This document shows positions 1-64,000 of a stretch of DNA of 64,000 nt, piece after piece. The position numbers and the translations under genes were made by a program. Source of the DNA: Tridacna crocea (lineage: Eukaryota > Mollusca > Bivalvia > Cardiida > Cardiidae); contig OX031063.1 in NCBI GenBank assembly GCA_943736015.1, positions 3,329,001 to 3,393,000 on the forward strand, written 5' to 3'. How positions within the stretch are numbered: the stretch's first letter is position 1; each line of letters starts with the position of its first letter. Below the pieces are notes generated by a model. It searched no databases. It had not been told where the DNA came from and worked only from the letters and a program-made list of their open reading frames with translations.

Positions 1-360
1 ACATCTTGTTTTATTATCCCCTGCCATAGGCGGAGGGATATAGTTTTAGCGTTGTCCATCCATCCGTCCTTCCGTCTGTCCGTGCGTCCTTCCTAGCAAA
101 TAGCTCCAATACCATTGGACGGAATTTCATGAAACTTTATTCACATATACAATGACCCATTCTCCCGTGACTTTTTTTTTTCGTTTTTTTGATTCAATGC
201 AAAATGGCCGACTGAGAGTGATTTTAAGTTTCACTTAAGTTACACTTAAGTACACTTTTAATGTTTGGAGTCTTCACTTCAAAACTATACAAAGTTTTTA
301 CATGGAACTTGTCGCATTTGCCACCTCCATTAGGAAATGCAGGAAAAACAGTTTCACCTA
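1..360. repeat. Dispersed repeat fragment, window edge
   Basis: Starts inside a repeat with the phrase CCCCTGCCATAGGCGGAGG, followed by short CCATCC/GTCC runs and a stretch about minimal-distance translation such as AAACTTTATTCACA. It has no coding frame of note. I take it as the head of a dispersed mollusc-type repeat that runs into the tandem array beginning near 360. Family membership is from memory and not certain. Confidence 0.4.
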
Positions 361-1290
361 CATTGACCGTGCAACATCACAGTTATTTGCCCTTGTTTTT
401 GTAATAAGGTGTCATGGAAAAAGGGGATTTCATGTTATATTTCATTCCATTTTTTTTTAAGGCAACTCATTCCACATTTCTTGACGGAATTGAATAGAAT
501 TTTGACAGAATATTTCTTGTCATGTCACCTATTGCATATTGTCAACATTTTGCGATTTGTACCTGGGTCATGAAAAAAGGGGGCTTCATGTTTTATTTCA
601 TTTTATTTCTTGTGAATGCAACTAGTCCCATATTTCTTGACAGAATTGAAATGAATTTCACAGAATGTTTCTCACCATTTGACCTCTTGCATATTCTCAA
701 GGTTTTACAATTTGTAGCTGCGTCATGAAAAAAGGGGGCTTCATGTTTTATTTCATTTTATTGCTTGTGAACGCAACTCGTCCAATATTTCTTGACAGAA
801 TTCAATGGGATTTTCACAGAATGTTTCTTATCATCTGAGCTATTGCATGTTCTCAAGGTTTTGCATTTTGTGGCTGCGTCATGAAAAAAGGGGGCTTCAT
901 GTTTTACTTTATTCTATTTCTTGTGAAGGCAACTCCTCCCACATTTCTTGGTAGATTTGAATGGAATTTTTACATTATCATGTGACCTAACACAACACCT
1001 CCCACATTTCTTGGCAGATTCGGATGGAATTTTCACATGATCATGTGACCTACGCCATATTGTCAAGGTTTTGGGATTTGTAGCTGCATCATGGAATAAG
1101 GGGGCTTCTTGTTATAATTTCATTTTTCACCTGTATCTCTTTAATTACTGGACATATCTCAACAGATTTGGATGAGATTTTCACAGATCATGCGACCTAG
1201 CACATGTTGTCAGGGTTTTGCAATTTATCACTGTATCATGGAAAAAGGGGACTTTATGTCAAATTTAATTTTTTGTCAGTATATCTCCAA
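360..1290. repeat. Tandem array, about 157-bp unit, six copies
   Basis: The phrase TCATGAAAAAAGGGGGCTTC or a close variant recurs near 411, 568, 725, 883, 1091 and 1236, giving a period of about 157 bp that loosens toward the right end. The units share TTTCTTGACAGAATTG and TCACAGAATGTTTCT blocks. The short open frame at 522-728 is just one unit of the array. Confidence 0.85.
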
Positions 1291-2285
1291 CTTTTATGAA
1301 ATGCCAAGTTCTGCCAAAAGGATACTTAATGTATAATCCTGTTATGGACCTCTTTTATATTTTTTTAAGTCGCACGTTTGTCAAAACGTTCGACTTTTTG
1401 CGATGAGCTCGAGGAGCTCAGGGTGGGTTGGGGGGTGTCTATAGTGGGTTGAAGAATCATGAAAAAAATTGGATCAAAAACGTCGTATATACTTCATAAA
1501 CGAGGTGCAGTTACTCTGCTTTAAACCCAATCGCTGTAGAACTACTTTTTCTTTGGTATGTCTGGAATTTGTTCTTTATGATGGGACTGGACCCGGTAAC
1601 TCATATAACTCATATACCTATGCTAGAAAAAGGAGAACGTGACTCAAATTTTAAATTAAAAAAAAATGCGGTTATTTTGTATATCATGTGAAAATTTAAC
1701 ATCTATCTTTGTTTAGATGGGTAAAGAAAACACAATTCAGCTAAGATATCCCCCATCAGTGCTTAATGTGAGTTTAAAAGGGATCGCGGATTAATATGGC
1801 TTATCGAGAGCACTTTACTGTAAATATTCATGTATTATCGAGACCGGTAGAGCTTCGCTTATAAAGGTGGAATTTCGGACTCGAGTGATGTCATTTGAAA
1901 TCAACTCTTTTAAACCATGCAAACCATGAATTCAGGGTTAAATATCGTAAAACTCGCTCTAAATTTGAAAATTTGTTTCGTTCCGCAGCTTTGACCTAGT
2001 TTGTAACGTACGTCTCGGATGAAACACCCCAAACCACTCGAATACCCCAAAACACCCAAAAACTATTCCATTACACATCAAAAAACTTCTGTAACATATA
2101 AAACTGCATGCGAAACGCTTACATACACGATTTTATGGAAATCAGACATGAACTTTTGCTATCAATTCTAGTATTTTAGGTCTTTGATCAGCTTAAGTTT
2201 GAAGTACAAAATTGTACTTTGATTAAGAAAATGCAAATGGCGGACGGGATAGAAAACAAACGCATATAACGATTAACACCAGTAA
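1291..2285. other. Intergenic DNA without recognised feature
   Basis: AT-rich sequence with no convincing exon, RNA gene or repeat structure visible to me. A short CCCCAAACCACTCGAATACC-like C/A-rich patch sits near 2027-2060. Confidence 0.5.
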
Positions 2286-2409
2286 AGTTAAAATGTTGAT
2301 TACTGCATTTGTTCGGACCCCAAAAGAGTGGCGACAAGGATATTGCATCCCCTCCGTATACAGTAAATACAACATGAAATATGGAACGCAAGGTAAAATA
2401 CAGCAATTA

Positions 2410-2580
2410 CGACCGTACATTGACAGTTGCACTGTTGAGGGGTTTACAGTCAAAACGTACTCAAACCAAAACGTACCCAAGTCAAAACGAACCCGAATGG
2501 AGTCAAAACTTAACCAAATGAAGTCTAAACCTACCCAAGTGGAGTCAAAACGTACCCAATGTGTAGTCAAAATGAACACA
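2410..2580. repeat. Degenerate minisatellite of GTCAAAACGTACCCAA units
   Basis: GTCAAAACGTACTCAA, CCAAAACGTACCCAA, GTCAAAACGAACCCG, GTCAAAACTTAACCAA, GTCTAAACCTACCCAA and GTCAAAACGTACCCAA follow each other with short spacers. The lysine- and threonine-rich frame at 2293-2583 is a by-product of this array. Confidence 0.7.
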
Positions 2581-2935
2581 TGATTTTTATAGTATTTCTA
2601 ACTTCAATTTGTGTAAAAATTAATAGAAATTACGTATTCGTCATCATGACGATATATGTAACTCTTGCTTTATTTTGAATTTGCCTTACATGATTAAAAC
2701 CAATGATGAAACTTATTTAACAATAAACATAGCGAAGTCAATCAAATGCTTAGTGATAAAATCACTTTTTTCTTTCTATTTTTTTTTTTAAGGAAGATAA
2801 AGTTACTATTAATGAAAAAAAAAAAGCATATTGAATACTTCAAAAATATTTATCCATCATTATAAAAATATGTTTTATATAAAAAAAAACATAAGCATCA
2901 GCACATTTAAAGAAATGATATAACAGAAAAATGTG

Positions 2936-3190
2936 ATACATTAATTACATTGTTTGGAAAGCAAAGATACAATTTCAACACTCAAAAACAGTGTAACAAA
3001 TTTAATGTGGTGATTAACCCATTACCACACAATCCCTAGTTTCGACTACCCTGAGAAAGAATTTGATACAATAATTACATTGTTTGGATAGCAAAGATAC
3101 AATTTCAAAACTCAAAAAGAGTGTAACAAATTTAATGTGGTGATTAACCCATTACCACACAATCCCTAGTTTCGACTACCCTGAGAAAGA
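2936..3190. repeat. Tandem duplication including a MITE end
   Basis: A block of about 128 bp occurs twice in direct orientation (about 2936-3062 and 3063-3190). Each copy starts near GATACA.TAATTACATTG and ends with the first 45-50 bp of the TTAA MITE (TTAACCCATTACCACACA to CTGAGAAAGAA). Only the second copy continues into a full MITE. Confidence 0.8.
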
Positions 3191-3363
3191 AGCCTTTAGA
3201 ACACATTGTGGGAAAGGGAAAAAAATGCATTTTCTCCTTTTCCCACAATTTTTTCTAACCTTCACAAAACAAATTTCAAATTTTCTGTCACTTTTATTTT
3301 GTCGTCTGCAAATGCTTTCAATTTGGACAAGCCTAAAATTGGGCTGGTCTGGTAATGAGTTAA
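3144..3363 (+). mobile_element. TTAA hairpin MITE copy
   Basis: Full-length copy with TTAACCCATTACCACAC at the left end and GGTAATGAGTTAA at the right. The right flank carries TTTGTCGTCTGCAAATGC, diagnostic of the family. The central hairpin is damaged: the apex is deleted so that GGGAAAAAAATGC runs directly into ATTTTCTCC. Confidence 0.9.
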
Positions 3364-3559
3364 ACTAATTATTCACAATGGTCTTTAACCTGTTGTAGAT
3401 TGCATAGTTATTAATTACTTTGCAAATATTTTTTATAATTTGAGAGTCAGTTTGGTTGAGATGAAAAACCTTCGGACTGTTTTTTCAGCTAACCTGAGCA
3501 CAACATGCTCAAGGGAAGCTTTTAGGATCACCTGGTGTCTGTCATCCGTCATGCGTCAT

Positions 3560-4480
3560 CAACAATTCTTTAAACATCAACTCCTCCAAAACCGCTGGGC
3601 CAATATGGACCAAACTTGGCTGGAATGTTCCTTGGGAGGTCCTCTTTGAAAATTGTTCACAGAATTTGATTACGTCAAAAGTTTTGGTTGCCATGGCAAC
3701 CAAACAGTTTTCTAAGAAATTCTTTAAAAATCTTCTTCTCTGAAACAGCTGGCCAGATTTTAAAATAATTTCACAGAGATGTTCCTTAAGTGACCCTTTC
3801 CAAAACTTTTTCGTGAAATTTTGATCAGTCAAGAAACATGACTCTGGTGAATGGGGGCTATTTGCACTATACAGGAATGAAGAAATTCTAAAAAATTCTT
3901 CTTCTCAGAAACCACTGGTCATATTTTTAAATAATTTCTCAGGGATGTTCTATGGGTGACCCTTTTCAAAAATTGTTTGCGAAATTTCAATCCGTCAAGA
4001 AACATGGCTCTGGTGAATGGGGGCTACTTGTACTTATATGGACATGCAGAAATTCTTGAAAATTCTTACTTCTCTGAAACGGCTGATCAGATATTGAAAA
4101 AAGTTCACAGAGATGTTCCTTGGGTGACCCTTTTAAAAACTTGTTCGCGAAATTTTGATTTGCCAAGAAACATGGCTCAGGTGAATTGGGGCTACTATAT
4201 GGAAATGAAGAATTTCTTGAAAATTCACCTTCTCTGAAACCCATGATCAGATTTTAAAATAATTTCAAAGCAATCTTCCTTGGGTGACCATTTTCAAAAA
4301 TGTTTTCGAAATTCTGATCCATCAAGAAACATGGCTCTGGTAAATGGGGTCCACTTGCACTATTCGGACATGAAGAAATTCTTGAAAATTCTTCTTCACT
4401 GAAATGGTTGGTCAGATTTTGAAATGATTTCACAGAGATGTCCCTTATGTGTCCCTTTTCAAAAATTGTCAAGTGCTAGC
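3560..4480. repeat. Tandem array, about 167-bp unit
   Basis: AGAAACATGGCTCTGGTGAA or a variant recurs near 3832, 4000, 4168 and 4327. Each unit also has TTCACAGAGATGTTCCTT and GGGTGACCCTTTTCAAAA. Several short overlapping frames on both strands arise from the array and are not genes. Confidence 0.85.
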
Positions 4481-5080
4481 ATCGGTATGCAGTGGCACTG
4501 TTTCAGTAAGTTCCAAGTAATAGAGGTGACCAATGACATACATTTAATATTGTTTTGGGTATATTATGTCAGGCTATATGCCAACATTGATATATTAAAG
4601 AAAAAGAAAAATGAAAAGATCTAACTTGGTGGGAAGCTGCCTATTACAAGTAACTGCATTTGCTCAAGTAAATTGCAGACTAGTCAAAATCGAAGAATTG
4701 CTGAAAACTAATCAAATTTGACTACACCATTAAATTTGAGTCTAATTGGAAGAAAACCTTGAGTAAAAAAAAATGAGTTTTTCTTTCTTTCAGCTCTGTT
4801 TTCCAAAGCTGTTTGAATTACGTAAAAGCAAGATTGTCCTGTAAAAGGGTGATGACCATCTATCAGTCCCAAAATATCAAGGTTTCACCATTAGTGCGAC
4901 TTTCAGGACCTTCAGTCCTTTGATTATGTAATGAAATCCTGTGCCATGGAACAAGGGAGCTTAATGTATAATTTCATCATGGACCAATAACAAAAAGGCC
5001 ACATGTACATGCAAAACAGAATACCTCCTATATGTTTGTATCAAAAAAGGTCTTTTTCGGCAGGGGATATCATTTCAACG
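4481..5080. other. Intergenic DNA without recognised feature
   Basis: AT-rich DNA with only short frames. I see no splice-bounded exon and no repeat of the families described elsewhere in the window. Confidence 0.4.
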
Positions 5081-5089
5081 AAATGGCTT

Positions 5090-5416
5090 GTTCTACTCAA
5101 TTTTCTCTTCCCTTTTGAAAAAGATTTTCAACTTTTGAGTCATAATTATTTTGTTGTCTACAAAACTTTTGATTTGGGCAAAGCTAAAATTTTGTTGTTG
5201 GATAAGAGGGCAAAGGATGAGAGGCCTAAAAAGAAAACTTTTAGAACATAGTGTGATATGGAGAAAAGGCTTGCAACCAGCATTTTCTCCTTTTCACAAA
5301 ATGTTTTCAGTTCCTTTCAAAATTAATTTTGATTTAAAAGTCACATTTATTTTGTCGTCTGTTTATGCTTTGAATTTGGACAAGGCTAAAATTTTGTTTT
5401 CTGTTAAAGGGTAAAG
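5090..5416 (+). mobile_element. Two degraded TTAA MITE fragments
   Basis: TTTTGTTGTCTACAAAACTTTTGATTTGG near 5149 and TTTTGTCGTCTG.TTATGCTTTGAATTTGGACAAGG near 5354 match the MITE right half. GAGAAAAGG...CAGCATTTTCTCC near 5262-5292 is a broken hairpin. Both fragments are in plus orientation. Confidence 0.65.
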
Positions 5417-5421
5417 TGAAT

Positions 5422-5650
5422 TTAAGTCTTTTCCCACACAACAAATTTAAGTTTCTTCTAAAACTGAGAGCATCCACAGATGACAGATCCAGAATAGGTA
5501 CAAATGATCTTTAGGTCTCTGATAGGGTAGAAAATATTTTGGGAAAAGGAGAAATGCTGGTCACCAGCAGTTTCTCCGTTTCCCAAAATGTTTTCAAAAG
5601 CCTTCATCAACAAGGTCGATAAAACTCGGGATTGTGTGGGAAACAGTTAA
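5422..5650 (-). mobile_element. TTAA hairpin MITE copy, first of a chain of three
   Basis: Right half first (degenerate), hairpin at about 5535-5600 with GGGAAAAGGAGAAATGCTGG and its complement. It ends GGGATTGTGTGGGAAACAGTTAA. The terminal TTAA at 5647-5650 is shared with the next copy. Confidence 0.85.
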
Positions 5651-5856
5651 ATCTTTACCAAACAATCCCGACTTTGACGACCCTAAACATCGTTGGAAAA
5701 GGAGAAAATGCTTGTAACTAGTATTTTCTCCTTTTCCCACAGTGTTTTCCACCACCTCAATGAAAAGGTCTATTATTTGAGCCCAATCTAAATTGTCTTC
5801 TGCAAATGCTTTTGATTTTAACAAGTCCAAAATTTTGTCATGTGGTAAAGAGTTAA
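5647..5856 (+). mobile_element. TTAA hairpin MITE copy, second of the chain
   Basis: Left end TTAAATCTTTACCAAACAATC. The hairpin apex is CTTGTAACTAG. The right end is TGTGGTAAAGAGTTAA, and the TTAA at 5853-5856 is shared with the third copy. Confidence 0.85.
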
Positions 5857-6081
5857 CCCATTACCACACAATCCCTACTTTTGTCACCCTAGAGAAAAAA
5901 GCCTTTAGAAAACATTGTGGGAAAAGGAGAAAATGCTGGTAACCAGCATTTTCTCCTTTTCCCACAATGTTTTCTACCATTCACAAAACAAATTTCAATT
6001 TTTCAGTCACTCTTATTTTGTCATCTGCAAATTCCTTCGATTTGGACCAGTCTAAAATATTGTTGTTTGGTAATAGGTTAA
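5853..6081 (+). mobile_element. TTAA hairpin MITE copy, third of the chain
   Basis: Near-consensus copy with an intact central hairpin of about 67 bp (about 5908-5975). Ends are TTAACCCATTACCACAC and GTTTGGTAATAGGTTAA. Confidence 0.92.
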
Positions 6082-6207
6082 ACTGAACTTATCATTGATA
6101 TCCAATTCTCTTATTTTCCAGATATTGATGCGGAAAAAAAGAACTAGCGACTTTCTCTGTGGAACAATACAGTGCCTTCATTGACTTCTACATAATTATT
6201 TTTCTAG

Positions 6208-6309
6208 ATCGAAGATGTTGTTGTTTTCAAATCAGTCTCTGAAATGTACAAGACAACTTGCAGTGCAGTTTCAGACATCGTGGACCAAGATCAGAAGATG
6301 CAGAATTAG
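6208..6309 (+). CDS. Possible terminal coding exon, function unknown
   Basis: A TTTTTCTAG acceptor-like sequence precedes a 102-nt open stretch (33 codons plus TAG) reading IEDVVVFKSVSEMYKTTC and then SAVSDIVDQDQKMQN. The composition is mixed and amphipathic, unlike the repeat-derived frames around it. I do not recognise the protein, and no partner exon was found upstream. It could be the last exon of a gene reaching in from the left, a remnant, or chance. Confidence 0.25.
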   Translation: MEDVVVFKSVSEMYKTTCSAVSDIVDQDQKMQN

Positions 6310-6389
6310 CAGTCTCTTTTCGACCAACATCATTTTGTAAAATATTTCAGCCCAAACTATCTTCATGTTCCATCAATGTAACACTTTAC

Positions 6390-6623
6390 TTAACCCTTTC
6401 CTAGATAATTCCTGGTTTTTAGTGACCCTGAGAAGGAAGCCTTCTGAAAACATTGTGGGAAAAGGAGAAAATGCTGGTAACCAGCATTTTCTCCTTTTCC
6501 CACTATGTTTTCTTCCCTTCCCTAAACAAATTTCAGTTTTTTCTTCACATTAATTTTGTTGTCTGTACATGCTCCCAATTTTGAGTAGTCTACAATAATG
6601 TCATTTGGTAACAAGTTGATTAA
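6390..6623 (+). mobile_element. TTAA hairpin MITE copy
   Basis: Left end TTAACCCTTTCCTAGATAATTC, intact hairpin with one change (CCCACTATG), right end CATTTGGTAACAAGTTGATTAA. Confidence 0.88.
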
Positions 6624-6764
6624 CCATTTGACACCCAAATTGTAGGCTTTTTGCCTGGATTATAAGTATTTGCAGATGACAGTTTTAATGTGATTAAAAT
6701 GGTGGATATGACTTTGATAGAGTAGAAAACATTGTAGGAAAAGGAGAAAATGCTGGTTACCAGT
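6620..6764 (-). mobile_element. Truncated TTAA MITE
   Basis: TTAACCATTTGACACC followed by a GCAGATGACAG block and the first hairpin arm. It breaks off just after the apex GGTTACCAG, so the other half is lost. Confidence 0.75.
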
Positions 6765-7080
6765 GTATCGCCCTATATATTTTTGTATGTCCATATATTG
6801 TTTTTTAGGCACCATAAACCAATGCATCAAGTTTTTGTCGCAGAATGAACAAATATCTGTAATAGAAGTTCAAATACAATTAATTCAGATCAGGCTCTGC
6901 ATATTGCAGTGTGTTAACTTGGTCTATGGTTTATGCCTTTGTCCTATTTTGTGGACAACAGAAGGTTTAAATCGGATCCCAGCCATGGGGTTGTAAAAAC
7001 TAAGTTATTTCAAACAGGCAAAATTGATGTTGTGTCGGCAATGACCTGTTGTTTTTATCCTTTGCCAAAGAATTTGATGT
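6765..7080. other. Intergenic DNA without recognised feature
   Basis: No exon with splice signals or known repeat is seen. Overlapping frames at 6763-6996 and 6933-7136 show no family resemblance. Confidence 0.4.
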
Positions 7081-7082
7081 AT

Positions 7083-7300
7083 CAACCTATTACCACACAA
7101 TCCCTACTTTTGATGCCCCTGAGAAAGAAGCCTTAAGAAAACAATGTGGGAAAAGGAGAAAATTCTGGTAAACATCATTTTCTCCTTTTCCCACACAGTT
7201 TTCTACCCTTCATCAAACAAATTACAAATTTTCAGACACTTATTTTGTCGTCTGCAAATGCTGTCGATTTGGACAAACCTGTCATTTGGTAACACGTTAA
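7083..7300 (+). mobile_element. TTAA hairpin MITE copy
   Basis: Left end CAACCTATTACCACACAATC (TTAA mutated to TCAA), slightly damaged hairpin (apex GGTAAACATC), right end CATTTGGTAACACGTTAA. Confidence 0.87.
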
Positions 7301-7344
7301 CAGAGCTCCAGAAAAGAGGGAGAGATGGTATTCTAAATCCATTA

Positions 7345-7436
7345 TCTCTCTTCTAAACCCTTTGTTGTGGGTACTTATTAGAATTGTCTCAATGAGACAG
7401 TTCTACTGAGTACCCACAACAAATGGTTTAGAGGAG
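7345..7436. repeat. Inverted repeat
   Basis: CTAAACCCTTTGTTGTGGGT on the left is mirrored by ACCCACAACAAATGGTTTAG on the right. The inner part AATTGTCTCA/TGAGACAGTT completes a fold-back of about 90 bp. It is not related to the TTAA MITE hairpin. Confidence 0.75.
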
Positions 7437-7489
7437 AATAACTAATATTTTCCATTTTTGAAATGAAAATTACTCCCTCTGTATTAATG

Positions 7490-7665
7490 ACATGTTTGAA
7501 GTAAGAAAATTCTGGTAACCAGCATTTTTCTACTTTGCCTGCAGTGCTTTCTTACTCTTTTTATATATTCAAACCCATTCACCTTTTGGCAAATTAACTT
7601 ATCGTCTGCAAATGCTTTGAATATAGGAAAGTCTAAAAGATTTTTTAATTGGTAGAGAATGGAAG
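7490..7665 (+). mobile_element. Degraded TTAA MITE
   Basis: Residual hairpin GAAAATTCTGGTAACCAGCA at about 7505 and a right half with CGTCTGCAAATGCTTTGAAT. The terminal repeats are worn away. Confidence 0.65.
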
Positions 7666-7763
7666 GATTATTGGTGAAATATAGACATTGCAACTGTAAT
7701 GCCACCTTTTGTTAGAATTCAGGGAGAAAATGAAATTGCTTTAAATATATACACGTATTATCT

Positions 7764-7975
7764 TTAAACCTTTACCGGTATCTCTAATTGATCCTAAATA
7801 ACAGCAAGGATGAAGCTGTTTCTTATGTGTATATGACACCTTTTGTTAGAGTAGAAAACATTGTGGCAAAAGGTGAAATTGCTCGTCGCGAGCAATTTCA
7901 CCTTTTGCCACAATGTTTTCCAAAGGGTCCTACAAGCAATGCGTAGAAATGAGTATCTATGGAGTAAAGGGCTAA
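7764..7975 (-). mobile_element. TTAA MITE, third subfamily, with mirrored hairpin changes
   Basis: Ends TTAAACCTTTACCGGTA and ATCTATGGAGTAAAGGGCTAA mark a subfamily shared with 58425-58654. The hairpin at 7854-7920 is a perfect palindrome but differs from the window consensus at four positions per arm, each mirrored in the other arm (GTGGCAAAAGGTGAAATTGC with its exact complement). Confidence 0.85.
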
Positions 7976-8408
7976 GTAGATGCACTAAGGCCCCTTTTGC
8001 CAGAGTGTTGGTCAGCTATTCTTTTGTTACATTGATTGATCAATTGATTGATCGATCAATCAATCAATTGATTACCTCTCTTGCTTTGAATGTTAGAAAA
8101 ATGGATTTGGCATATTACTATAAATATGACTCTTGAAGCACCTGAACAATCTGCAAGCAGAGTTGTCGTTCGTTACTCTCACCATACATCTCTGCGATGG
8201 GCTAAATGACAAGAATCTTGTCAGACTGAGAAAAAGGTGTTTTGTTACTGTTTAAGTGTTTCATATGTATCATTATAAAGTAGACAAAGGAAATATGATT
8301 CTGGATACATTATAGGTGCATTCAAACTGATGAATTTACCTGTATACAATGGAACTATTTTTTTCGAGCTTCTTTACTGATTAGAATCTTCCGCCAGTTA
8401 TAACAAAA

Positions 8409-8845
8409 ATGGCTGCACCCATGAATGATGACAACATTTTTGACACACCGATGGATCTTAGATTATTAGATTAAAAAACAAGTTATCGTCCTTTAAAAGA
8501 CATGTAAGCTTTTCTTAAAATCCCTCTGGCCGTATGCTGTTTGAACAGCACACAAAGTAATTGATATTGGTCTTTCTTTTACCGGCGTTTGTGTCGCCAT
8601 TTTGAGTTCTGGTCATGTGACGAAAGTATCACATAATGACAGACTACTTTTTGAGTCCAGAGGTGAATGTGAATGATTCGGAGTGCCAGAGAGTGGCACC
8701 TGAAGTGGATACAATGGAAGAAAACAATTGTGTTAAAAGGAAAGGATTCCTTGCTCTTTGTTCGCCATTAGCTCCTATTGGTGCAAAGTTTCGAAATTTA
8801 TTTCACTGCAGCCTGTTTTGTAGTAGGTTAGATATTGCAATCTAA
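8409..8845 (+). other. Possible first-exon region, unsupported
   Basis: Two ATGs in fair context open short frames: 8409-8474 (21 codons starting MAAPMNDDNIFD) and 8636-8845 (MTDYFLSPEVNVND...). The interval between includes a TTTGTGTCGCCATTTTGAG stretch. I recognise neither peptide and see no convincing donor site, so this is only a place where a host gene might begin. Confidence 0.15.
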
Positions 8846-9053
8846 ATGTAGGTCATTGAGGTATTAAGGCATTATCAGTTTATTTCTTTCATTTGTCAGA
8901 GTCGATGTAGTTCATCACGTGTTGTTGTGTACAGCGCTTTTACTCCGTAGGACGCATAAGCAGGTTGATGGACACTTTAACTTTGTCTTTTTTCAATCTC
9001 GTCATATGTAGCATAATTACATGTACATTTATGATTATTATAGCCTCTTTTGT

Positions 9054-9311
9054 TTAACTCTTTACCACACAATCCCGACTTTTAACTACCCTGCAAGAGA
9101 AGACTTTTGACTCAAAAACTAAAATTTTTACCTGGACTTGTAGAAAACATTGTGGGAAAAGGAGAAAATGCTGGTTACCAGCATTTTCTCCTTTTCCCAC
9201 AATGTTTTCTAACATTTCAGAAACAAATCATTTGAGCTACAGTTAATTTGTCGTCTGCAAATTATTTGTATTTGGATCAGTCTGAGATTCTGTCGTGTGG
9301 TAAAGCGTTAA
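9054..9311 (+). mobile_element. TTAA hairpin MITE copy
   Basis: Left end TTAACTCTTTACCACACAATC, perfect hairpin at about 9143-9211, right half with TTTGTCGTCTGCAAATTA, right end GTGTGGTAAAGCGTTAA. A short extra block before the hairpin makes it longer than usual. Confidence 0.92.
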
Positions 9312-9467
9312 TAATTCACTAATATTTAATCTTCAAGGCTTTTTTTTCTGTCATAGATTGTAAAGCAAAACAGTTTAACAACTGACGTAAGAAATTATCA
9401 TACAATTCTCCAGCATACAAGTACTTTCAGCTCACTAAAGATTACAAAGTTTTAGAATTTACTCTTC

Positions 9468-9743
9468 AGCACGTAGCAGAATTTTAGACTAGCCAGAGTT
9501 TAAAGTATGTGCAGACGACAAAGAAAAAATGTCACTTAAATGAAAGTTTTTGTTTGTGAACGAGTATAAAAAACATTGCAGTAATAGGAAGAAATGCTGC
9601 TTATTAGCTTATGTTTCCTTAACTACAATGTTTTCTATCTTGTAAGAAATGGATCCCATTATTTGAACCATTTGTCTTTTGTCGTCTGCAAATGCTTTGA
9701 ATTTAGACAAGTCTAAATTTTGTCGTCTGATAAAGTGATAAGC
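9468..9743. mobile_element. Palindromised MITE: both halves are right halves
   Basis: Both ends carry the diagnostic right-half sequence. GTGCAGACGACAAAG sits on the left, and TTTGTCGTCTGCAAATGC on the right, in inverted orientation. The left-half sequence (ACAATCCCTAC...) is absent. The hairpin core is degenerate but still folds. The element has therefore become symmetric over about 120 bp per arm. Confidence 0.7.
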
Positions 9744-9879
9744 ACCATTCTTTTAGTGCTCCCTGATAATTATCTTTTTTCTGCACTCTGTTGGTGTTCA
9801 AGTATTTTTTTTCTGTTCATATTTTTATGTTGTAGACCTTGAGGAGGGGGGAAAAAATCATAATGAAGTGACGTATGGC

Positions 9880-10205
9880 CTGCAAGATCAAGACGTGAAA
9901 AGAGGCATTGGCACATTTGCGTAAAGTGTTGTCTCGGATCAGCCTGCGCAGTTCGCAAAGGCTAATTCGAGACGACACTTTACGACTGCATCTGATTTTT
10001 GTCCTACAGTAGACTTGCATGAAACAGAAAATTATGAGAATGGAAAGTATAGTCTTGGATAATTGTGTGTGGACTGCGCAGGCTGATCCGAGACTACTCA
10101 AAATGCAAAATTACATGAGAATGGAAAGTGTAGTCTTGGATAACCATGTGTGGTTCATCCAAGACTGCACATAATGCATTTGTATGAATGCCACTTTTCA
10201 CATGC
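9880..10205. repeat. Hairpin repeat of the TCTCGGATCAGCCTG family
   Basis: Contains AAAGTGTTGTCTCGGATCAG and its partner CGAGACGACACTTT, followed by two further copies of a GGAAAGT.TAGTCTTGGATAA block with intervening GACTGCGCAGGCTGATCC. A related unit lies at 13430-13640 and a fragment at 20030-20120. Confidence 0.7.
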
Positions 10206-10408
10206 TGCAGGCCAATATATTCATGATTATATACTATGTTACATGCTCTTTAGTTGTTTATATATTTGTCTTTTTTCTGTAGAGTTAGCTTCCTCGTATT
10301 TTGCGCAAAAATCAAAGATGTATTCTAGTTTTTGTCAGTATTTCATAATTAAGAGTAGAGCTTGTGTTCAATCCATTTCCTACATAAACACATTTGTGAT
10401 CCCAGGTA

Positions 10409-10639
10409 ACAACCCTTTACCATCGGACAAAATTTTTAGAAATGTCTGAATTGAAAGAATTTGTAGATGACCAAATTAATGCAGCTGAAATGCTGAAATT
10501 TGTCTTTGAAAGGGTAGGAGAAAGCATTGGGAAAAGGAGCAAAAGCTGATCAGCAGTGTTCTCTCCTTTTTCCACAATGTTTTCAACAGCCTGGTTTTTC
10601 AAATTTGTAAAAAGTCAGGGTTGTGGGGTAAAGGGTTAA
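10409..10639 (-). mobile_element. TTAA hairpin MITE copy, diverged
   Basis: Left end ACAACCCTTTACCATCGGAC, hairpin apex AGCTGATCAGCAGT, right end GTGGGGTAAAGGGTTAA. TTAA 10636-10639 is shared with the next copy. Confidence 0.8.
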
Positions 10640-10802
10640 CCATTTGCAGACGATAATGCAATTTGTCTTTGATAGGGTAGAAAACTTTGTGGGAAAAGGA
10701 GAAAATGCTGGTCACCAGCATTTTTTCCTTTTTCCACAAAGTTTTCAAAAGGCCTCTTCCTCAGGGTTGTTAAAAGTCGTTATTGTGTGTTAAAGGGTCA
10801 AC
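10636..10802 (-). mobile_element. TTAA hairpin MITE with deleted outer half
   Basis: TTAACCATTTGCAGACGATA shows loss of the outer part of the right half. Hairpin arms read AAAACTTTGTGGGAAAAGG and CCTTTTTCCACAAAGTTTT, so the ATTG to TTTG change is present on both arms. Right end GTTAAAGGGTCAA. Confidence 0.82.
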
Positions 10803-10872
10803 AGTCCTATCAGATCTTAGCATGTGAAAGTTTCAGATTTTGGGGATAGGTCTGAAAACTGCCCAAAGGAGC

Positions 10873-11095
10873 AGTTGACAAATTACCAAATTTTTAGGCT
10901 GGTCCAAATGGAACGTATTTGCAGGAGACAAAATAAAAGTGATTGAAAATTTTAAATATTTTTTGAAGAGTAGAAAACTTTGTGGGAAACAGAAATAAAG
11001 CTGGTTACCAGCATTTTCTCCCTTTCCCACAATGTTTTCTGAAGGCTTCTTTCTCATGGTCGTCAAAAAGTAGGGCTTGTGTGGTAATGGGTTAA
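10873..11095 (-). mobile_element. TTAA hairpin MITE copy
   Basis: Right half first (CAAATTACCAAATTTTTAGG), a hairpin with one damaged arm (GGGAAACAGAAATAAAGC), and right end GTGTGGTAATGGGTTAA. Confidence 0.85.
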
Positions 11096-11415
11096 TCAGA
11101 TGAGTAATTCCTCCTACTGTCACAATGTTTTCAAAGGACATTTTGCGGCAGATGCTTCAAAAGATGTGACTTTTGGATATAAAAATGGATAATTCCATAT
11201 CTAGTCTTTAGTTTTCTTGTATTTGTTTATCAGAACTGTTAACAGTTTGCCTAGTTTTAGTGTCTTTGTTTTGCTCGTTGGAATTTGATTCTTTCTTGCC
11301 ATCATCTGGAGACTTGGTTTTTGTGTTGATTTTTGTCATGGCAACCATAATTTATTTGTTTTTTTTTTAAATGACTTTTCGGTAGATTTTACCAGGAATG
11401 GAGAATATCAGTTTG
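11096..11415. other. Intergenic DNA without recognised feature
   Basis: T-rich DNA with no supported feature. Confidence 0.4.
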
Positions 11416-11639
11416 ACTCTTGACCATACAATCCTGTGTTTGTCCACCCCAGAAGAAGAGACCTTTGGAAAACAATGTGGGAAAAGGAGAAAATGCTTGT
11501 AACCAGTATTTTCTCCTTTTCCCATGATGTTGTCTACCTTGTCAAAGAACTTCAGTTCACTTGCACGAGGTTGAGAGTTACTGTCTGAAGATAATGTCAT
11601 TTGGATTGGTTGAAAACTTGTTTTCCAGGAAAGGTTTAA
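11416..11639 (+). mobile_element. TTAA hairpin MITE copy, diverged
   Basis: Left end TGACCATACAATCCTG, hairpin apex GCTTGTAACCAGTA, TTAA at 11636-11639 shared with the next fragment. Confidence 0.75.
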
Positions 11640-11791
11640 CCTCTGTCACATGTCTCTGGTTTTAATGACCCTGAGGAAGATGGGTTTTGAAAACAATGTG
11701 GGTAAAGAAGAAAATGCTGCTATTTTAGTCACTCTTTGATTTGTCATCTCATTTAGAATAAGTGAATATTGATGTTTGGTTATGACTCAAC
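11636..11791 (+). mobile_element. Internally deleted TTAA MITE
   Basis: Left half TTAACCTCTGTCACATGTC to the first hairpin arm is followed directly by TTTTAGTCACTCTTTGATTTG of the right half. The second hairpin arm is deleted. Confidence 0.65.
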
Positions 11792-12013
11792 AAGGGCGTT
11801 TTCCGAGTTGTCTGCTCTTAATTTGTGTAGGGGGTTTTGAGTTATTAATCTTTATGATAAGTCCTTTACATGTTGTTTGATTTCCTTCTAAAGGTAATTT
11901 CTTGTAGTTTGTTTGGTGTTTTTCGATTTAAAGTAGACTTAGTGTATTAGAAACTATTTTTTTCACTGATAATTTTCAGTGGCTAGTGATCTTTATTTTT
12001 AGCTCAGCTATAT

Positions 12014-12268
12014 GTAACACTTTACCAAACAACAATATTCTAGACTTGTCCAAATTGAAAGCATTTGCAGATGACAAAAACAAGGGACTGAAAAATTTGA
12101 ATTTGTTTTCAGAAGGGTAGGAAATGTTGTTGGCAAAAGAGAAAATACCGGTTATCAGCATTTTCTCCTATTTCCACAATGTTTTCTAAAGGCGTCTTTC
12201 TAAGGACTGTAAAACCCGGCGTTCTTCCTCAGGGTCATAAAAACCAGAGATTGTTTGGTAAAGAGTTA
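12014..12268 (-). mobile_element. TTAA hairpin MITE copy, diverged
   Basis: Left CACTTTACCAAACAACAAT, GCATTTGCAGATGACAAA block, damaged hairpin, right end GATTGTTTGGTAAAGAGTTAA. The right flank has a small internal duplication around CTTTCTAAGGAC/CTTCCTCAGGGT. Confidence 0.78.
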
Positions 12269-12496
12269 AAGTATCTTTTTTATTTCTGACCATAGTTACA
12301 CCAAACTTCCAAAAATTGCAAACTATCAAATGGGGAACCTGTACAAGAAGAGCAGGTAACCATCATATTATTTTAGACAAAGTTATGTCCCCTTTTCAAC
12401 TTTAAATTCTCACTTAAAATCAAAGCAACTTCAGCAAAGTTTTGGCATCAGCATGGGGTGCTCGTTATATTTTTATTTTCTCTTACTGAACACATT

Positions 12497-12770
12497 GAGC
12501 ATGGCCCCAGCTAGGGTGAAACCATTTACATCACTACCATAAGCATGTTTGCCAGCTAGGGAGAAACCATTTACATCACTACTGTAAGCATGGTCCCTAG
12601 ATAGAGAGAAACCATTTACATTACTTCTGTGAGCATGGTCCCCAGCTAGGGAGAAACCACTTGCATCACTTCTGTAAGCAGGGTCCCCAGCTAGGGAGAA
12701 ACCATTTACGTTACTTCTGTAAGCATGGTCCCCAGCTAGGGAGAAAACGTTTACATCACTACCGTAAGCC
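12497..12770. repeat. Tandem array, about 45-bp unit, six copies
   Basis: CCCCAGCTAGGGAGAAACC recurs about every 45 bp, near 12504, 12550, 12595, 12640, 12686 and 12731, each followed by ATTTACATCACT..TGTAAGCATGG. Confidence 0.9.
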
Positions 12771-13081
12771 TTTCAAAATTGGGACCATTTTTGTTTTATT
12801 TGTTTGATTAACTAGCTCTGAATTTGTGAAAGGTTTGACGATCTTGAGTGTGTATCAAGCTAGGGAACAAACATCATAACTGCTGCATTCTTTTCATAAT
12901 AGGGACCAGCTATTATTCTCTTTTATATTCGCATCACAAAACTTTCGAAATTATTGGTAGATATTGACTCATTATCAGAACAGAACAACTTAGAGGGAAA
13001 ATCAAACAGGAAATATTCAGTTTTGTCCTCTGCAAGTGCTTTCACAATAGAAGAGTATACAGTTGGCTATTTTTGGAAAGT

Positions 13082-13315
13082 GTCAACCTATTACCTCACA
13101 ATCACTAGTTTTAGCAATCCTGTTCCAAGTAAGCTTTTGAAAACATAGCAGAAAAAAGGAGAAATTGCTGATAATCAACCTTTTCCCCTTTTATCACAAT
13201 ATTTCCTTATCCCTACAGGGACAAGTTGTTTTTGTTTAGACTACATTTAATTTTTCATCTGCAAATACTTTCAATTTGGATCATTCTGAAATTTTGTCAT
13301 ATGGTAAAGAGTTGA
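13082..13315 (+). mobile_element. TTAA MITE copy, diverged
   Basis: GTCAACCTATTACCTCACAATC on the left, broken hairpin, ATTTTTCATCTGCAAATAC, and right end CATATGGTAAAGAGTTGA. Both TTAA ends are mutated. Confidence 0.75.
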
Positions 13316-13429
13316 TGAGTTTACAATAGAAGAGGGATAGCAATTGTTGTATAAAAACAATAACTTGATCAAAGTTTCAATATTATAAAGGCTGCAACAT
13401 GCCAAAATGGACATTCAGATACTTGTGGA

Positions 13430-13650
13430 AAGTGTTGTTGTAGATCAACCTGTACAGTCTGCATACTGATCCAAGACGACACTTACAGCTACATTCAATT
13501 TTGTACTACAGTAGACTTGTACAAAACATGAAAATACATAAGAACACAAAATGTCATCTCAGATTAGCCTGCGTGGACTGCACATGATGATCCCAGATAA
13601 CACTCTACACAAATGTCCGAATGCTTGTTTTCACGTGTTACAAGCCATTT
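13430..13650. repeat. Hairpin repeat of the TCTCGGATCAGCCTG family
   Basis: AAAGTGTTGTTGTAGATCAACC pairs with GATCCAAGACGACACTT. A second stem-like unit follows (GTCATCTCAGATTAGCC with GATGATCCCAGATAACAC). Same family as 9880-10205. Confidence 0.65.
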
Positions 13651-13884
13651 TGTATTATCACATTTTATGAAGTTTCCTGTATATGTAATTTCTGTCATAT
13701 ATTATGTCATCAATAGATCTGTTTTGCTGCTAACAATCTGTAGTTGTAATGATGTATCTATGCAATAAGTGCCTATGTAGTTTACTATATAAAATCAATT
13801 AAAACTTACTTTAACAAATACTGAACATGTCGTTAATTCTCATTACAAAGAGTGATTGATTTTCAGTCGATTTATTGTAAGGTG

Positions 13885-14114
13885 TTAAACTATTTACCAA
13901 ACGACAATATTTTAGACTGGTCCAAATCAAAAGCATTTGCAGACGACAAAATAAAAGTGACTGAAAATTTGAAATTTGTTTTGAGTAGGGTAGAAAACAT
14001 TGTGGGAAAAGGAGAAAATGCTGGTTACCAGCATTTTCTCCTTTTCCCACAATGTTTTTTAGAGGCTTCTTTCTCAGGGTCGTCAAAAGTAGGGATTGTG
14101 TGGTAATGGCTTAA
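13885..14114 (-). mobile_element. TTAA hairpin MITE, near-consensus 230-bp copy
   Basis: TTAAACTATTTACCAAACGAC at the left, CAGACGACAAAATAAAAGTG, perfect central hairpin (about 13991-14057), right end GATTGTGTGGTAATGGCTTAA. A good reference copy for the family. Confidence 0.93.
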
Positions 14115-14349
14115 AGCTGTTTTCAACGTTGTTAGCTTGGCTGTTATGGCCCTGGCACCATCATCTGTGTTGTGCAAAACCTTGACATTTGATAACATCT
14201 CAATCATTTGTTAAGATACTGTATTTACTTCAAAGTCAGATAGTTGTTAACTATTTAAAGGTCAACCCATACAACAGTGGCAGGTAACATTCAAATACTT
14301 TTGACAAAGTTAATTGTTTTCCAATGGAAAAAAGTAAACGCTATAGTGT

Positions 14350-14800
14350 TTTTAGCTCTACTGGCTTTCAGCCAGCAGAGCTTATGTCATAGCGTGGTTT
14401 CCGTTGTCCGTCTGTCTGTCCGTCAGTCTGTTAGTCTTTTTCTTGTTTACGCAATAAAGTCTGCATTTGTTGCCTGATTTTCGTGAAACTTGCACAGTTC
14501 GTGTATCTCATCAATAGCTTTAACTCTATTGATTTTGAGAAAAATCCAACAAACAGTATGGGAAAAGTAGCCATTTCAAGTTGAAAATTTCAAATTCTTG
14601 TATACGCGATAAAAGTCTGCATTTGTTACCTGATTTTCGTGAAACTTGCACAGTTTGTTTATCTCATCAATAGCTTCAACCCCATTGATTTTGAAAAAAA
14701 ATCCAACAAACAGTATGGGAAAAGTAGCCATTTCAAGTTGAAAATTTCTAATTCTTGTTTACGTGATAAAGTGTGCATTTGTTGCAGTTCCTATGGCTTG
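14350..14800. repeat. Tandem array, about 156-bp unit
   Basis: ATAAAGTCTGCATTTGTTGC or a variant recurs at about 14449, 14606 and 14762. Units share ACAGTATGGGAAAAGTAGCC and TGATTTTCGTGAAACTTGC. The array is headed by a TCTACTGGCTTTCAGCCAGC dispersed-repeat start and a CTGTC-rich run at 14405-14435. Confidence 0.85.
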
Positions 14801-15225
14801 TTCATCCCATGATTGTGTGCTACTCCATTTGATTGGGCATGAATATCTATAAATCGAAGTAATTGATTGTAATGTCAGGAATTAAATGTAAACAGCTAAA
14901 TATATTTCAAAATCACAGATTTCAGGTACAAACTTCATTTTACTCGAATATAATATTATTCACATAGTTTCTCTCTATCCATCATGCATCCTGCTGTCAA
15001 GGGATATTTTTCCGGACTCCTAATGAACAAAGGGAGACCACTAATACACAAGTAATCCTAATTTTGTCATGAGTACTCTCCCTTCAACCCAAAAGGTATT
15101 CATTTGCTTAGTGGGTTGACTTTCAAGCCAATAATTGAATAAAATTTCTCTTTTTCTTTCAAATTATTAATTCCACACAAAAGCTTCCTTGACAAATACC
15201 ACTTCATCTTTCTCAATGCTTTAAT
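14800..15225 (+). repeat. Dispersed repeat, copy 1
   Basis: Shares blocks with 50990-51300 in reverse complement. Both have an ACTCTCCCTTCAACC/GGTTGAAGGGAGAGT block, a CATTTGCTTAGTGGGTTGAC block and a CCTTGACAAATACCACTTCA block. No coding capacity is seen. Confidence 0.75.
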
Positions 15226-15574
15226 TTATGTACGTTTCCCTGCTATGTATACTACTTTCTACAGATTGTAAAGTTATAACAACATTTGTTTACTCTCTTG
15301 CTGTTAGGGTGCATCTTTAACGCATTTTCTCCTTGTGCCACAGTACTTACAAATGCCACAGTGTTTACAAATGCAGGTAGATCTAGTAGTTTATGTTTTA
15401 GAAAATGATTCAGCTATCACAGTTTTAAAAATATAAAGATAACAAACTTCGATTTAGCAAAAGCATAAATTCATTCAACAGATTCAACATTCAACATATA
15501 ATACTGATCTTCTTCTGTTCGTCATTTACATCTATGTACAAAACAACAGCTTGATTCTCGATTACTTTTGCCTT

Positions 15575-15802
15575 TAACTCTTTATCAAACGACAGAAGTT
15601 TGGACTTGTCCAAATTTAAAGTGCTTGCAGACGACGAAATAAACGTGAATGAAAAATTGAAATTTGGTTTTGGAAGGATAGAAAACATTGTGGAAAAAGG
15701 AGAAAATGCTGGTTACCAGCATTTTCTCCTTTTCCCACGATGTTTTCAAAAGCTTTCTTACTCAGGGGCGTTAAAAGTCGGGATTGTATGGCAAAAAGTT
15801 AA
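15575..15802 (-). mobile_element. TTAA hairpin MITE copy
   Basis: TTAACTCTTTATCAAACGAC, CAGACGACGAAATAAACGTG, hairpin with one unmatched change per arm, right end TGTATGGCAAAAAGTTAA. TTAA is shared with the following fragment. Confidence 0.9.
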
Positions 15803-15974
15803 AAACTTTACCACACAATTAGAGACTGATCAGGCTTGAGAAATAAAGCTATTCAAGAAGGTAATCAGCATTTTCTGCTTGTCCCACAGTTTTCTACAGC
15901 TTCAATACAAATGCATAATCCCAACATCTTTATTTGTGATCTTGTCCAAATTTTGTTATGTAGTGAAAAATTAA
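15799..15974 (+). mobile_element. Degraded TTAA MITE
   Basis: TTAAAAACTTTACCACACAATT on the left, remnants of the second hairpin arm (CAGCATTTTCTGCTTGTCCC), and right end TTTTGTTATGTAGTG. Confidence 0.65.
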
Positions 15975-15990
15975 GTGAGTCTTGGGAGCT

Positions 15991-16495
15991 TTAACCATTC
16001 CCAAACGACAATTTTTTAGACTAGACCAAATTAAAAACATTTGCAGACGACAATTTAACTCATTCTGAAAAGGCCCGACCGGGTGGCTCAGTGGCGAGCT
16101 TGTCGGACTCATGACCTGGTGGTTGTGAGTTCGATACCCTGTTGATGCGAACTTTCTTTCCGGCGTATTTTCGCCTCTCACCTTTGCTGAAGCAAGTGAG
16201 AAAAGTAGTCGGTGGCTTTGGAAAGAAAGTTGTGTAAGCACCGGTGTGAGATATGCAGGAAACACATGTGCGTCGCCGACCGCCATGATATGACCTTAGC
16301 TGTTAAAGTGGCGTTAAACCCCAATACAACCAACCAACTTTCTGAAAAGATGATTTCTGTCTATGATAGGGTAGAAAACATTGTGGGAAAAGGAGAAAAT
16401 GCTGGTTACCAGCATTTTCTCCTTTTCCCACAATGTTTTCAAAAGGCTACTATTCCAGACCCGTAAAAACCAGGGATTGTTTGGGAATGGGTTAA
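15991..16495 (-). mobile_element. TTAA MITE (second subfamily) split by a SINE
   Basis: Left part TTAACCATTCCCAAACGAC to 16072, then an inserted SINE, then the rest of the element with a perfect hairpin (about 16371-16440) and right end GATTGTTTGGGAATGGGTTAA. The second subfamily is marked by CCCAAAC ends and a TATTCCAGACCCGTAAAAAC block. Confidence 0.9.
16073..16339 (+). mobile_element. tRNA-derived SINE with 10-bp target duplication
   Basis: The tRNA-like head has an A box (GGTGGCTCAGTGGCGAG) and a B box (GAGTTCGATACCC). The tail ends GTTAAACCCCAATACAACC. It is flanked by TTCTGAAAAG at 16063-16072 and 16340-16349, a clean target-site duplication inside the MITE. A diverged relative lies at 19630-19893. 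Confidence 0.9.
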
Positions 16496-16727
16496 AACTT
16501 GCTCGGCAAACGTAGATCTACATAACGAAGATGTCTTTGTCAACCACGTTAGTAAAGGCAAGATTCGGCAGGTGGTTTATGCTTGTTAGCTGCCTTTAAT
16601 TTCTATATTTGTATCCTTTCAAAGGTTCTTGTGCGGTTTTCTGACTGGTGTACAGAACTTTGAGTACAATGTAGCAAGTAAGACAATCAATGTCAATACG
16701 TGATTTGGAGACGTTGTTTGTGCATTT

Positions 16728-19343
16728 CTACGCTGGAATGGTTGATTTTGTCCTCGTGACGGTTGATGACGTATGTGACATAGAAAATGACGTCGAGTCC
16801 TCTGATTTTGACGCATATCTGCCACAAACAACAAATCTCAGCTCCTTCCGGAATCTTTTTCCGCTCATACAATACAGAAAAAAGTTTATGGCCGAGTTGA
16901 TGACAACACCAAGTTTGGCGATCGAAAAGGCCTCGGAGACAATTCGGCGGTTGCCCTGAAAAAATACATACAAACTTGTTAAATAAGGTCATTGTCGTCT
17001 GTTGTCCCCAAAATGCGCGCTCCATAATACAGGGTTCGTATTCATCCGCACCTTTCTTAACCCATTTCCACACAATACCTACTTTTGACCTTTCGAATAG
17101 AAGGTAAACATGGAAATCTACGTGGATGTCTGCTTATCGCTTCATGTATATTCGTAAGCGGTTTGTAAAACGATATTTCATTGGCTTTTAGAAATATGAT
17201 GTAAAGGGGGGTAATAACCAGCATCCAACAGACGGCGCATCGCAGGAATCTCGAAATCGGGCTCAATCAGCCAAGGTAAGATCCACGTTGTGATTGTAAC
17301 CTTGGCTGGCGAAGATGTGCCTTCCAAAGATCATAGCGAATTGAGGGGGGAAATGTTGCAACAAAAAGAATGTAGTTGGGTGTTTCTACTGACCAGGGTC
17401 CATACTCAACAACCATTCTTTAAGAATATTCTAAGTCTTATTCTTCAGAATTTTGTCAGTGTGAAAGTAACAGAACTTCTGATTGGCTAAACCGAATGGT
17501 TTAGCCAATCAGAAGTTCTGTTACTTTCACAGAAAATCTTGAAGAGTAAGACAAAGAATTTTCTTAAGAATGGTTGGTGAATACAGACCCTGGATCGTTG
17601 AAATAGTCCAGTTTTCCTCTTCATAAAGGTAGTCTTTGCCTGAAAAACAATTGCAGACAGTCAACTGCCATTATGCAAATACATACAAATCTAACAAGAA
17701 AATGACTTACCGTTTTCAGCATAAAGAAGCATTGTGTTATACACTGTAAAGCTATCAAAACCAGGAAGGTGAAGGTCACCGTCAACAGTATTCTTGTAAT
17801 TTGTGACTCGGACTTTTTCGCCTTCTCGTATCCCTCTGAACTTCTCTTTTCTTTCATTTTCCTGTTCACATTGGTGATTTCTCGGATAATCAACATGTTC
17901 AGCACGAAGATTGTCGCCCAGGGAGCTAATACAAGAAACATGCAATGGACCCAGAACTCATATTTGGCGCTCCCCTCGCCAGCCCCATATTCAGTGGGTT
18001 TGAATGCATCGTCCGAGACGTTGCGATCTTTGTCCGGAACGGGAACGAATGTAGCGAAATGCGGGACGTTGATGATGAAACAAAGGAATGTGATAATTCC
18101 TAGACCAGTCATTGCTCTCTTTATGTTGCACATTTTCTGTAAAGAGAAATGGTCATTTTTGTCTAACATTTATCATTACTCCGTTTTATTTTCATTCCCT
18201 GAATTGAAGTCATATTTTCGTTTCATTTTTAAAGCCACCATTCCCCCCCCCCCCCGCCCCCCTCGTTTGATTTGCTTTTGTTTCCTTGACTTTTTTAACT
18301 TCCTTTGTAGACGAAATTCGACCTATGAATATATTTTAATTGTTTACTTGTGGCTAAGTACTGGAGATTTAATCAATCGAAAAGTGGTCGAACAAAAACA
18401 ATGATGACTAAAATTACTAGAACAACAAACTAATTTTAAAAAAATTTGTATATCGTATTATTCTGAGAACATGACCCAAGAGCGAATAAAATATGCTAAT
18501 GTTCGACTCAATTCATTATCTTTGAGAATGAGGTTCTCTTTTGGTAAAATACGAAGATTTGTGCAACATTTCAGATCCTTCTGTTTAACCGTATAGATAC
18601 ATAAAATATACTACAAAACTATTTTTCATTTTGTTGTTGTTATTGTTATTGTATGGTTTTGTTTTATGTTTTGAATCATTTCCAAATGAAACATATGGTT
18701 CACCAGTTCTGCCATATTGAAGTTTTCGTTCGCAAATGCTTTAAATGTGGACAAGTTCAAACTTCTGCTCATGTGGGACAGGGCTAAGAAGAAATTTATC
18801 CCATTTGCCATTATATTTTCAAATTTTGTATGCTGTAAGATGAGAAAAAAAAGTACTCCACTTGAAATGACGTCTTGAAATGGATTTTAAAAAAGATCCA
18901 ACAGAAGGTTCGAAAAAAAAAACCCAACTAACCTTTGATTCCGATATCCAACAAACTTGAATGTACCGATCGACCGTAACCCCAACAGTGATCCAAATAC
19001 TACAGATAACAAACAAGAAGAACAGTGGGAAGCCGATATAACTGTAAAAAACACCATACAAGTACGATTTCTTCACATCAGGGTCCATCATTGGGATCGA
19101 GTCCGTTACGAAGAAGAAAAACAACAATCCCATATCCGCTATCGCCTGACCAATCAGATACGTTCCAGTTGATGACCTCATCTTCTCGCGTTTCCACACG
19201 AGAATCGACAGGACGTTGCCGATTAGTCCAACCACTACGAAAATAGTGCCGAAGATCGTGCTTGTCACAAAGTGCATCTTTTTAGCTGTTCTCATGTCGA
19301 ACTCCATTGGAAGTGCGGTTGTAGTTAAATTTTCCATCCCCAT
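16728..19343 (-). CDS. Class A (rhodopsin-like) GPCR, neuropeptide/FMRFamide-receptor type, three coding exons
   Basis: Plasma-membrane receptor that should couple an extracellular ligand, probably a peptide, to G proteins. Coding exons on the minus strand are 18933-19343, 17711-18136 and 16728-16955 (411, 426 and 228 nt). All junctions are phase 0 with GT-AG borders (donors AAAG|GTTAGT and AACG|GTAAGT; acceptors CTTTACAG and TTTTTCAG). The product is 354 aa. Exon 1 has an NLT glycosylation site, TM1 with GNVLS (N43), TM2 with AIAD (D70) and TM3 ending in DRY (125-127). Exon 2 holds TM4, TM5 with an LAP proline, and TM6. Exon 3 holds TM7 (NSAINFFLY) and an FRKEL helix-8 motif. An acceptor-like TTGAACAG lies just upstream of the start, so a 5' UTR exon is likely. 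No cysteine is seen at the usual TM3 top or in loop 2. Ligand identity is inference from overall resemblance. Confidence 0.9.
17398..17588. mobile_element. Fold-back MITE in GPCR intron 2
   Basis: Almost fully palindromic element of about 191 bp, with ends GTCCATACTCAACAACC and GGTTGGTGAATACAGAC and apex TGGCTAAACCGAATGGTTTAGCC. It is flanked by CCAGG (17393-17397) and CCTGG (17589-17593). A second copy lies at 49593-49786. Confidence 0.88.
18241..18265. repeat. Poly-C tract in GPCR intron 1
   Basis: A run of cytosines interrupted by a single G. The same intron also has a T-rich stretch and, at about 18720-18765, a MITE right-half remnant (GCAAATGCTTTAAATGTGGAC). Confidence 0.7.
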
Positions 19344-19413
19344 GTTATCTGTTCAATAAGACACAAGCAGATTAGCATAAGAATGTACGGAAAAAATGGT
19401 GTTTTGTGACGCT

Positions 19414-19637
19414 TTAACTCGTTACCAAACGACAAAATTTTATGTTTGTCCAAATTGAAAGCATTTGCAGACGACAAAATAAAAGTGACTGAAAATTTGA
19501 AATTTGTTTTAGGAAAGAAAGAAAACATTGTGGGAAAAGGAGAAAATGCTGGTTATCAGCATGTTCTCCTTTTCTCACAATGTTTTCCAGAGGCTTCTTT
19601 CTCCAGGGTCGTCAAAGTAGCTATTGTAGTAATAGGT
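19414..19637 (-). mobile_element. TTAA hairpin MITE, right end cut by SINE-like sequence
   Basis: TTAACTCGTTACCAAACGAC, CAGACGACAAAATAAAAGTG, hairpin with small changes (GCTGGTTATCAGCATG). The end TATTGTAGTAATAGG runs straight into a tRNA-like head at about 19632. Confidence 0.88.
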
Positions 19638-19893
19638 AGCTCGGTGGTTAGCGTATCGGACTCGTGACTTTGATGGTTTTGAGTTCGATGCCCGGTTGAA
19701 GCAAACTTCTCTTTCTGGCCAGTTTTCTCCTCTCACCTCTGATGCATGCGAGAAAAGTAGCCAGTGATTCTGAAAGAAAGCTGTGTCGGTACTGGTGTAA
19801 GGAAGCCGGGAAACACCTGCGTAGCTGCATTGGCAGCCGCTGATATCACTTACGCTGTAAAAAAGGGTATTAAACTCCTATTAAATGAATTAA
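19632..19893 (+). mobile_element. tRNA-derived SINE, diverged copy
   Basis: GGTAGCTCGGTGGTTAGCG (A box) and GAGTTCGATGCCC (B box), body with TCTCCTCTCACCTCTGATGC, and tail ending near TATTAAACTCCTATTAAATG. It matches the SINE at 16073-16339 throughout. No clear target duplication was identified. Confidence 0.75.
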
Positions 19894-20029
19894 ACAGCAC
19901 GCGTATCGGGTCGGTCTTGAGTTTGACAAGTACCAGTCTTGGCCTCTGGATTGGCCTGCCAAAGGAAACTCCTGTAACCGAGGATCGAACAAGAAACTTA
20001 TTTACAAATTACACAAAAACGGAAAGTGC

Positions 20030-20300
20030 CGTTCCGGATGAGCATGCACGGACTGCGCTGGCTGATCCCAAACGACACTACACGCAGATGTCCGATTGCC
20101 CGTTTTCGCGTGTTGCAAGCCGTAATCATAATATATGGTTTGGGACCCATGAAATCAGTTTTGTCCAAAAACCTAATGAATCCTGATATGAGGCAGAACG
20201 GTCCTTGGACTTGCAGAAAATTTACAAAAAAGGCAAAAAGTATCGACCCAAGTCAGCCTGCGCAGTGGTTTACAGATGCATTAAGCCCCATTTTCAAATA
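20030..20300. repeat. Two hairpin-repeat fragments
   Basis: 20030-20120 has GACTGCGCTGGCTGATCCC with ACGACACTACACG of the TCTCGG family. 20200-20300 has AAAAAGTATCGACCCAAGTC followed by AGCCTGCGCAG, half of the GCGCAGGCTGA hairpin family. Confidence 0.6.
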
Positions 20301-20313
20301 ACATGGATCATCT

Positions 20314-20541
20314 TTAACCCTTCCCAAACGACAAACTTTTGGACCAGACCAAATTGAAAGCATTTGCAGACGACAATTCAACTCTTGCTGAAAAGATGAT
20401 TTCTGTCTATGATAGGGTAGAAAACATTGTGGGAAAAGGAGAAAATGCTGGTTACCAGCATTTTCTCCTTTTCCCACAATGTTTTCAAGAGGCTACTATT
20501 CCAGACCCGTAAAAACCAGAGATTATTTGGGAAAGGGTTAA
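20314..20541 (-). mobile_element. TTAA hairpin MITE, second subfamily
   Basis: TTAACCCTTCCCAAACGAC, perfect hairpin (about 20420-20488), ATTCCAGACCCGTAAAAACC, right end TTTGGGAAAGGGTTAA. Confidence 0.93.
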
Positions 20542-21540
20542 TTAACATGACGATATTGCGACAGACGTGATAACAATTAGATCCGTTTTCGCTCATCAGA
20601 TCTGCTTTTAGAGGCCTTTTGTCTCTTATTTGAGATATGAAGCGATTATTTATTACAATCAATGGCTTCTTTTGCACCAATAGTTTTCGATATTGAAAAA
20701 AAATCGTGTTCTTTTTTTTTTTAAACCGCATATACTTTTCTTATTTTTCTTTTCAAAATCTTTGGAATTATAAGTTGGCAAGGTTTTTTTTTTCCTCGAA
20801 ATAATAATAATGATGATAATAACAGTAATAACAACAAAAATATTAATATTCATTCATTCACTTTATTTCCTCTTGTGAAGATTAAGTGGCCATATTTTTA
20901 TACAACATGATATTATACATTATACAAGAAATAGGGAAAAAATTGGAAAAAATGGCAGGGAAAAAAACTGTATACAGCATTAATAGACAACACTTATCTG
21001 AAACATTTTTTTATACATATCTGCCACTTGCAGATAATACAAAGATAGTTATTATAATTTTTTTCGTTAATTATTCATTATTATTATTATAAGAAAAAAA
21101 AAAGAACATTTGGATTTAAAAAGCGATTCATACACTTACCCATTTTCTTAATAAGCCTCAAAGAATCGGTTTTATGCCAGTAACAAAATATATCTGCCCA
21201 AATTTACCAAATCTCTTTTCCCAAGGTCCGTAATATATACCCCAAAACTCACTTAACCACGTGAATGACCTCTGCCAGCATCAACCAATCACAGATCACT
21301 TTATCACTCGTGACTGTTGATGTCAGCGTCTCAACAGGAAGAAATTCAACAAATGTGAAGTAAACAAGTTAACTGTGACCCTCTGCTGAAAAGGTTAATT
21401 TTTAAACCATCAAAAAACTATTCAGATTGCAATATAATATACAGAAATGAAACTTTCCTTCAAAATAGTGTAGAAATTATTGTTGAAAAAGAAGCAACTA
21501 TTTAAACATTGCATGCAAATGGTCGTTCTTCTAAACTGTG
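20542..21540. other. AT-rich intergenic DNA
   Basis: Contains AATAAT/GATAAT runs near 20800 and several poly-A/T tracts. No gene is supported. Confidence 0.45.
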
Positions 21541-22410
21541 CTGCCTATCTCCAGATTACTTGATTGATTGATTTGTAGGTCAGGTTTGCAGGTTGGTTGG
21601 TTGGATGGTTGTTTAGTTCGTTGTTTTGGTTGGTGAGTTGTTTGGTTGGTTGATGGATGGAAGGATGGATGGATTGATCGGTCGGTCAGTTGGTAGATTG
21701 GTCGGTAGATTGATTGATTAATTGATTTATGTGTTGATTCCTTTTCGGTTGGTTGATCGGTTTGTCGATGGGTTAGTTGGTTGATTTATTGATTTTTTGA
21801 TATATTGATTGATTGATTGATTGATTGGTTGGTTGGTTGGTTGATTGGCTGGTTGGTGGGTGGGTGGATGGATGGATGGATGGATGGATGGATGAATTGG
21901 TGGATGGATGAATGGATGGATGAAAAGATGGATGGATGGATAGATCGGTCGGTCGGTCAATCGGGCGATTCATTGTTCGATTGATCGATTAATTGATTGA
22001 TTTGTTGGTTTCATGATTGGTTGGTTAGTTGATCGGTTGGTTGAAAGGTTTTTGTTTGTTGATTGGTTGGTTGGTCGGACAGTGGGTCAATTGGTCTTAT
22101 CTGTTGTTTGTTGGCAAATGAATGGATAGATGGATGGATGGATCTATCGGCAGATCGATCGATCTTTCGATCGATCCATGATTGGATGGATCCATGATTG
22201 GATTGATCGATGTTGGTGGGTTGGTGGATGGATGGATGGATGGATCATTGGATCGATCGATCGATGATTGGATGGATCGATGGTTGGATAGATCGATGAA
22301 AGGATGGTTGGTGGTTGGTTGGATGGAAGGATGGATGGATGGATGGTTCGGTCGGTCGGTCGATTGATCGATCGGTCAATCGATCGTTTGTAGATCGATT
22401 ATCATTTTTC
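21540..22410. repeat. Large simple-sequence block of GATT/GGTT/GGAT units
   Basis: About 850 bp made almost only of GATTGATT, GGTTGGTT, GGATGGAT and GATCGATC units in changing order. It gives false frames rich in S/I/H/P on one strand and G/W/M/D on the other. Confidence 0.9.
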
Positions 22411-22572
22411 GCTACTTTTAACGTTCCTTTCTCGTTAATTATGATCACATATTTATTTAATTCCTTGGTTTCCCCAGTACTAACTGTTGGCATTGAAAAG
22501 CTTGGACACTTAAAAACCACAATGCTTCAGTTGTGGATGGAATGAACAAGCAAAGCTCTCTGAAAATGGGGT

Positions 22573-22799
22573 TTAACTCTTTACCAAACAACAATTTTAG
22601 ACTGGTCCAAATTGGAAGCATTTGTAGACGACAAAAGTAATGTTACTCAAAAATTGAAATTTGTTTTGGAATTGGAAGAAAACATTGTGGGAAAAGGAGA
22701 AAATGCTGGTAACCAGCGTTTTCTCCTTTTTCCACAATGTTTTCAAAAGGCTTCTTATTCGGGGTCGTGAAAACCAGGGATTGTTTGGTAAAGGGTTAA
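22573..22799 (-). mobile_element. TTAA hairpin MITE copy
   Basis: TTAACTCTTTACCAAACAAC, hairpin with GCGTTTTC on one arm, right end GATTGTTTGGTAAAGGGTTAA. It is followed at 22800-22890 by a half hairpin repeat (AAGGATCGACCCCTGTCAGC). Confidence 0.9.
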
Positions 22800-23020
22800 T
22801 GCATCTGCAAAAAGGATCGACCCCTGTCAGCCTGTGTAGACATTATTTGTCAGTTTTCTGCATGTCAAAGGACCAGTTTATCTCATAATCCATCTGGTTA
22901 TTGGCCAAAACGAATTTTGTGCATCCATAATTATTATAGGTGTTGTTTGATATAATTCATTACTGAGAACGCATCAAACCTGCTTCTGCCAGAGTGCTGG
23001 ACATATGGCATCTAACTCGA

Positions 23021-23185
23021 GGTCCGTGGTTGTGAGGTAGAGCGTCGGCCTCGTGACCAAAAAGTCCTGAGTTCGAAACCCGGAAGTGTGTGTCAACTTT
23101 TGGATTTTTCATTGACCCATACGTTTGGCGCGAGTACTGGTATAGTTCCCAAGAAGCAGAAGTGAGAGATTAGAATAATTTGTAA
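23021..23185 (+). mobile_element. tRNA-like SINE head
   Basis: GGTAGAGCGTCGGCCTCGTG and GAGTTCGAAACCC resemble A and B boxes, followed by a body with GCGAGTACTGGTATAG. It is not a functional tRNA because the acceptor stem does not close. Confidence 0.5.
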
Positions 23186-23245
23186 GAACTTGTTTCTTAA
23201 TCGATGTCAAATTTTAATATGTTTAGAGTACTTAATTCAAGGTCG

Positions 23246-23474
23246 TTACCTCTTCACCAAACGACAAAATCTCAGACTGGTCCAAATTGAAAGCAGTTGC
23301 AGGCGACAAAATAAACGTGACGAAAAAACGAAAATTTGTTTCCAGCAGAGTAAAAAACATTGTGTGAAAAGGAGAAAATGCTGGTTACCAGCATTTTCTC
23401 CTTTTCCCACAATGTTTTCTAAAGGCTTCTATCTCAGGGTCGTAAAAACCAGAAATTGTTTGGTAATGGATTAA
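23246..23474 (-). mobile_element. TTAA hairpin MITE copy
   Basis: GTTACCTCTTCACCAAACGAC at the left, good hairpin (AACATTGTGTGAAAAGG with one mismatch), right end TTGTTTGGTAATGGATTAA. Confidence 0.88.
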
Positions 23475-23485
23475 AACACCCTGAT

Positions 23486-23710
23486 TTGCGCAAGTGGTAC
23501 AGCGTGGGACTTGTCTGCGACAAATTACTAGCCACTTGAGGGTGTAGATTCGATTCCCACGACCGGCTGGCTAAAATTACTAATAGTCATTCGAATGAAA
23601 CCTTAGACTTGGGTCCCTGTGACCGTGCTTTACACTGGGCAAGTTCAAGAAGCGGACCCGACTTAGGGTGAGTTTCGTCGTGTACCTTGAATTATGCAAT
23701 TATGCTCTGT
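23486..23710 (+). mobile_element. tRNA-derived SINE-like element
   Basis: GCGCAAGTGGTACAGCGTGG as A box and GTGTAGATTCGATTCCC as B box, followed by a body ending near CTTGAATTATGCAATTATG. A related head (GGTTCAAGTGGTGGAGCG) is at 47448. Confidence 0.55.
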
Positions 23711-23832
23711 AAAAAAAACTAATAGTCCTCGTGGGTTCGTGGGGGTGTCGCTCTTATGGGCAAACAGGTGGCAGAAATAAAAGAAAAAAAAAAAATCGCT
23801 AAAACAAGGGAGTTTTTTTTTTTCTTCAACAG

Positions 23833-24031
23833 TTAACTTTACAAAACAACAAAATTTTGGAATTGTCAAAATTGAAAGTATTTGCATACAAAAAAATTAG
23901 AGTATTATAAACGATGATTTCTATCGTTGAAAGAGGGAGAAAATATTGTTGAAAAAAAGGGGAAAATGCTGGTTACCAGCTTTTTCTCCTTTCCTACGCA
24001 ATGTTTTCAAAATTTTACTTTCTCAGGATCC
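23833..24031 (-). mobile_element. TTAA MITE truncated against the next copy
   Basis: TTAACTTTACAAAACAAC, degraded hairpin with apex GCTGGTTACCAGC, then a cut at ACTTTCTCAGGATCC where the next copy begins with TTAA at 24032. Confidence 0.75.
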
Positions 24032-24384
24032 TTAACTCATTACCAAACGACAATATTTTAGAGTGGTCCAAATTGAAAGCATTTGCAGACGACAAAATAA
24101 AAGTGACTGAAAATTTGAAATTTGTTTTGTGAAGGGTAGAAAACATTGTGGGAAAAGGAGAAAATGCTGGTTACCAAACGACATTATTTTTGAGTGGTCC
24201 AAATTGAAAGCATTTGCAGACGACAAAATAAAAGTGACTGAAAATTTGAAATTTGTTTTGTGAAGGGTAGAAAACATTGTGGAAAAAGGAGAAAATACCA
24301 GCATTTTCTCCTTTTCCCACAATGTTTACTAAAGGCTTCTTTCTCAGGGGCGTCAAAAGTAGGGATTTTGTGGTAATGGGTTAA
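24032..24384 (-). mobile_element. TTAA MITE with template-switch duplication
   Basis: The right half and first hairpin arm are present twice. After the first apex, TTACCA at 24171-24176 continues not as the second arm but as the terminal-repeat sequence that also contains TTACCA, then replays the right half, first arm, a shortened apex (AAAATACCAGC) and the normal left half to TGGTAATGGGTTAA. Confidence 0.88.
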
Positions 24385-24525
24385 AACACTGGATTGTTTT
24401 ATTTGTTGATCGTACAGTTTTTAACGACGTTTTCAACATAATCGCAGCGGACAGTGCAGCTATCCATGCTTTCCTGGTGTCTGGTAACCAACATTTTCTC
24501 CTTTTCACACAATATTATCTTCTCT

Positions 24526-24754
24526 TTAACCCATTCCCAAACAATCCCTGGTTTTTACGGGTCTGGAATAGTAGCTTTTTGAAAACATCGTGGGAGAAGG
24601 AGAAAATGCTGGTAACCAGCATTTTCTCCTTTTCCCACAATGTTTTCTACCCCATCATAGACAGAAATCATCTTTTCAGCAAGAGTTGAATTGTCGTCTG
24701 CAAATGCTTTCAATATGGCCGAACCCAAAACTTTGTCGTTTGGGAATGGGTTAA
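24526..24754 (+). mobile_element. TTAA hairpin MITE, second subfamily
   Basis: TTAACCCATTCCCAAACAATC, ACGGGTCTGGAATAGTAGC, near-perfect hairpin (one arm AACATCGTGGGAGAAGG), ATTGTCGTCTGCAAATGC, right end TTTGGGAATGGGTTAA. A lone second-arm fragment precedes it at 24478-24520. Confidence 0.92.
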
Positions 24755-25125
24755 AAGGCCAATTTCATTTGTATGGTCACAGTTAGCTTGTATGCAAATG
24801 CAGGGTTTGACACCGGATCGTGCTGTTGAAAGGTACAAGCGATATCACAAATTTCACCACTTGAATCCTGCTTCACATCGGGCAGCTTGCTTTTTAGATA
24901 ACATGTCTTTCGACACATTTGATTGGTCCGTATTGAAGCTACACCACAAAAATAACCAATGAAATCTGTCTTCACACCAGGGGACTTGGGTTTTTCTATA
25001 GAGTCATATCTACCGAATCATTTGATTGGGCCATATTATTAGGTCACACAGCTTGTCCGAAATAACCGGAAGTCCACTTATCTTTCCTCTTTATCGAAAA
25101 ACCGGAAAAGGCTGACCTCTCAATC
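24755..25125. other. Intergenic DNA without recognised feature
   Basis: Two CATTTGATTGG phrases (near 24917 and 25019) hint at an old duplication. No gene is supported. Confidence 0.35.
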
Positions 25126-25129
25126 CTTT

Positions 25130-25354
25130 TCTGAACATTTCTGACTTTTGATGAGCTAGGAAAATAAGTTTTTTTTTTAAACGATGTGGGAAAAGGAGAA
25201 AATGATAGTAAAGCTTTTTTTTTCTTTTTTCCCCACAATGTTTTCTACTCTTCAAAGTCGATTTCCCATAGTTTGAACAAGTGTTATTTGTCGTATGCGA
25301 CTTCTTTTAATTTTGGACAAGGCTGTAAAATTTTCTCGTTTGGTAAAGAGTTAA
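25130..25354 (+). mobile_element. TTAA MITE copy, diverged
   Basis: GACTTTTGATGAGC left part, hairpin arms GTGGGAAAAGGAGAAAATG and CCCCACAATGTTTTC with a ruined apex, right end TCGTTTGGTAAAGAGTTAA. Confidence 0.75.
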
Positions 25355-25492
25355 CCAATTAATAATTATCCTGTTGCTGACGCAGCTACCGTTTGTTAAT
25401 GTTGTGACCTTTTGGAGGAAATTGGTAAAATATTGATTTCTCCATTTTGTCACGTTTTGAGCTTTATCTCCAATCTAATCTTTTAACTCTAT

Positions 25493-25670
25493 ACCAAACA
25501 ACATATTTATAATCTGGACCAAATTGCAAGCATTTGCAGACGACAAAATAAATGTGACTGAAATAGCGAAATTTGATTTAGGAAGCAATACATATGTAAT
25601 TGTCTTCAGGTTTTTGTAAGTCTAAATTTGAAATAAACATTTTCTGTTTTTTTTTTTGTCGCAGTGTTTG
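25493..25670 (-). mobile_element. Half TTAA MITE
   Basis: Well preserved right half (TTAACTCTATACCAAACAAC to CAGACGACAAAATAAATGTG), then a worn remainder with AACATTTTCTG and TGTCGCAGTGTTTG. Confidence 0.7.
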
Positions 25671-25689
25671 CGCTTGAATTATGCTATGT

Positions 25690-25843
25690 AAAAAGGGGGT
25701 TTAAAGAACTTGCAAAAAGTATCGACCCAGGTCAGCCTGCGATGGGGTAGAAAACATTGTGGGAAAAGGAGAAAATGCTGGTTCACCAGCATTTTCTCCT
25801 TTTCCCACAACGTTTTCAAAAGCCTTTTCCCCTTAGTCTTTAA
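25690..25843. mobile_element. MITE hairpin core joined to half a GCGCAGGCTGA hairpin repeat
   Basis: GCAAAAAGTATCGACCCAGG and TCAGCCTGCG (first arm of the other hairpin family) are cut at 25741, where the MITE core GGGTAGAAAACATTGTGGG starts. The core hairpin with apex CTGGTTCACCAG is nearly perfect. The MITE outer ends are missing. Confidence 0.75.
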
Positions 25844-26124
25844 AGCAATTAAAAAAAGAAAGATTGAGAAAGACCCCACGAAAAAGGTGAACCGTAGACC
25901 AGGGTAGAGAGACGCTGATACTGAAATACTTGTAGATAACGGCTACAGGAGAGCGTCTTGATACTGACAGGGGTGTCTGCAGCCACAAAAAATGTTGATA
26001 ACTGCTGATATTGACCCATGCAAAGAGAATAAAAAAGAGACAATGCAGTTCGACGTTCAGACTGCACATTCTGGTCTTGATCTTTGTGGTCCAACTTTAC
26101 ACCTTACACTCTGAACCATATTCT

Positions 26125-26352
26125 TTAACCCATTACCACACAATCCCTACTTTTGACGCTCCTGGGAAAGAAGTCTTTAGAAGACATATTGGAAAAAAAA
26201 GAAAATGCTGGTAACCAGAATTTTCTCCTTTTTCCACAATGTTTTCTACTCTTCACAAAACAAATTTCAAATTTTCAATCACTTTTATTTTGTTGTCTGC
26301 AAATGCTTTCGATTTGGACAAGCCTAAAATATTGTCGTTTGGTAATGAGTTT
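26125..26352 (+). mobile_element. TTAA MITE copy, right TTAA lost
   Basis: TTAACCCATTACCACACAATC on the left, one degraded hairpin arm (CATATTGGAAAAAAAAG), TTGTTGTCTGCAAATGC, and an end CGTTTGGTAATGAG followed by T's. Confidence 0.88.
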
Positions 26353-26365
26353 TTTTCAGTATAGT

Positions 26366-26592
26366 TTAACTCTTTACCACACGAGAAAATTTTAGACTGG
26401 TCCAAATTGAAAACATTTGCAGACGACAAAATAAAGGGGTCTAAAAAAAAAATTAGTTCTGGAAAGGGTAGAAAACACTGTGGGAAAAGGAGAAAATGCT
26501 GGTTACCAGCATTTTCTCCTTTTCCCACAGTGTTTTCAAAAGGCTTCTTTCTCAGGGGCGTCAAATGTAGGGATTGAGTGGTAATGGGTTTA
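26366..26592 (-). mobile_element. TTAA MITE, CACTG hairpin subtype
   Basis: TTAACTCTTTACCACACGAG. Hairpin 26471-26537 is perfect and carries CACTG on the left arm and CAGTG on the right, where most copies have CATTG and CAATG. Right end GAGTGGTAATGGGTTTA. Confidence 0.92.
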
Positions 26593-26839
26593 GCATTGCA
26601 TTTTTCATTTGCTTGCCGAAATGTGCCCATATGCCTGTTGTGAGTTAAAATCAATGACCTCGTAAAATATTTGCACTGAGTTCGATATCTAGAGGGTGCC
26701 AGCCATAGGCGAGGCAATCTTTCAAGCTTTACCACTGCTGGAGTTACTCCTTTGAAGTAAAAAAATATATTCAAGTGTTTAAGTAAATAAGCATAACGTA
26801 TGGCCCCGCAGATCCCAATATGATAAAATATTCAGTCGG

Positions 26840-27180
26840 TTGATAAACAGAGTGAAAATATTACCGATGGTGTTCACGAGATGAAATAAATTTCGATCTT
26901 TAAACAAAAAAAAACCCCAAATATTCTATTTATTGCATGCTTTTAACCCTTTCTGGGAGAAGCTTTATCAAAATCGAGTACAGTTCGATTCAGTTATTCC
27001 CCGTGGCGTACCCCCTTCGCATAGCAACGCATTACAATATTACGTCAAGTGCAAGAAATGTAAAGTAAATGACGTCACATTTCCATCTGGTTGTGAGTCA
27101 CGCACATTTTGCCCAGGTAACTAGAATATAAAAATCGGTATTTTCACTGGTCGTACCCGTGGAACATCGAAAAATATTTT
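26840..27180 (+). repeat. Dispersed repeat with GATGAAATAAATTTCGA block, copy 1
   Basis: GAAAATATTACCGATGGTGT followed by CACGAGATGAAATAAATTTC, and later TGACGTCACATTTCC and TTTTGCCCAGGTAA. The reverse complement of the same blocks is at 52085-52470. Confidence 0.75.
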
Positions 27181-27735
27181 CACCGCTATTTCTCGATATT
27201 CCACCGGTAAGCATAGAATAAACAATTATTTCTACCTTCTGGGACGTTGGAAATATGAAATAAATGTGCAATTGTTAAATAATGAATTAAAAAATATTTA
27301 AGTTGTGACTGCTTGTTTATACCAAAGGTAATTTGAAAAAAAAGGGGGAAATGAAAAGACATAATGTTAAGGAGATACAATAAAAACAAAGTCTTGGTAA
27401 ACTGATCGGTACCTCGTAAATAGGTATTTTGTCATTTCATTGGTTAATTATTTCTATACAATAACAAAAGATGCATTCGGCATAGGGGGTGATGGGAGAC
27501 GTAGGTACGGAATCGGCCGAGTTGTGACGAGTAACAAACGATGCTGACTTATAGCACCAGCCTCTGGGTGTATCATTGTTACTATATATAGACAAAGGGT
27601 GATTCTGACGTAAATACACTGATATTTCATTCAGTTACGACCATCCTTCCCTTGGCCTTGAAACTGAAAAGTAGGCCTATAATTAAAGCATTCCTGGATT
27701 CTGTATTTCTGATTAAAAATGGCACTGGTCTTTAC
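27181..27735. other. Intergenic DNA without recognised feature
   Basis: The only notable phrase is TCGGCCGAGTTGTGACGA near 27514, which also occurs near 47380 and marks another old shared repeat. Confidence 0.35.
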
Positions 27736-27953
27736 AAAACAAATCCGCCTCTCAAAGACCATGCATGTAGTAGAAATCATTTAAAAATACAGTGAGAAAA
27801 AGAGAAACGACTGCTAATAAACATTTTCTGCGTTTCTCATATTTTTCTACGTCGTAGAGGGCAAATTTCGTGATTTCAATCATATCATTTGTTTTTCTGC
27901 GAAACTTCCTATACGGATTAGTTCAAAATTTCATCATGTGGTAGATTAAATCA
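27735..27953 (+). mobile_element. Strongly degraded TTAA MITE
   Basis: Hairpin relic ACAGTGAGAAAAAGAGAAACG with TTTCTGCGTTTCTC, and right part CATCATGTGGTAGATTAA. Confidence 0.5.
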
Positions 27954-28405
27954 CGACCAGCCCATCACGTCATTGTAATTAGTTATTGATATATTAAGTA
28001 ATTACTCAGATTTGAATTAATAAATTCAAATGACGTTAGAGATTTACTTTTCATTGCGGAAGTATCTCTCGTTTACAATAACTAGTGCGCAGTTGCACTT
28101 CCGGCAAAAGCACGATACAAGCACCTTGCAAAAAGCCGAAAACCGGTCACAGTTTAGTTTGAGAACGTGGGAAAACTCTCTGAATAGTTTGATCCAAATG
28201 ACTTCTCAAGTCTTTAACACAAGTAGCAAGAGTGTTCATTGACATACACTTGTACCCGATCGCGGCACACTTTACGAGAACATTATTCTGTTGTTGTTGT
28301 TGTGTATGCACACCCCCTCACAAAACAAACAAGTTCTTATCCATGATGCACTTTTCACATTATTTAGCACCAGAATGATAGAAGCGCGAGGTCTCGTTAA
28401 AACTC

Positions 28406-28633
28406 TTAACCCATTACCACACATTCCCTACTTTTGACGCCCTTGAGAAAGAAGCCTTTAGAAAACATTGTGGGAAAAGGAGAAAATGCTGGTAACCAGC
28501 ATTTTCTCCTTTTCCATCAATGTTTTCTCCCTACACAAAACAAATTTCAAATTTTTAGTCACTTTTATTTTGTCGTCTGCAAATTATTTCAATTTGGGCC
28601 AGTCTTAAATATTGTTGTTTGATAAAGGGTTAA
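28406..28633 (+). mobile_element. TTAA hairpin MITE copy
   Basis: TTAACCCATTACCACACATTC, hairpin with one disrupted pair (CCATCAATG), TTTGTCGTCTGCAAATTA, right end GTTTGATAAAGGGTTAA. Confidence 0.92.
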
Positions 28634-28644
28634 ACTGCTAAGCT

Positions 28645-28740
28645 CGGCTCACTGACCTATTGCGGGCAGCGTAGATCAAGATCAGACTGCACGAAATGTG
28701 CAGTCTGATCTTAGAGCTACACTGTCCGATACGATAACGA
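28645..28740. repeat. Hairpin repeat, AGATCAGACTGCAC family
   Basis: AGATCAAGATCAGACTGCAC is mirrored by GTGCAGTCTGATCTTAGAGC around a short GAAAT loop. Related units are at 26040-26095, 48600-48670, 50020-50100 and 60245-60325. Confidence 0.8.
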
Positions 28741-28929
28741 GATACACATAGGCTATATTTCCTCCAAAAATACTTTTGATACAGGAAAATTTGGGTATAT
28801 ACTATCGGTTTAAAAGTTTCATTCCTTTTATTTAGTAGGATAAGAGTTGACATTGAATAAGACTGTTCAAGTGGTTTATTTTGGAGAGCGCAAGAGGTCA
28901 TAAACTAGACTTTGTCCAATATCCTAATG

Positions 28930-29078
28930 AACTCCAGGCTTGTAGGAGCCTCTTAGCTTTCATGAACTGCCATTGTATACGTTGTCTGCGCATGTCATAT
29001 TCTTCGAAGATCCGGCCTGTCTGCTTTTTCGCATCACCGCTCCCATATGTTAGGGAAAAGTAGGGCTAACACCATAGC
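28930..29078 (+). repeat. Left half of the host repeat split by the palindromic element
   Basis: GTTGTCTGCGCATGTCATAT, TCGAAGATCCGGCC and GGGAAAAGTAGGGCTAAC match uninterrupted copies at 52605-52960 and 63560-63840 in order. The match stops at CATAGC (29073-29078) and resumes at 46874. Confidence 0.85.
29073..29078. other. Target-site duplication CATAGC, left
   Basis: CATAGC immediately precedes the terminal AGTAGTA of the palindromic element and is repeated at 46874-46879. Six bases is the duplication length known for Polinton/Maverick elements. Confidence 0.88.
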
Positions 29079-29269
29079 AGTAGTATAGGCAGCTCTTTAA
29101 ATGTAAACAAAGATTACGTAATCGGTGGTAATCTTGACCTACTTTCGGCCATTGTGTTACTATATTTAGTAACTCATTTGCATATAAGGAATTGTTGATG
29201 TGTCATGGGTATTCGCGGCGGATATGGTGAGTCCGCCATTTTGGATGAGGATCGGCCATATTGGATAAG

Positions 29270-29530
29270 CCATGATGGATTAGGATCAGTATACAGAGCT
29301 GACGTGTATACCTCGTACTGGTAAGTACTCGCGGGCATTGAGGGTCAGGCCCTTTCCTTACCAGACGATAAATAAGTAAATGATTTACCTGCAGTGACCA
29401 GGTCAAAGTATGGATAGGGATCGGTCATGTTGGATCAGTATACAGAATTGACGTGTATACTTCGTTGAGGGTCAGGCCCTTTCCATACAAGACGATAAAT
29501 AAATAAATAAATAAATAAATAAATGTACCT
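29270..29530 (+). repeat. Subterminal direct repeats and AAAT run, left arm
   Basis: GGATCAGTATACAGAGCTGA...GGGTCAGGCCCTTTCC occurs twice, at about 29281-29375 and 29430-29500. The second is followed by an (AAAT)n run. The mirror copy is at 46422-46682. Repeated subterminal blocks are plausible binding sites for replication or integration proteins, but nothing here proves that. Confidence 0.8.
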
Positions 29531-29689
29531 CTCTCCGATGTGCACTCCTCAAGGTCCAACTCTCAAATGAGTCTTTTAGTCCAGAACAGAGTCTAAAGTA
29601 GAATGATGCGCATGCGCGAAGCTATATTTAGATATGTGATCATCAACTATATTTAGAGTCATTACATCAGCTATGATAGGGAAGATCCA

Positions 29690-29915
29690 AACAATGGTCT
29701 TTTGTTAATGAAACCATACTGTCTGGTTTTGTTTATTTGGTGACGGAAGCACGAACAATAGTCTATTCAACTGTCAAAGTTAATCCCCTAACAAAGACCC
29801 AAAAGGCAGAACATTGGTCTTTTGTTAATGTCACCATGCTGGCTGGCTTTGTTTATTTGGTGACGGAAGTACGGACAATGGTCTATTCAACTGTCAAACT
29901 TAATCCCTTTTCAAG
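29690..29915 (+). repeat. Direct repeat of about 120 bp upstream of the promoter, left arm
   Basis: TGGTCTTTTGTTAATG.AACCAT to GTCTATTCAACTGTCAAA appears at about 29694 and again at about 29814. A third partial unit (AATAGCTTATTCAACAAAAG) follows near 29963. Mirrored at 46037-46262. Confidence 0.85.
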
Positions 29916-30021
29916 TCATTAACGTGTCTGGCTTCTGTTGACGTAGGACCGGAAGATCAGACAATAGCTTATTCAACAAAAGGACCTCGACTTTATACCC
30001 CTAAAACGGCTTGAAATTCAG

Positions 30022-30170
30022 CCAATCAGTAATAGGAAATTTTCGACCAATCGGATTACAGGACGCATCGACCAATCAGATTACAGGAAAATGACGTGAT
30101 GCTCAAAAAATAGATCATGATTGTTCTGGGAGAGTATATAAGAAGACGGACAGCTTTGGTTCTTCATTCT
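30022..30170 (+). promoter_or_regulatory. Core promoter of the left polymerase B gene
   Basis: Three CCAAT boxes (30022-30029, 30047-30054, 30072-30079), a CRE-like TGACGTGA (30092-30099), a TATA box TATATAAG (30135-30142) and an initiator-like TTCATTCT whose A at 30166 lies 31 bp downstream of the TATA. It is a complete host-type RNA polymerase II promoter. It places transcription after the first ATG of the open frame and so favours the ATG at 30195 as the start. Confidence 0.8.
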
Positions 30171-30194
30171 AACTTCAGAATTACAACTGACATC

Positions 30195-33100
30195 ATGGAA
30201 CACACCCTGGAAATGATGGTGAATGCTTTCACCGAAGCGGAAGACCTGATGACCTTTGCGGTAGCATGGGATATACAAGAATCCCCCGTGGTCAGATCCC
30301 GACTTTATCAATTGAGAAACCGAGAGATTGTAAACCACGTGGTCAACACAGAATTAACAGACGAGATGGAAGACAACTTGGAGTTGGCCCTGGAGTACGT
30401 GAGAGAGCAAGAGGAGATAGAGGGGGCCGTCAAAGCCCTGCTCTTTGACGACGAAATGGAGGCCCTTGCCCAAACCTGCATTGACGATGGAGAGTGGAAT
30501 CCCCCGAGTCCAGTACAAGAAGGTAGGGGAGATGAACCACAACCCGGACCATCGCATCAACTACAGTATACTATGAAGAAAACCTCACAACGCACTTACG
30601 CAAAGAATGCAGCTACAGATCGAACATACAAGGTGAAAATAGATGAAAAGTACAATGGACAGCAACTCAAAGACGTGAGAGAGGGTCTCCATGATATGAT
30701 GCATGACGTATTGAACCAGGCCCGGGGGAATTTAGCGGGAAACGATTTAGGGCGTGTGGTGGTACACCATGACGGATTGCACGACGCTGTCGTCGTCCCA
30801 CTTCAGGCCTGGGACCAACTGGACGCAACCAAAGTAATGGAGACCCTGCAAAAGGTACTCAACAGCAACGAGAAACTCTCCATCAATGAAAGTTTCTCCA
30901 TTACTATAGGCACCATTGACTTACCGAAAGGGGGAACCAGACGACGAATCACCAACCTAAAAGGTGAGAAGAAGAACTCACTAAAGCTCAAAACCTCAAT
31001 TGTAACCATAGACAATAATGACTACATATGTATGGCGAGAGCGATTGGCGTGAGCTGGGCCAAGTTAAAGAGATGTACACCAGAAGAATGGGAGGAGGTG
31101 GTCAGGAACAGGCAGGGAAAAAGCAACCTGCAACTAGTACTGAAACATCAGAAAGTTCCCTTGACCTACTATCAGGATCTTTGCAACAAAAACCTAAAAC
31201 AGCAGAAACATTTAGCAGTAAACTTATGTCAGATGGCAGGTGTTCCCCAAGACAGGCCGGCGAGTCTCAACGATGTAGAAGCGTTTGAAGAACTCCTGGG
31301 GGTGCGCGTGATGGTGGTCAGTGCACGATTGGGTAACAAGTTCATCACCAGTCCGAGTAGTGACGAACGTCCCTGTATCTACCTGTACCTGGTGGACGAT
31401 GATCACTTTCACGCCATCACCAGCATCACGGGGTTCTTCAGCGCCAATTATTTCTGCGAGAAATGCCTGTACCATTATGATCACCGAGAAAGACACGAAT
31501 GTGACACCAGCTGTATCGTGTGCAAGAAGGCCCATTGCCCAAAGACCGAACTGACCCGAACCTGCACGGACTGCAACATGACGTGTCGATCGGATGACTG
31601 TTACAAAAAGCATAAAGAAGTACCCCTACACAAAAAGGGCAAGAAGAAGGGCCAACCTAGCGGATCTTCCCAGTGTCAAAAGTATTGGAAATGTCCCACC
31701 TGTTATAAAGTTGTGAGACTGGACCAGAGGAAGAAAGAAGACCATGAATGTGGAGAATATTGGTGCTCCACATGTACTAAATACGTTATGGACGATCACC
31801 AATGTTACTTAAGAGCGACACCAGCAAAAGAACATTATATTCCAAAGTTTATATTTTTTGATTTTGAATGTTCCCAAGATGAAATTACCTATTGTGATGA
31901 AGGATATGTACCCGATTCTAAATTAAATTGTAAGGACTGTCAAGCACCTGAGGTATGTAAATCTTGCTCCAAATGTCAAAATTGTAAAACGTCATGGTGC
32001 GGTAAAGCGACCCACCGTCCAAATTTTGTCGTAGCGCATTCCGTATGCCCAAAATGCATTGACGAAGAACTGAAACCCGATTCTGTATGTAAGGGTTGCG
32101 GTACCCGTTGCGACGAATGTGACAACACTGATCTGTACGAGAACGAGGACGAAGGTCCTTGTCCCGGTAAATGCGGATTCAGAGAAGTCATATTCGAGGG
32201 AACAGATACCGCCGAAAAGTTTGGACAGTGGCTCTTTACGGACCAGCACGAATATTTCAAGGTCGTTGCCCATAACTTGAAAGGCTACGATGGCTATTTT
32301 CTTCTGGAATATTTAATTGATCAATCGATAAGACCGGACAAAATCATTTATAACGGTTCAAAAATCATGTATATGACAGTGGAGAAAGGTTTACATATGA
32401 GAGTGATTGACAGTCTCAATTTCTTACCCATGAAATTATCGCAATTACCTAAAGCATTTGGTTTACACGAATTGAAAAAAGGGTGGTTCCCGCATTATTT
32501 TAATACTAGAGAGAATCAAAATTATGTTGGAGCCTATCCTGATGCTAAAGATTATGGTTACGATTTCATGAGTGAGAAAGAAAGAAGTGAGTTAGTAGCG
32601 TGGTTGAGTGAGAGAGAAAATGAAATATTTGATTTTAGAAAAGAAATGTTAGAATACTGTAGAAGTGATGTAGATATTTTAAGAAAAGCTTGTATGAAAT
32701 TCAGACATTTATTAATGAGTGCTACGGGGGAAGAGATAGAGGTTGTCAATGAGACAGGAGAGGTAGAAAAGAAATGGGTGAGGGCTGTGGATCCCTTCGA
32801 CTCGGTCACCATCGCTTCTGTATGCATGAATGTCTTCCGGACAAAGTTCTTGGAAGAAGAATGGAGAGTACAGATGCATGGTAGTGGAGACAAATGGATC
32901 CAGGCTAGAATGAGAGACGGCACATTGTATGTATGTTTGGAGGGTGAATGGGTGAGTGAGGAACAGTTGAAAATTACAGCGAGTGAATTTATTAGGTCAC
33001 CGATAGCAAAAATACCTCCCGGTGGATATAGGGATCAATATAGTCAAGCGTCAATTCAGTGGTTAGAGTGGAGGGCATGTTTAGACAAAGTACACATTCA

Positions 33101-34790
33101 ACATGCGTTAAATGAAGGGGAAAAGACGATCCCTGGAACTCGATACAAGTTGGATGGGTACTGCGTAGAAACACACACGGCATATGAATATCACGGCTGC
33201 GTGTTTCACGGATGCCCTGTGTGTTTCTCAGATAATCGAGAAGAAACGTGTCATCCCCTAACCCACCAGTCACTGGATGAATTGTATGCCTTGACTATAA
33301 AAAAGAAAGCATATTTAGAACAATTAGGCATGAACTACGTGTGCATTTGGGACCATGAATTTCAAAAGGAACGAAATCAAAATACAGAACTGAGAACCTT
33401 CATTAAGCAGTTAGACATGACAGAGAGATTGGACCCTAGAGAGAGCTTCTTCGGCGGGCGTACCAATGCGAGTCAACTCTACCGTAAAACGGAAGAACAG
33501 GAAAGGATCATGTACGTGGATTTCACGAGTTTGTATCCTTGGGTGAATAAGTATTGTCGGTATCCCGTGGGTCACCCGAAAATCTTGACCAAAGATTTTG
33601 GGAACATAGAGGAGTATTTTGGTATTGCTAAGGTCAAGGTCTTACCTCCGAGAGGACTGTATCATCCAGTCCTCCCGTACAGATCAAATGACAAACTAAA
33701 ATTCCCATTATGCAGGACCTGTGCGGATACCGAGAATCCTGACACCTGCACCTGTTCGGATGAAGAGAGAGTATTGACAGGTACATGGTGCACCCCGGAG
33801 ATACACAAGGCTCTTAGACTAGGGTACCAGGTTATAACTATATACGAAATATACCACTGGGAAGAAACAACACAATATGACCCCGATTCCGGAGAAGGAG
33901 GACTGTTTGCCAAATACATCAATACCTTTTTGAAGTACAAACAAGAGGCGAGTGGTCCTCCGGACTGGATTCGGGATGCACAAGACATGCACACTTACAT
34001 ACAAGACTATGCACAAAAAGAGGGGGTTTCATTGGATCGAGAGAATATTGTGAAGAACCCAGGATTGAGAGCCCTAGCCAAACTATGTCTCAATAGCTTT
34101 TGGGGCAAGTTTGGACAGAGGCTCAATATGCGTCAGACAGAAATCTTTACGGATAGTCAGGTCAACCTGTTCTTTCAACTATTCTCAGATCCCTTAAAAC
34201 AACCTCTCAACTTTCACATATTAACGGACGACATGATACAAATTGAATGGCTATACAAACAGGACTGCCAACCGGAAGACAACAACACAAACATATACTT
34301 GGCGACCTTCACAACGTGCTGGGCCAGACTCAAATTGTACAGTGTGCTCGAACAATTAGACAGACGAGTACTGTATTACGATACAGATAGCGTCATTTAC
34401 CTGAGTAGACCTGGAGAGGTAGACCCACCCTTAGGGGACTACTTGGGCGAATTGACCGATGAATTGGAGAAGGAGGAGCACATTGTAGAATTTGTGTCTG
34501 GCGGTCCCAAGAACTACGCATACAAAACAAACACCAACAAAGAAACGTGTAAAGTCAGAGGATTCACACTGCACTACACCAACTCACAACTCATCAATTT
34601 TGAAAGCGTCAAACATATCGTTATAGACACACACGGCACCTCACACATCACTGTCACAAACCCAAGCAAAATATGTAGAGACAAAGGTAAACGAAAATTA
34701 TACAACAGAGCAGAAGAAAAAAGATATCAAATGGTATACACCAAACGTAGAAGAATAGAGAACTATGACACAGTACCTTACGGATATTAG
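30195..34790 (+). CDS. Protein-primed family B DNA polymerase (Polinton pPolB), left arm
   Basis: Replicates the linear element from protein-bound ends. The frame opens at 30117, but that ATG lies upstream of the TATA box. The ATG at 30195 (A at -3, G at +4) is preferred, giving 1,531 aa. Numbering from 30117: a conserved N-terminal block at about 300-420; cysteine/histidine-rich putative zinc modules at about 450-570; exonuclease motifs FFDFEC (D582, E584), HNLKGYD (719-725) and YCRSDVD (847-853); further Cys clusters at about 600-690 between Exo I and Exo II; a restriction-endonuclease-like insert with DGYCVET and HGCVFHGC at about 1005-1095; polymerase motif A DFTSLYP (D1135), motif B KLCLNSFWGKFG (1322-1333) and motif C YDTDS (D1422, D1424); a basic tail. 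All catalytic residues are present and there is no stop or frameshift, so it could be active. It faces the second copy tail to tail. Confidence 0.96.
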   Translation: MEHTLEMMVNAFTEAEDLMTFAVAWDIQESPVVRSRLYQLRNREIVNHVVNTELTDEMEDNLELALEYVREQEEIEGAVKALLFDDEMEALAQTCIDDGEWNPPSPVQEGRGDEPQPGPSHQLQYTMKKTSQRTYAKNAATDRTYKVKIDEKYNGQQLKDVREGLHDMMHDVLNQARGNLAGNDLGRVVVHHDGLHDAVVVPLQAWDQLDATKVMETLQKVLNSNEKLSINESFSITIGTIDLPKGGTRRRITNLKGEKKNSLKLKTSIVTIDNNDYICMARAIGVSWAKLKRCTPEEWEEVVRNRQGKSNLQLVLKHQKVPLTYYQDLCNKNLKQQKHLAVNLCQMAGVPQDRPASLNDVEAFEELLGVRVMVVSARLGNKFITSPSSDERPCIYLYLVDDDHFHAITSITGFFSANYFCEKCLYHYDHRERHECDTSCIVCKKAHCPKTELTRTCTDCNMTCRSDDCYKKHKEVPLHKKGKKKGQPSGSSQCQKYWKCPTCYKVVRLDQRKKEDHECGEYWCSTCTKYVMDDHQCYLRATPAKEHYIPKFIFFDFECSQDEITYCDEGYVPDSKLNCKDCQAPEVCKSCSKCQNCKTSWCGKATHRPNFVVAHSVCPKCIDEELKPDSVCKGCGTRCDECDNTDLYENEDEGPCPGKCGFREVIFEGTDTAEKFGQWLFTDQHEYFKVVAHNLKGYDGYFLLEYLIDQSIRPDKIIYNGSKIMYMTVEKGLHMRVIDSLNFLPMKLSQLPKAFGLHELKKGWFPHYFNTRENQNYVGAYPDAKDYGYDFMSEKERSELVAWLSERENEIFDFRKEMLEYCRSDVDILRKACMKFRHLLMSATGEEIEVVNETGEVEKKWVRAVDPFDSVTIASVCMNVFRTKFLEEEWRVQMHGSGDKWIQARMRDGTLYVCLEGEWVSEEQLKITASEFIRSPIAKIPPGGYRDQYSQASIQWLEWRACLDKVHIQHALNEGEKTIPGTRYKLDGYCVETHTAYEYHGCVFHGCPVCFSDNREETCHPLTHQSLDELYALTIKKKAYLEQLGMNYVCIWDHEFQKERNQNTELRTFIKQLDMTERLDPRESFFGGRTNASQLYRKTEEQERIMYVDFTSLYPWVNKYCRYPVGHPKILTKDFGNIEEYFGIAKVKVLPPRGLYHPVLPYRSNDKLKFPLCRTCADTENPDTCTCSDEERVLTGTWCTPEIHKALRLGYQVITIYEIYHWEETTQYDPDSGEGGLFAKYINTFLKYKQEASGPPDWIRDAQDMHTYIQDYAQKEGVSLDRENIVKNPGLRALAKLCLNSFWGKFGQRLNMRQTEIFTDSQVNLFFQLFSDPLKQPLNFHILTDDMIQIEWLYKQDCQPEDNNTNIYLATFTTCWARLKLYSVLEQLDRRVLYYDTDSVIYLSRPGEVDPPLGDYLGELTDELEKEEHIVEFVSGGPKNYAYKTNTNKETCKVRGFTLHYTNSQLINFESVKHIVIDTHGTSHITVTNPSKICRDKGKRKLYNRAEEKRYQMVYTKRRRIENYDTVPYGY

Positions 34791-34803
34791 AATAGAGAGA
34801 ATG

Positions 34804-35880
34804 GTGTGAGAATGAATGTAATTGAAATATTGATGTTACTGGAAGCAAAATTGCATGTTACTGGATGTAAAAATCAATGTTACTGGAAGTAAATTTGCAT
34901 GTTACTGGATGTAAAAATCAATGTTATTGGAAGTAAATTTTGATGTTACTGGAAGTAAATTTTGATGTTATTGGAAGCAAATTTGCATGTTACTGGAACC
35001 TATTTTTGCAATTTTACATTGAAATATATAGGGAAAATTGGATTCATTTTTTGATGTTACTGGAAGCAAAATTTCGTGTTACTGGATATAAAAATCAATG
35101 TTACTGGAAGTAAATTTGCATGTTACTGGATGTAAAAATCAATGTTATTGGAAGTAAATTCTGATGTTACTGGAAGTAAAATTTAATGTTATTGGAAGCA
35201 AAATTGCATGTTACTGGAACCAATTTTTGCAATTTTACATAGAAATATATAGGGAAAATTGGATTCATTTTTTGATGTTACTGGAAGCAAATTTGCGTGT
35301 TACTGGATGTAAAATTCACTGTTATTGGAAGTAAATTTTGATGCTACTGGAAGTAAAAATCAGTGTTATTGGAAGTAAATTTTGATGTTACTGGAAGTAA
35401 AATTCAATGTTATTGGAAGCAAAATTGCATGTTACTGGAACCTATTTTTGCAATTTTACATAGAAATATATAGGGAAATTTGGATTGATTTTTTGATGTT
35501 ACTGGAAGCAAAATTGCGTGTTACTGGATGTAAAAATCAATGTTACTGGAAGTAAATTTGCATGTTACTGGATGTAAAAATCAATGTTATTGGAAGTAAA
35601 TTTTGATGTTACTGGAAGTAAAATTTAATGTTATTGGAAGCAAATTTGCATGTTACTGGAACCTATTTTTGCAATTTTACATTGAAATATATAGGGAAAA
35701 TTGGATTCATTTTTTGATGTTACTGGAAGCAAATTTGCATGTTACTGGATGTAAAAATCAATGTTACTGGAAGTAAATTTTAATGTTATTGGAAGCAAAT
35801 TTTGATGTTACTGGAAGCAAATTTTGATGTTATTGGAAGTAACTTTTGATGTTATTTGAAGTAAATTTTGACGTTAGATC
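34804..35880 (+). repeat. Minisatellite of GTTACTGGAAGTAAA units, left arm
   Basis: About fifty short units of about 21 bp (TGTTACTGGAAGTAAATTTT, TGTTACTGGATGTAAAAATC, TGTTATTGGAAGCAAA) are organised in a higher-order period of about 225 bp. The higher-order unit is marked by four copies of GCAATTTTACATWGAAATAT at about 35006, 35229, 35450 and 35670. It starts right after the polymerase stop codon and lacks coding frames. Mirrored at 40072-41148. Confidence 0.92.
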
Positions 35881-35934
35881 TCTTGTATATTATTTGCTGA
35901 TGCGTTGTATATTGTTTCATTTATAACTGAAATG

Positions 35935-35940
35935 AATAAA
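35935..35940 (+). terminator. Poly(A) signal AATAAA, left arm
   Basis: AATAAA follows the minisatellite, about 1.1 kb after the polymerase stop and 60 bp before the next ORF. It would put the minisatellite in the 3' UTR of the polymerase transcript. Mirror copy at 40012-40017. Confidence 0.5.
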
Positions 35941-36000
35941 AGAATGTAGGAATGACAATGTCTGTTGTACTTTTTTCCGTTGCCCTTATTCGTAAGAATT

Positions 36001-36273
36001 ATGAATGACCTGGAATCCCCTAACCGTGAACGGGGTAGTTTTATTCCTATTCCTAAACCAGAAGACTGTAATCAATCCGATCAATGGCATTTATTGGGTA
36101 CACAAGTTCCTAAAACTGAAATCGTGTACTTCTGTCAAATGATCATTGTCTATATTATAATCATCACTTCCGTAGTCAATTTGTCTATACAAAATGGTTC
36201 TACCGAATTGTGGATAAGTTCACTCAGCAGTTGTATCGGTTACGCCTTGCCTAACCCGAAGCTCAAAAAATAA
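36001..36273 (+). CDS. Small membrane protein, left arm
   Basis: 90 aa from the ATG at 36001 (an in-frame ATG at 35965 would add 12 hydrophobic residues). Hydrophilic N-terminus rich in N, E and P, then a strong membrane segment at about residues 42-62 (IVYFCQMIIVYIIIITSVV), then a second, weaker hydrophobic stretch ending SSCIGYALPNPKLKK. The stop codon is one base before the ATPase ATG, so the two are probably co-expressed. Small hydrophobic ORFs beside the packaging ATPase are known in Polinton and adintovirus-like elements. A virion or membrane role is inference. Confidence 0.6.
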   Translation: MNDLESPNRERGSFIPIPKPEDCNQSDQWHLLGTQVPKTEIVYFCQMIIVYIIIITSVVNLSIQNGSTELWISSLSSCIGYALPNPKLKK

Positions 36274-36274
36274 A

Positions 36275-36445
36275 ATGGTAGTCCTCCCCTTCGAACCTAG
36301 CTCCAGTTTTTGTATTAGCGGTCAAACGGGATCAGGGAAAACACAATGGGTCTATCGATTCCTCAAACACATCAAACACATGTACAGTAGAGATCCTCCT
36401 GTTCATATCCTCTTCTGCTATGGCACTCACCTACCATTATTTTGA
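36275..36445 (+). pseudogene. Truncated FtsK/HerA-type packaging ATPase, left arm
   Basis: Starts ATG one base after the preceding stop. Residues 15-23 read SGQTGSGKT, a Walker A motif (K22, T23) preceded by a beta-strand-like FCI. The frame ends at TGA 36443-36445 after 56 aa, and the next codon is also a stop. The same frame then reads plausibly for about ten codons before running into the 120-bp tandem array. Walker B, sensor and arginine-finger parts are absent. The usual family member is several times longer, so this is a fragment that cannot package DNA alone. Confidence 0.8.
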
Positions 36446-36489
36446 TGAATGGAACAACACATACCTCAGTTTACGGGTGAAAGCGAACA

Positions 36490-36955
36490 AATCAAGTCGT
36501 CCCCCTGTAAAGCAATTGATTAAATGACTCTAACAGGATTGGACAAGACACCAACCCTTTAATGCCCAGTACCCATTTATATCATTGATTATAACGCAAA
36601 AGCGAAAAATCAAGTTATTCCCCTTTAGATTAAAAGTTAAATGACTCTAACAATATTGAAAATAAATCCCTACTCTTTTAAGGTCCACTACCCATTTATA
36701 CCATTGATTATGATGTAAAAGGGAAAAAAAATCAAGTCACCTCCCTTTAAAGCAAGAAATTAAATTATTCTACAAGATTGGACAAGACCCTCCCACCCCT
36801 TTAAGGTCGAGTACCCACATATATGAATACCATTGATTACAATGCAAAAGCAAAAAAATCAAGTCGTCCCACTCTAAGCCAGTAGATTCAATGACTCTAA
36901 CAAGATTGGACAAGACCCTCATCCCTTTAAAGTCCAGTGCCCATTGATAAGTCAA
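36490..36955 (+). repeat. Tandem array, about 120-bp unit, four copies, left arm
   Basis: Units begin AATCAAGTCGTCCC (about 36490, 36609, 36730, 36858) and include AATGACTCTAACAAGATTGG and CCCTTTAA.GTCCAGTACCC. The array replaces the rest of the ATPase gene. The 82-aa frame at 36770-37018 on the minus strand is array sequence. Mirror at 38997-39462. Confidence 0.85.
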
Positions 36956-37857
36956 TGTTTTTTGACTTGAGATCGGATTAAGATAACTTATAAAGGGAGC
37001 TGGCCAATGTTTACACAAACATTTATAATAACCCTAGTAACGGATTAAATTTTGCAAAAATGTAAGATTTTAGTCGAGAGTTATAGGAGTTGTTTCCTTC
37101 AGCAATTAAATGATTTTTTTTTTCTCAACATTGCAACCTTGTAGAAAGTAAAACCGTGTACTGATAAACCTAATTCTAGGAAATGTAAGCAATGGCACCC
37201 ATTTCTAAGACAACCAAGCAAATAAAGCCATAGTCATCGTATTCTTTCATGTTGTGACAGTTTAATGGAATTTGAGATAATCCAACCAAATGATACCTGA
37301 CCTATTACTCTTTTACTTTGACTCCCCTCATTGTCTTTCAATTTCCCGGCGTTTCAGGCTCAATACTCATTTACTTGGAAATATCGACTTCTTTATTTGC
37401 TGTCAGATCGAATCGACATAGGTATCATTGGAATGGCCTTGTCACACTGTTGAAGAAAATGTATAGTTTTGTGGGTGTCACTTGAATGACAACGGATATA
37501 CAAGGGTTAAAGTTTTGGGAGATACACGCTTTTGGCATCCACAGGCACCAAAATGACTCAAATCTGTATTAAATGACCGATTATTACGTTCTTGGTGTCT
37601 ATCCACGATAACTTTTACCAAGAAATTCAAATTTGAAGTCATAATTTACCTAAAAATTATAGCAAAATCTTAGGTTTGCCTGAAAGATTTCAGATACGTT
37701 ATTAATGCACTAACTTTAACAAAAAATAGCCAAAATCGTTGTTTATGAACCGATTTTCGTGACCTTGGTGTCTAATTGTATTAACTTTTACTCAGAATTC
37801 CATTTATGGGGGTAACGAATACATTGTGTTGAGATAATGGTAAAAAATGACTCCTTA
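36956..37857. other. Unidentified non-coding inner arm, left
   Basis: About 900 bp without open frames over 60 codons or a recognisable domain. It may be decayed element sequence. Mirrored at 38095-38996. Confidence 0.5.
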
Positions 37858-38006
37858 ATAAACGACTGTCAGATTAGGGTATAAAAATATACGGAATGTA
37901 CCACTGAGAAGAAACCATTCAGTATGACTCTACAAACGGGCGAAGGGACCAGTCGCAAAATACATAAATACCTTTCTAAACTTTGAACAAGAGGCGACTG
38001 GTCCCC
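37858..38006 (+). pseudogene. Diverged polymerase B fragment at the axis of the palindrome
   Basis: The interval aligns with codons about 1230-1285 of the intact polymerase genes: AATATACGGAATGTACCACT against ATATACGAAATATACCACT, and ATACATAAATACCTTTCT through AACAAGAGGCGACTGGTCC. Identity looks like roughly 75-80 percent, with an early stop and small gaps, so it comes from a related but different element. Homology on the right ends where GCGACTGGTCC begins the mirrored arm. Confidence 0.85.
37944..38002. other. Central stem-loop: 37-nt loop with 11-bp inverted repeat
   Basis: GGACCAGTCGC (37944-37954) and GCGACTGGTCC (37992-38002) flank the unpaired 37 nt at 37955-37991, which are polymerase-derived. 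This is the geometry expected of a strand that folded back on a short inverted repeat and was extended. Confidence 0.85.
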
Positions 38007-38094
38007 CTCGCCCGTTTGTAGAGTCATACTCAATGGTTTCCTCTCAGTGGTACATTCCGTATATTTTTATACCCTAATCTGACAGTCGTTTATT

Positions 38095-38996
38095 AAGGAG
38101 TCATTTTTTACCATTATCTCAACACAATGTATTCGTTACCCCCATAAATGGAATTCTGAGTAAAAGTTAATACAATTAGACACCAAGGTCACGAAAATCG
38201 GTTCATAAACAACGATTTTGGCTATTTTTTGTTAAAGTTAGTGCATTAATAACGTATCTGAAATCTTTCAGGCAAACCTAAGATTTTGCTATAATTTTTA
38301 GGTAAATTATGACTTCAAATTTGAATTTCTTGGTAAAAGTTATCGTGGATAGACACCAAGAACGTAATAATCGGTCATTTAATACAGATTTGAGTCATTT
38401 TGGTGCCTGTGGATGCCAAAAGCGTGTATCTCCCAAAACTTTAACCCTTGTATATCCGTTGTCATTCAAGTGACACCCACAAAACTATACATTTTCTTCA
38501 ACAGTGTGACAAGGCCATTCCAATGATACCTATGTCGATTCGATCTGACAGCAAATAAAGAAGTCGATATTTCCAAGTAAATGAGTATTGAGCCTGAAAC
38601 GCCGGGAAATTGAAAGACAATGAGGGGAGTCAAAGTAAAAGAGTAATAGGTCAGGTATCATTTGGTTGGATTATCTCAAATTCCATTAAACTGTCACAAC
38701 ATGAAAGAATACGATGACTATGGCTTTATTTGCTTGGTTGTCTTAGAAATGGGTGCCATTGCTTACATTTCCTAGAATTAGGTTTATCAGTACACGGTTT
38801 TACTTTCTACAAGGTTGCAATGTTGAGAAAAAAAAAAATCATTTAATTGCTGAAGGAAACAACTCCTATAACTCTCGACTAAAATCTTACATTTTTGCAA
38901 AATTTAATCCGTTACTAGGGTTATTATAAATGTTTGTGTAAACATTGGCCAGCTCCCTTTATAAGTTATCTTAATCCGATCTCAAGTCAAAAAACA
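38095..38996. other. Unidentified non-coding inner arm, right
   Basis: Mirror of 36956-37857, with no coding frame or domain seen. Confidence 0.5.
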
Positions 38997-39462
38997 TTGA
39001 CTTATCAATGGGCACTGGACTTTAAAGGGATGAGGGTCTTGTCCAATCTTGTTAGAGTCATTGAATCTACTGGCTTAGAGTGGGACGACTTGATTTTTTT
39101 GCTTTTGCATTGTAATCAATGGTATTCATATATGTGGGTACTCGACCTTAAAGGGGTGGGAGGGTCTTGTCCAATCTTGTAGAATAATTTAATTTCTTGC
39201 TTTAAAGGGAGGTGACTTGATTTTTTTTCCCTTTTACATCATAATCAATGGTATAAATGGGTAGTGGACCTTAAAAGAGTAGGGATTTATTTTCAATATT
39301 GTTAGAGTCATTTAACTTTTAATCTAAAGGGGAATAACTTGATTTTTCGCTTTTGCGTTATAATCAATGATATAAATGGGTACTGGGCATTAAAGGGTTG
39401 GTGTCTTGTCCAATCCTGTTAGAGTCATTTAATCAATTGCTTTACAGGGGGACGACTTGATT
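38997..39462 (-). repeat. Tandem array, about 120-bp unit, right arm
   Basis: Reverse complement of the array at 36490-36955. The 82-aa frame at 38934-39182 is a by-product. Confidence 0.85.
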
Positions 39463-39506
39463 TGTTCGCTTTCACCCGTAAACTGAGGTATGTGTTGTTC
39501 CATTCA

Positions 39507-39677
39507 TCAAAATAATGGTAGGTGAGTGCCATAGCAGAAGAGGATATGAACAGGAGGATCTCTACTGTACATGTGTTTGATGTGTTTGAGGAATCGATAG
39601 ACCCATTGTGTTTTCCCTGATCCCGTTTGACCGCTAATACAAAAACTGGAGCTAGGTTCGAAGGGGAGGACTACCAT
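39507..39677 (-). pseudogene. Truncated FtsK/HerA-type packaging ATPase, right arm
   Basis: Mirror copy of the 56-aa Walker A fragment with the same tandem stop codons. Both copies share the lesion, so the gene was broken before the arms became duplicates, or was equalised afterwards. Confidence 0.8.
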
Positions 39678-39678
39678 T

Positions 39679-39951
39679 TTATTTTTTGAGCTTCGGGTTA
39701 GGCAAGGCGTAACCGATACAACTGCTGAGTGAACTTATCCACAATTCGGTAGAACCATTTTGTATAGACAAATTGACTACGGAAGTGATGATTATAATAT
39801 AGACAATGATCATTTGACAGAAGTACACGATTTCAGTTTTAGGAACTTGTGTACCCAATAAATGCCATTGATCGGATTGATTACAGTCTTCTGGTTTAGG
39901 AATAGGAATAAAACTACCCCGTTCACGGTTAGGGGATTCCAGGTCATTCAT
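39679..39951 (-). CDS. Small membrane protein, right arm
   Basis: Identical in sequence to the left-arm protein (90 aa, one strong membrane segment, GYALPNPKLKK tail). Same one-base gap to the ATPase fragment. Confidence 0.6.
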   Translation of the reverse strand: MNDLESPNRERGSFIPIPKPEDCNQSDQWHLLGTQVPKTEIVYFCQMIIVYIIIITSVVNLSIQNGSTELWISSLSSCIGYALPNPKLKK

Positions 39952-40011
39952 AATTCTTACGAATAAGGGCAACGGAAAAAAGTACAACAGACATTGTCAT
40001 TCCTACATTCT

Positions 40012-40017
40012 TTTATT
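40012..40017 (-). terminator. Poly(A) signal AATAAA, right arm
   Basis: Minus-strand AATAAA, mirror of 35935-35940, downstream of the right polymerase gene and its minisatellite. Confidence 0.5.
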
Positions 40018-40071
40018 CATTTCAGTTATAAATGAAACAATATACAACGCATCAGCAAATAATATACAAGA

Positions 40072-41148
40072 GATCTAACGTCAAAATTTACTTCAAATAA
40101 CATCAAAAGTTACTTCCAATAACATCAAAATTTGCTTCCAGTAACATCAAAATTTGCTTCCAATAACATTAAAATTTACTTCCAGTAACATTGATTTTTA
40201 CATCCAGTAACATGCAAATTTGCTTCCAGTAACATCAAAAAATGAATCCAATTTTCCCTATATATTTCAATGTAAAATTGCAAAAATAGGTTCCAGTAAC
40301 ATGCAAATTTGCTTCCAATAACATTAAATTTTACTTCCAGTAACATCAAAATTTACTTCCAATAACATTGATTTTTACATCCAGTAACATGCAAATTTAC
40401 TTCCAGTAACATTGATTTTTACATCCAGTAACACGCAATTTTGCTTCCAGTAACATCAAAAAATCAATCCAAATTTCCCTATATATTTCTATGTAAAATT
40501 GCAAAAATAGGTTCCAGTAACATGCAATTTTGCTTCCAATAACATTGAATTTTACTTCCAGTAACATCAAAATTTACTTCCAATAACACTGATTTTTACT
40601 TCCAGTAGCATCAAAATTTACTTCCAATAACAGTGAATTTTACATCCAGTAACACGCAAATTTGCTTCCAGTAACATCAAAAAATGAATCCAATTTTCCC
40701 TATATATTTCTATGTAAAATTGCAAAAATTGGTTCCAGTAACATGCAATTTTGCTTCCAATAACATTAAATTTTACTTCCAGTAACATCAGAATTTACTT
40801 CCAATAACATTGATTTTTACATCCAGTAACATGCAAATTTACTTCCAGTAACATTGATTTTTATATCCAGTAACACGAAATTTTGCTTCCAGTAACATCA
40901 AAAAATGAATCCAATTTTCCCTATATATTTCAATGTAAAATTGCAAAAATAGGTTCCAGTAACATGCAAATTTGCTTCCAATAACATCAAAATTTACTTC
41001 CAGTAACATCAAAATTTACTTCCAATAACATTGATTTTTACATCCAGTAACATGCAAATTTACTTCCAGTAACATTGATTTTTACATCCAGTAACATGCA
41101 ATTTTGCTTCCAGTAACATCAATATTTCAATTACATTCATTCTCACAC
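40072..41148 (-). repeat. Minisatellite of GTTACTGGAAGTAAA units, right arm
   Basis: Reverse complement of 34804-35880 with the same number and order of units in every part compared. That is unusual for a fast-changing array and indicates very recent arm duplication or continuing equalisation. Confidence 0.92.
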
Positions 41149-41161
41149 CATTCTCTCTATT

Positions 41162-44100
41162 CTAATATCCGTAAGGTACTGTGTCATAGTTCTCTATTCT
41201 TCTACGTTTGGTGTATACCATTTGATATCTTTTTTCTTCTGCTCTGTTGTATAATTTTCGTTTACCTTTGTCTCTACATATTTTGCTTGGGTTTGTGACA
41301 GTGATGTGTGAGGTGCCGTGTGTGTCTGTAACGATATGTTTGACGCTTTCAAAATTGATGAGTTGTGAGTTGGTGTAGTGCAGTGTGAATCCTCTGACTT
41401 TACACGTTTCTTTGTTGGTGTTTGTTTTGTATGCGTAGTTCTTGGGACCGCCAGACACAAATTCTACAATGTGCTCCTCCTTCTCCAATTCATCGGTCAA
41501 TTCGCCCAAGTAGTCCCCTAAGGGTGGGTCTACCTCTCCAGGTCTACTCAGGTAAATGACGCTATCTGTATCGTAATACAGTACTCGTCTGTCTAATTGT
41601 TCGAGCACACTGTACAATTTGAGTCTGGCCCAGCACGTTGTGAAGGTCGCCAAGTATATGTTTGTGTTGTTGTCTTCCGGTTGGCAGTCCTGTTTGTATA
41701 GCCATTCAATTTGTATCATGTCGTCCGTTAATATGTGAAAGTTGAGAGGTTGTTTTAAGGGATCTGAGAATAGTTGAAAGAACAGGTTGACCTGACTATC
41801 CGTAAAGATTTCTGTCTGACGCATATTGAGCCTCTGTCCAAACTTGCCCCAAAAGCTATTGAGACATAGTTTGGCTAGGGCTCTCAATCCTGGGTTCTTC
41901 ACAATATTCTCTCGATCCAATGAAACCCCCTCTTTTTGTGCATAGTCTTGTATGTAAGTGTGCATGTCTTGTGCATCCCGAATCCAGTCCGGAGGACCAC
42001 TCGCCTCTTGTTTGTACTTCAAAAAGGTATTGATGTATTTGGCAAACAGTCCTCCTTCTCCGGAATCGGGGTCATATTGTGTTGTTTCTTCCCAGTGGTA
42101 TATTTCGTATATAGTTATAACCTGGTACCCTAGTCTAAGAGCCTTGTGTATCTCCGGGGTGCACCATGTACCTGTCAATACTCTCTCTTCATCCGAACAG
42201 GTGCAGGTGTCAGGATTCTCGGTATCCGCACAGGTCCTGCATAATGGGAATTTTAGTTTGTCATTTGATCTGTACGGGAGGACTGGATGATACAGTCCTC
42301 TCGGGGGTAAGACCTTGACCTTAGCAATACCAAAATACTCCTCTATGTTCCCAAAATCTTTGGTCAAGATTTTCGGGTGACCCACGGGATACCGACAATA
42401 CTTATTCACCCAAGGATACAAACTCGTGAAATCCACGTACATGATCCTTTCCTGTTCTTCCGTTTTACGGTAGAGTTGACTCGCATTGGTACGCCCGCCG
42501 AAGAAGCTCTCTCTAGGGTCCAATCTCTCTGTCATGTCTAACTGCTTAATGAAGGTTCTCAGTTCTGTATTTTGATTTCGTTCCTTTTGAAATTCATGGT
42601 CCCAAATGCACACGTAGTTCATGCCTAATTGTTCTAAATATGCTTTCTTTTTTATAGTCAAGGCATACAATTCATCCAGTGACTGGTGGGTTAGGGTATG
42701 ACACGTTTCTTCTCGATTATCTGAGAAACACACAGGGCATCCGTGAAACACGCAGCCGTGATATTCATATGCCGTGTGTGTTTCTACGCAGTACCCATCC
42801 AACTTGTATCGAGTTCCAGGGATCGTCTTTTCCCCTTCATTTAACGCATGTTGAATGTGTACTTTGTCTAAACATGCCCTCCACTCTAACCACTGAATTG
42901 ACGCTTGACTATATTGATCCCTATATCCACCGGGAGGTATTTTTGCTATCGGTGACCTAATAAATTCACTCGCTGTAATTTTCAACTGTTCCTCACTCAC
43001 CCATTCACCCTCCAAACATACATACAATGTGCCGTCTCTCATTCTAGCCTGGATCCATTTGTCTCCACTACCATGCATCTGTACTCTCCATTCTTCTTCC
43101 AAGAACTTTGTCCGGAAGACATTCATGCATACAGAAGCGATGGTGACCGAGTCGAAGGGATCCACAGCCCTCACCCATTTCTTTTCTACCTCTCCTGTCT
43201 CATTGACAACCTCTATCTCTTCCCCCGTAGCACTCATTAATAAATGTCTGAATTTCATACAAGCTTTTCTTAAAATATCTACATCACTTCTACAGTATTC
43301 TAACATTTCTTTTCTAAAATCAAATATTTCATTTTCTCTCTCACTCAACCACGCTACTAACTCACTTCTTTCTTTCTCACTCATGAAATCGTAACCATAA
43401 TCTTTAGCATCAGGATAGGCTCCAACATAATTTTGATTCTCTCTAGTATTAAAATAATGCGGGAACCACCCTTTTTTCAATTCGTGTAAACCAAATGCTT
43501 TAGGTAATTGCGATAATTTCATGGGTAAGAAATTGAGACTGTCAATCACTCTCATATGTAAACCTTTCTCCACTGTCATATACATGATTTTTGAACCGTT
43601 ATAAATGATTTTGTCCGGTCTTATCGATTGATCAATTAAATATTCCAGAAGAAAATAGCCATCGTAGCCTTTCAAGTTATGGGCAACGACCTTGAAATAT
43701 TCGTGCTGGTCCGTAAAGAGCCACTGTCCAAACTTTTCGGCGGTATCTGTTCCCTCGAATATGACTTCTCTGAATCCGCATTTACCGGGACAAGGACCTT
43801 CGTCCTCGTTCTCGTACAGATCAGTGTTGTCACATTCGTCGCAACGGGTACCGCAACCCTTACATACAGAATCGGGTTTCAGTTCTTCGTCAATGCATTT
43901 TGGGCATACGGAATGCGCTACGACAAAATTTGGACGGTGGGTCGCTTTACCGCACCATGACGTTTTACAATTTTGACATTTGGAGCAAGATTTACATACC
44001 TCAGGTGCTTGACAGTCCTTACAATTTAATTTAGAATCGGGTACATATCCTTCATCACAATAGGTAATTTCATCTTGGGAACATTCAAAATCAAAAAATA

Positions 44101-45757
44101 TAAACTTTGGAATATAATGTTCTTTTGCTGGTGTCGCTCTTAAGTAACATTGGTGATCGTCCATAACGTATTTAGTACATGTGGAGCACCAATATTCTCC
44201 ACATTCATGGTCTTCTTTCTTCCTCTGGTCCAGTCTCACAACTTTATAACAGGTGGGACATTTCCAATACTTTTGACACTGGGAAGATCCGCTAGGTTGG
44301 CCCTTCTTCTTGCCCTTTTTGTGTAGGGGTACTTCTTTATGCTTTTTGTAACAGTCATCCGATCGACACGTCATGTTGCAGTCCGTGCAGGTTCGGGTCA
44401 GTTCGGTCTTTGGGCAATGGGCCTTCTTGCACACGATACAGCTGGTGTCACATTCGTGTCTTTCTCGGTGATCATAATGGTACAGGCATTTCTCGCAGAA
44501 ATAATTGGCGCTGAAGAACCCCGTGATGCTGGTGATGGCGTGAAAGTGATCATCGTCCACCAGGTACAGGTAGATACAGGGACGTTCGTCACTACTCGGA
44601 CTGGTGATGAACTTGTTACCCAATCGTGCACTGACCACCATCACGCGCACCCCCAGGAGTTCTTCAAACGCTTCTACATCGTTGAGACTCGCCGGCCTGT
44701 CTTGGGGAACACCTGCCATCTGACATAAGTTTACTGCTAAATGTTTCTGCTGTTTTAGGTTTTTGTTGCAAAGATCCTGATAGTAGGTCAAGGGAACTTT
44801 CTGATGTTTCAGTACTAGTTGCAGGTTGCTTTTTCCCTGCCTGTTCCTGACCACCTCCTCCCATTCTTCTGGTGTACATCTCTTTAACTTGGCCCAGCTC
44901 ACGCCAATCGCTCTCGCCATACATATGTAGTCATTATTGTCTATGGTTACAATTGAGGTTTTGAGCTTTAGTGAGTTCTTCTTCTCACCTTTTAGGTTGG
45001 TGATTCGTCGTCTGGTTCCCCCTTTCGGTAAGTCAATGGTGCCTATAGTAATGGAGAAACTTTCATTGATGGAGAGTTTCTCGTTGCTGTTGAGTACCTT
45101 TTGCAGGGTCTCCATTACTTTGGTTGCGTCCAGTTGGTCCCAGGCCTGAAGTGGGACGACGACAGCGTCGTGCAATCCGTCATGGTGTACCACCACACGC
45201 CCTAAATCGTTTCCCGCTAAATTCCCCCGGGCCTGGTTCAATACGTCATGCATCATATCATGGAGACCCTCTCTCACGTCTTTGAGTTGCTGTCCATTGT
45301 ACTTTTCATCTATTTTCACCTTGTATGTTCGATCTGTAGCTGCATTCTTTGCGTAAGTGCGTTGTGAGGTTTTCTTCATAGTATACTGTAGTTGATGCGA
45401 TGGTCCGGGTTGTGGTTCATCTCCCCTACCTTCTTGTACTGGACTCGGGGGATTCCACTCTCCATCGTCAATGCAGGTTTGGGCAAGGGCCTCCATTTCG
45501 TCGTCAAAGAGCAGGGCTTTGACGGCCCCCTCTATCTCCTCTTGCTCTCTCACGTACTCCAGGGCCAACTCCAAGTTGTCTTCCATCTCGTCTGTTAATT
45601 CTGTGTTGACCACGTGGTTTACAATCTCTCGGTTTCTCAATTGATAAAGTCGGGATCTGACCACGGGGGATTCTTGTATATCCCATGCTACCGCAAAGGT
45701 CATCAGGTCTTCCGCTTCGGTGAAAGCATTCACCATCATTTCCAGGGTGTGTTCCAT
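41162..45757 (-). CDS. Protein-primed family B DNA polymerase (Polinton pPolB), right arm
   Basis: Mirror copy of the left-arm gene on the minus strand. Preferred start ATG at 45757, with the open frame reaching 45835. All exonuclease and polymerase motifs match the left copy. Only two residues differ over 1,557: proline to threonine at about 1047 (left CHPLTHQ, right CHTLTHQ), and isoleucine to threonine at about 1503 (left HIVIDTHG, right HIVTDTHG). Both frames are intact, so either copy could supply the polymerase. Confidence 0.96.
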   Translation of the reverse strand: MEHTLEMMVNAFTEAEDLMTFAVAWDIQESPVVRSRLYQLRNREIVNHVVNTELTDEMEDNLELALEYVREQEEIEGAVKALLFDDEMEALAQTCIDDGEWNPPSPVQEGRGDEPQPGPSHQLQYTMKKTSQRTYAKNAATDRTYKVKIDEKYNGQQLKDVREGLHDMMHDVLNQARGNLAGNDLGRVVVHHDGLHDAVVVPLQAWDQLDATKVMETLQKVLNSNEKLSINESFSITIGTIDLPKGGTRRRITNLKGEKKNSLKLKTSIVTIDNNDYICMARAIGVSWAKLKRCTPEEWEEVVRNRQGKSNLQLVLKHQKVPLTYYQDLCNKNLKQQKHLAVNLCQMAGVPQDRPASLNDVEAFEELLGVRVMVVSARLGNKFITSPSSDERPCIYLYLVDDDHFHAITSITGFFSANYFCEKCLYHYDHRERHECDTSCIVCKKAHCPKTELTRTCTDCNMTCRSDDCYKKHKEVPLHKKGKKKGQPSGSSQCQKYWKCPTCYKVVRLDQRKKEDHECGEYWCSTCTKYVMDDHQCYLRATPAKEHYIPKFIFFDFECSQDEITYCDEGYVPDSKLNCKDCQAPEVCKSCSKCQNCKTSWCGKATHRPNFVVAHSVCPKCIDEELKPDSVCKGCGTRCDECDNTDLYENEDEGPCPGKCGFREVIFEGTDTAEKFGQWLFTDQHEYFKVVAHNLKGYDGYFLLEYLIDQSIRPDKIIYNGSKIMYMTVEKGLHMRVIDSLNFLPMKLSQLPKAFGLHELKKGWFPHYFNTRENQNYVGAYPDAKDYGYDFMSEKERSELVAWLSERENEIFDFRKEMLEYCRSDVDILRKACMKFRHLLMSATGEEIEVVNETGEVEKKWVRAVDPFDSVTIASVCMNVFRTKFLEEEWRVQMHGSGDKWIQARMRDGTLYVCLEGEWVSEEQLKITASEFIRSPIAKIPPGGYRDQYSQASIQWLEWRACLDKVHIQHALNEGEKTIPGTRYKLDGYCVETHTAYEYHGCVFHGCPVCFSDNREETCHTLTHQSLDELYALTIKKKAYLEQLGMNYVCIWDHEFQKERNQNTELRTFIKQLDMTERLDPRESFFGGRTNASQLYRKTEEQERIMYVDFTSLYPWVNKYCRYPVGHPKILTKDFGNIEEYFGIAKVKVLPPRGLYHPVLPYRSNDKLKFPLCRTCADTENPDTCTCSDEERVLTGTWCTPEIHKALRLGYQVITIYEIYHWEETTQYDPDSGEGGLFAKYINTFLKYKQEASGPPDWIRDAQDMHTYIQDYAQKEGVSLDRENIVKNPGLRALAKLCLNSFWGKFGQRLNMRQTEIFTDSQVNLFFQLFSDPLKQPLNFHILTDDMIQIEWLYKQDCQPEDNNTNIYLATFTTCWARLKLYSVLEQLDRRVLYYDTDSVIYLSRPGEVDPPLGDYLGELTDELEKEEHIVEFVSGGPKNYAYKTNTNKETCKVRGFTLHYTNSQLINFESVKHIVTDTHGTSHITVTNPSKICRDKGKRKLYNRAEEKRYQMVYTKRRRIENYDTVPYGY

Positions 45758-45781
45758 GATGTCAGTTGTAATTCTGAAGTT

Positions 45782-45930
45782 AGAATGAAGAACCAAAGCT
45801 GTCCGTCTTCTTATATACTCTCCCAGAACAATCATGATCTATTTTTTGAGCATCACGTCATTTTCCTGTAATCTGATTGGTCGATGCGTCCTGTAATCCG
45901 ATTGGTCGAAAATTTCCTATTACTGATTGG
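45782..45930 (-). promoter_or_regulatory. Core promoter of the right polymerase B gene
   Basis: Mirror of 30022-30170: initiator, TATATAAG, CRE-like TCACGTCA and three CCAAT boxes (seen as ATTGG on the plus strand) in the same spacing. Confidence 0.8.
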
Positions 45931-46036
45931 CTGAATTTCAAGCCGTTTTAGGGGTATAAAGTCGAGGTCCTTTTGTTGAATAAGCTATTGTCTGATCTTC
46001 CGGTCCTACGTCAACAGAAGCCAGACACGTTAATGA

Positions 46037-46262
46037 CTTGAAAAGGGATTAAGTTTGACAGTTGAATAGACCATTGTCCGTACTTCCGTCACCAAATAAA
46101 CAAAGCCAGCCAGCATGGTGACATTAACAAAAGACCAATGTTCTGCCTTTTGGGTCTTTGTTAGGGGATTAACTTTGACAGTTGAATAGACTATTGTTCG
46201 TGCTTCCGTCACCAAATAAACAAAACCAGACAGTATGGTTTCATTAACAAAAGACCATTGTT
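46037..46262 (-). repeat. Direct repeat of about 120 bp, right arm
   Basis: Mirror of 29690-29915. Confidence 0.85.
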
Positions 46263-46421
46263 TGGATCTTCCCTATCATAGCTGATGTAATGACTCTAAA
46301 TATAGTTGATGATCACATATCTAAATATAGCTTCGCGCATGCGCATCATTCTACTTTAGACTCTGTTCTGGACTAAAAGACTCATTTGAGAGTTGGACCT
46401 TGAGGAGTGCACATCGGAGAG

Positions 46422-46682
46422 AGGTACATTTATTTATTTATTTATTTATTTATTTATCGTCTTGTATGGAAAGGGCCTGACCCTCAACGAAGTATACACG
46501 TCAATTCTGTATACTGATCCAACATGACCGATCCCTATCCATACTTTGACCTGGTCACTGCAGGTAAATCATTTACTTATTTATCGTCTGGTAAGGAAAG
46601 GGCCTGACCCTCAATGCCCGCGAGTACTTACCAGTACGAGGTATACACGTCAGCTCTGTATACTGATCCTAATCCATCATGG
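46422..46682 (-). repeat. Subterminal direct repeats and ATTT run, right arm
   Basis: Mirror of 29270-29530, including the (ATTT)n run at about 46430-46460. Confidence 0.8.
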
Positions 46683-46873
46683 CTTATCCAATATGGCCGA
46701 TCCTCATCCAAAATGGCGGACTCACCATATCCGCCGCGAATACCCATGACACATCAACAATTCCTTATATGCAAATGAGTTACTAAATATAGTAACACAA
46801 TGGCCGAAAGTAGGTCAAGATTACCACCGATTACGTAATCTTTGTTTACATTTAAAGAGCTGCTGTTACTACT

Positions 46874-46879
46874 CATAGC
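46874..46879. other. Target-site duplication CATAGC, right
   Basis: Second copy of the 6-bp duplication, directly after the TACTACT terminus. It is followed by host-repeat sequence that continues the left flank. Confidence 0.88.
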
Positions 46880-47110
46880 TATTACTCAAGCCTGTTGGGC
46901 TGTTGTAACTATATGGCCGATGATATAGGTTACATGCTAGCTCATCATAGCTGAATGAGGTAGCGTTTTATTGAGTAAACGTTTATTTTAGTCTGAAATT
47001 CAAACTTAACGGTTGTCGCGTAGAAAAGTAGTCCGGTTCTGTACCCAGAATGCCCAAATTAGATAGATGTGTATTTGTAGAATGCCATCTAGCGGAAGAT
47101 AATGCGATCG
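46874..47110 (+). repeat. Right half of the split host repeat
   Basis: ACTCAAGCCTGTTGGGCTG, TAGGTTACATGCTAGCT, GGTTGTCGCGTAGAAAAGTA and AGATAGATGTGTATTTGTAG match 52730-52945 in order. Together with 28930-29078 this forms one complete repeat copy. Confidence 0.85.
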
Positions 47111-47447
47111 TACATGGTTTCGTATTCATACGCGAGGCTCACTCGTGAGAACTGGATCGATTCCGTAAATACATCTGGACCATTCGGCATACCTCGAGTG
47201 ATGGGAGCCACCAAATCCCTCGGCTGTGTCTGGTGTATTGATATGCAGCAGATCGATATATTCATCGCCCGGAAAGACACCGGTTGACCGTTCTGAAAAT
47301 TGGTTCCTCTTACGAAAGATCACGTGATTCGCAGTTCAAACGGAAACGACCGTTATACGGACGAGGTTAGATGTAGGATTCGGCCGAGTTGTGACGAATG
47401 ACATCTAGACCCGTCCGCCATTTGGCAAAACTCGTTGACTAGCCCGC

Positions 47448-47520
47448 ATGGTTCAAGTGGTGGAGCGTTATACTTGAAAACATTGGATCTTAGGTCACAA
47501 CCCGCACCCCTCTGGTTTTT
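47448..47520 (+). mobile_element. tRNA-like SINE head, weak
   Basis: GGTTCAAGTGGTGGAGCGTT resembles an A box, but the following B box is poor. It is similar in opening to 23486. Confidence 0.3.
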
Positions 47521-47867
47521 ACGCCCTCAAACTTTACAAAACAAAAATTGAGAAAAGTTGAAAAAAATAGAAAAAAATATAGAAAAATAACTCTAGTCAA
47601 AAGGGACCATTCGTAAATCCATATTAGGCACTTTTCCCTATACAGTCTGATCTGAGTCCGTTTTGCATGCCACATACGTGTATGTACTTTTGCAGGCAAC
47701 AGAACTTTGTACTCTGCATGTATGAAATCTGATTCAAACCTCTCCTTGTTAGCCGTTTTCGATTAGTAAAGACAACAAGTATAAAGTGTTTACCAGTAAA
47801 ACTGAATTTTTCTATTCCATATTAAAAGAAATTACAGTCAATGTATCAAATGTGGTTAGAAACCAAC

Positions 47868-47965
47868 GGATAAAAAACATTGTGACAAAAAGGAGAAAAA
47901 GCGGGTTGTAAGCATTTTCTCCTTTTTCCACATTAATTTCAAAAATCATCTCCCCCCTAGAGTCA
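47868..47965 (-). mobile_element. TTAA MITE core fragment
   Basis: AAAACATTGTGACAAAAAGG with CATTTTCTCCTTTTTCCAC, cut at the TTAA of the next copy. Confidence 0.7.
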
Positions 47966-48199
47966 TTAACCCCTTACTACACAAAATGTCGACTTTTGAC
48001 GGCCCTGAGAAAGAAACCTTTTGAAAACATTTTGGGAAAAGGAGAAAATGCTGGTAACCAGCATTTTCTCCTTTTCCCACAATGTTTTCTCTCCTCTTTG
48101 ATACAAATTTCAAATTTTCAGTCACTTTTATTTCGTCGTCTGCAAATGCTTTCAATTTTGACCAGTCTAAATTTATTTTGTCGTTTGGTACAAAGTTAA
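47966..48199 (+). mobile_element. TTAA hairpin MITE copy
   Basis: TTAACCCCTTACTACAC, hairpin with one mismatch (CATTTTGGG against CCCACAATG), TTCGTCGTCTGCAAATGC, right end GTTTGGTACAAAGTTAA. Confidence 0.9.
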
Positions 48200-48439
48200 A
48201 ACAAGGAAGTGTCTGATAAAGGGTAAAAACTAACTAGGGGGACAAAGTCGTTTACTAAAGTGCATCCTTCTATTTGTGTTAGATGCTTACTTACTATTTA
48301 ACGAGCCTAGCTCTAGCAAAAGGGGTCCTAATACATTTCCGTGCCTGCATCTTACCAAGCGAGACGTCGCATAATAAGGGATACCTTTTGACTAGCAACT
48401 GACAGAATCCTGAGGTAGAATGGGTACTTAGACAAGCAT

Positions 48440-48550
48440 AACAATTTTACGAAGAACCAAAAGGTTTCGACCCATGTCAGCCTGCGCAGGCTGACATGGG
48501 TTGGTACTTTTTGCAGATGCACTAAGCCCTCTTTTGACACAGCATTGCTT
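48440..48550. repeat. GCGCAGGCTGA-family hairpin
   Basis: TTCGACCCATGTCAGCCTGC pairs with GCAGGCTGACATGGGTTGG with essentially no loop. The flank GCAGATGCACTAAGCCC is shared with other copies. Confidence 0.8.
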
Positions 48551-48599
48551 AGATTCGTCAAAGCAACAATCGATATAGACTATCGATAACCTTTGCAAA

Positions 48600-48670
48600 A
48601 CCCTATTACGAACGACGTATATCAAAGATCATACTGCAGTAAGGTGTGCAGTCTGATCTGTAATCCATTA
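48600..48670. repeat. AGATCAGACTGCAC-family hairpin, degenerate
   Basis: ATCAAAGATCATACTGCAG pairs imperfectly with GTGCAGTCTGATCTG. Confidence 0.6.
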
Positions 48671-49274
48671 CGTCTGCTACATTTTTCTTAAATTTGCCAA
48701 AAGTTGTTGGGGTAAATTTGCAAAAAAGATGTACATGTAGTCCTAAACCCCATCCCCTTCCCCAGAAAAAAAAAACAAACAAAAAGTAAATTTCATACAC
48801 ATGGCGGCGACAGAGCCGGAAGTTTTACCGCCAAATTGTCACATTTTTTGGTAGCTGCGGAAACAAATTAGCCACCCATCCCTACTTTTTTTCAGAATTT
48901 GAAAAAAATAAGAAAATGAAGAAGTTGCTAAACGTAAGCCTTTTTTCTATATGTGGTGGTGCTTTTTTCCGTCCCTTTCGAAAACATAAGCATTCTGCCA
49001 CCAGTGTTTCTTTCTTTTTTTCTTTTTGTAGTAAACTTTTCTAACAGATTTTATGAAATAGGATGGGTTTAAACATAGCGTATGATATTTAAGGGTAATT
49101 TGCCAATTAAGAACAATAGAAAATTCTGAATGAAAGGTCCTTCAGACCGGGAAGTGTCGTCATAAATGATAAACAATACTTGTGGAATATAAGTAAACAA
49201 CTTGATCGCTTATTTCGCAATTACTTATATGAAATGTCAACCTTGACCATTACTCTTCCTTCAGAGAATAAAAG

Positions 49275-49310
49275 CATCATCATCATCATCATCATCATCA
49301 TCCCCATCGT

Positions 49311-49342
<32 letters not shown>

Positions 49343-49429
49343 TCGTCATCACCACCATAATCATCATCAGCATCAGCATCATCATCATCATCACCACCAC
49401 CATCATCATCCCCATCGTCATCACCACCA

Positions 49430-49460
<31 letters not shown>

Positions 49461-49465
49461 TTTTA
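49275..49465. repeat. CAT/CAC trinucleotide microsatellite
   Basis: Almost pure CATCAT with CACCAC interruptions. It yields long isoleucine or methionine frames that are not genes. Confidence 0.95.
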
Positions 49466-49554
49466 CTACTACTAGTACTTTTATTACTACTGCTATAAGA
49501 GCACTAGATTTACTTCTGTTCATTGATAATATGTGTTAACCATTTTCTGTGAAG

Positions 49555-49970
49555 AGGGGGCTTCATGGACCTGCGAAAAGTATCGAACCAGGGCCCGTAT
49601 TCACCAACCATTCTTGAGAATATTCTTAGTCTTATTCTCCAAGATTTTCTACATTTGTAAGTAACAGAACTTCTGATTGGCTAAACCGAATGGTTTAGCC
49701 AATCAGAAGTTATGTTCCTTACAGATGTAGAAAATTCTGGAGAATAAGACAAAGAATGTTCATAAGAATGGTTGGTGAATACGGGCCCAGGTCAGCCTGC
49801 GCAGTCCGCGCAGGCTGACCTGAGCCGAAACTTTTCGTTACAGGTCAATTTTCTGTGTGTCCAAGGACCAGTCTATTCATGATTAAGTCGATTGTTAAAA
49901 AAAGTGTCTGTTTGGTATAATGGATCAAGGAGATGCATTAAGCCCCCTTTTGTCAGAGCATGGCTCGGGT
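49555..49970. repeat. GCGCAGGCTGA-family hairpin split by a MITE
   Basis: GAAAAGTATCGAACCAGG (to 49592) and CCAGGTCAGCCTGCGCAG (from 49787) are the two parts of one hairpin. The second arm CGCAGGCTGACCTGAG follows at about 49806. The tail GCATTAAGCCCCCTTTTG is shared with other copies. Confidence 0.8.
49593..49786. mobile_element. Fold-back MITE flanked by CCAGG
   Basis: 194-bp near-palindrome with ends GCCCGTATTCACCAACC and GGTTGGTGAATACGGGC and apex TGGCTAAACCGAATGGTTTAGCC. It is flanked by CCAGG at 49588-49592 and 49787-49791. Same family as the GPCR intron copy at 17398-17588. Confidence 0.9.
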
Positions 49971-49984
49971 ATAATCCTAGAGCA

Positions 49985-50100
49985 GTTTTATATATTACAT
50001 GTGAAACTATTTGGTGTACGTTCTGTGCAGTCTGATCTTGACCTTCACTGTCTGAAAAAGGTCAGTGAGTCGCGCTTACAAGCCTAAGGGTCGGAATTAG
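49985..50100. repeat. AGATCAGACTGCAC-family fragment
   Basis: GTGCAGTCTGATCTTGACC followed by CACTGTCTGAAAAAGGTCAG. Only one arm is present. Confidence 0.6.
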
Positions 50101-50476
50101 AGTCGTCAGTCATCAGAGTTTCCTTCCTCAAACTATTTTTTCCTTATCTTTCATCGATGTCTATTTCCTTGTCGCCAAAAAACCCCCACCACGACCCAAT
50201 TTAAACGTTGAACTTCCTCTGCAGAAGATCGTTTGGAAAACATTAAAGGGCAAGGAACAATAGCAATTTGCTCCTTTTTATTGATGTTATTCATATCATT
50301 TAAAAAAACTAAACCGTTTTCTTTTCATTTAAGATTTTCTTTTTTGTGTTACTTGGACGATTTTGTGATCAGTGGGTCTGCAATCAGCCGCTTGGCAATG
50401 GAAGGCTATATAAAAGCTTTGTTTGAAGCTTGATCTATTGTTCTTCAGGTATGAGATATGTCTGGTAAAAGGGGGT

Positions 50477-50704
50477 TTAACTCATTACCACACGAGAAAG
50501 GTTTAGACTTGTCCAAATTGAAAGCATTTGCAGACGACAAAATAAAGGTGACTGAAAAATAGAAAATTGTTCTGGGACAGGTAGAAAACACTGTGGGAAA
50601 AGGAGAAAATGCTGGTTACCAGCATTTTCTCCTTTTCCCACAGTGTTTTCAAAAGGCTTCTCTCTCAAGGGCGTCAAAAGTAGGGATTGTGTGGTAATGG
50701 GTTT
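50477..50704 (-). mobile_element. TTAA MITE, CACTG hairpin subtype
   Basis: TTAACTCATTACCACACGAG, CAGACGACAAAATAAAGGTG, perfect hairpin 50584-50650 with CACTG/CAGTG, right end GTGTGGTAATGGGTTTA. Confidence 0.93.
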
Positions 50705-50794
50705 ATAGCAACTCCGTGATGAATGATACGCAAAGCAAAGGCATTACATAATAATGCAGGCAGGCAATCTATGTTGCCTGACAACCCACTGAAT

Positions 50795-50940
50795 CATCAG
50801 GTAGAGTGGTCCTATTACATGTAGAAAATTTACAATTAGCAAAAAGTTTCGACCAAGGTCAGCCTGCGCGGACGGCACAGGCTGACCTTGGTCGTTACTT
50901 TTTGCAAATTCATTAAACCCCCTTTTCACATAAAAAGGTT
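50795..50940. repeat. GCGCAGGCTGA-family hairpin
   Basis: AAAAAGTTTCGACCAAGGTC and AGCCTGCGC pair with GCACAGGCTGACCTTGGTCG. The tail ATTCATTAAACCCCCTTTTC matches other copies. Confidence 0.82.
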
Positions 50941-50989
50941 CTCATATAGGATATAGGCCAGCTGTCTGACACATGCCTGTCTTTGTCGT

Positions 50990-51300
50990 TCCCTCCAAGC
51001 AATCAAAACGTTGAGAACGCTGAAGTGGTATTTATCAAGGAAACCCATTGTGTGGAATTAATAGTTTGAAAGAAAAAGAGACATATTGTTCAAATATTGG
51101 CTTAAAAGTCAACCCACTAAGCAAATGAATACCTTTTCGGTTGAAGGGAGAGTGCTCATGTACCTTAAAACTATAATTTTGAAATATCGTTAGCCTTTAC
51201 ATTTAATTTCCAACATTACAATGAATTACATCGATCTATAAATATTCATGAGCAATCACATGGAGAAGCGCGCAATCACAGGACGAACAAGCCATGGAAC
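50990..51300 (-). repeat. Dispersed repeat, copy 2
   Basis: Reverse complement of blocks in 14800-15225, including GGTTGAAGGGAGAGT and TGAAGTGGTATTTATCAAGG, and ending at ACAAGCCATGG. Confidence 0.75.
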
Positions 51301-51870
51301 GAATTGGTTTGGAACGAAAAAGCAGGCAAATTTGTATCATTGCGTCAATAAAAGGCTATGAGCGAGAGAAGCTATTTTCAATAAAAAATAAGTATCTCAA
51401 CGATCGATGGCCTCGCCCATTGTATTTTGACATTCCATATCAAATTACATATCCGAGTGCTACTGAAAAACTCATTTGCCTGAGAAAAAATGAGTTTAAC
51501 TGGGTTTATTTCCTTCGGCTTTGCACAAAATAAGATACATGGCTATCAACATTCAATCTTGAACTCATAGTGGTATTGTCTTCGACAAATACCACAAAAA
51601 CGCAACTCGATATACGAGCCGTATGTACATGTATCTTCATTTGATAAAATGCGGGGAAAAAATCAAGAAAACTGTGGAATTTGCACATTTTGAGCAATAT
51701 TTACATTTTTACTGTGTTTTTCTACTCATGTCTTCATAATGACTGTATTTTTTTTTTATTTGCAAAAGTTTATTCAATCTGTATTGGTCTTCAGAAATTG
51801 TAGATTTTTTTGAGAGCCTCCATAAACTTTGTATCGGCCTTAGATGCTTTTTTTACTTACATCTTTTTTC

Positions 51871-52033
51871 TTAACTCTTTACTTGGTACCAAAGTTTTAG
51901 GCTGGTCCAGGAAAAGACAGATTTTGCAGGCGACGTAGTAAATGTCTTTAAAAGGTTGAACAACACTATGGAACAATGTTTTCAGAAGGGTTGTTCTGGA
52001 TTGTTGGAACATAGGAACGTTTAGTACAGGGTA
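51871..52033 (-). mobile_element. TTAA MITE remnant without hairpin
   Basis: TTAACTCTTTACTTGG, TTTTAGGCTGGTCC and GCAGGCGACGTAGTAAATG mark the right half. The hairpin has collapsed to CACTATGGAACAATG. Confidence 0.6.
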
Positions 52034-52084
52034 AGAACAGGCTTTGTATTTTTAGTTCATACTTTCCGGTAGGATATCGAGCAA

Positions 52085-52470
52085 TAGCCGTGAAAACATT
52101 TTTCCATATTACACGGGTACGACCAGAGGAAATACCAATTTTCATGTTCTTGTTGCCCAGGTAAATTGCACGTGCCTCATATCCAGAGGGAAATATGACG
52201 TCATTTACTTTATGTTTTTCGCGTTTGACGTAATATTATAATGCGTTGCTATGCGGGAGGGGTACGCCAAGGGGTATAAGGAAAAAGAAATTGTAATGGA
52301 TTTTGATAAACAGAACAGAACAGAATAGACTTTTTTTTTCGGTGAAAGATCGAATTTTATTTCATCTCGTGAACACCATCAGTAATATTTTCACGAGTGG
52401 CGAAAATATTACCGATGGTGTTGACGAGATGAAATAAATTTCGACCTTTCACCGAAAAAAAACAAATCAT
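52085..52470 (-). repeat. Dispersed repeat with GATGAAATAAATTTCGA block, copy 2
   Basis: Reverse complement of 26840-27180. Its end is an inverted repeat: TTTATTTCATCTCGTGAACA and GTTGACGAGATGAAATAAA, about 120 bp in all (52342-52462). Confidence 0.78.
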
Positions 52471-52589
52471 CTAAATATACACGCAATTTACAATCCCTGT
52501 TTAGGAGAACAATAGCATTATCAGAGCTTCAGGAAATTATTTTATCATTATTCACCGAAAATTATAAAATTTCGATCGGTCTTCGGTCT

Positions 52590-52960
52590 CGCACAGTATC
52601 AACTTTTCTCGCGTTGTCTGCTCACGTCATATTCTTCAAGATTCGACCTTTCGGCTGTGACGTACCACTCATCCCCGTATACCTGGGAAAAGTAGGGCTC
52701 ATACCGAAGCTATCAGCCCATTACCCAAGCCTGTAGGGGCTGTTTTAATAAATGGCCGATGCATAGGTCACATGCTAGCCGATCATACCTGCATAGATTG
52801 CACAGGGTAGCGTTTTATTTAGTAAATGTTTATTTCATTTTGAAATTCAAAGTAACGGTTGTCGCGTAGAAAAGTAGTCCGGTTCTCTACCCAGAATGCC
52901 CGAATTAGATAGATGTGTATTTGTAGAATGCCGTCTAGTGGGAGATATTGATTTTTCTCA
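52590..52960 (+). repeat. Uninterrupted copy of the host repeat targeted by the palindrome
   Basis: GTTGTCTGCTCACGTCATAT, GGGAAAAGTAGGGCTCATAC, GAAGCTATCAGCCCATTACC and GTTGTCGCGTAGAAAAGTAG run without a break. It provides the empty-site counterpart of 29073/46879. A stray fragment of the family is at 53250-53290 in reverse. Confidence 0.82.
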
Positions 52961-53044
52961 CGCTGTTCAGATCAAATGTCAGTCTTACAAACAAAGTCCG
53001 TAACAAAGAAACAAATGATCAAATGCATGGCAGAAATACAGGGA

Positions 53045-53125
53045 CCGGGCAGGATTCGAACCTTAGAACGCCCGGACGAAAGTCCAATACCTTAACCACA
53101 GAGCCAAAGAGATATCTCCCTAACG
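53045..53125 (-). mobile_element. tRNA-derived sequence (SINE head or tRNA relic)
   Basis: On the minus strand GGCTCTGTGGTTAAGG (A box) and AGGTTCGAATCCTGCC (B box) lie about 45 bp apart with a plausible anticodon-stem region. The acceptor stem is doubtful, so I do not call a functional tRNA. Confidence 0.5.
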
Positions 53126-53129
53126 CAGT

Positions 53130-53798
53130 TGTTAGGTATCGCATTTAAATCGGGACAAAGCCATGCATGAAGGAGTGGTCTCCCTTAACACCAGCATCAG
53201 GAAAATTACTACAACATAATATTCCGTGTAAAGGGCGAATGATGCGTCATAGCAAACAGGTCGAATCTTCGAAGAATATGACATGCGCAGACAACGGAAA
53301 CATATATACGAGCTTTAACGTTTCATCCAACACAGGTAAGAAACTTCATATTCAGAGCCAATGGCTCCGACGAGAAAATATTGTGTAGGTCTCCTGTTTC
53401 GGCAGAAAAACAAACAAAAGCAGGTGAGCTTGTCATTATTTGTAATCATGTGTTCTTATGCCTTTGAAATTCCAGAAAAATGGAAAATAAGATGCAATGC
53501 TGAAATAATACATTACGGATCTAAATTCAGTCTAGTATTGCCAGTTAACTGGCAAAAAAGAGAGTCTAGCTATCCTAAACGCGTGAATAAATGTCTTGAA
53601 ATGTTGCATTCACTGCTGGTAGAGAATTGAAAAGAAATAACACAAAAACAGGATGAAAATAAAGAAGGGCTCCGATTATGTAAACCGGCTCTGAATATGT
53701 AAGTTGGCACCGATTGATGAGTATGTCACATATCAGTTACTTTCTAAGTTGATGATAAACGGACATTCATTGAAAGGAACGATTGCGTTTAGTGCAGT
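53130..53798. other. Intergenic DNA with a doubtful frame
   Basis: An 89-codon frame at 53361-53630 has mixed composition but no recognised family, promoter or splice support. I leave it uncalled. Confidence 0.3.
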
Positions 53799-54028
53799 TT
53801 AACCCATTACCACTCAATCCCTACTTTTGACGCCCCTGAGAAAAAAACATTTTGAAAACATTGTGGGAAAAGGAGAAAATGCTGGTAACCAGCATTTTCT
53901 CCTTTTCCCACAGTGTTTTCTACCCTTCCCAGAACAAATTTCTATTTTTCAGTCACCTTTATTTTGTCGTGTGCAAATGCTTTCAATTTGGACCAGTCCA
54001 AAATTTTCTCGTGTGGTAAAGAGTTAAT
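53799..54028 (+). mobile_element. TTAA hairpin MITE, half-converted hairpin
   Basis: TTAACCCATTACCACTC, hairpin 53854-53920 with CATTG on the left arm but CAGTG on the right, giving one G-T type mismatch. Right end GTGTGGTAAAGAGTTAA. Confidence 0.92.
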
Positions 54029-54075
54029 CTTGATCTACACTAGCTGCAGAAACAACGGAAGTTGAGACAGGCATT

Positions 54076-54304
54076 TTAATTCTATACCAAACGACAAAAT
54101 TTTAGGTTTGCCCAAATCGAAAGCATTTGCAGAAGACAAAATAAAAGTGACTGAAAATTTGAAATTTGATTGGTGAAGGGTAGAAAACACTGTGGGAAAA
54201 GGAGAAAATGCTGGTTACTAGCATTTTCTCCTTTTCCCACAATGTTTTCTAAAGGCGTCTTTCTCCAGGACGTCAAAAGTAGGGATTGTGTGGTAATGGG
54301 TTAA
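54076..54304 (-). mobile_element. TTAA hairpin MITE, half-converted hairpin
   Basis: TTAATTCTATACCAAACGAC, hairpin 54183-54249 with CACTG on the left and CAATG on the right, right end GTGTGGTAATGGGTTAA. Confidence 0.92.
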
Positions 54305-54887
54305 GGGTTCAAAATGAATAGTTTCGAGCTATTTATTTTCCTTTTTACGACCTAGATGTTTGCACAAATGTCCTAAAAATTGTCGTTTGCACATGTTACA
54401 GAAAACTCACACCGACCCCTCCTCATTTCTAATGTAGAAATCATTCACTTTACTTCGTAATTGGGGGTAGGTTTTAGCTCCAGTATCATGATTTATTGAG
54501 TCTGCATGCAAATTAGCTGTTTTGGGTCATTTTATAGGATTAAAATGCAGTTTGAAGGGTCCTTGAGCAGATGATGTTAGAGGTAGATATTTAAGATATC
54601 TAAATATCTGAAAAAAAGGGAAACAAAAGGGAAATTCGGATTATGTAATTTCTAGGCTTTGACAAAAATCTAAAACTATTTTCCTGTACGAGTAAGAGTG
54701 TATTTTGTTACTGTATTCTGAATAATTGAATATCTAAGAAGGAATATTATGATTAAGAAAATTCATGACCGTTTTCATCACTGCATGTTAAATGAAACAT
54801 ACAGGAAATCATATGGAAAATAATGACAAAGATCGGATGACAGTCACGTGGGTTGATTGTTCGTAGCAGCATTATATCTTTTACCTT
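54305..54887. other. Intergenic DNA without recognised feature
   Basis: No exon, RNA gene or known repeat detected. Confidence 0.4.
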
Positions 54888-55118
54888 TTAACTCATTACC
54901 ACACGAGAAAATTTTGGACAGGTCCAAATTGAAAGGTTTTGCAGACGACAAAATAAAGCTGACTAAAAAAAAGAAATTTTTTCTGGGAAGGGTAGAAAAC
55001 ACTGTGGGAAAAGGAGACAATGCTGGTTACCAGCATTTTCTCCTTTTCCTACAGTGTTTTCAAAAGGCTTCTTTCTCTCAGGGGCGTCAAAAGTAGGGAT
55101 CGTGTGGTAATGGGTTAA
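54888..55118 (-). mobile_element. TTAA MITE, CACTG hairpin subtype
   Basis: TTAACTCATTACCACACGAG, hairpin with CACTG/CAGTG and two single-arm changes, right end GTGTGGTAATGGGTTAA. Confidence 0.92.
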
Positions 55119-55169
55119 CGAAAGTTTTGAACTTGTTAAAATCTAGGTGTATAGCAATTGTTGACGAAA

Positions 55170-55345
55170 TGAACCAACTATTTACTAAACATTAAAAGTT
55201 TAGACTAAATCAAATTGAATTTGACAACTTAGACATCAGGGGTAAACAGTAGCTCTAAACATTATTTCTATCGATGAAAGAGAGAAAAAAAACTTTAGAG
55301 GAAGAGGAGAAATTGCTTGGTACCATTATGTTGTGAAAAACCTTC
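55170..55345 (-). mobile_element. Strongly degraded TTAA MITE
   Basis: CTATTTACTAAACATTAAAAG with TTTAGACTAAATCAAATTG, then GAGGAAGAGGAGAAATTGCT. The far half is lost. Confidence 0.5.
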
Positions 55346-55365
55346 TATTTCAGTGTCTGCCTCGT

Positions 55366-55577
55366 TTAACTCTTTAACAAACGACAAATTTTTGGACTGG
55401 TCCAAATTGAAGATATTTGCAGATGACAAAGCTTCAATTTGCTATGGGAAGGGTAGAAAACATTGTGGGAAAAGGAGAAAATGCTGGTAACCAGCACTTT
55501 CTCCTTTTCCCACAATGTTTTCTAAAGACTTCTCTTTCGGGGTTGTCAAAAGTTGTGATTGTGTGGTAAATGGTTAA
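55366..55577 (-). mobile_element. TTAA hairpin MITE copy
   Basis: TTAACTCTTTAACAAACGAC, a short right half (internal deletion after GCAGATGACAAA), good hairpin, right end GTGTGGTAAATGGTTAA. Confidence 0.9.
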
Positions 55578-55624
55578 AAATCAGGCTTTTAAGGTAAAGC
55601 TTTATTAAGTCTGACTTAATTAGT

Positions 55625-55772
55625 GGACATATTCTTTGAAAAGGTAGAAAACATTGCGGGAAAATGGAGAATTTGCTGGTAACCAAAAACATTCTTTATT
55701 TTCCACACTGTTTTTTCAGAAGCATTCTTCTTTACGATCACTAAAACAATGCATTGTTTGAAAAACGGTTAA
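55625..55772 (-). mobile_element. Partial TTAA MITE
   Basis: Hairpin arms AACATTGCGGGAAAATGG and ATTTTCCACACTG with a ruined apex, and the end GCATTGTTTGAAAAACGGTTAA. It lies just 3' of the MIEAP-like last exon. Confidence 0.7.
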
Positions 55773-55787
55773 ACACACATCTCAAAA

Positions 55788-57712
55788 CTAAGATGCATGC
55801 ACACATCCCTTCACCATTAAACTTCCATTCTTAAAATCAAACAGAGATGGCCATACAAAGTAATTGATTTTCTGAGCTTCTGATTGGTCACAAGACCACC
55901 ACAGTTTGTGTACTACGTCATCGAAACGTGTGTCACTTGTTGACAGGTACATCGGCGTTTGTTGGATCACCATATGCCACGTGACTCGAGCGCACTGTTC
56001 CATGTATCGTGCTATTGACTTGTTGGAAGACACCCCTTCGAATTCACCCCAGTTATTGTTTGCGAACAGTCTTTCTTTGGTTTTCTGGAATAAACACAAT
56101 ATCCATTTCAACAATATAGCTAATAACAAACTTAAGGTAGTGGACCCGTAATAGAAAACAGCTATTTTCGCTATAATATTATCCTACAAAATTTGCTATA
56201 ATTAAAAGATGAGTATTATTGTACTACTTTAATAGAGCCACTTTTTTCATTTTTTTTTTCTTCTTAGAATTATCATCTATAATTTTATTACCACTATATT
56301 CTCATTACAAAGGGAGATAATAATTACCTTCCTTTTCTGGAAACTGACAAAAGTATCGCCAAATAATTTCAATATACATCAAAGGAATTTCTGGTCGGTT
56401 AAAAAATGTGCAATAGTATTATATCTTTATAAATCTGTATTTCTCAACCATCAAGAAGTTTTATGCCATGCTGCACTAGAAGTGTTACGGGTTTACTACC
56501 TTAAGACTTGTCAAATTTGGGGACAACTGCAAGACCACAAAAAAGGTCATGTGACGCAAATGATGAATTTCATCTTTGGTAAATTAACTTTTTACAAAAC
56601 GACAAAATTTAAGACTGGTCTAAATGGAAAGTACTGGCAGATGACAAAATAATTGTAACTCAAAAATTGAAATCTGTTTCCAGCAGAGTAGAAACATTGT
56701 GGGAAAAGAAGAAAATGCTGGCTACCAGCATTTTCTTCTTTTCCCGCAATGTTTTCAGAAGGCCTCTATCTCAGGGTCGTAAAAACCAGGGATTGTTTAG
56801 TAAAGGGTTAAAAAAGAAAGAGGGGGATCGAGAAAATGCCGGTAATTTACATTTTCTCCTTTCCCTATTTTTTTCAAAAGCCTTCTTGACGTCTTCTTCT
56901 GTTTACCAGACGACAAAATTTTAGACTGGTCCAAATTGAAAGCATTTGTAGACAACAAAATTAAAGTGACTCAAAAATTTATGTTTGTTTTGGGAAGGGT
57001 TAAAACATTATGGGAAATTAGCATGAACAGAAGTTTTATATCTGAATACACGTGAAAACATTTTTGCTGCAAAAAGAGCAATTTATCCTTTTGTCACAAA
57101 GTTTTCAAAGGTGATCTGCTTCTAGACAAAATCATCGGCAGAAAGTAATGTTTTATATTGATAATGGAAGAGGAGAGAAGCGGGAGTAGGAGGCGGAAGA
57201 AGAAGATGATGACGATAATGATGATGATGAGGAGGAGGAGGAAGAGGGAGGAAGAGGAGAAGAAAAAGGTAAAGAAGATGAAGAAGGAGGAGGAGTAGTA
57301 GAAGGAGGAGAGAAAGAAAGCAGAAGGAGGTGCAGGGGGAAAGAAGAAGAAGAAGAAGAAGAAGATGATGATGATGATGATGATGATGATGACGATTAAG
57401 AAGAAGAAAAAGAAGATGAAGAGGTGGAGGATGTAGAGGGGGTAGAGGAGGTGGAGGTAAAGAAAAAGGGTGGAGGATTAAAAAAAAGAAGAAAGTGAGG
57501 AAGGAGGAGAAGAAGGAGGAGAAGAAAGGCGGAGGAGGAGGAGGAGCTGGAGTCGGAGGGGGAGGAGGAAGGATAGAAGGGAGAAGAAGAGAGAGGAAAG
57601 AAGAAGAAGAAGAAGAAGAAAGAGGAAGAGGAAGAAGAAGAGTAGGAGTTATAGAAGGATGTTGATGATTATGATGTTGATGATGATGATGAGAAGGAGG
57701 AGGATGAGGAGA

Positions 57713-57755
<43 letters not shown>

Positions 57756-60700
57756 GGAGGAGGAGGAGGAGGAGGAGGAGGAAAATATGATGAAGAGGAG
57801 GAAGGGGACTATGAAGAAGAGGGGAAAGAAGACAAAAGAAAAAAAAACTTGTAATTTTCGCAGGCTATACGTACCTCGGCTAGTGTTTCGGCATCAATTT
57901 CTTCAAAGTTTTGTCTCAAGTGTTCTTTAATACTGGTTAACATTTCCTCGTTTAGAGGTTTTATATTATTGGCTGTACTTGTACTGATCTGTAAGCTGAG
58001 ACACTGTATAATAGAAAAGAGAAATAAAACAAAAATTACCATGGGGTCAGAATAGGGGTGGCAGAGTCAACAACCCTGCCAAACAATTATCTTTTCTGAT
58101 TATTAACTCTTCACAACACAATCCCGACATTTAACGACCCTGAGAAAGAAGCCTATAGAAAAGATTGTGGGAAAAGGAGAAAATGCTGGTAACCAGCATT
58201 TTCTCCTTTTCCCACAATATTTTCTACCCTATCAAATTCAGAAATCATCGTATTACCAAGATTTAAATTTGTTGTCTTCAGACACTTTGAATTTGTAGAA
58301 CTCATCTGGAGGTTCGGGTTAAAGCCTTTACATGAAACACTGACTTTTTCTTTAGAGTTCTCTTTGGTAAAACGCTTCAGAGCCTTAGCCTAGCACAGTG
58401 GAATTCAAATCGTCAAATAGCCCTTTAACCCTTTACCTGTTATGCCAATTTGAGACTCTTCCATTTCAGCAGCAAATAGAGATATGATGTCAAAAATATA
58501 GACAAATGAGGATACAAATATCTGATTGAGTGGAAAACATGGTGAGAAAAGGAGAAATTGCTTGTTAAAAGCAGTTTCTCCTTTTCCCACAATGTTTTCA
58601 AAAGCTGTCTGTTGTTGATGCGTCAAAATGAGGATCTATGGAGTAAAGATTTAATAAACAATATCTGTTCTTTTTTACGACCGAGAGGAACAATCCTTCT
58701 AAAAATATCGTGGTAAAAAGGAAAAAATGCTGGTGACCAGTATTTTCTTCTTTTCCTATAATGTTCTCTGCTTTTCTAAATTAAAGTTTCAAATTTTGAG
58801 TCACATTTATTTTGTCGTTTGCAAATGCTTTGAGTTTGGACAAGTCTATTTTTTTTCCCTCGTTTTTTAAAGAGATAGATAAAAAGCTATGAGTGATGGC
58901 ATTGAAATGAAAGTGAAATATCTTGATACTGAAAATCAGTGCTAAAGGTGTTGGAAACACATCTCCTGTCTCTCTTTACTTTATTCAGCCCCTCTATCAC
59001 ATCCTTCTATTCCATCTCTGCTTTGCCCTTATCTCAATCTTACCCACCCCTCTCACTGACTTTCATATTTTCTCTGTCCACAGTTCTCTCTCACCCTCTC
59101 TTTCACCCAGCACTCTACCCCCACCCCTCTACCCCCACGCCTGTCTCTCTATCTTGCACCCAGCACGCCTCTCACCCTCCTCATATTTTCACCCAGTCCA
59201 AAGTCAACCGTTTCGAAATGTCTGTCTTTACCCTACAACAGTCAAGTCTACGTCGCAGTGTTAATGTAGTTCTTGTCCATAAGGCAAGGCATAACCTCGA
59301 GTTGGCCGTAAACATAGATTTAGTGCAATTCAAAGTAAGCCGCTTAGAGATGCCCATCTTTGCCGTAAATTAGTCGTATTATCGTCAAAGAGTTAGTGTC
59401 GTTCTTGTCAGTAAGGCAAAGCATAACAACGAGTTGGCCGTTACCAAGGATGTATTGGACTCCAAAGTCGCCTACCCGAGATGTCTATCTTCGCCATAAA
59501 ACAGTCGAGTTACAGTCTTAGTATTAGTCTAATTCTCGTCAGTGAGACATAGTATAACCTCGAGTTGGCCGTCACTAAGGATTGAATGACATCCAAACCT
59601 CAGCCCCTGGGTATAGCAGTCAGTTATCGTCCGAGTATTAGTCTACATCTCGTCAATAAGGCAAAGCATAACCCCGAGTTGGCCATTACTAAGGATTTAG
59701 TGTGATCCAAAGTCAGGCATTCCGAGATGTCTGTTTTTGCCCTAACAACTCAGTCAGGTAAAGTATTCGTCGTCAGTAAGAGTCGAAAGTTTTGGCCCCG
59801 TATTGTAGCCGTTCGTGTCTGCATTTGGGGACTAAAGGACTAAACTTGACAGGCCTATGTAAATTATGAGATGGTGATCCCGTGAGAGACCTCGCATCTG
59901 ATTTGTTTTGAAGTTCGATGAAGAGTAGTACAATGTGATTTTATGTGATTTCTATTTTTCATAGAAACGGTTTCCAGAAGAATATAAAACGACAAATAAT
60001 CTACTTGGATTTTTTTCTTGTTGTCAGAAATTGTGTACTTAATTAAAAATCCTAGACGATAGTGTTTTTTTATCATAGTCTGATTTGTTATTTATAAAAA
60101 CAAAGAAATAAATCAACCCAGAATGCATACCGCCCCTTTATTGTTCATTACATGGCTTAAACCTTATCCTGCTATATAACTAAAAGCAATTCGATATGAA
60201 TAATCCAAATACTGCTGCTTCAATGTTATGTTTCGGGAATTTAATACCTCCTTATCGGACAGTGTAGATCAAAGATCAGACTGCATATTTTGTGCAGTCT
60301 GATCTTGATCTAAGCTGTACACAAAAGGTCAGCAAAAGATCAACGAGTCGCACTTTGCAGACAAAGGGTTGAGGTAATTTTCACACCTTTTCTACAGTTA
60401 ACCCTTTCCCAAACAATCCCTTGTTTTTACGGGTCTGGAATTGGAGCCTTTTGAAAACATTATGGGAAAAGGAAAAAAATGCTGGTAACCAGCATTTTCT
60501 CCTTTTCCCACAATGTTTTCTGCCCTATCATAGACAGATATCATCTTTTCAGCAAGAGTTGAATTGTCGTCTGAAAATGCTTTCAATTTGGTCTAGTCCA
60601 AAAGTTTGTCGTTTGGGAAAGGGTTATTCCAGGTGTCGATTACAGCTCATCTAAAAGCATAAATTCTTCGACTCTACCATATAACGAAAAATTGAGACAT

Positions 60701-63160
60701 GTCCATTTTGAAGGCATTTGCAGACGTCAATTCAAATACCGATATGATTCAAATGATGAGACTTGTCTTTTAAATGAGTAGAAAACATTGTAAGAAAAGG
60801 AGGAAATGCTGACCAGCAATATTTTCTCCTCTACATTATTTTAAAAAAAAACCCTTCTTTCGGTGGGAAGTTTTAACCCTTTACCAAACAATCACTGGCT
60901 TTTACGACCCTGAGGCAGAAGCCTTTTGAAAACATTGTGGGAAAGGAGAAAATGCTGCTAAACAGCATTTTTTCTTTTTCCCACAATGTTTTCTACCCTG
61001 CAGGAAACAAAAATCAATTTTTGACTTACGTTTATTTTGTCGCTGCAATTGCTTTCAATTTAGACCAGTGTAAAATTTTATCGTTTAGTAGGGTTTAAGT
61101 AAGGTTTGATTGGTAAACAGTTACAGACAGGCTGATAGGCCTTATCAAATATCAATTTTCTATTTTTCTTTCAATATTTTAGCTGCATTTTGATTTTAAC
61201 CAAAAGCAAAATAGTTCTTAGCAGTATTTGCTGTCAGTATGTATCACTAATAGTAACTTTCGTCATGTGTCAGTCGGTAAGGTTCTGTGGTGATTTGGAT
61301 GTTCCAAATAGCTGAATCAAGGGACATAACTGCCTTATTGGGGCTGATTCTGCAACCACTGGAGTTAACTTTTCGACATCCCTCGCCATAATAGTTATAA
61401 CGATCTATCTTTCTTTCAGATCTGGCAAGGATACTATTATTGTCAAGCGAGAACCGGACCTCCTTTTGACGTCAAAAAATTCGAGCTATACTTTGTAAAA
61501 AGGGGCCTAATGCATCTACAAAAAGTATCAAATCACGTCAGCCTGCGCGGACTGCGCAGGCAGACGTGATTTGATACTTTTTGCTTTTTTGTAAATTTTT
61601 CCCATGTCAAAGGACCAAGAGATTTCTCGTGATTTGATTGGATAATATGCTCCGAACATATTTATCATATACACTGGCAAAACCAACGTAAAAGCGGTTT
61701 CCCTTTCGGGAGCTCCGTATACATGACTAAACTATCAACACAACATCCAAAATGGAGGGTCGATCAAGATTAACTTCAAGATGCACCAAGCTAACGTTTC
61801 AGCAGGTATAACCAATGTTTCAGTGACGTCAATTTTCATTAAATTGGGGCTCTCAGAAGGGAATTTCTACTTCGTTAGCGTACTCAAATTTTCAAGCAAA
61901 CAAACAAAACAACGGGCAAAATTCGCTTAACAAACGTTAGAATGACTCGGGGCGGCTCGGGTCGACATGATTCACCGAAATCGTAAACAAGTTTCAAAGT
62001 CCCCTGCCATATGGCCGTACAGTAATACTACAGGCCTCTGACGATCTATTAGTCCATCACGAAACACTAAATTCTCATTGCTCGATCACCGGACACTGTT
62101 GCTAAAAATAGCACATTTACTCATCTCCTTTATGTCGTATCTATTGTGTTATTAACTTATTATATACCATATAGAGGAGACGTGTGAGTGTTCTACTTAT
62201 AGTAACGGTGTCCGATGATCAATTAGTCCATCACGAAACACCAAATTCTCATTGCTCGATCATCGGACACTGTTACTAAAAATAGCACATTTACTAATCG
62301 GCTTTAACTCTTTACCACTCAACAAAATTTTAGACTGGTTCAAATTGAAAGCATTTGCAGACGACAAAATAAAGGTGACTGAAAAATTGAAATTTGATCT
62401 GAGATGGATAGAAAACACTGTGGGAAAAGGAGAAAATGCTGGTTACCAGCATTTTCTCCTTTTTCTACAGTGTTTTCAAAAGGCTTCTTTCTCAGGGGCG
62501 TCAAAAGTAGGGATTGTGTGGTAATGGGTTAAGTCGTATTTATAGTCTTATTATATACCATATAGAGGCGACGTATCAGTGCTCTACCTCTAGTAATGGT
62601 GTCCGATGATTGACCAATAAAACTCTTTGAATTCCGTGATAGACGAATGGAACTTCAATGGTCTACGAATAAGACAGGCTAGATTTGTACCAGAACTTAC
62701 CGGTTTACAGGGGTCTCTTAAAAGCTCTGCTATAGTCGCCTCTAATTCCGCCAAAAGTTCCATACTGCTGTCAAACGACACCTGATGAAGAGTATTTTCA
62801 TATGAGCTATGTCTAGTGAACAAGTACTTTTACACATATGAAAAAAGTATCGACTCATGCGAGCCTGCGCAGTCCGCGCAGGCTGGCATGAGTCGAAACT
62901 TTTTGCCAGTAGTGAATTTTCTGCACGTTAAAAGGATAGTTCTAATTCGCTTCTGATATTGAATGGGCCAATGTTATGGGATTACTTTCTCAGTGCAATG
63001 CGTAACGAAGGTACATTGAGACCCCCTTATTTGAAGGGTACAACTCAACGGGCTTGAAAAAATAAAACACTTGCAAGTCTGATAACTACTGATGTAACAT
63101 ATGTGCACAAAGGGAACGGGAGAGACAAAGACAAAGAGACAGACAGACAGAGTGAGAGAC

Positions 63161-63197
<37 letters not shown>

Positions 63198-63531
63198 TAC
63201 AAACAGACAGACAAACTGACAGACAAAGAGAAGTTACTTGAAAACTGAATGGACCGACAAAGAGACAGACATACAAACGGACGAGTAGGACAGTCAGAAA
63301 AGCTAACATTAAAATCGATAAACTGTTACCATGACAACTGCACATAGAAATTTAATCATCGTTTCCTCATTATCAAAGCCCATGTCTTCTAGACACTCCT
63401 TGGCGTCGACCCATTCTTGGGACTCCAGTTTGTTGTAACTAAGGGCAATGTTAGACGGTCGACACTTCTCATTAATGTTCTCCACGTGTTTACAGTCTGG
63501 TCTCATCATTGGCTTTACACTCTGTGTGAAT
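55788..63531 (-). CDS. MIEAP/SPATA18-like protein, C-terminal part, four exons, 5' end outside the window
   Basis: Minus-strand exons 63330-63531, 62701-62781, 57875-58003 and 55788-56084 have GT-AG borders, and all internal junctions are phase 0. The first visible exon starts in a split codon, so an upstream exon lies beyond the window. They give 235 residues. Segment 1 has LSYNKLESQEWVDAKECLED, segments 2-3 are acidic and helical (SSMELLAELEATIAELL; LNEEMLTSIKEHLRQNFEE), and segment 4 has CARVTWHMVIQQTPM and INYFVWPSLFD, ending KGCVHAS. This order and the W/VWP/KG pattern resemble the C-terminal domain of mitochondria-eating protein, which binds cardiolipin and acts in mitochondrial quality control. 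That family is expanded in molluscs as I recall. Introns hold MITEs and arrays. The assignment rests on remembered family features and needs a profile search. Confidence 0.7.
56584..56811 (-). mobile_element. TTAA hairpin MITE with mirrored GAAGAAAA change
   Basis: TTAACTTTTTACAAAACGAC, hairpin arms with GAAAAGAAGAAAATGCTGG and CCAGCATTTTCTTCTTTTC (G to A on one arm matched by C to T on the other), right end GATTGTTTAGTAAAGGGTTAA. Confidence 0.92.
56812..57125 (-). mobile_element. Two degraded TTAA MITE fragments
   Basis: 56812-56900 is a core fragment (GAGAAAATGCCGG..ACATTTTCTCC). 56904-57125 has a good right half (TTTACCAGACGACAAAATTT, GCATTTGTAGACAACAAAA), a worn core, and CACAAAGTTTTCAAAG. 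Confidence 0.65.
57160..57810. repeat. Purine-rich GAA/GAG/GAT simple-sequence block
   Basis: About 650 bp of GAAGAA, GAGGAG and GATGAT runs inside intron 3 of the MIEAP-like gene. It could form triplex-type DNA in principle; that is inference. Confidence 0.93.
58103..58322 (+). mobile_element. TTAA hairpin MITE copy
   Basis: TTAACTCTTCACAACACAATC, hairpin with changes near one base (AAGATTGTGGG/CCCACAATATT), a diverged right half, and end GGTTCGGGTTAA. Confidence 0.85.
58425..58654 (-). mobile_element. TTAA MITE, third subfamily
   Basis: TTAACCCTTTACCTGTTATG and AGGATCTATGGAGTAAAGATTTAA as in 7764-7975. The hairpin has TGAGAAAAGGAGAAATTGC against GCAGTTTCTCCTTTTCCCAC. Confidence 0.85.
58673..58868 (+). 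mobile_element. Partial TTAA MITE
   Basis: TTTTACGACCGAGAGG, hairpin AAAAATGCTGGTGACCAGTAT, TTTTGTCGTTTGCAAATGC, degraded right end. Confidence 0.75.
59205..59780. repeat. Tandem array, about 125-130-bp unit
   Basis: GCATAACCTCGAGTTGGCCG or a variant recurs near 59289, 59421, 59550 and 59668, with GAGATGTCTRTCTTYGCC and CGTCAGTAAGGCAAAG between. A pyrimidine-rich stretch (59050-59200) precedes it. Confidence 0.85.
59781..60235. other. Intergenic/intronic DNA without recognised feature
   Basis: No repeat or exon recognised. Confidence 0.4.
60245..60325. repeat. AGATCAGACTGCAC-family hairpin
   Basis: ATCAAAGATCAGACTGCATA pairs with TGTGCAGTCTGATCTTGATC. The flank has AGGTCAGCAAAAGATCAACG as in other copies. 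Confidence 0.8.
60398..60627 (+). mobile_element. TTAA hairpin MITE, second subfamily
   Basis: TTAACCCTTTCCCAAACAATC, ACGGGTCTGGAATTGGAGCC, hairpin with small left-arm changes, right end TTTGGGAAAGGGTTAT (last A lost). Confidence 0.92.
60668..60876 (-). mobile_element. Degraded TTAA MITE
   Basis: TACCATATAACGAAAAATTG, GCATTTGCAGACGTCAAT, broken hairpin (AATGCTGACCAGCAATATT). Ends at the TTAA of the next copy. Confidence 0.7.
60873..61098 (+). mobile_element. TTAA hairpin MITE copy
   Basis: TTAACCCTTTACCAAACAATC, hairpin with apex GCTGCTAAACAGC, TTTGTCGCTGCAATTGC, right end GTTTAGTAGGGTTTAA. Confidence 0.88.
61490..61660. repeat. GCGCAGGCTGA-family hairpin with altered stem
   Basis: AAAAAGTATCAAATCACGTC and AGCCTGCGC pair with GCGCAGGCAGACGTGATTTG and ATACTTTTTG. 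The outer stem differs from the usual CGACCCAGG, and the change is mirrored on both arms. Confidence 0.85.
62040..62620. repeat. Two tandem copies of a 182-bp unit, the second containing a MITE
   Basis: ATTAGTCCATCACGAAACAC and TTCTCATTGCTCGATCA occur at about 62048 and 62223. ATATACCATATAGAGG occurs at about 62160 and 62553. The first copy is uninterrupted. The second has the MITE at 62304-62532 between ATCGGCT and GTCGTAT. Confidence 0.85.
62304..62532 (-). mobile_element. TTAA MITE, CACTG subtype, with a local empty site
   Basis: TTAACTCTTTACCACTCAAC, CAGACGACAAAATAAAGGTG, hairpin with CACTG/CAGTG and one mismatch (TTTTTCTACAG), right end GTGTGGTAATGGGTTAA. Exactly 229 bp. Confidence 0.94.
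62825..62950. repeat. GCGCAGGCTGA-family hairpin
   Basis: AAAAAAGTATCGACTCATGC and GAGCCTGCGC pair with GCGCAGGCTGGCATGAGTCG. The stem differs from other copies on both arms. Confidence 0.83.
63115..63290. repeat. GACA-type microsatellite
   Basis: GACAGACA and GAGACA runs. The SVCLSVC-like frame on the minus strand is a by-product. Confidence 0.93.
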
Positions 63532-63559
63532 CTGAAACACAAATTGTCATAAAGAGAAC

Positions 63560-63840
63560 CAATAATTGTTGTCTGCACATGTCGTATTTGTCGAAGAATC
63601 GACTTGTCTGCAAGGACGCATAACCTATCTCATATACAGGAGAAAAGCTTGAAGTTATACCCAAGCCTGTATAGGCTGTCTTGATAAATGGCGTAGATTA
63701 CATGCTAGCTGATCACGGGTGAATGAATCGCAGCAGGTAGCGTTTATTTTATTTCGAAATTAGTTGTCGTTTTGAAAAGTAGTCCAGTTCTGTACCCAGA
63801 GAGCCCAAATCAGATAGAAGAATGCCTTTTGAACAAATGC
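63560..63840 (+). repeat. Third copy of the host repeat
   Basis: GTTGTCTGCACATGTCGTAT, TACCCAAGCCTGTATAGGC, GATTACATGCTAGCTGATCA and AAAAGTAGTCCAGTTCTGTA match 52590-52960, with small deletions. Confidence 0.78.
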
Positions 63841-64000
63841 CCACATTAGTGTCAGTCTTTTTAGAAAATGCGGAAAATTATCTTTTTATGTCAAATAGTT
63901 GTCGCATTTATTTATGACAAAAGTTACGATGGGTACCGACTGAAAGCGGAAAAGGAGAAAAGAAAAGGCTGAAATTCAAAATGATGCATTTATATTTACC

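Follow-up and report, generated by a model that had tools for sequence, protein, structure and literature searches.

The DNA analyzed here, referred to as the window, is a 64,000-nucleotide stretch of the Tridacna crocea genome, and it contains an element of the Maverick/Polinton type whose two halves are almost exact inverted copies of each other (Table 1). Comparison of the window with its own reverse by BLAST returned a single inverted match over 29079-46873, with 99.742% identity in 17,800 columns, 36 mismatches, and 10 gap openings; the element is 17,795 bp long, with arms of 8,898 bases each. An earlier note on this DNA had reported an inverted repeat over the same interval, which is borne out by both self-BLAST and an arm-versus-arm alignment. 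Its description of the element as perfectly symmetric holds for the near-complete pairing (99.74%) and is otherwise a slight overstatement, given a 37-nt unpaired loop, a 3-bp mismatch near the tip, and 25 differing columns in the global alignment of the arms. Sixteen of these columns fall at the axis, spanning 37943-37976, the last of them being the center base set against its own complement, and three adjacent columns form a single block directly inside the 7-bp tip (29086-29088 versus 46864-46866). The other six lie between 29089 and 37930 and consist of five substitutions (33255, 33647, 34624, 37910, and 37920) and one indel, at 37113, within a T run. The longest exact inverted run, of 4,166 bp (29089-33254), begins right after the tip block. 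In the host flanks, the longest inverted pair is 232 nt among the ungapped pairs of at least 150 nt that were listed (25 of the 44 for one flank and all seven for the other). Chance does not account for the giant repeat.

Table 1. Features of the palindromic element and its insertion site, numbered from the first base of the window.
Feature	Position	Strand	Basis or remark
Interrupted host repeat, left half	28980..29072	+	BLAST; further copies at 52.6 and 63.6 kb
Target-site duplication CATAGC, left copy	29073..29078	+	Sequence
Left arm of palindrome	29079..37976	+	Self-BLAST, arm-versus-arm alignment
Left tip AGTAGTA	29079..29085	+	Alignment; bases 8-10 (29086-29088) differ between arms
PolB-family (protein-primed type) DNA polymerase, intact, 1,557 aa, left arm	30117..34790	+	ORF; PF03175, E 2.4e-48
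221-bp tandem array, 4.7 copies	34830..35868; mirror 40084-41122	+	Repeat scan
Conserved hydrophobic ORF of 90 aa, uninterrupted in each arm	36001..36273; mirror 39679-39951	+	ORF, homologues
Probable packaging ATPase start, broken and truncated	36275..36445	+	56 codons, then a stop; Walker A motif GQTGSGKT
119-bp degenerate tandem array	36480..36943	+	Begins the arm section without a recognized Maverick gene
DNA without assigned identity, ~0.9 kb	36944..37861	+	No BLAST match in host part of window; ORF scan
Second PolB fragment, diverged and decayed, across axis	37862..38008	+	tblastn, alignment
Innermost 12-bp stem, left half	37945..37956	+	Sequence stands in place of family-invariant Leu-Phe
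Axis loop, 37 nt	37957..37993	+	Sequence, fold prediction
Right arm of palindrome	37976..46873	-	Self-BLAST, arm-versus-arm alignment
Innermost 12-bp stem, right half	37994..38005	+	Native PolB-like sequence
PolB-family polymerase, intact, right arm	41162..45835	-	ORF; arm alignment
Right tip TACTACT (minus strand AGTAGTA)	46867..46873	-	Alignment
Target-site duplication CATAGC, right copy	46874..46879	+	Sequence
Interrupted host repeat, right half	46880..47104	+	BLAST; further copies at 52.6 and 63.6 kb

The outermost ~1 kb of each arm lacks a long open reading frame (ORF) and is followed by the gene for a PolB-family DNA polymerase, which would be of the protein-primed type judging by its family membership. 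This polymerase has 42 homologues at E<=1e-20, and its named relatives come from Ruditapes, Mya, Solemya, and Crassostrea/Magallana. The two copies differ at three bases, which account for the substitutions P1047T and I1503T and one synonymous change. For P1047T it is the right arm that carries the derived state, proline being present in all 17 aligned polymerase rows; at I1503T, seven of the 17 rows have threonine and one is gapped. A partial polymerase that is 73% identical (P0017) is catalogued under a bacterial MAG (Sedimenticola) and is probably host contamination in a bivalve symbiont assembly.

Between the polymerase and the probable ATPase lies the 90-aa ORF, which has 102 homologues (best identity 94%), with 24 invariant columns in the 30 aligned; it belongs to no Pfam family, and comparison with PHROGs gave nothing below E 0.3. 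The 56-codon fragment that follows is the probable start of a packaging ATPase. Every one of its 21 Pfam matches, mostly to P-loop families, is below the curated cut-off, and the name is therefore based on motif and position. Comparison of the ATPase with the read-through tails of two homologues gave weak or empty results (E 4.6, no match, and E 0.034), too little to place an ATPase directly behind the 90-aa gene in relatives. Farther inward, the last ~1.4 kb of the arm contains no recognized Maverick gene and gave no BLAST hit to the host DNA of the window; its composition is host-like, but as that of the 221-bp array inside the arm is equally so, composition is not decisive for a host origin.

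The element resembles Maverick/Polinton elements (polintovirus, adintovirus-type) in its PolB-family polymerase, (AGT)2 tips, 6-bp duplication, terminal inverted repeats (TIRs), and length of ~17 kb (PMC8097293), and the Maverick/Polinton identity given in the earlier note fits this anatomy, here in the form of a defective derivative. Outside the polymerase span, no stop-to-stop ORF in the arm exceeds 105 aa, and none of the 13 short peptides scanned, which are a subset of the short ORFs, had a Pfam match to an integrase, capsid, or protease. Neither the retrovirus-like integrase nor the capsid proteins and protease of an autonomous Maverick/Polinton were found in the ORF list or with Pfam. 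Sub-cut-off Pfam matches on short ORFs were rejected as noise, an example being a TcdA1 domain in an alternative frame (E 0.0039, 17.8 bits versus a cut-off of 27). Because Maverick ends, duplication, and polymerase are present while integrase, capsid, and protease are missing from these searches, the element is classed as a defective derivative of a Maverick/Polinton that is not autonomous. Unlike a typical member of the group, it has a polymerase at both ends, it shows no intact ORF for an integrase, capsid, or protease, and its ATPase is cut short.

The ends carry the repeated motif AGTAGT...ACTACT, and CATAGC stands on each side as the 6-bp target-site duplication expected of an autonomous Maverick/Polinton; the TIR is likewise present, but it covers the entire element. 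Vertebrate Mavericks are described as having the end motifs (AGT)2//(ACT)2 or (AG)3//(CT)3 and 6-bp duplications, with TIRs of 46-1,447 bp, unlike the 8.9-kb arms found here, and their repeated end motifs have been connected with jumping-back during protein-primed replication (PMC8097293). Of the flanking host DNA, 28980-29073 on the left aligns with 52612-52705, and 46881-47104 on the right with 52720-52950; when the flanks are joined, the alignment crosses the junction onto 63568-63818, with 66.8% identity over 289 columns. The termini AGTAGTA/TACTACT, the flanking CATAGC, and the origin of the outer flanks from neighboring parts of one host repeat, all of which had been proposed earlier, are confirmed by the sequence, the arm alignment, and the matches at 52.6 and 63.6 kb. 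The paralogous copies of this repeat have small indels directly beside the target site, which hide the exact pre-insertion sequence. Neither host flank mirrors the other.

One target duplication, together with flanks that reconstitute a host repeat when joined, favors a single integration event. Two independent insertions in opposed orientation would leave two target duplications and are rejected, as is chromosomal breakage-fusion, which would have mirrored the flanking DNA; a chromosomal fold-back is disfavored because the host flank would be mirrored in that case too. That the symmetry breaks off exactly where the transposon tips end, without entering the host DNA, argues that the molecule was palindromic before it integrated. 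This had been suggested in the earlier note, and it fits an anatomy of tip-limited symmetry and non-mirrored flanks; the order of the events is one that we infer. The same evidence bears on a possible artefact of assembly or library preparation, in which a read fold-back or a mis-resolved inverted repeat would have given an ordinary or truncated Maverick a spurious second arm. A fold-back artefact would indeed look like a giant inverted repeat of nearly identical arms around a short loop, the divergence of the arms is very low, and the small number of arm differences could be sequencing errors. However, a folded read mirrors its own flank, whereas the flanks here differ, rejoin into a host repeat, and are accompanied by a single 6-bp duplication; that an artefact would invent a matching target duplication together with different flanks is unlikely. 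Considering also the five substitutions, one indel, and 3-bp block that separate the arms, and the templated change in the axis stem (PV for invariant LF, described below), we regard an artefact as quite unlikely.

The axis of the palindrome lies in the second PolB fragment, which matches residues ~1240-1282 of the intact polymerase by tblastn. Both arms of this fragment have a stop where 17 aligned polymerases have Trp (15/17) or Phe (2/17), and since the stop is shared, the fragment was probably already a fossil before mirroring took place. Within it, the left half of the innermost stem encodes Pro-Val in place of Leu1263-Phe1264, which are invariant in all 17 aligned polymerases, and agrees base for base with the reverse complement of the right half, 37 nt downstream. 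This replacement of invariant residues, combined with exact complementarity, is the expected trace of copying across a hairpin, a fold-back signature that was absent from the earlier note. As single-stranded DNA, the 201-nt axis region has a predicted fold of -87.6 kcal/mol (z -21.8). The structure of the axis also has to be weighed against a later conversion in the chromosome, in which an asymmetric Maverick would have been inserted and break repair through its inverted tips would have overwritten the right arm with the left. Gene conversion is favored by inverted repeats, and the identity of the decayed PolB and ATPase pieces between arms is a further outcome that conversion would predict. 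Yet copying from the tip would have had to end precisely at a small-loop fold-back in the middle of the element, with loss of the whole other half, and two mechanisms would have to be combined, whereas one suffices if a free linear molecule folded back on itself. Conversion therefore seems to us decidedly improbable.

Mavericks are thought to replicate as linear, protein-capped DNA. Against this background, the palindrome probably originated by the snap-back of a one-ended Maverick molecule, which was copied into a palindrome and integrated in trans at one site. The starting point would have been a protein-capped linear molecule derived from a Maverick, of which only the polymerase end was left and whose other end lay in DNA with an old PolB fossil. 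Replication from the sole remaining terminal origin would have displaced a strand that could snap back by means of a few complementary bases within the fossil, and the polymerase would have extended this hairpin as far as the protein-capped 5' tip. The following round of replication would then have opened the hairpin, yielding a palindrome of normal Maverick length with two ends and two working origins. Finally, an integrase provided in trans may have inserted the palindrome at one site, with duplication of CATAGC.

Several features favor this snap-back route. The axis falls within a PolB fragment and has a templated stem, the tips match the vertebrate Maverick end motif that has been linked to jumping-back (PMC8097293), and PolB is intact in both arms. 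Outside the tip and axis, the arms differ only by the five substitutions and one indel, among which at least P1047T is derived in the right arm. Counted against it are the 3-bp block near the tip and the fact that the evidence for the palindrome comes from a single locus in one assembly. Head-to-head end joining of two one-ended Maverick fragments before integration would likewise yield two tips and one target duplication; two molecules broken at almost the same base are less likely than self-copying, however, and joining would not produce the templated stem, which leaves this alternative very improbable.

The length of the palindrome is also informative. Intact vertebrate Mavericks measure 16,862 +/- 1,678 bp, a narrow size range that has been taken as a sign of constrained genome size, and Maverick particles were, according to the same account, so far unobserved (PMC8097293). 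The palindrome is 0.56 standard deviations above this mean and, by analogy, would fit a particle. It is conceivable, though in our estimate unlikely, that the palindromic Maverick is a satellite form and not a dead end, with a polymerase of its own and with packaging and integration provided by a full Maverick. Such a satellite, equipped with two polymerase genes and two origins, would be comparable to a defective-interfering genome that became fixed in the germline; in that case, selection on replication alone would explain why both arms retain an intact PolB and 90-aa ORF next to a broken ATPase.

The SYREC symmetric recombinants of adenovirus 12 are reportedly palindromes with one viral terminus at both ends and cell DNA in the middle, and they are said to depend on protein-primed replication and to be near virion length. 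Measured against this definition, the element described here similarly has one terminus at both ends; as for replication and packaging with the aid of a helper, what agrees is its length, which falls in the packaging range. Unlike SYREC molecules, which are virion DNAs from cell culture, it is an integrated, germline-type Maverick copy. Its middle, at most a candidate for captured cell DNA, consists of the inner 1.4 kb, for which BLAST gave no hit to the host DNA of the window, and the decayed PolB. The likeness to symmetric defective genomes of protein-primed replicons that was drawn in the earlier note fits in these respects. DNA from adenovirus incomplete particles carries long inverted terminal repeats. 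In this protein-primed virus, the defective DNA is enriched for the left end (PMC5033970, PMC12090768); unlike the present element, it is not integrated and has neither transposon ends nor a target duplication. Chromosomal fold-back inverted duplications are described as having a short-stem, small-loop axis that arises from a self-priming strand, which the axis of the element resembles, although those duplications reach into chromosome arms and the mirror here ends at the transposon tips (PMC3907307, PMC10622511). Teratorn differs in being a herpesvirus-piggyBac fusion with a unique region between its repeats and a different polymerase and transposase (PMC6431247). A literature search of titles and abstract openings, with subscription papers mostly outside its scope, found no description of a symmetric Polinton, in agreement with the earlier note, which knew of none. 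Scans of viral and prokaryote contig collections yielded no related loci with useful context; a distant locus in the viral collection (L001, 24% identity) had no inverted repeat by minus-strand self-BLAST.

Symmetry that ends exactly at the tips is difficult to produce unless integration was preceded by a free linear molecule that had been replicated all the way to its tip. If this interpretation is correct, the element provides sequence evidence for an extrachromosomal Maverick stage and for integration in trans, as well as for adenovirus-like defective genomes among Mavericks, and it would constitute a natural record of how Mavericks replicate and become defective. Genome-length inverted repeats with a short-stem axis offer a signature by which long-read genomes can be searched.

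The host DNA of the window has features of its own. A dispersed repeat of ~230 bp with an internal hairpin (foldback-type; e.g., 28406-28636) is present in more than 25 copies in both orientations, and the segment 57001-58000 is low-complexity, purine-rich DNA with extreme strand asymmetry (GC skew 0.707, AT skew 0.347). A host gene resembling FMRFamide receptors, with at least two exons, lies on the minus strand at 17621-19352. Its matches, which together with those of the polymerase point to a bivalve host, probably a heterodont, reach up to 79%, the best named ones being from Mactra antiquata (68%) and Mercenaria mercenaria (67%), and two further partial matches are at 95-96%.
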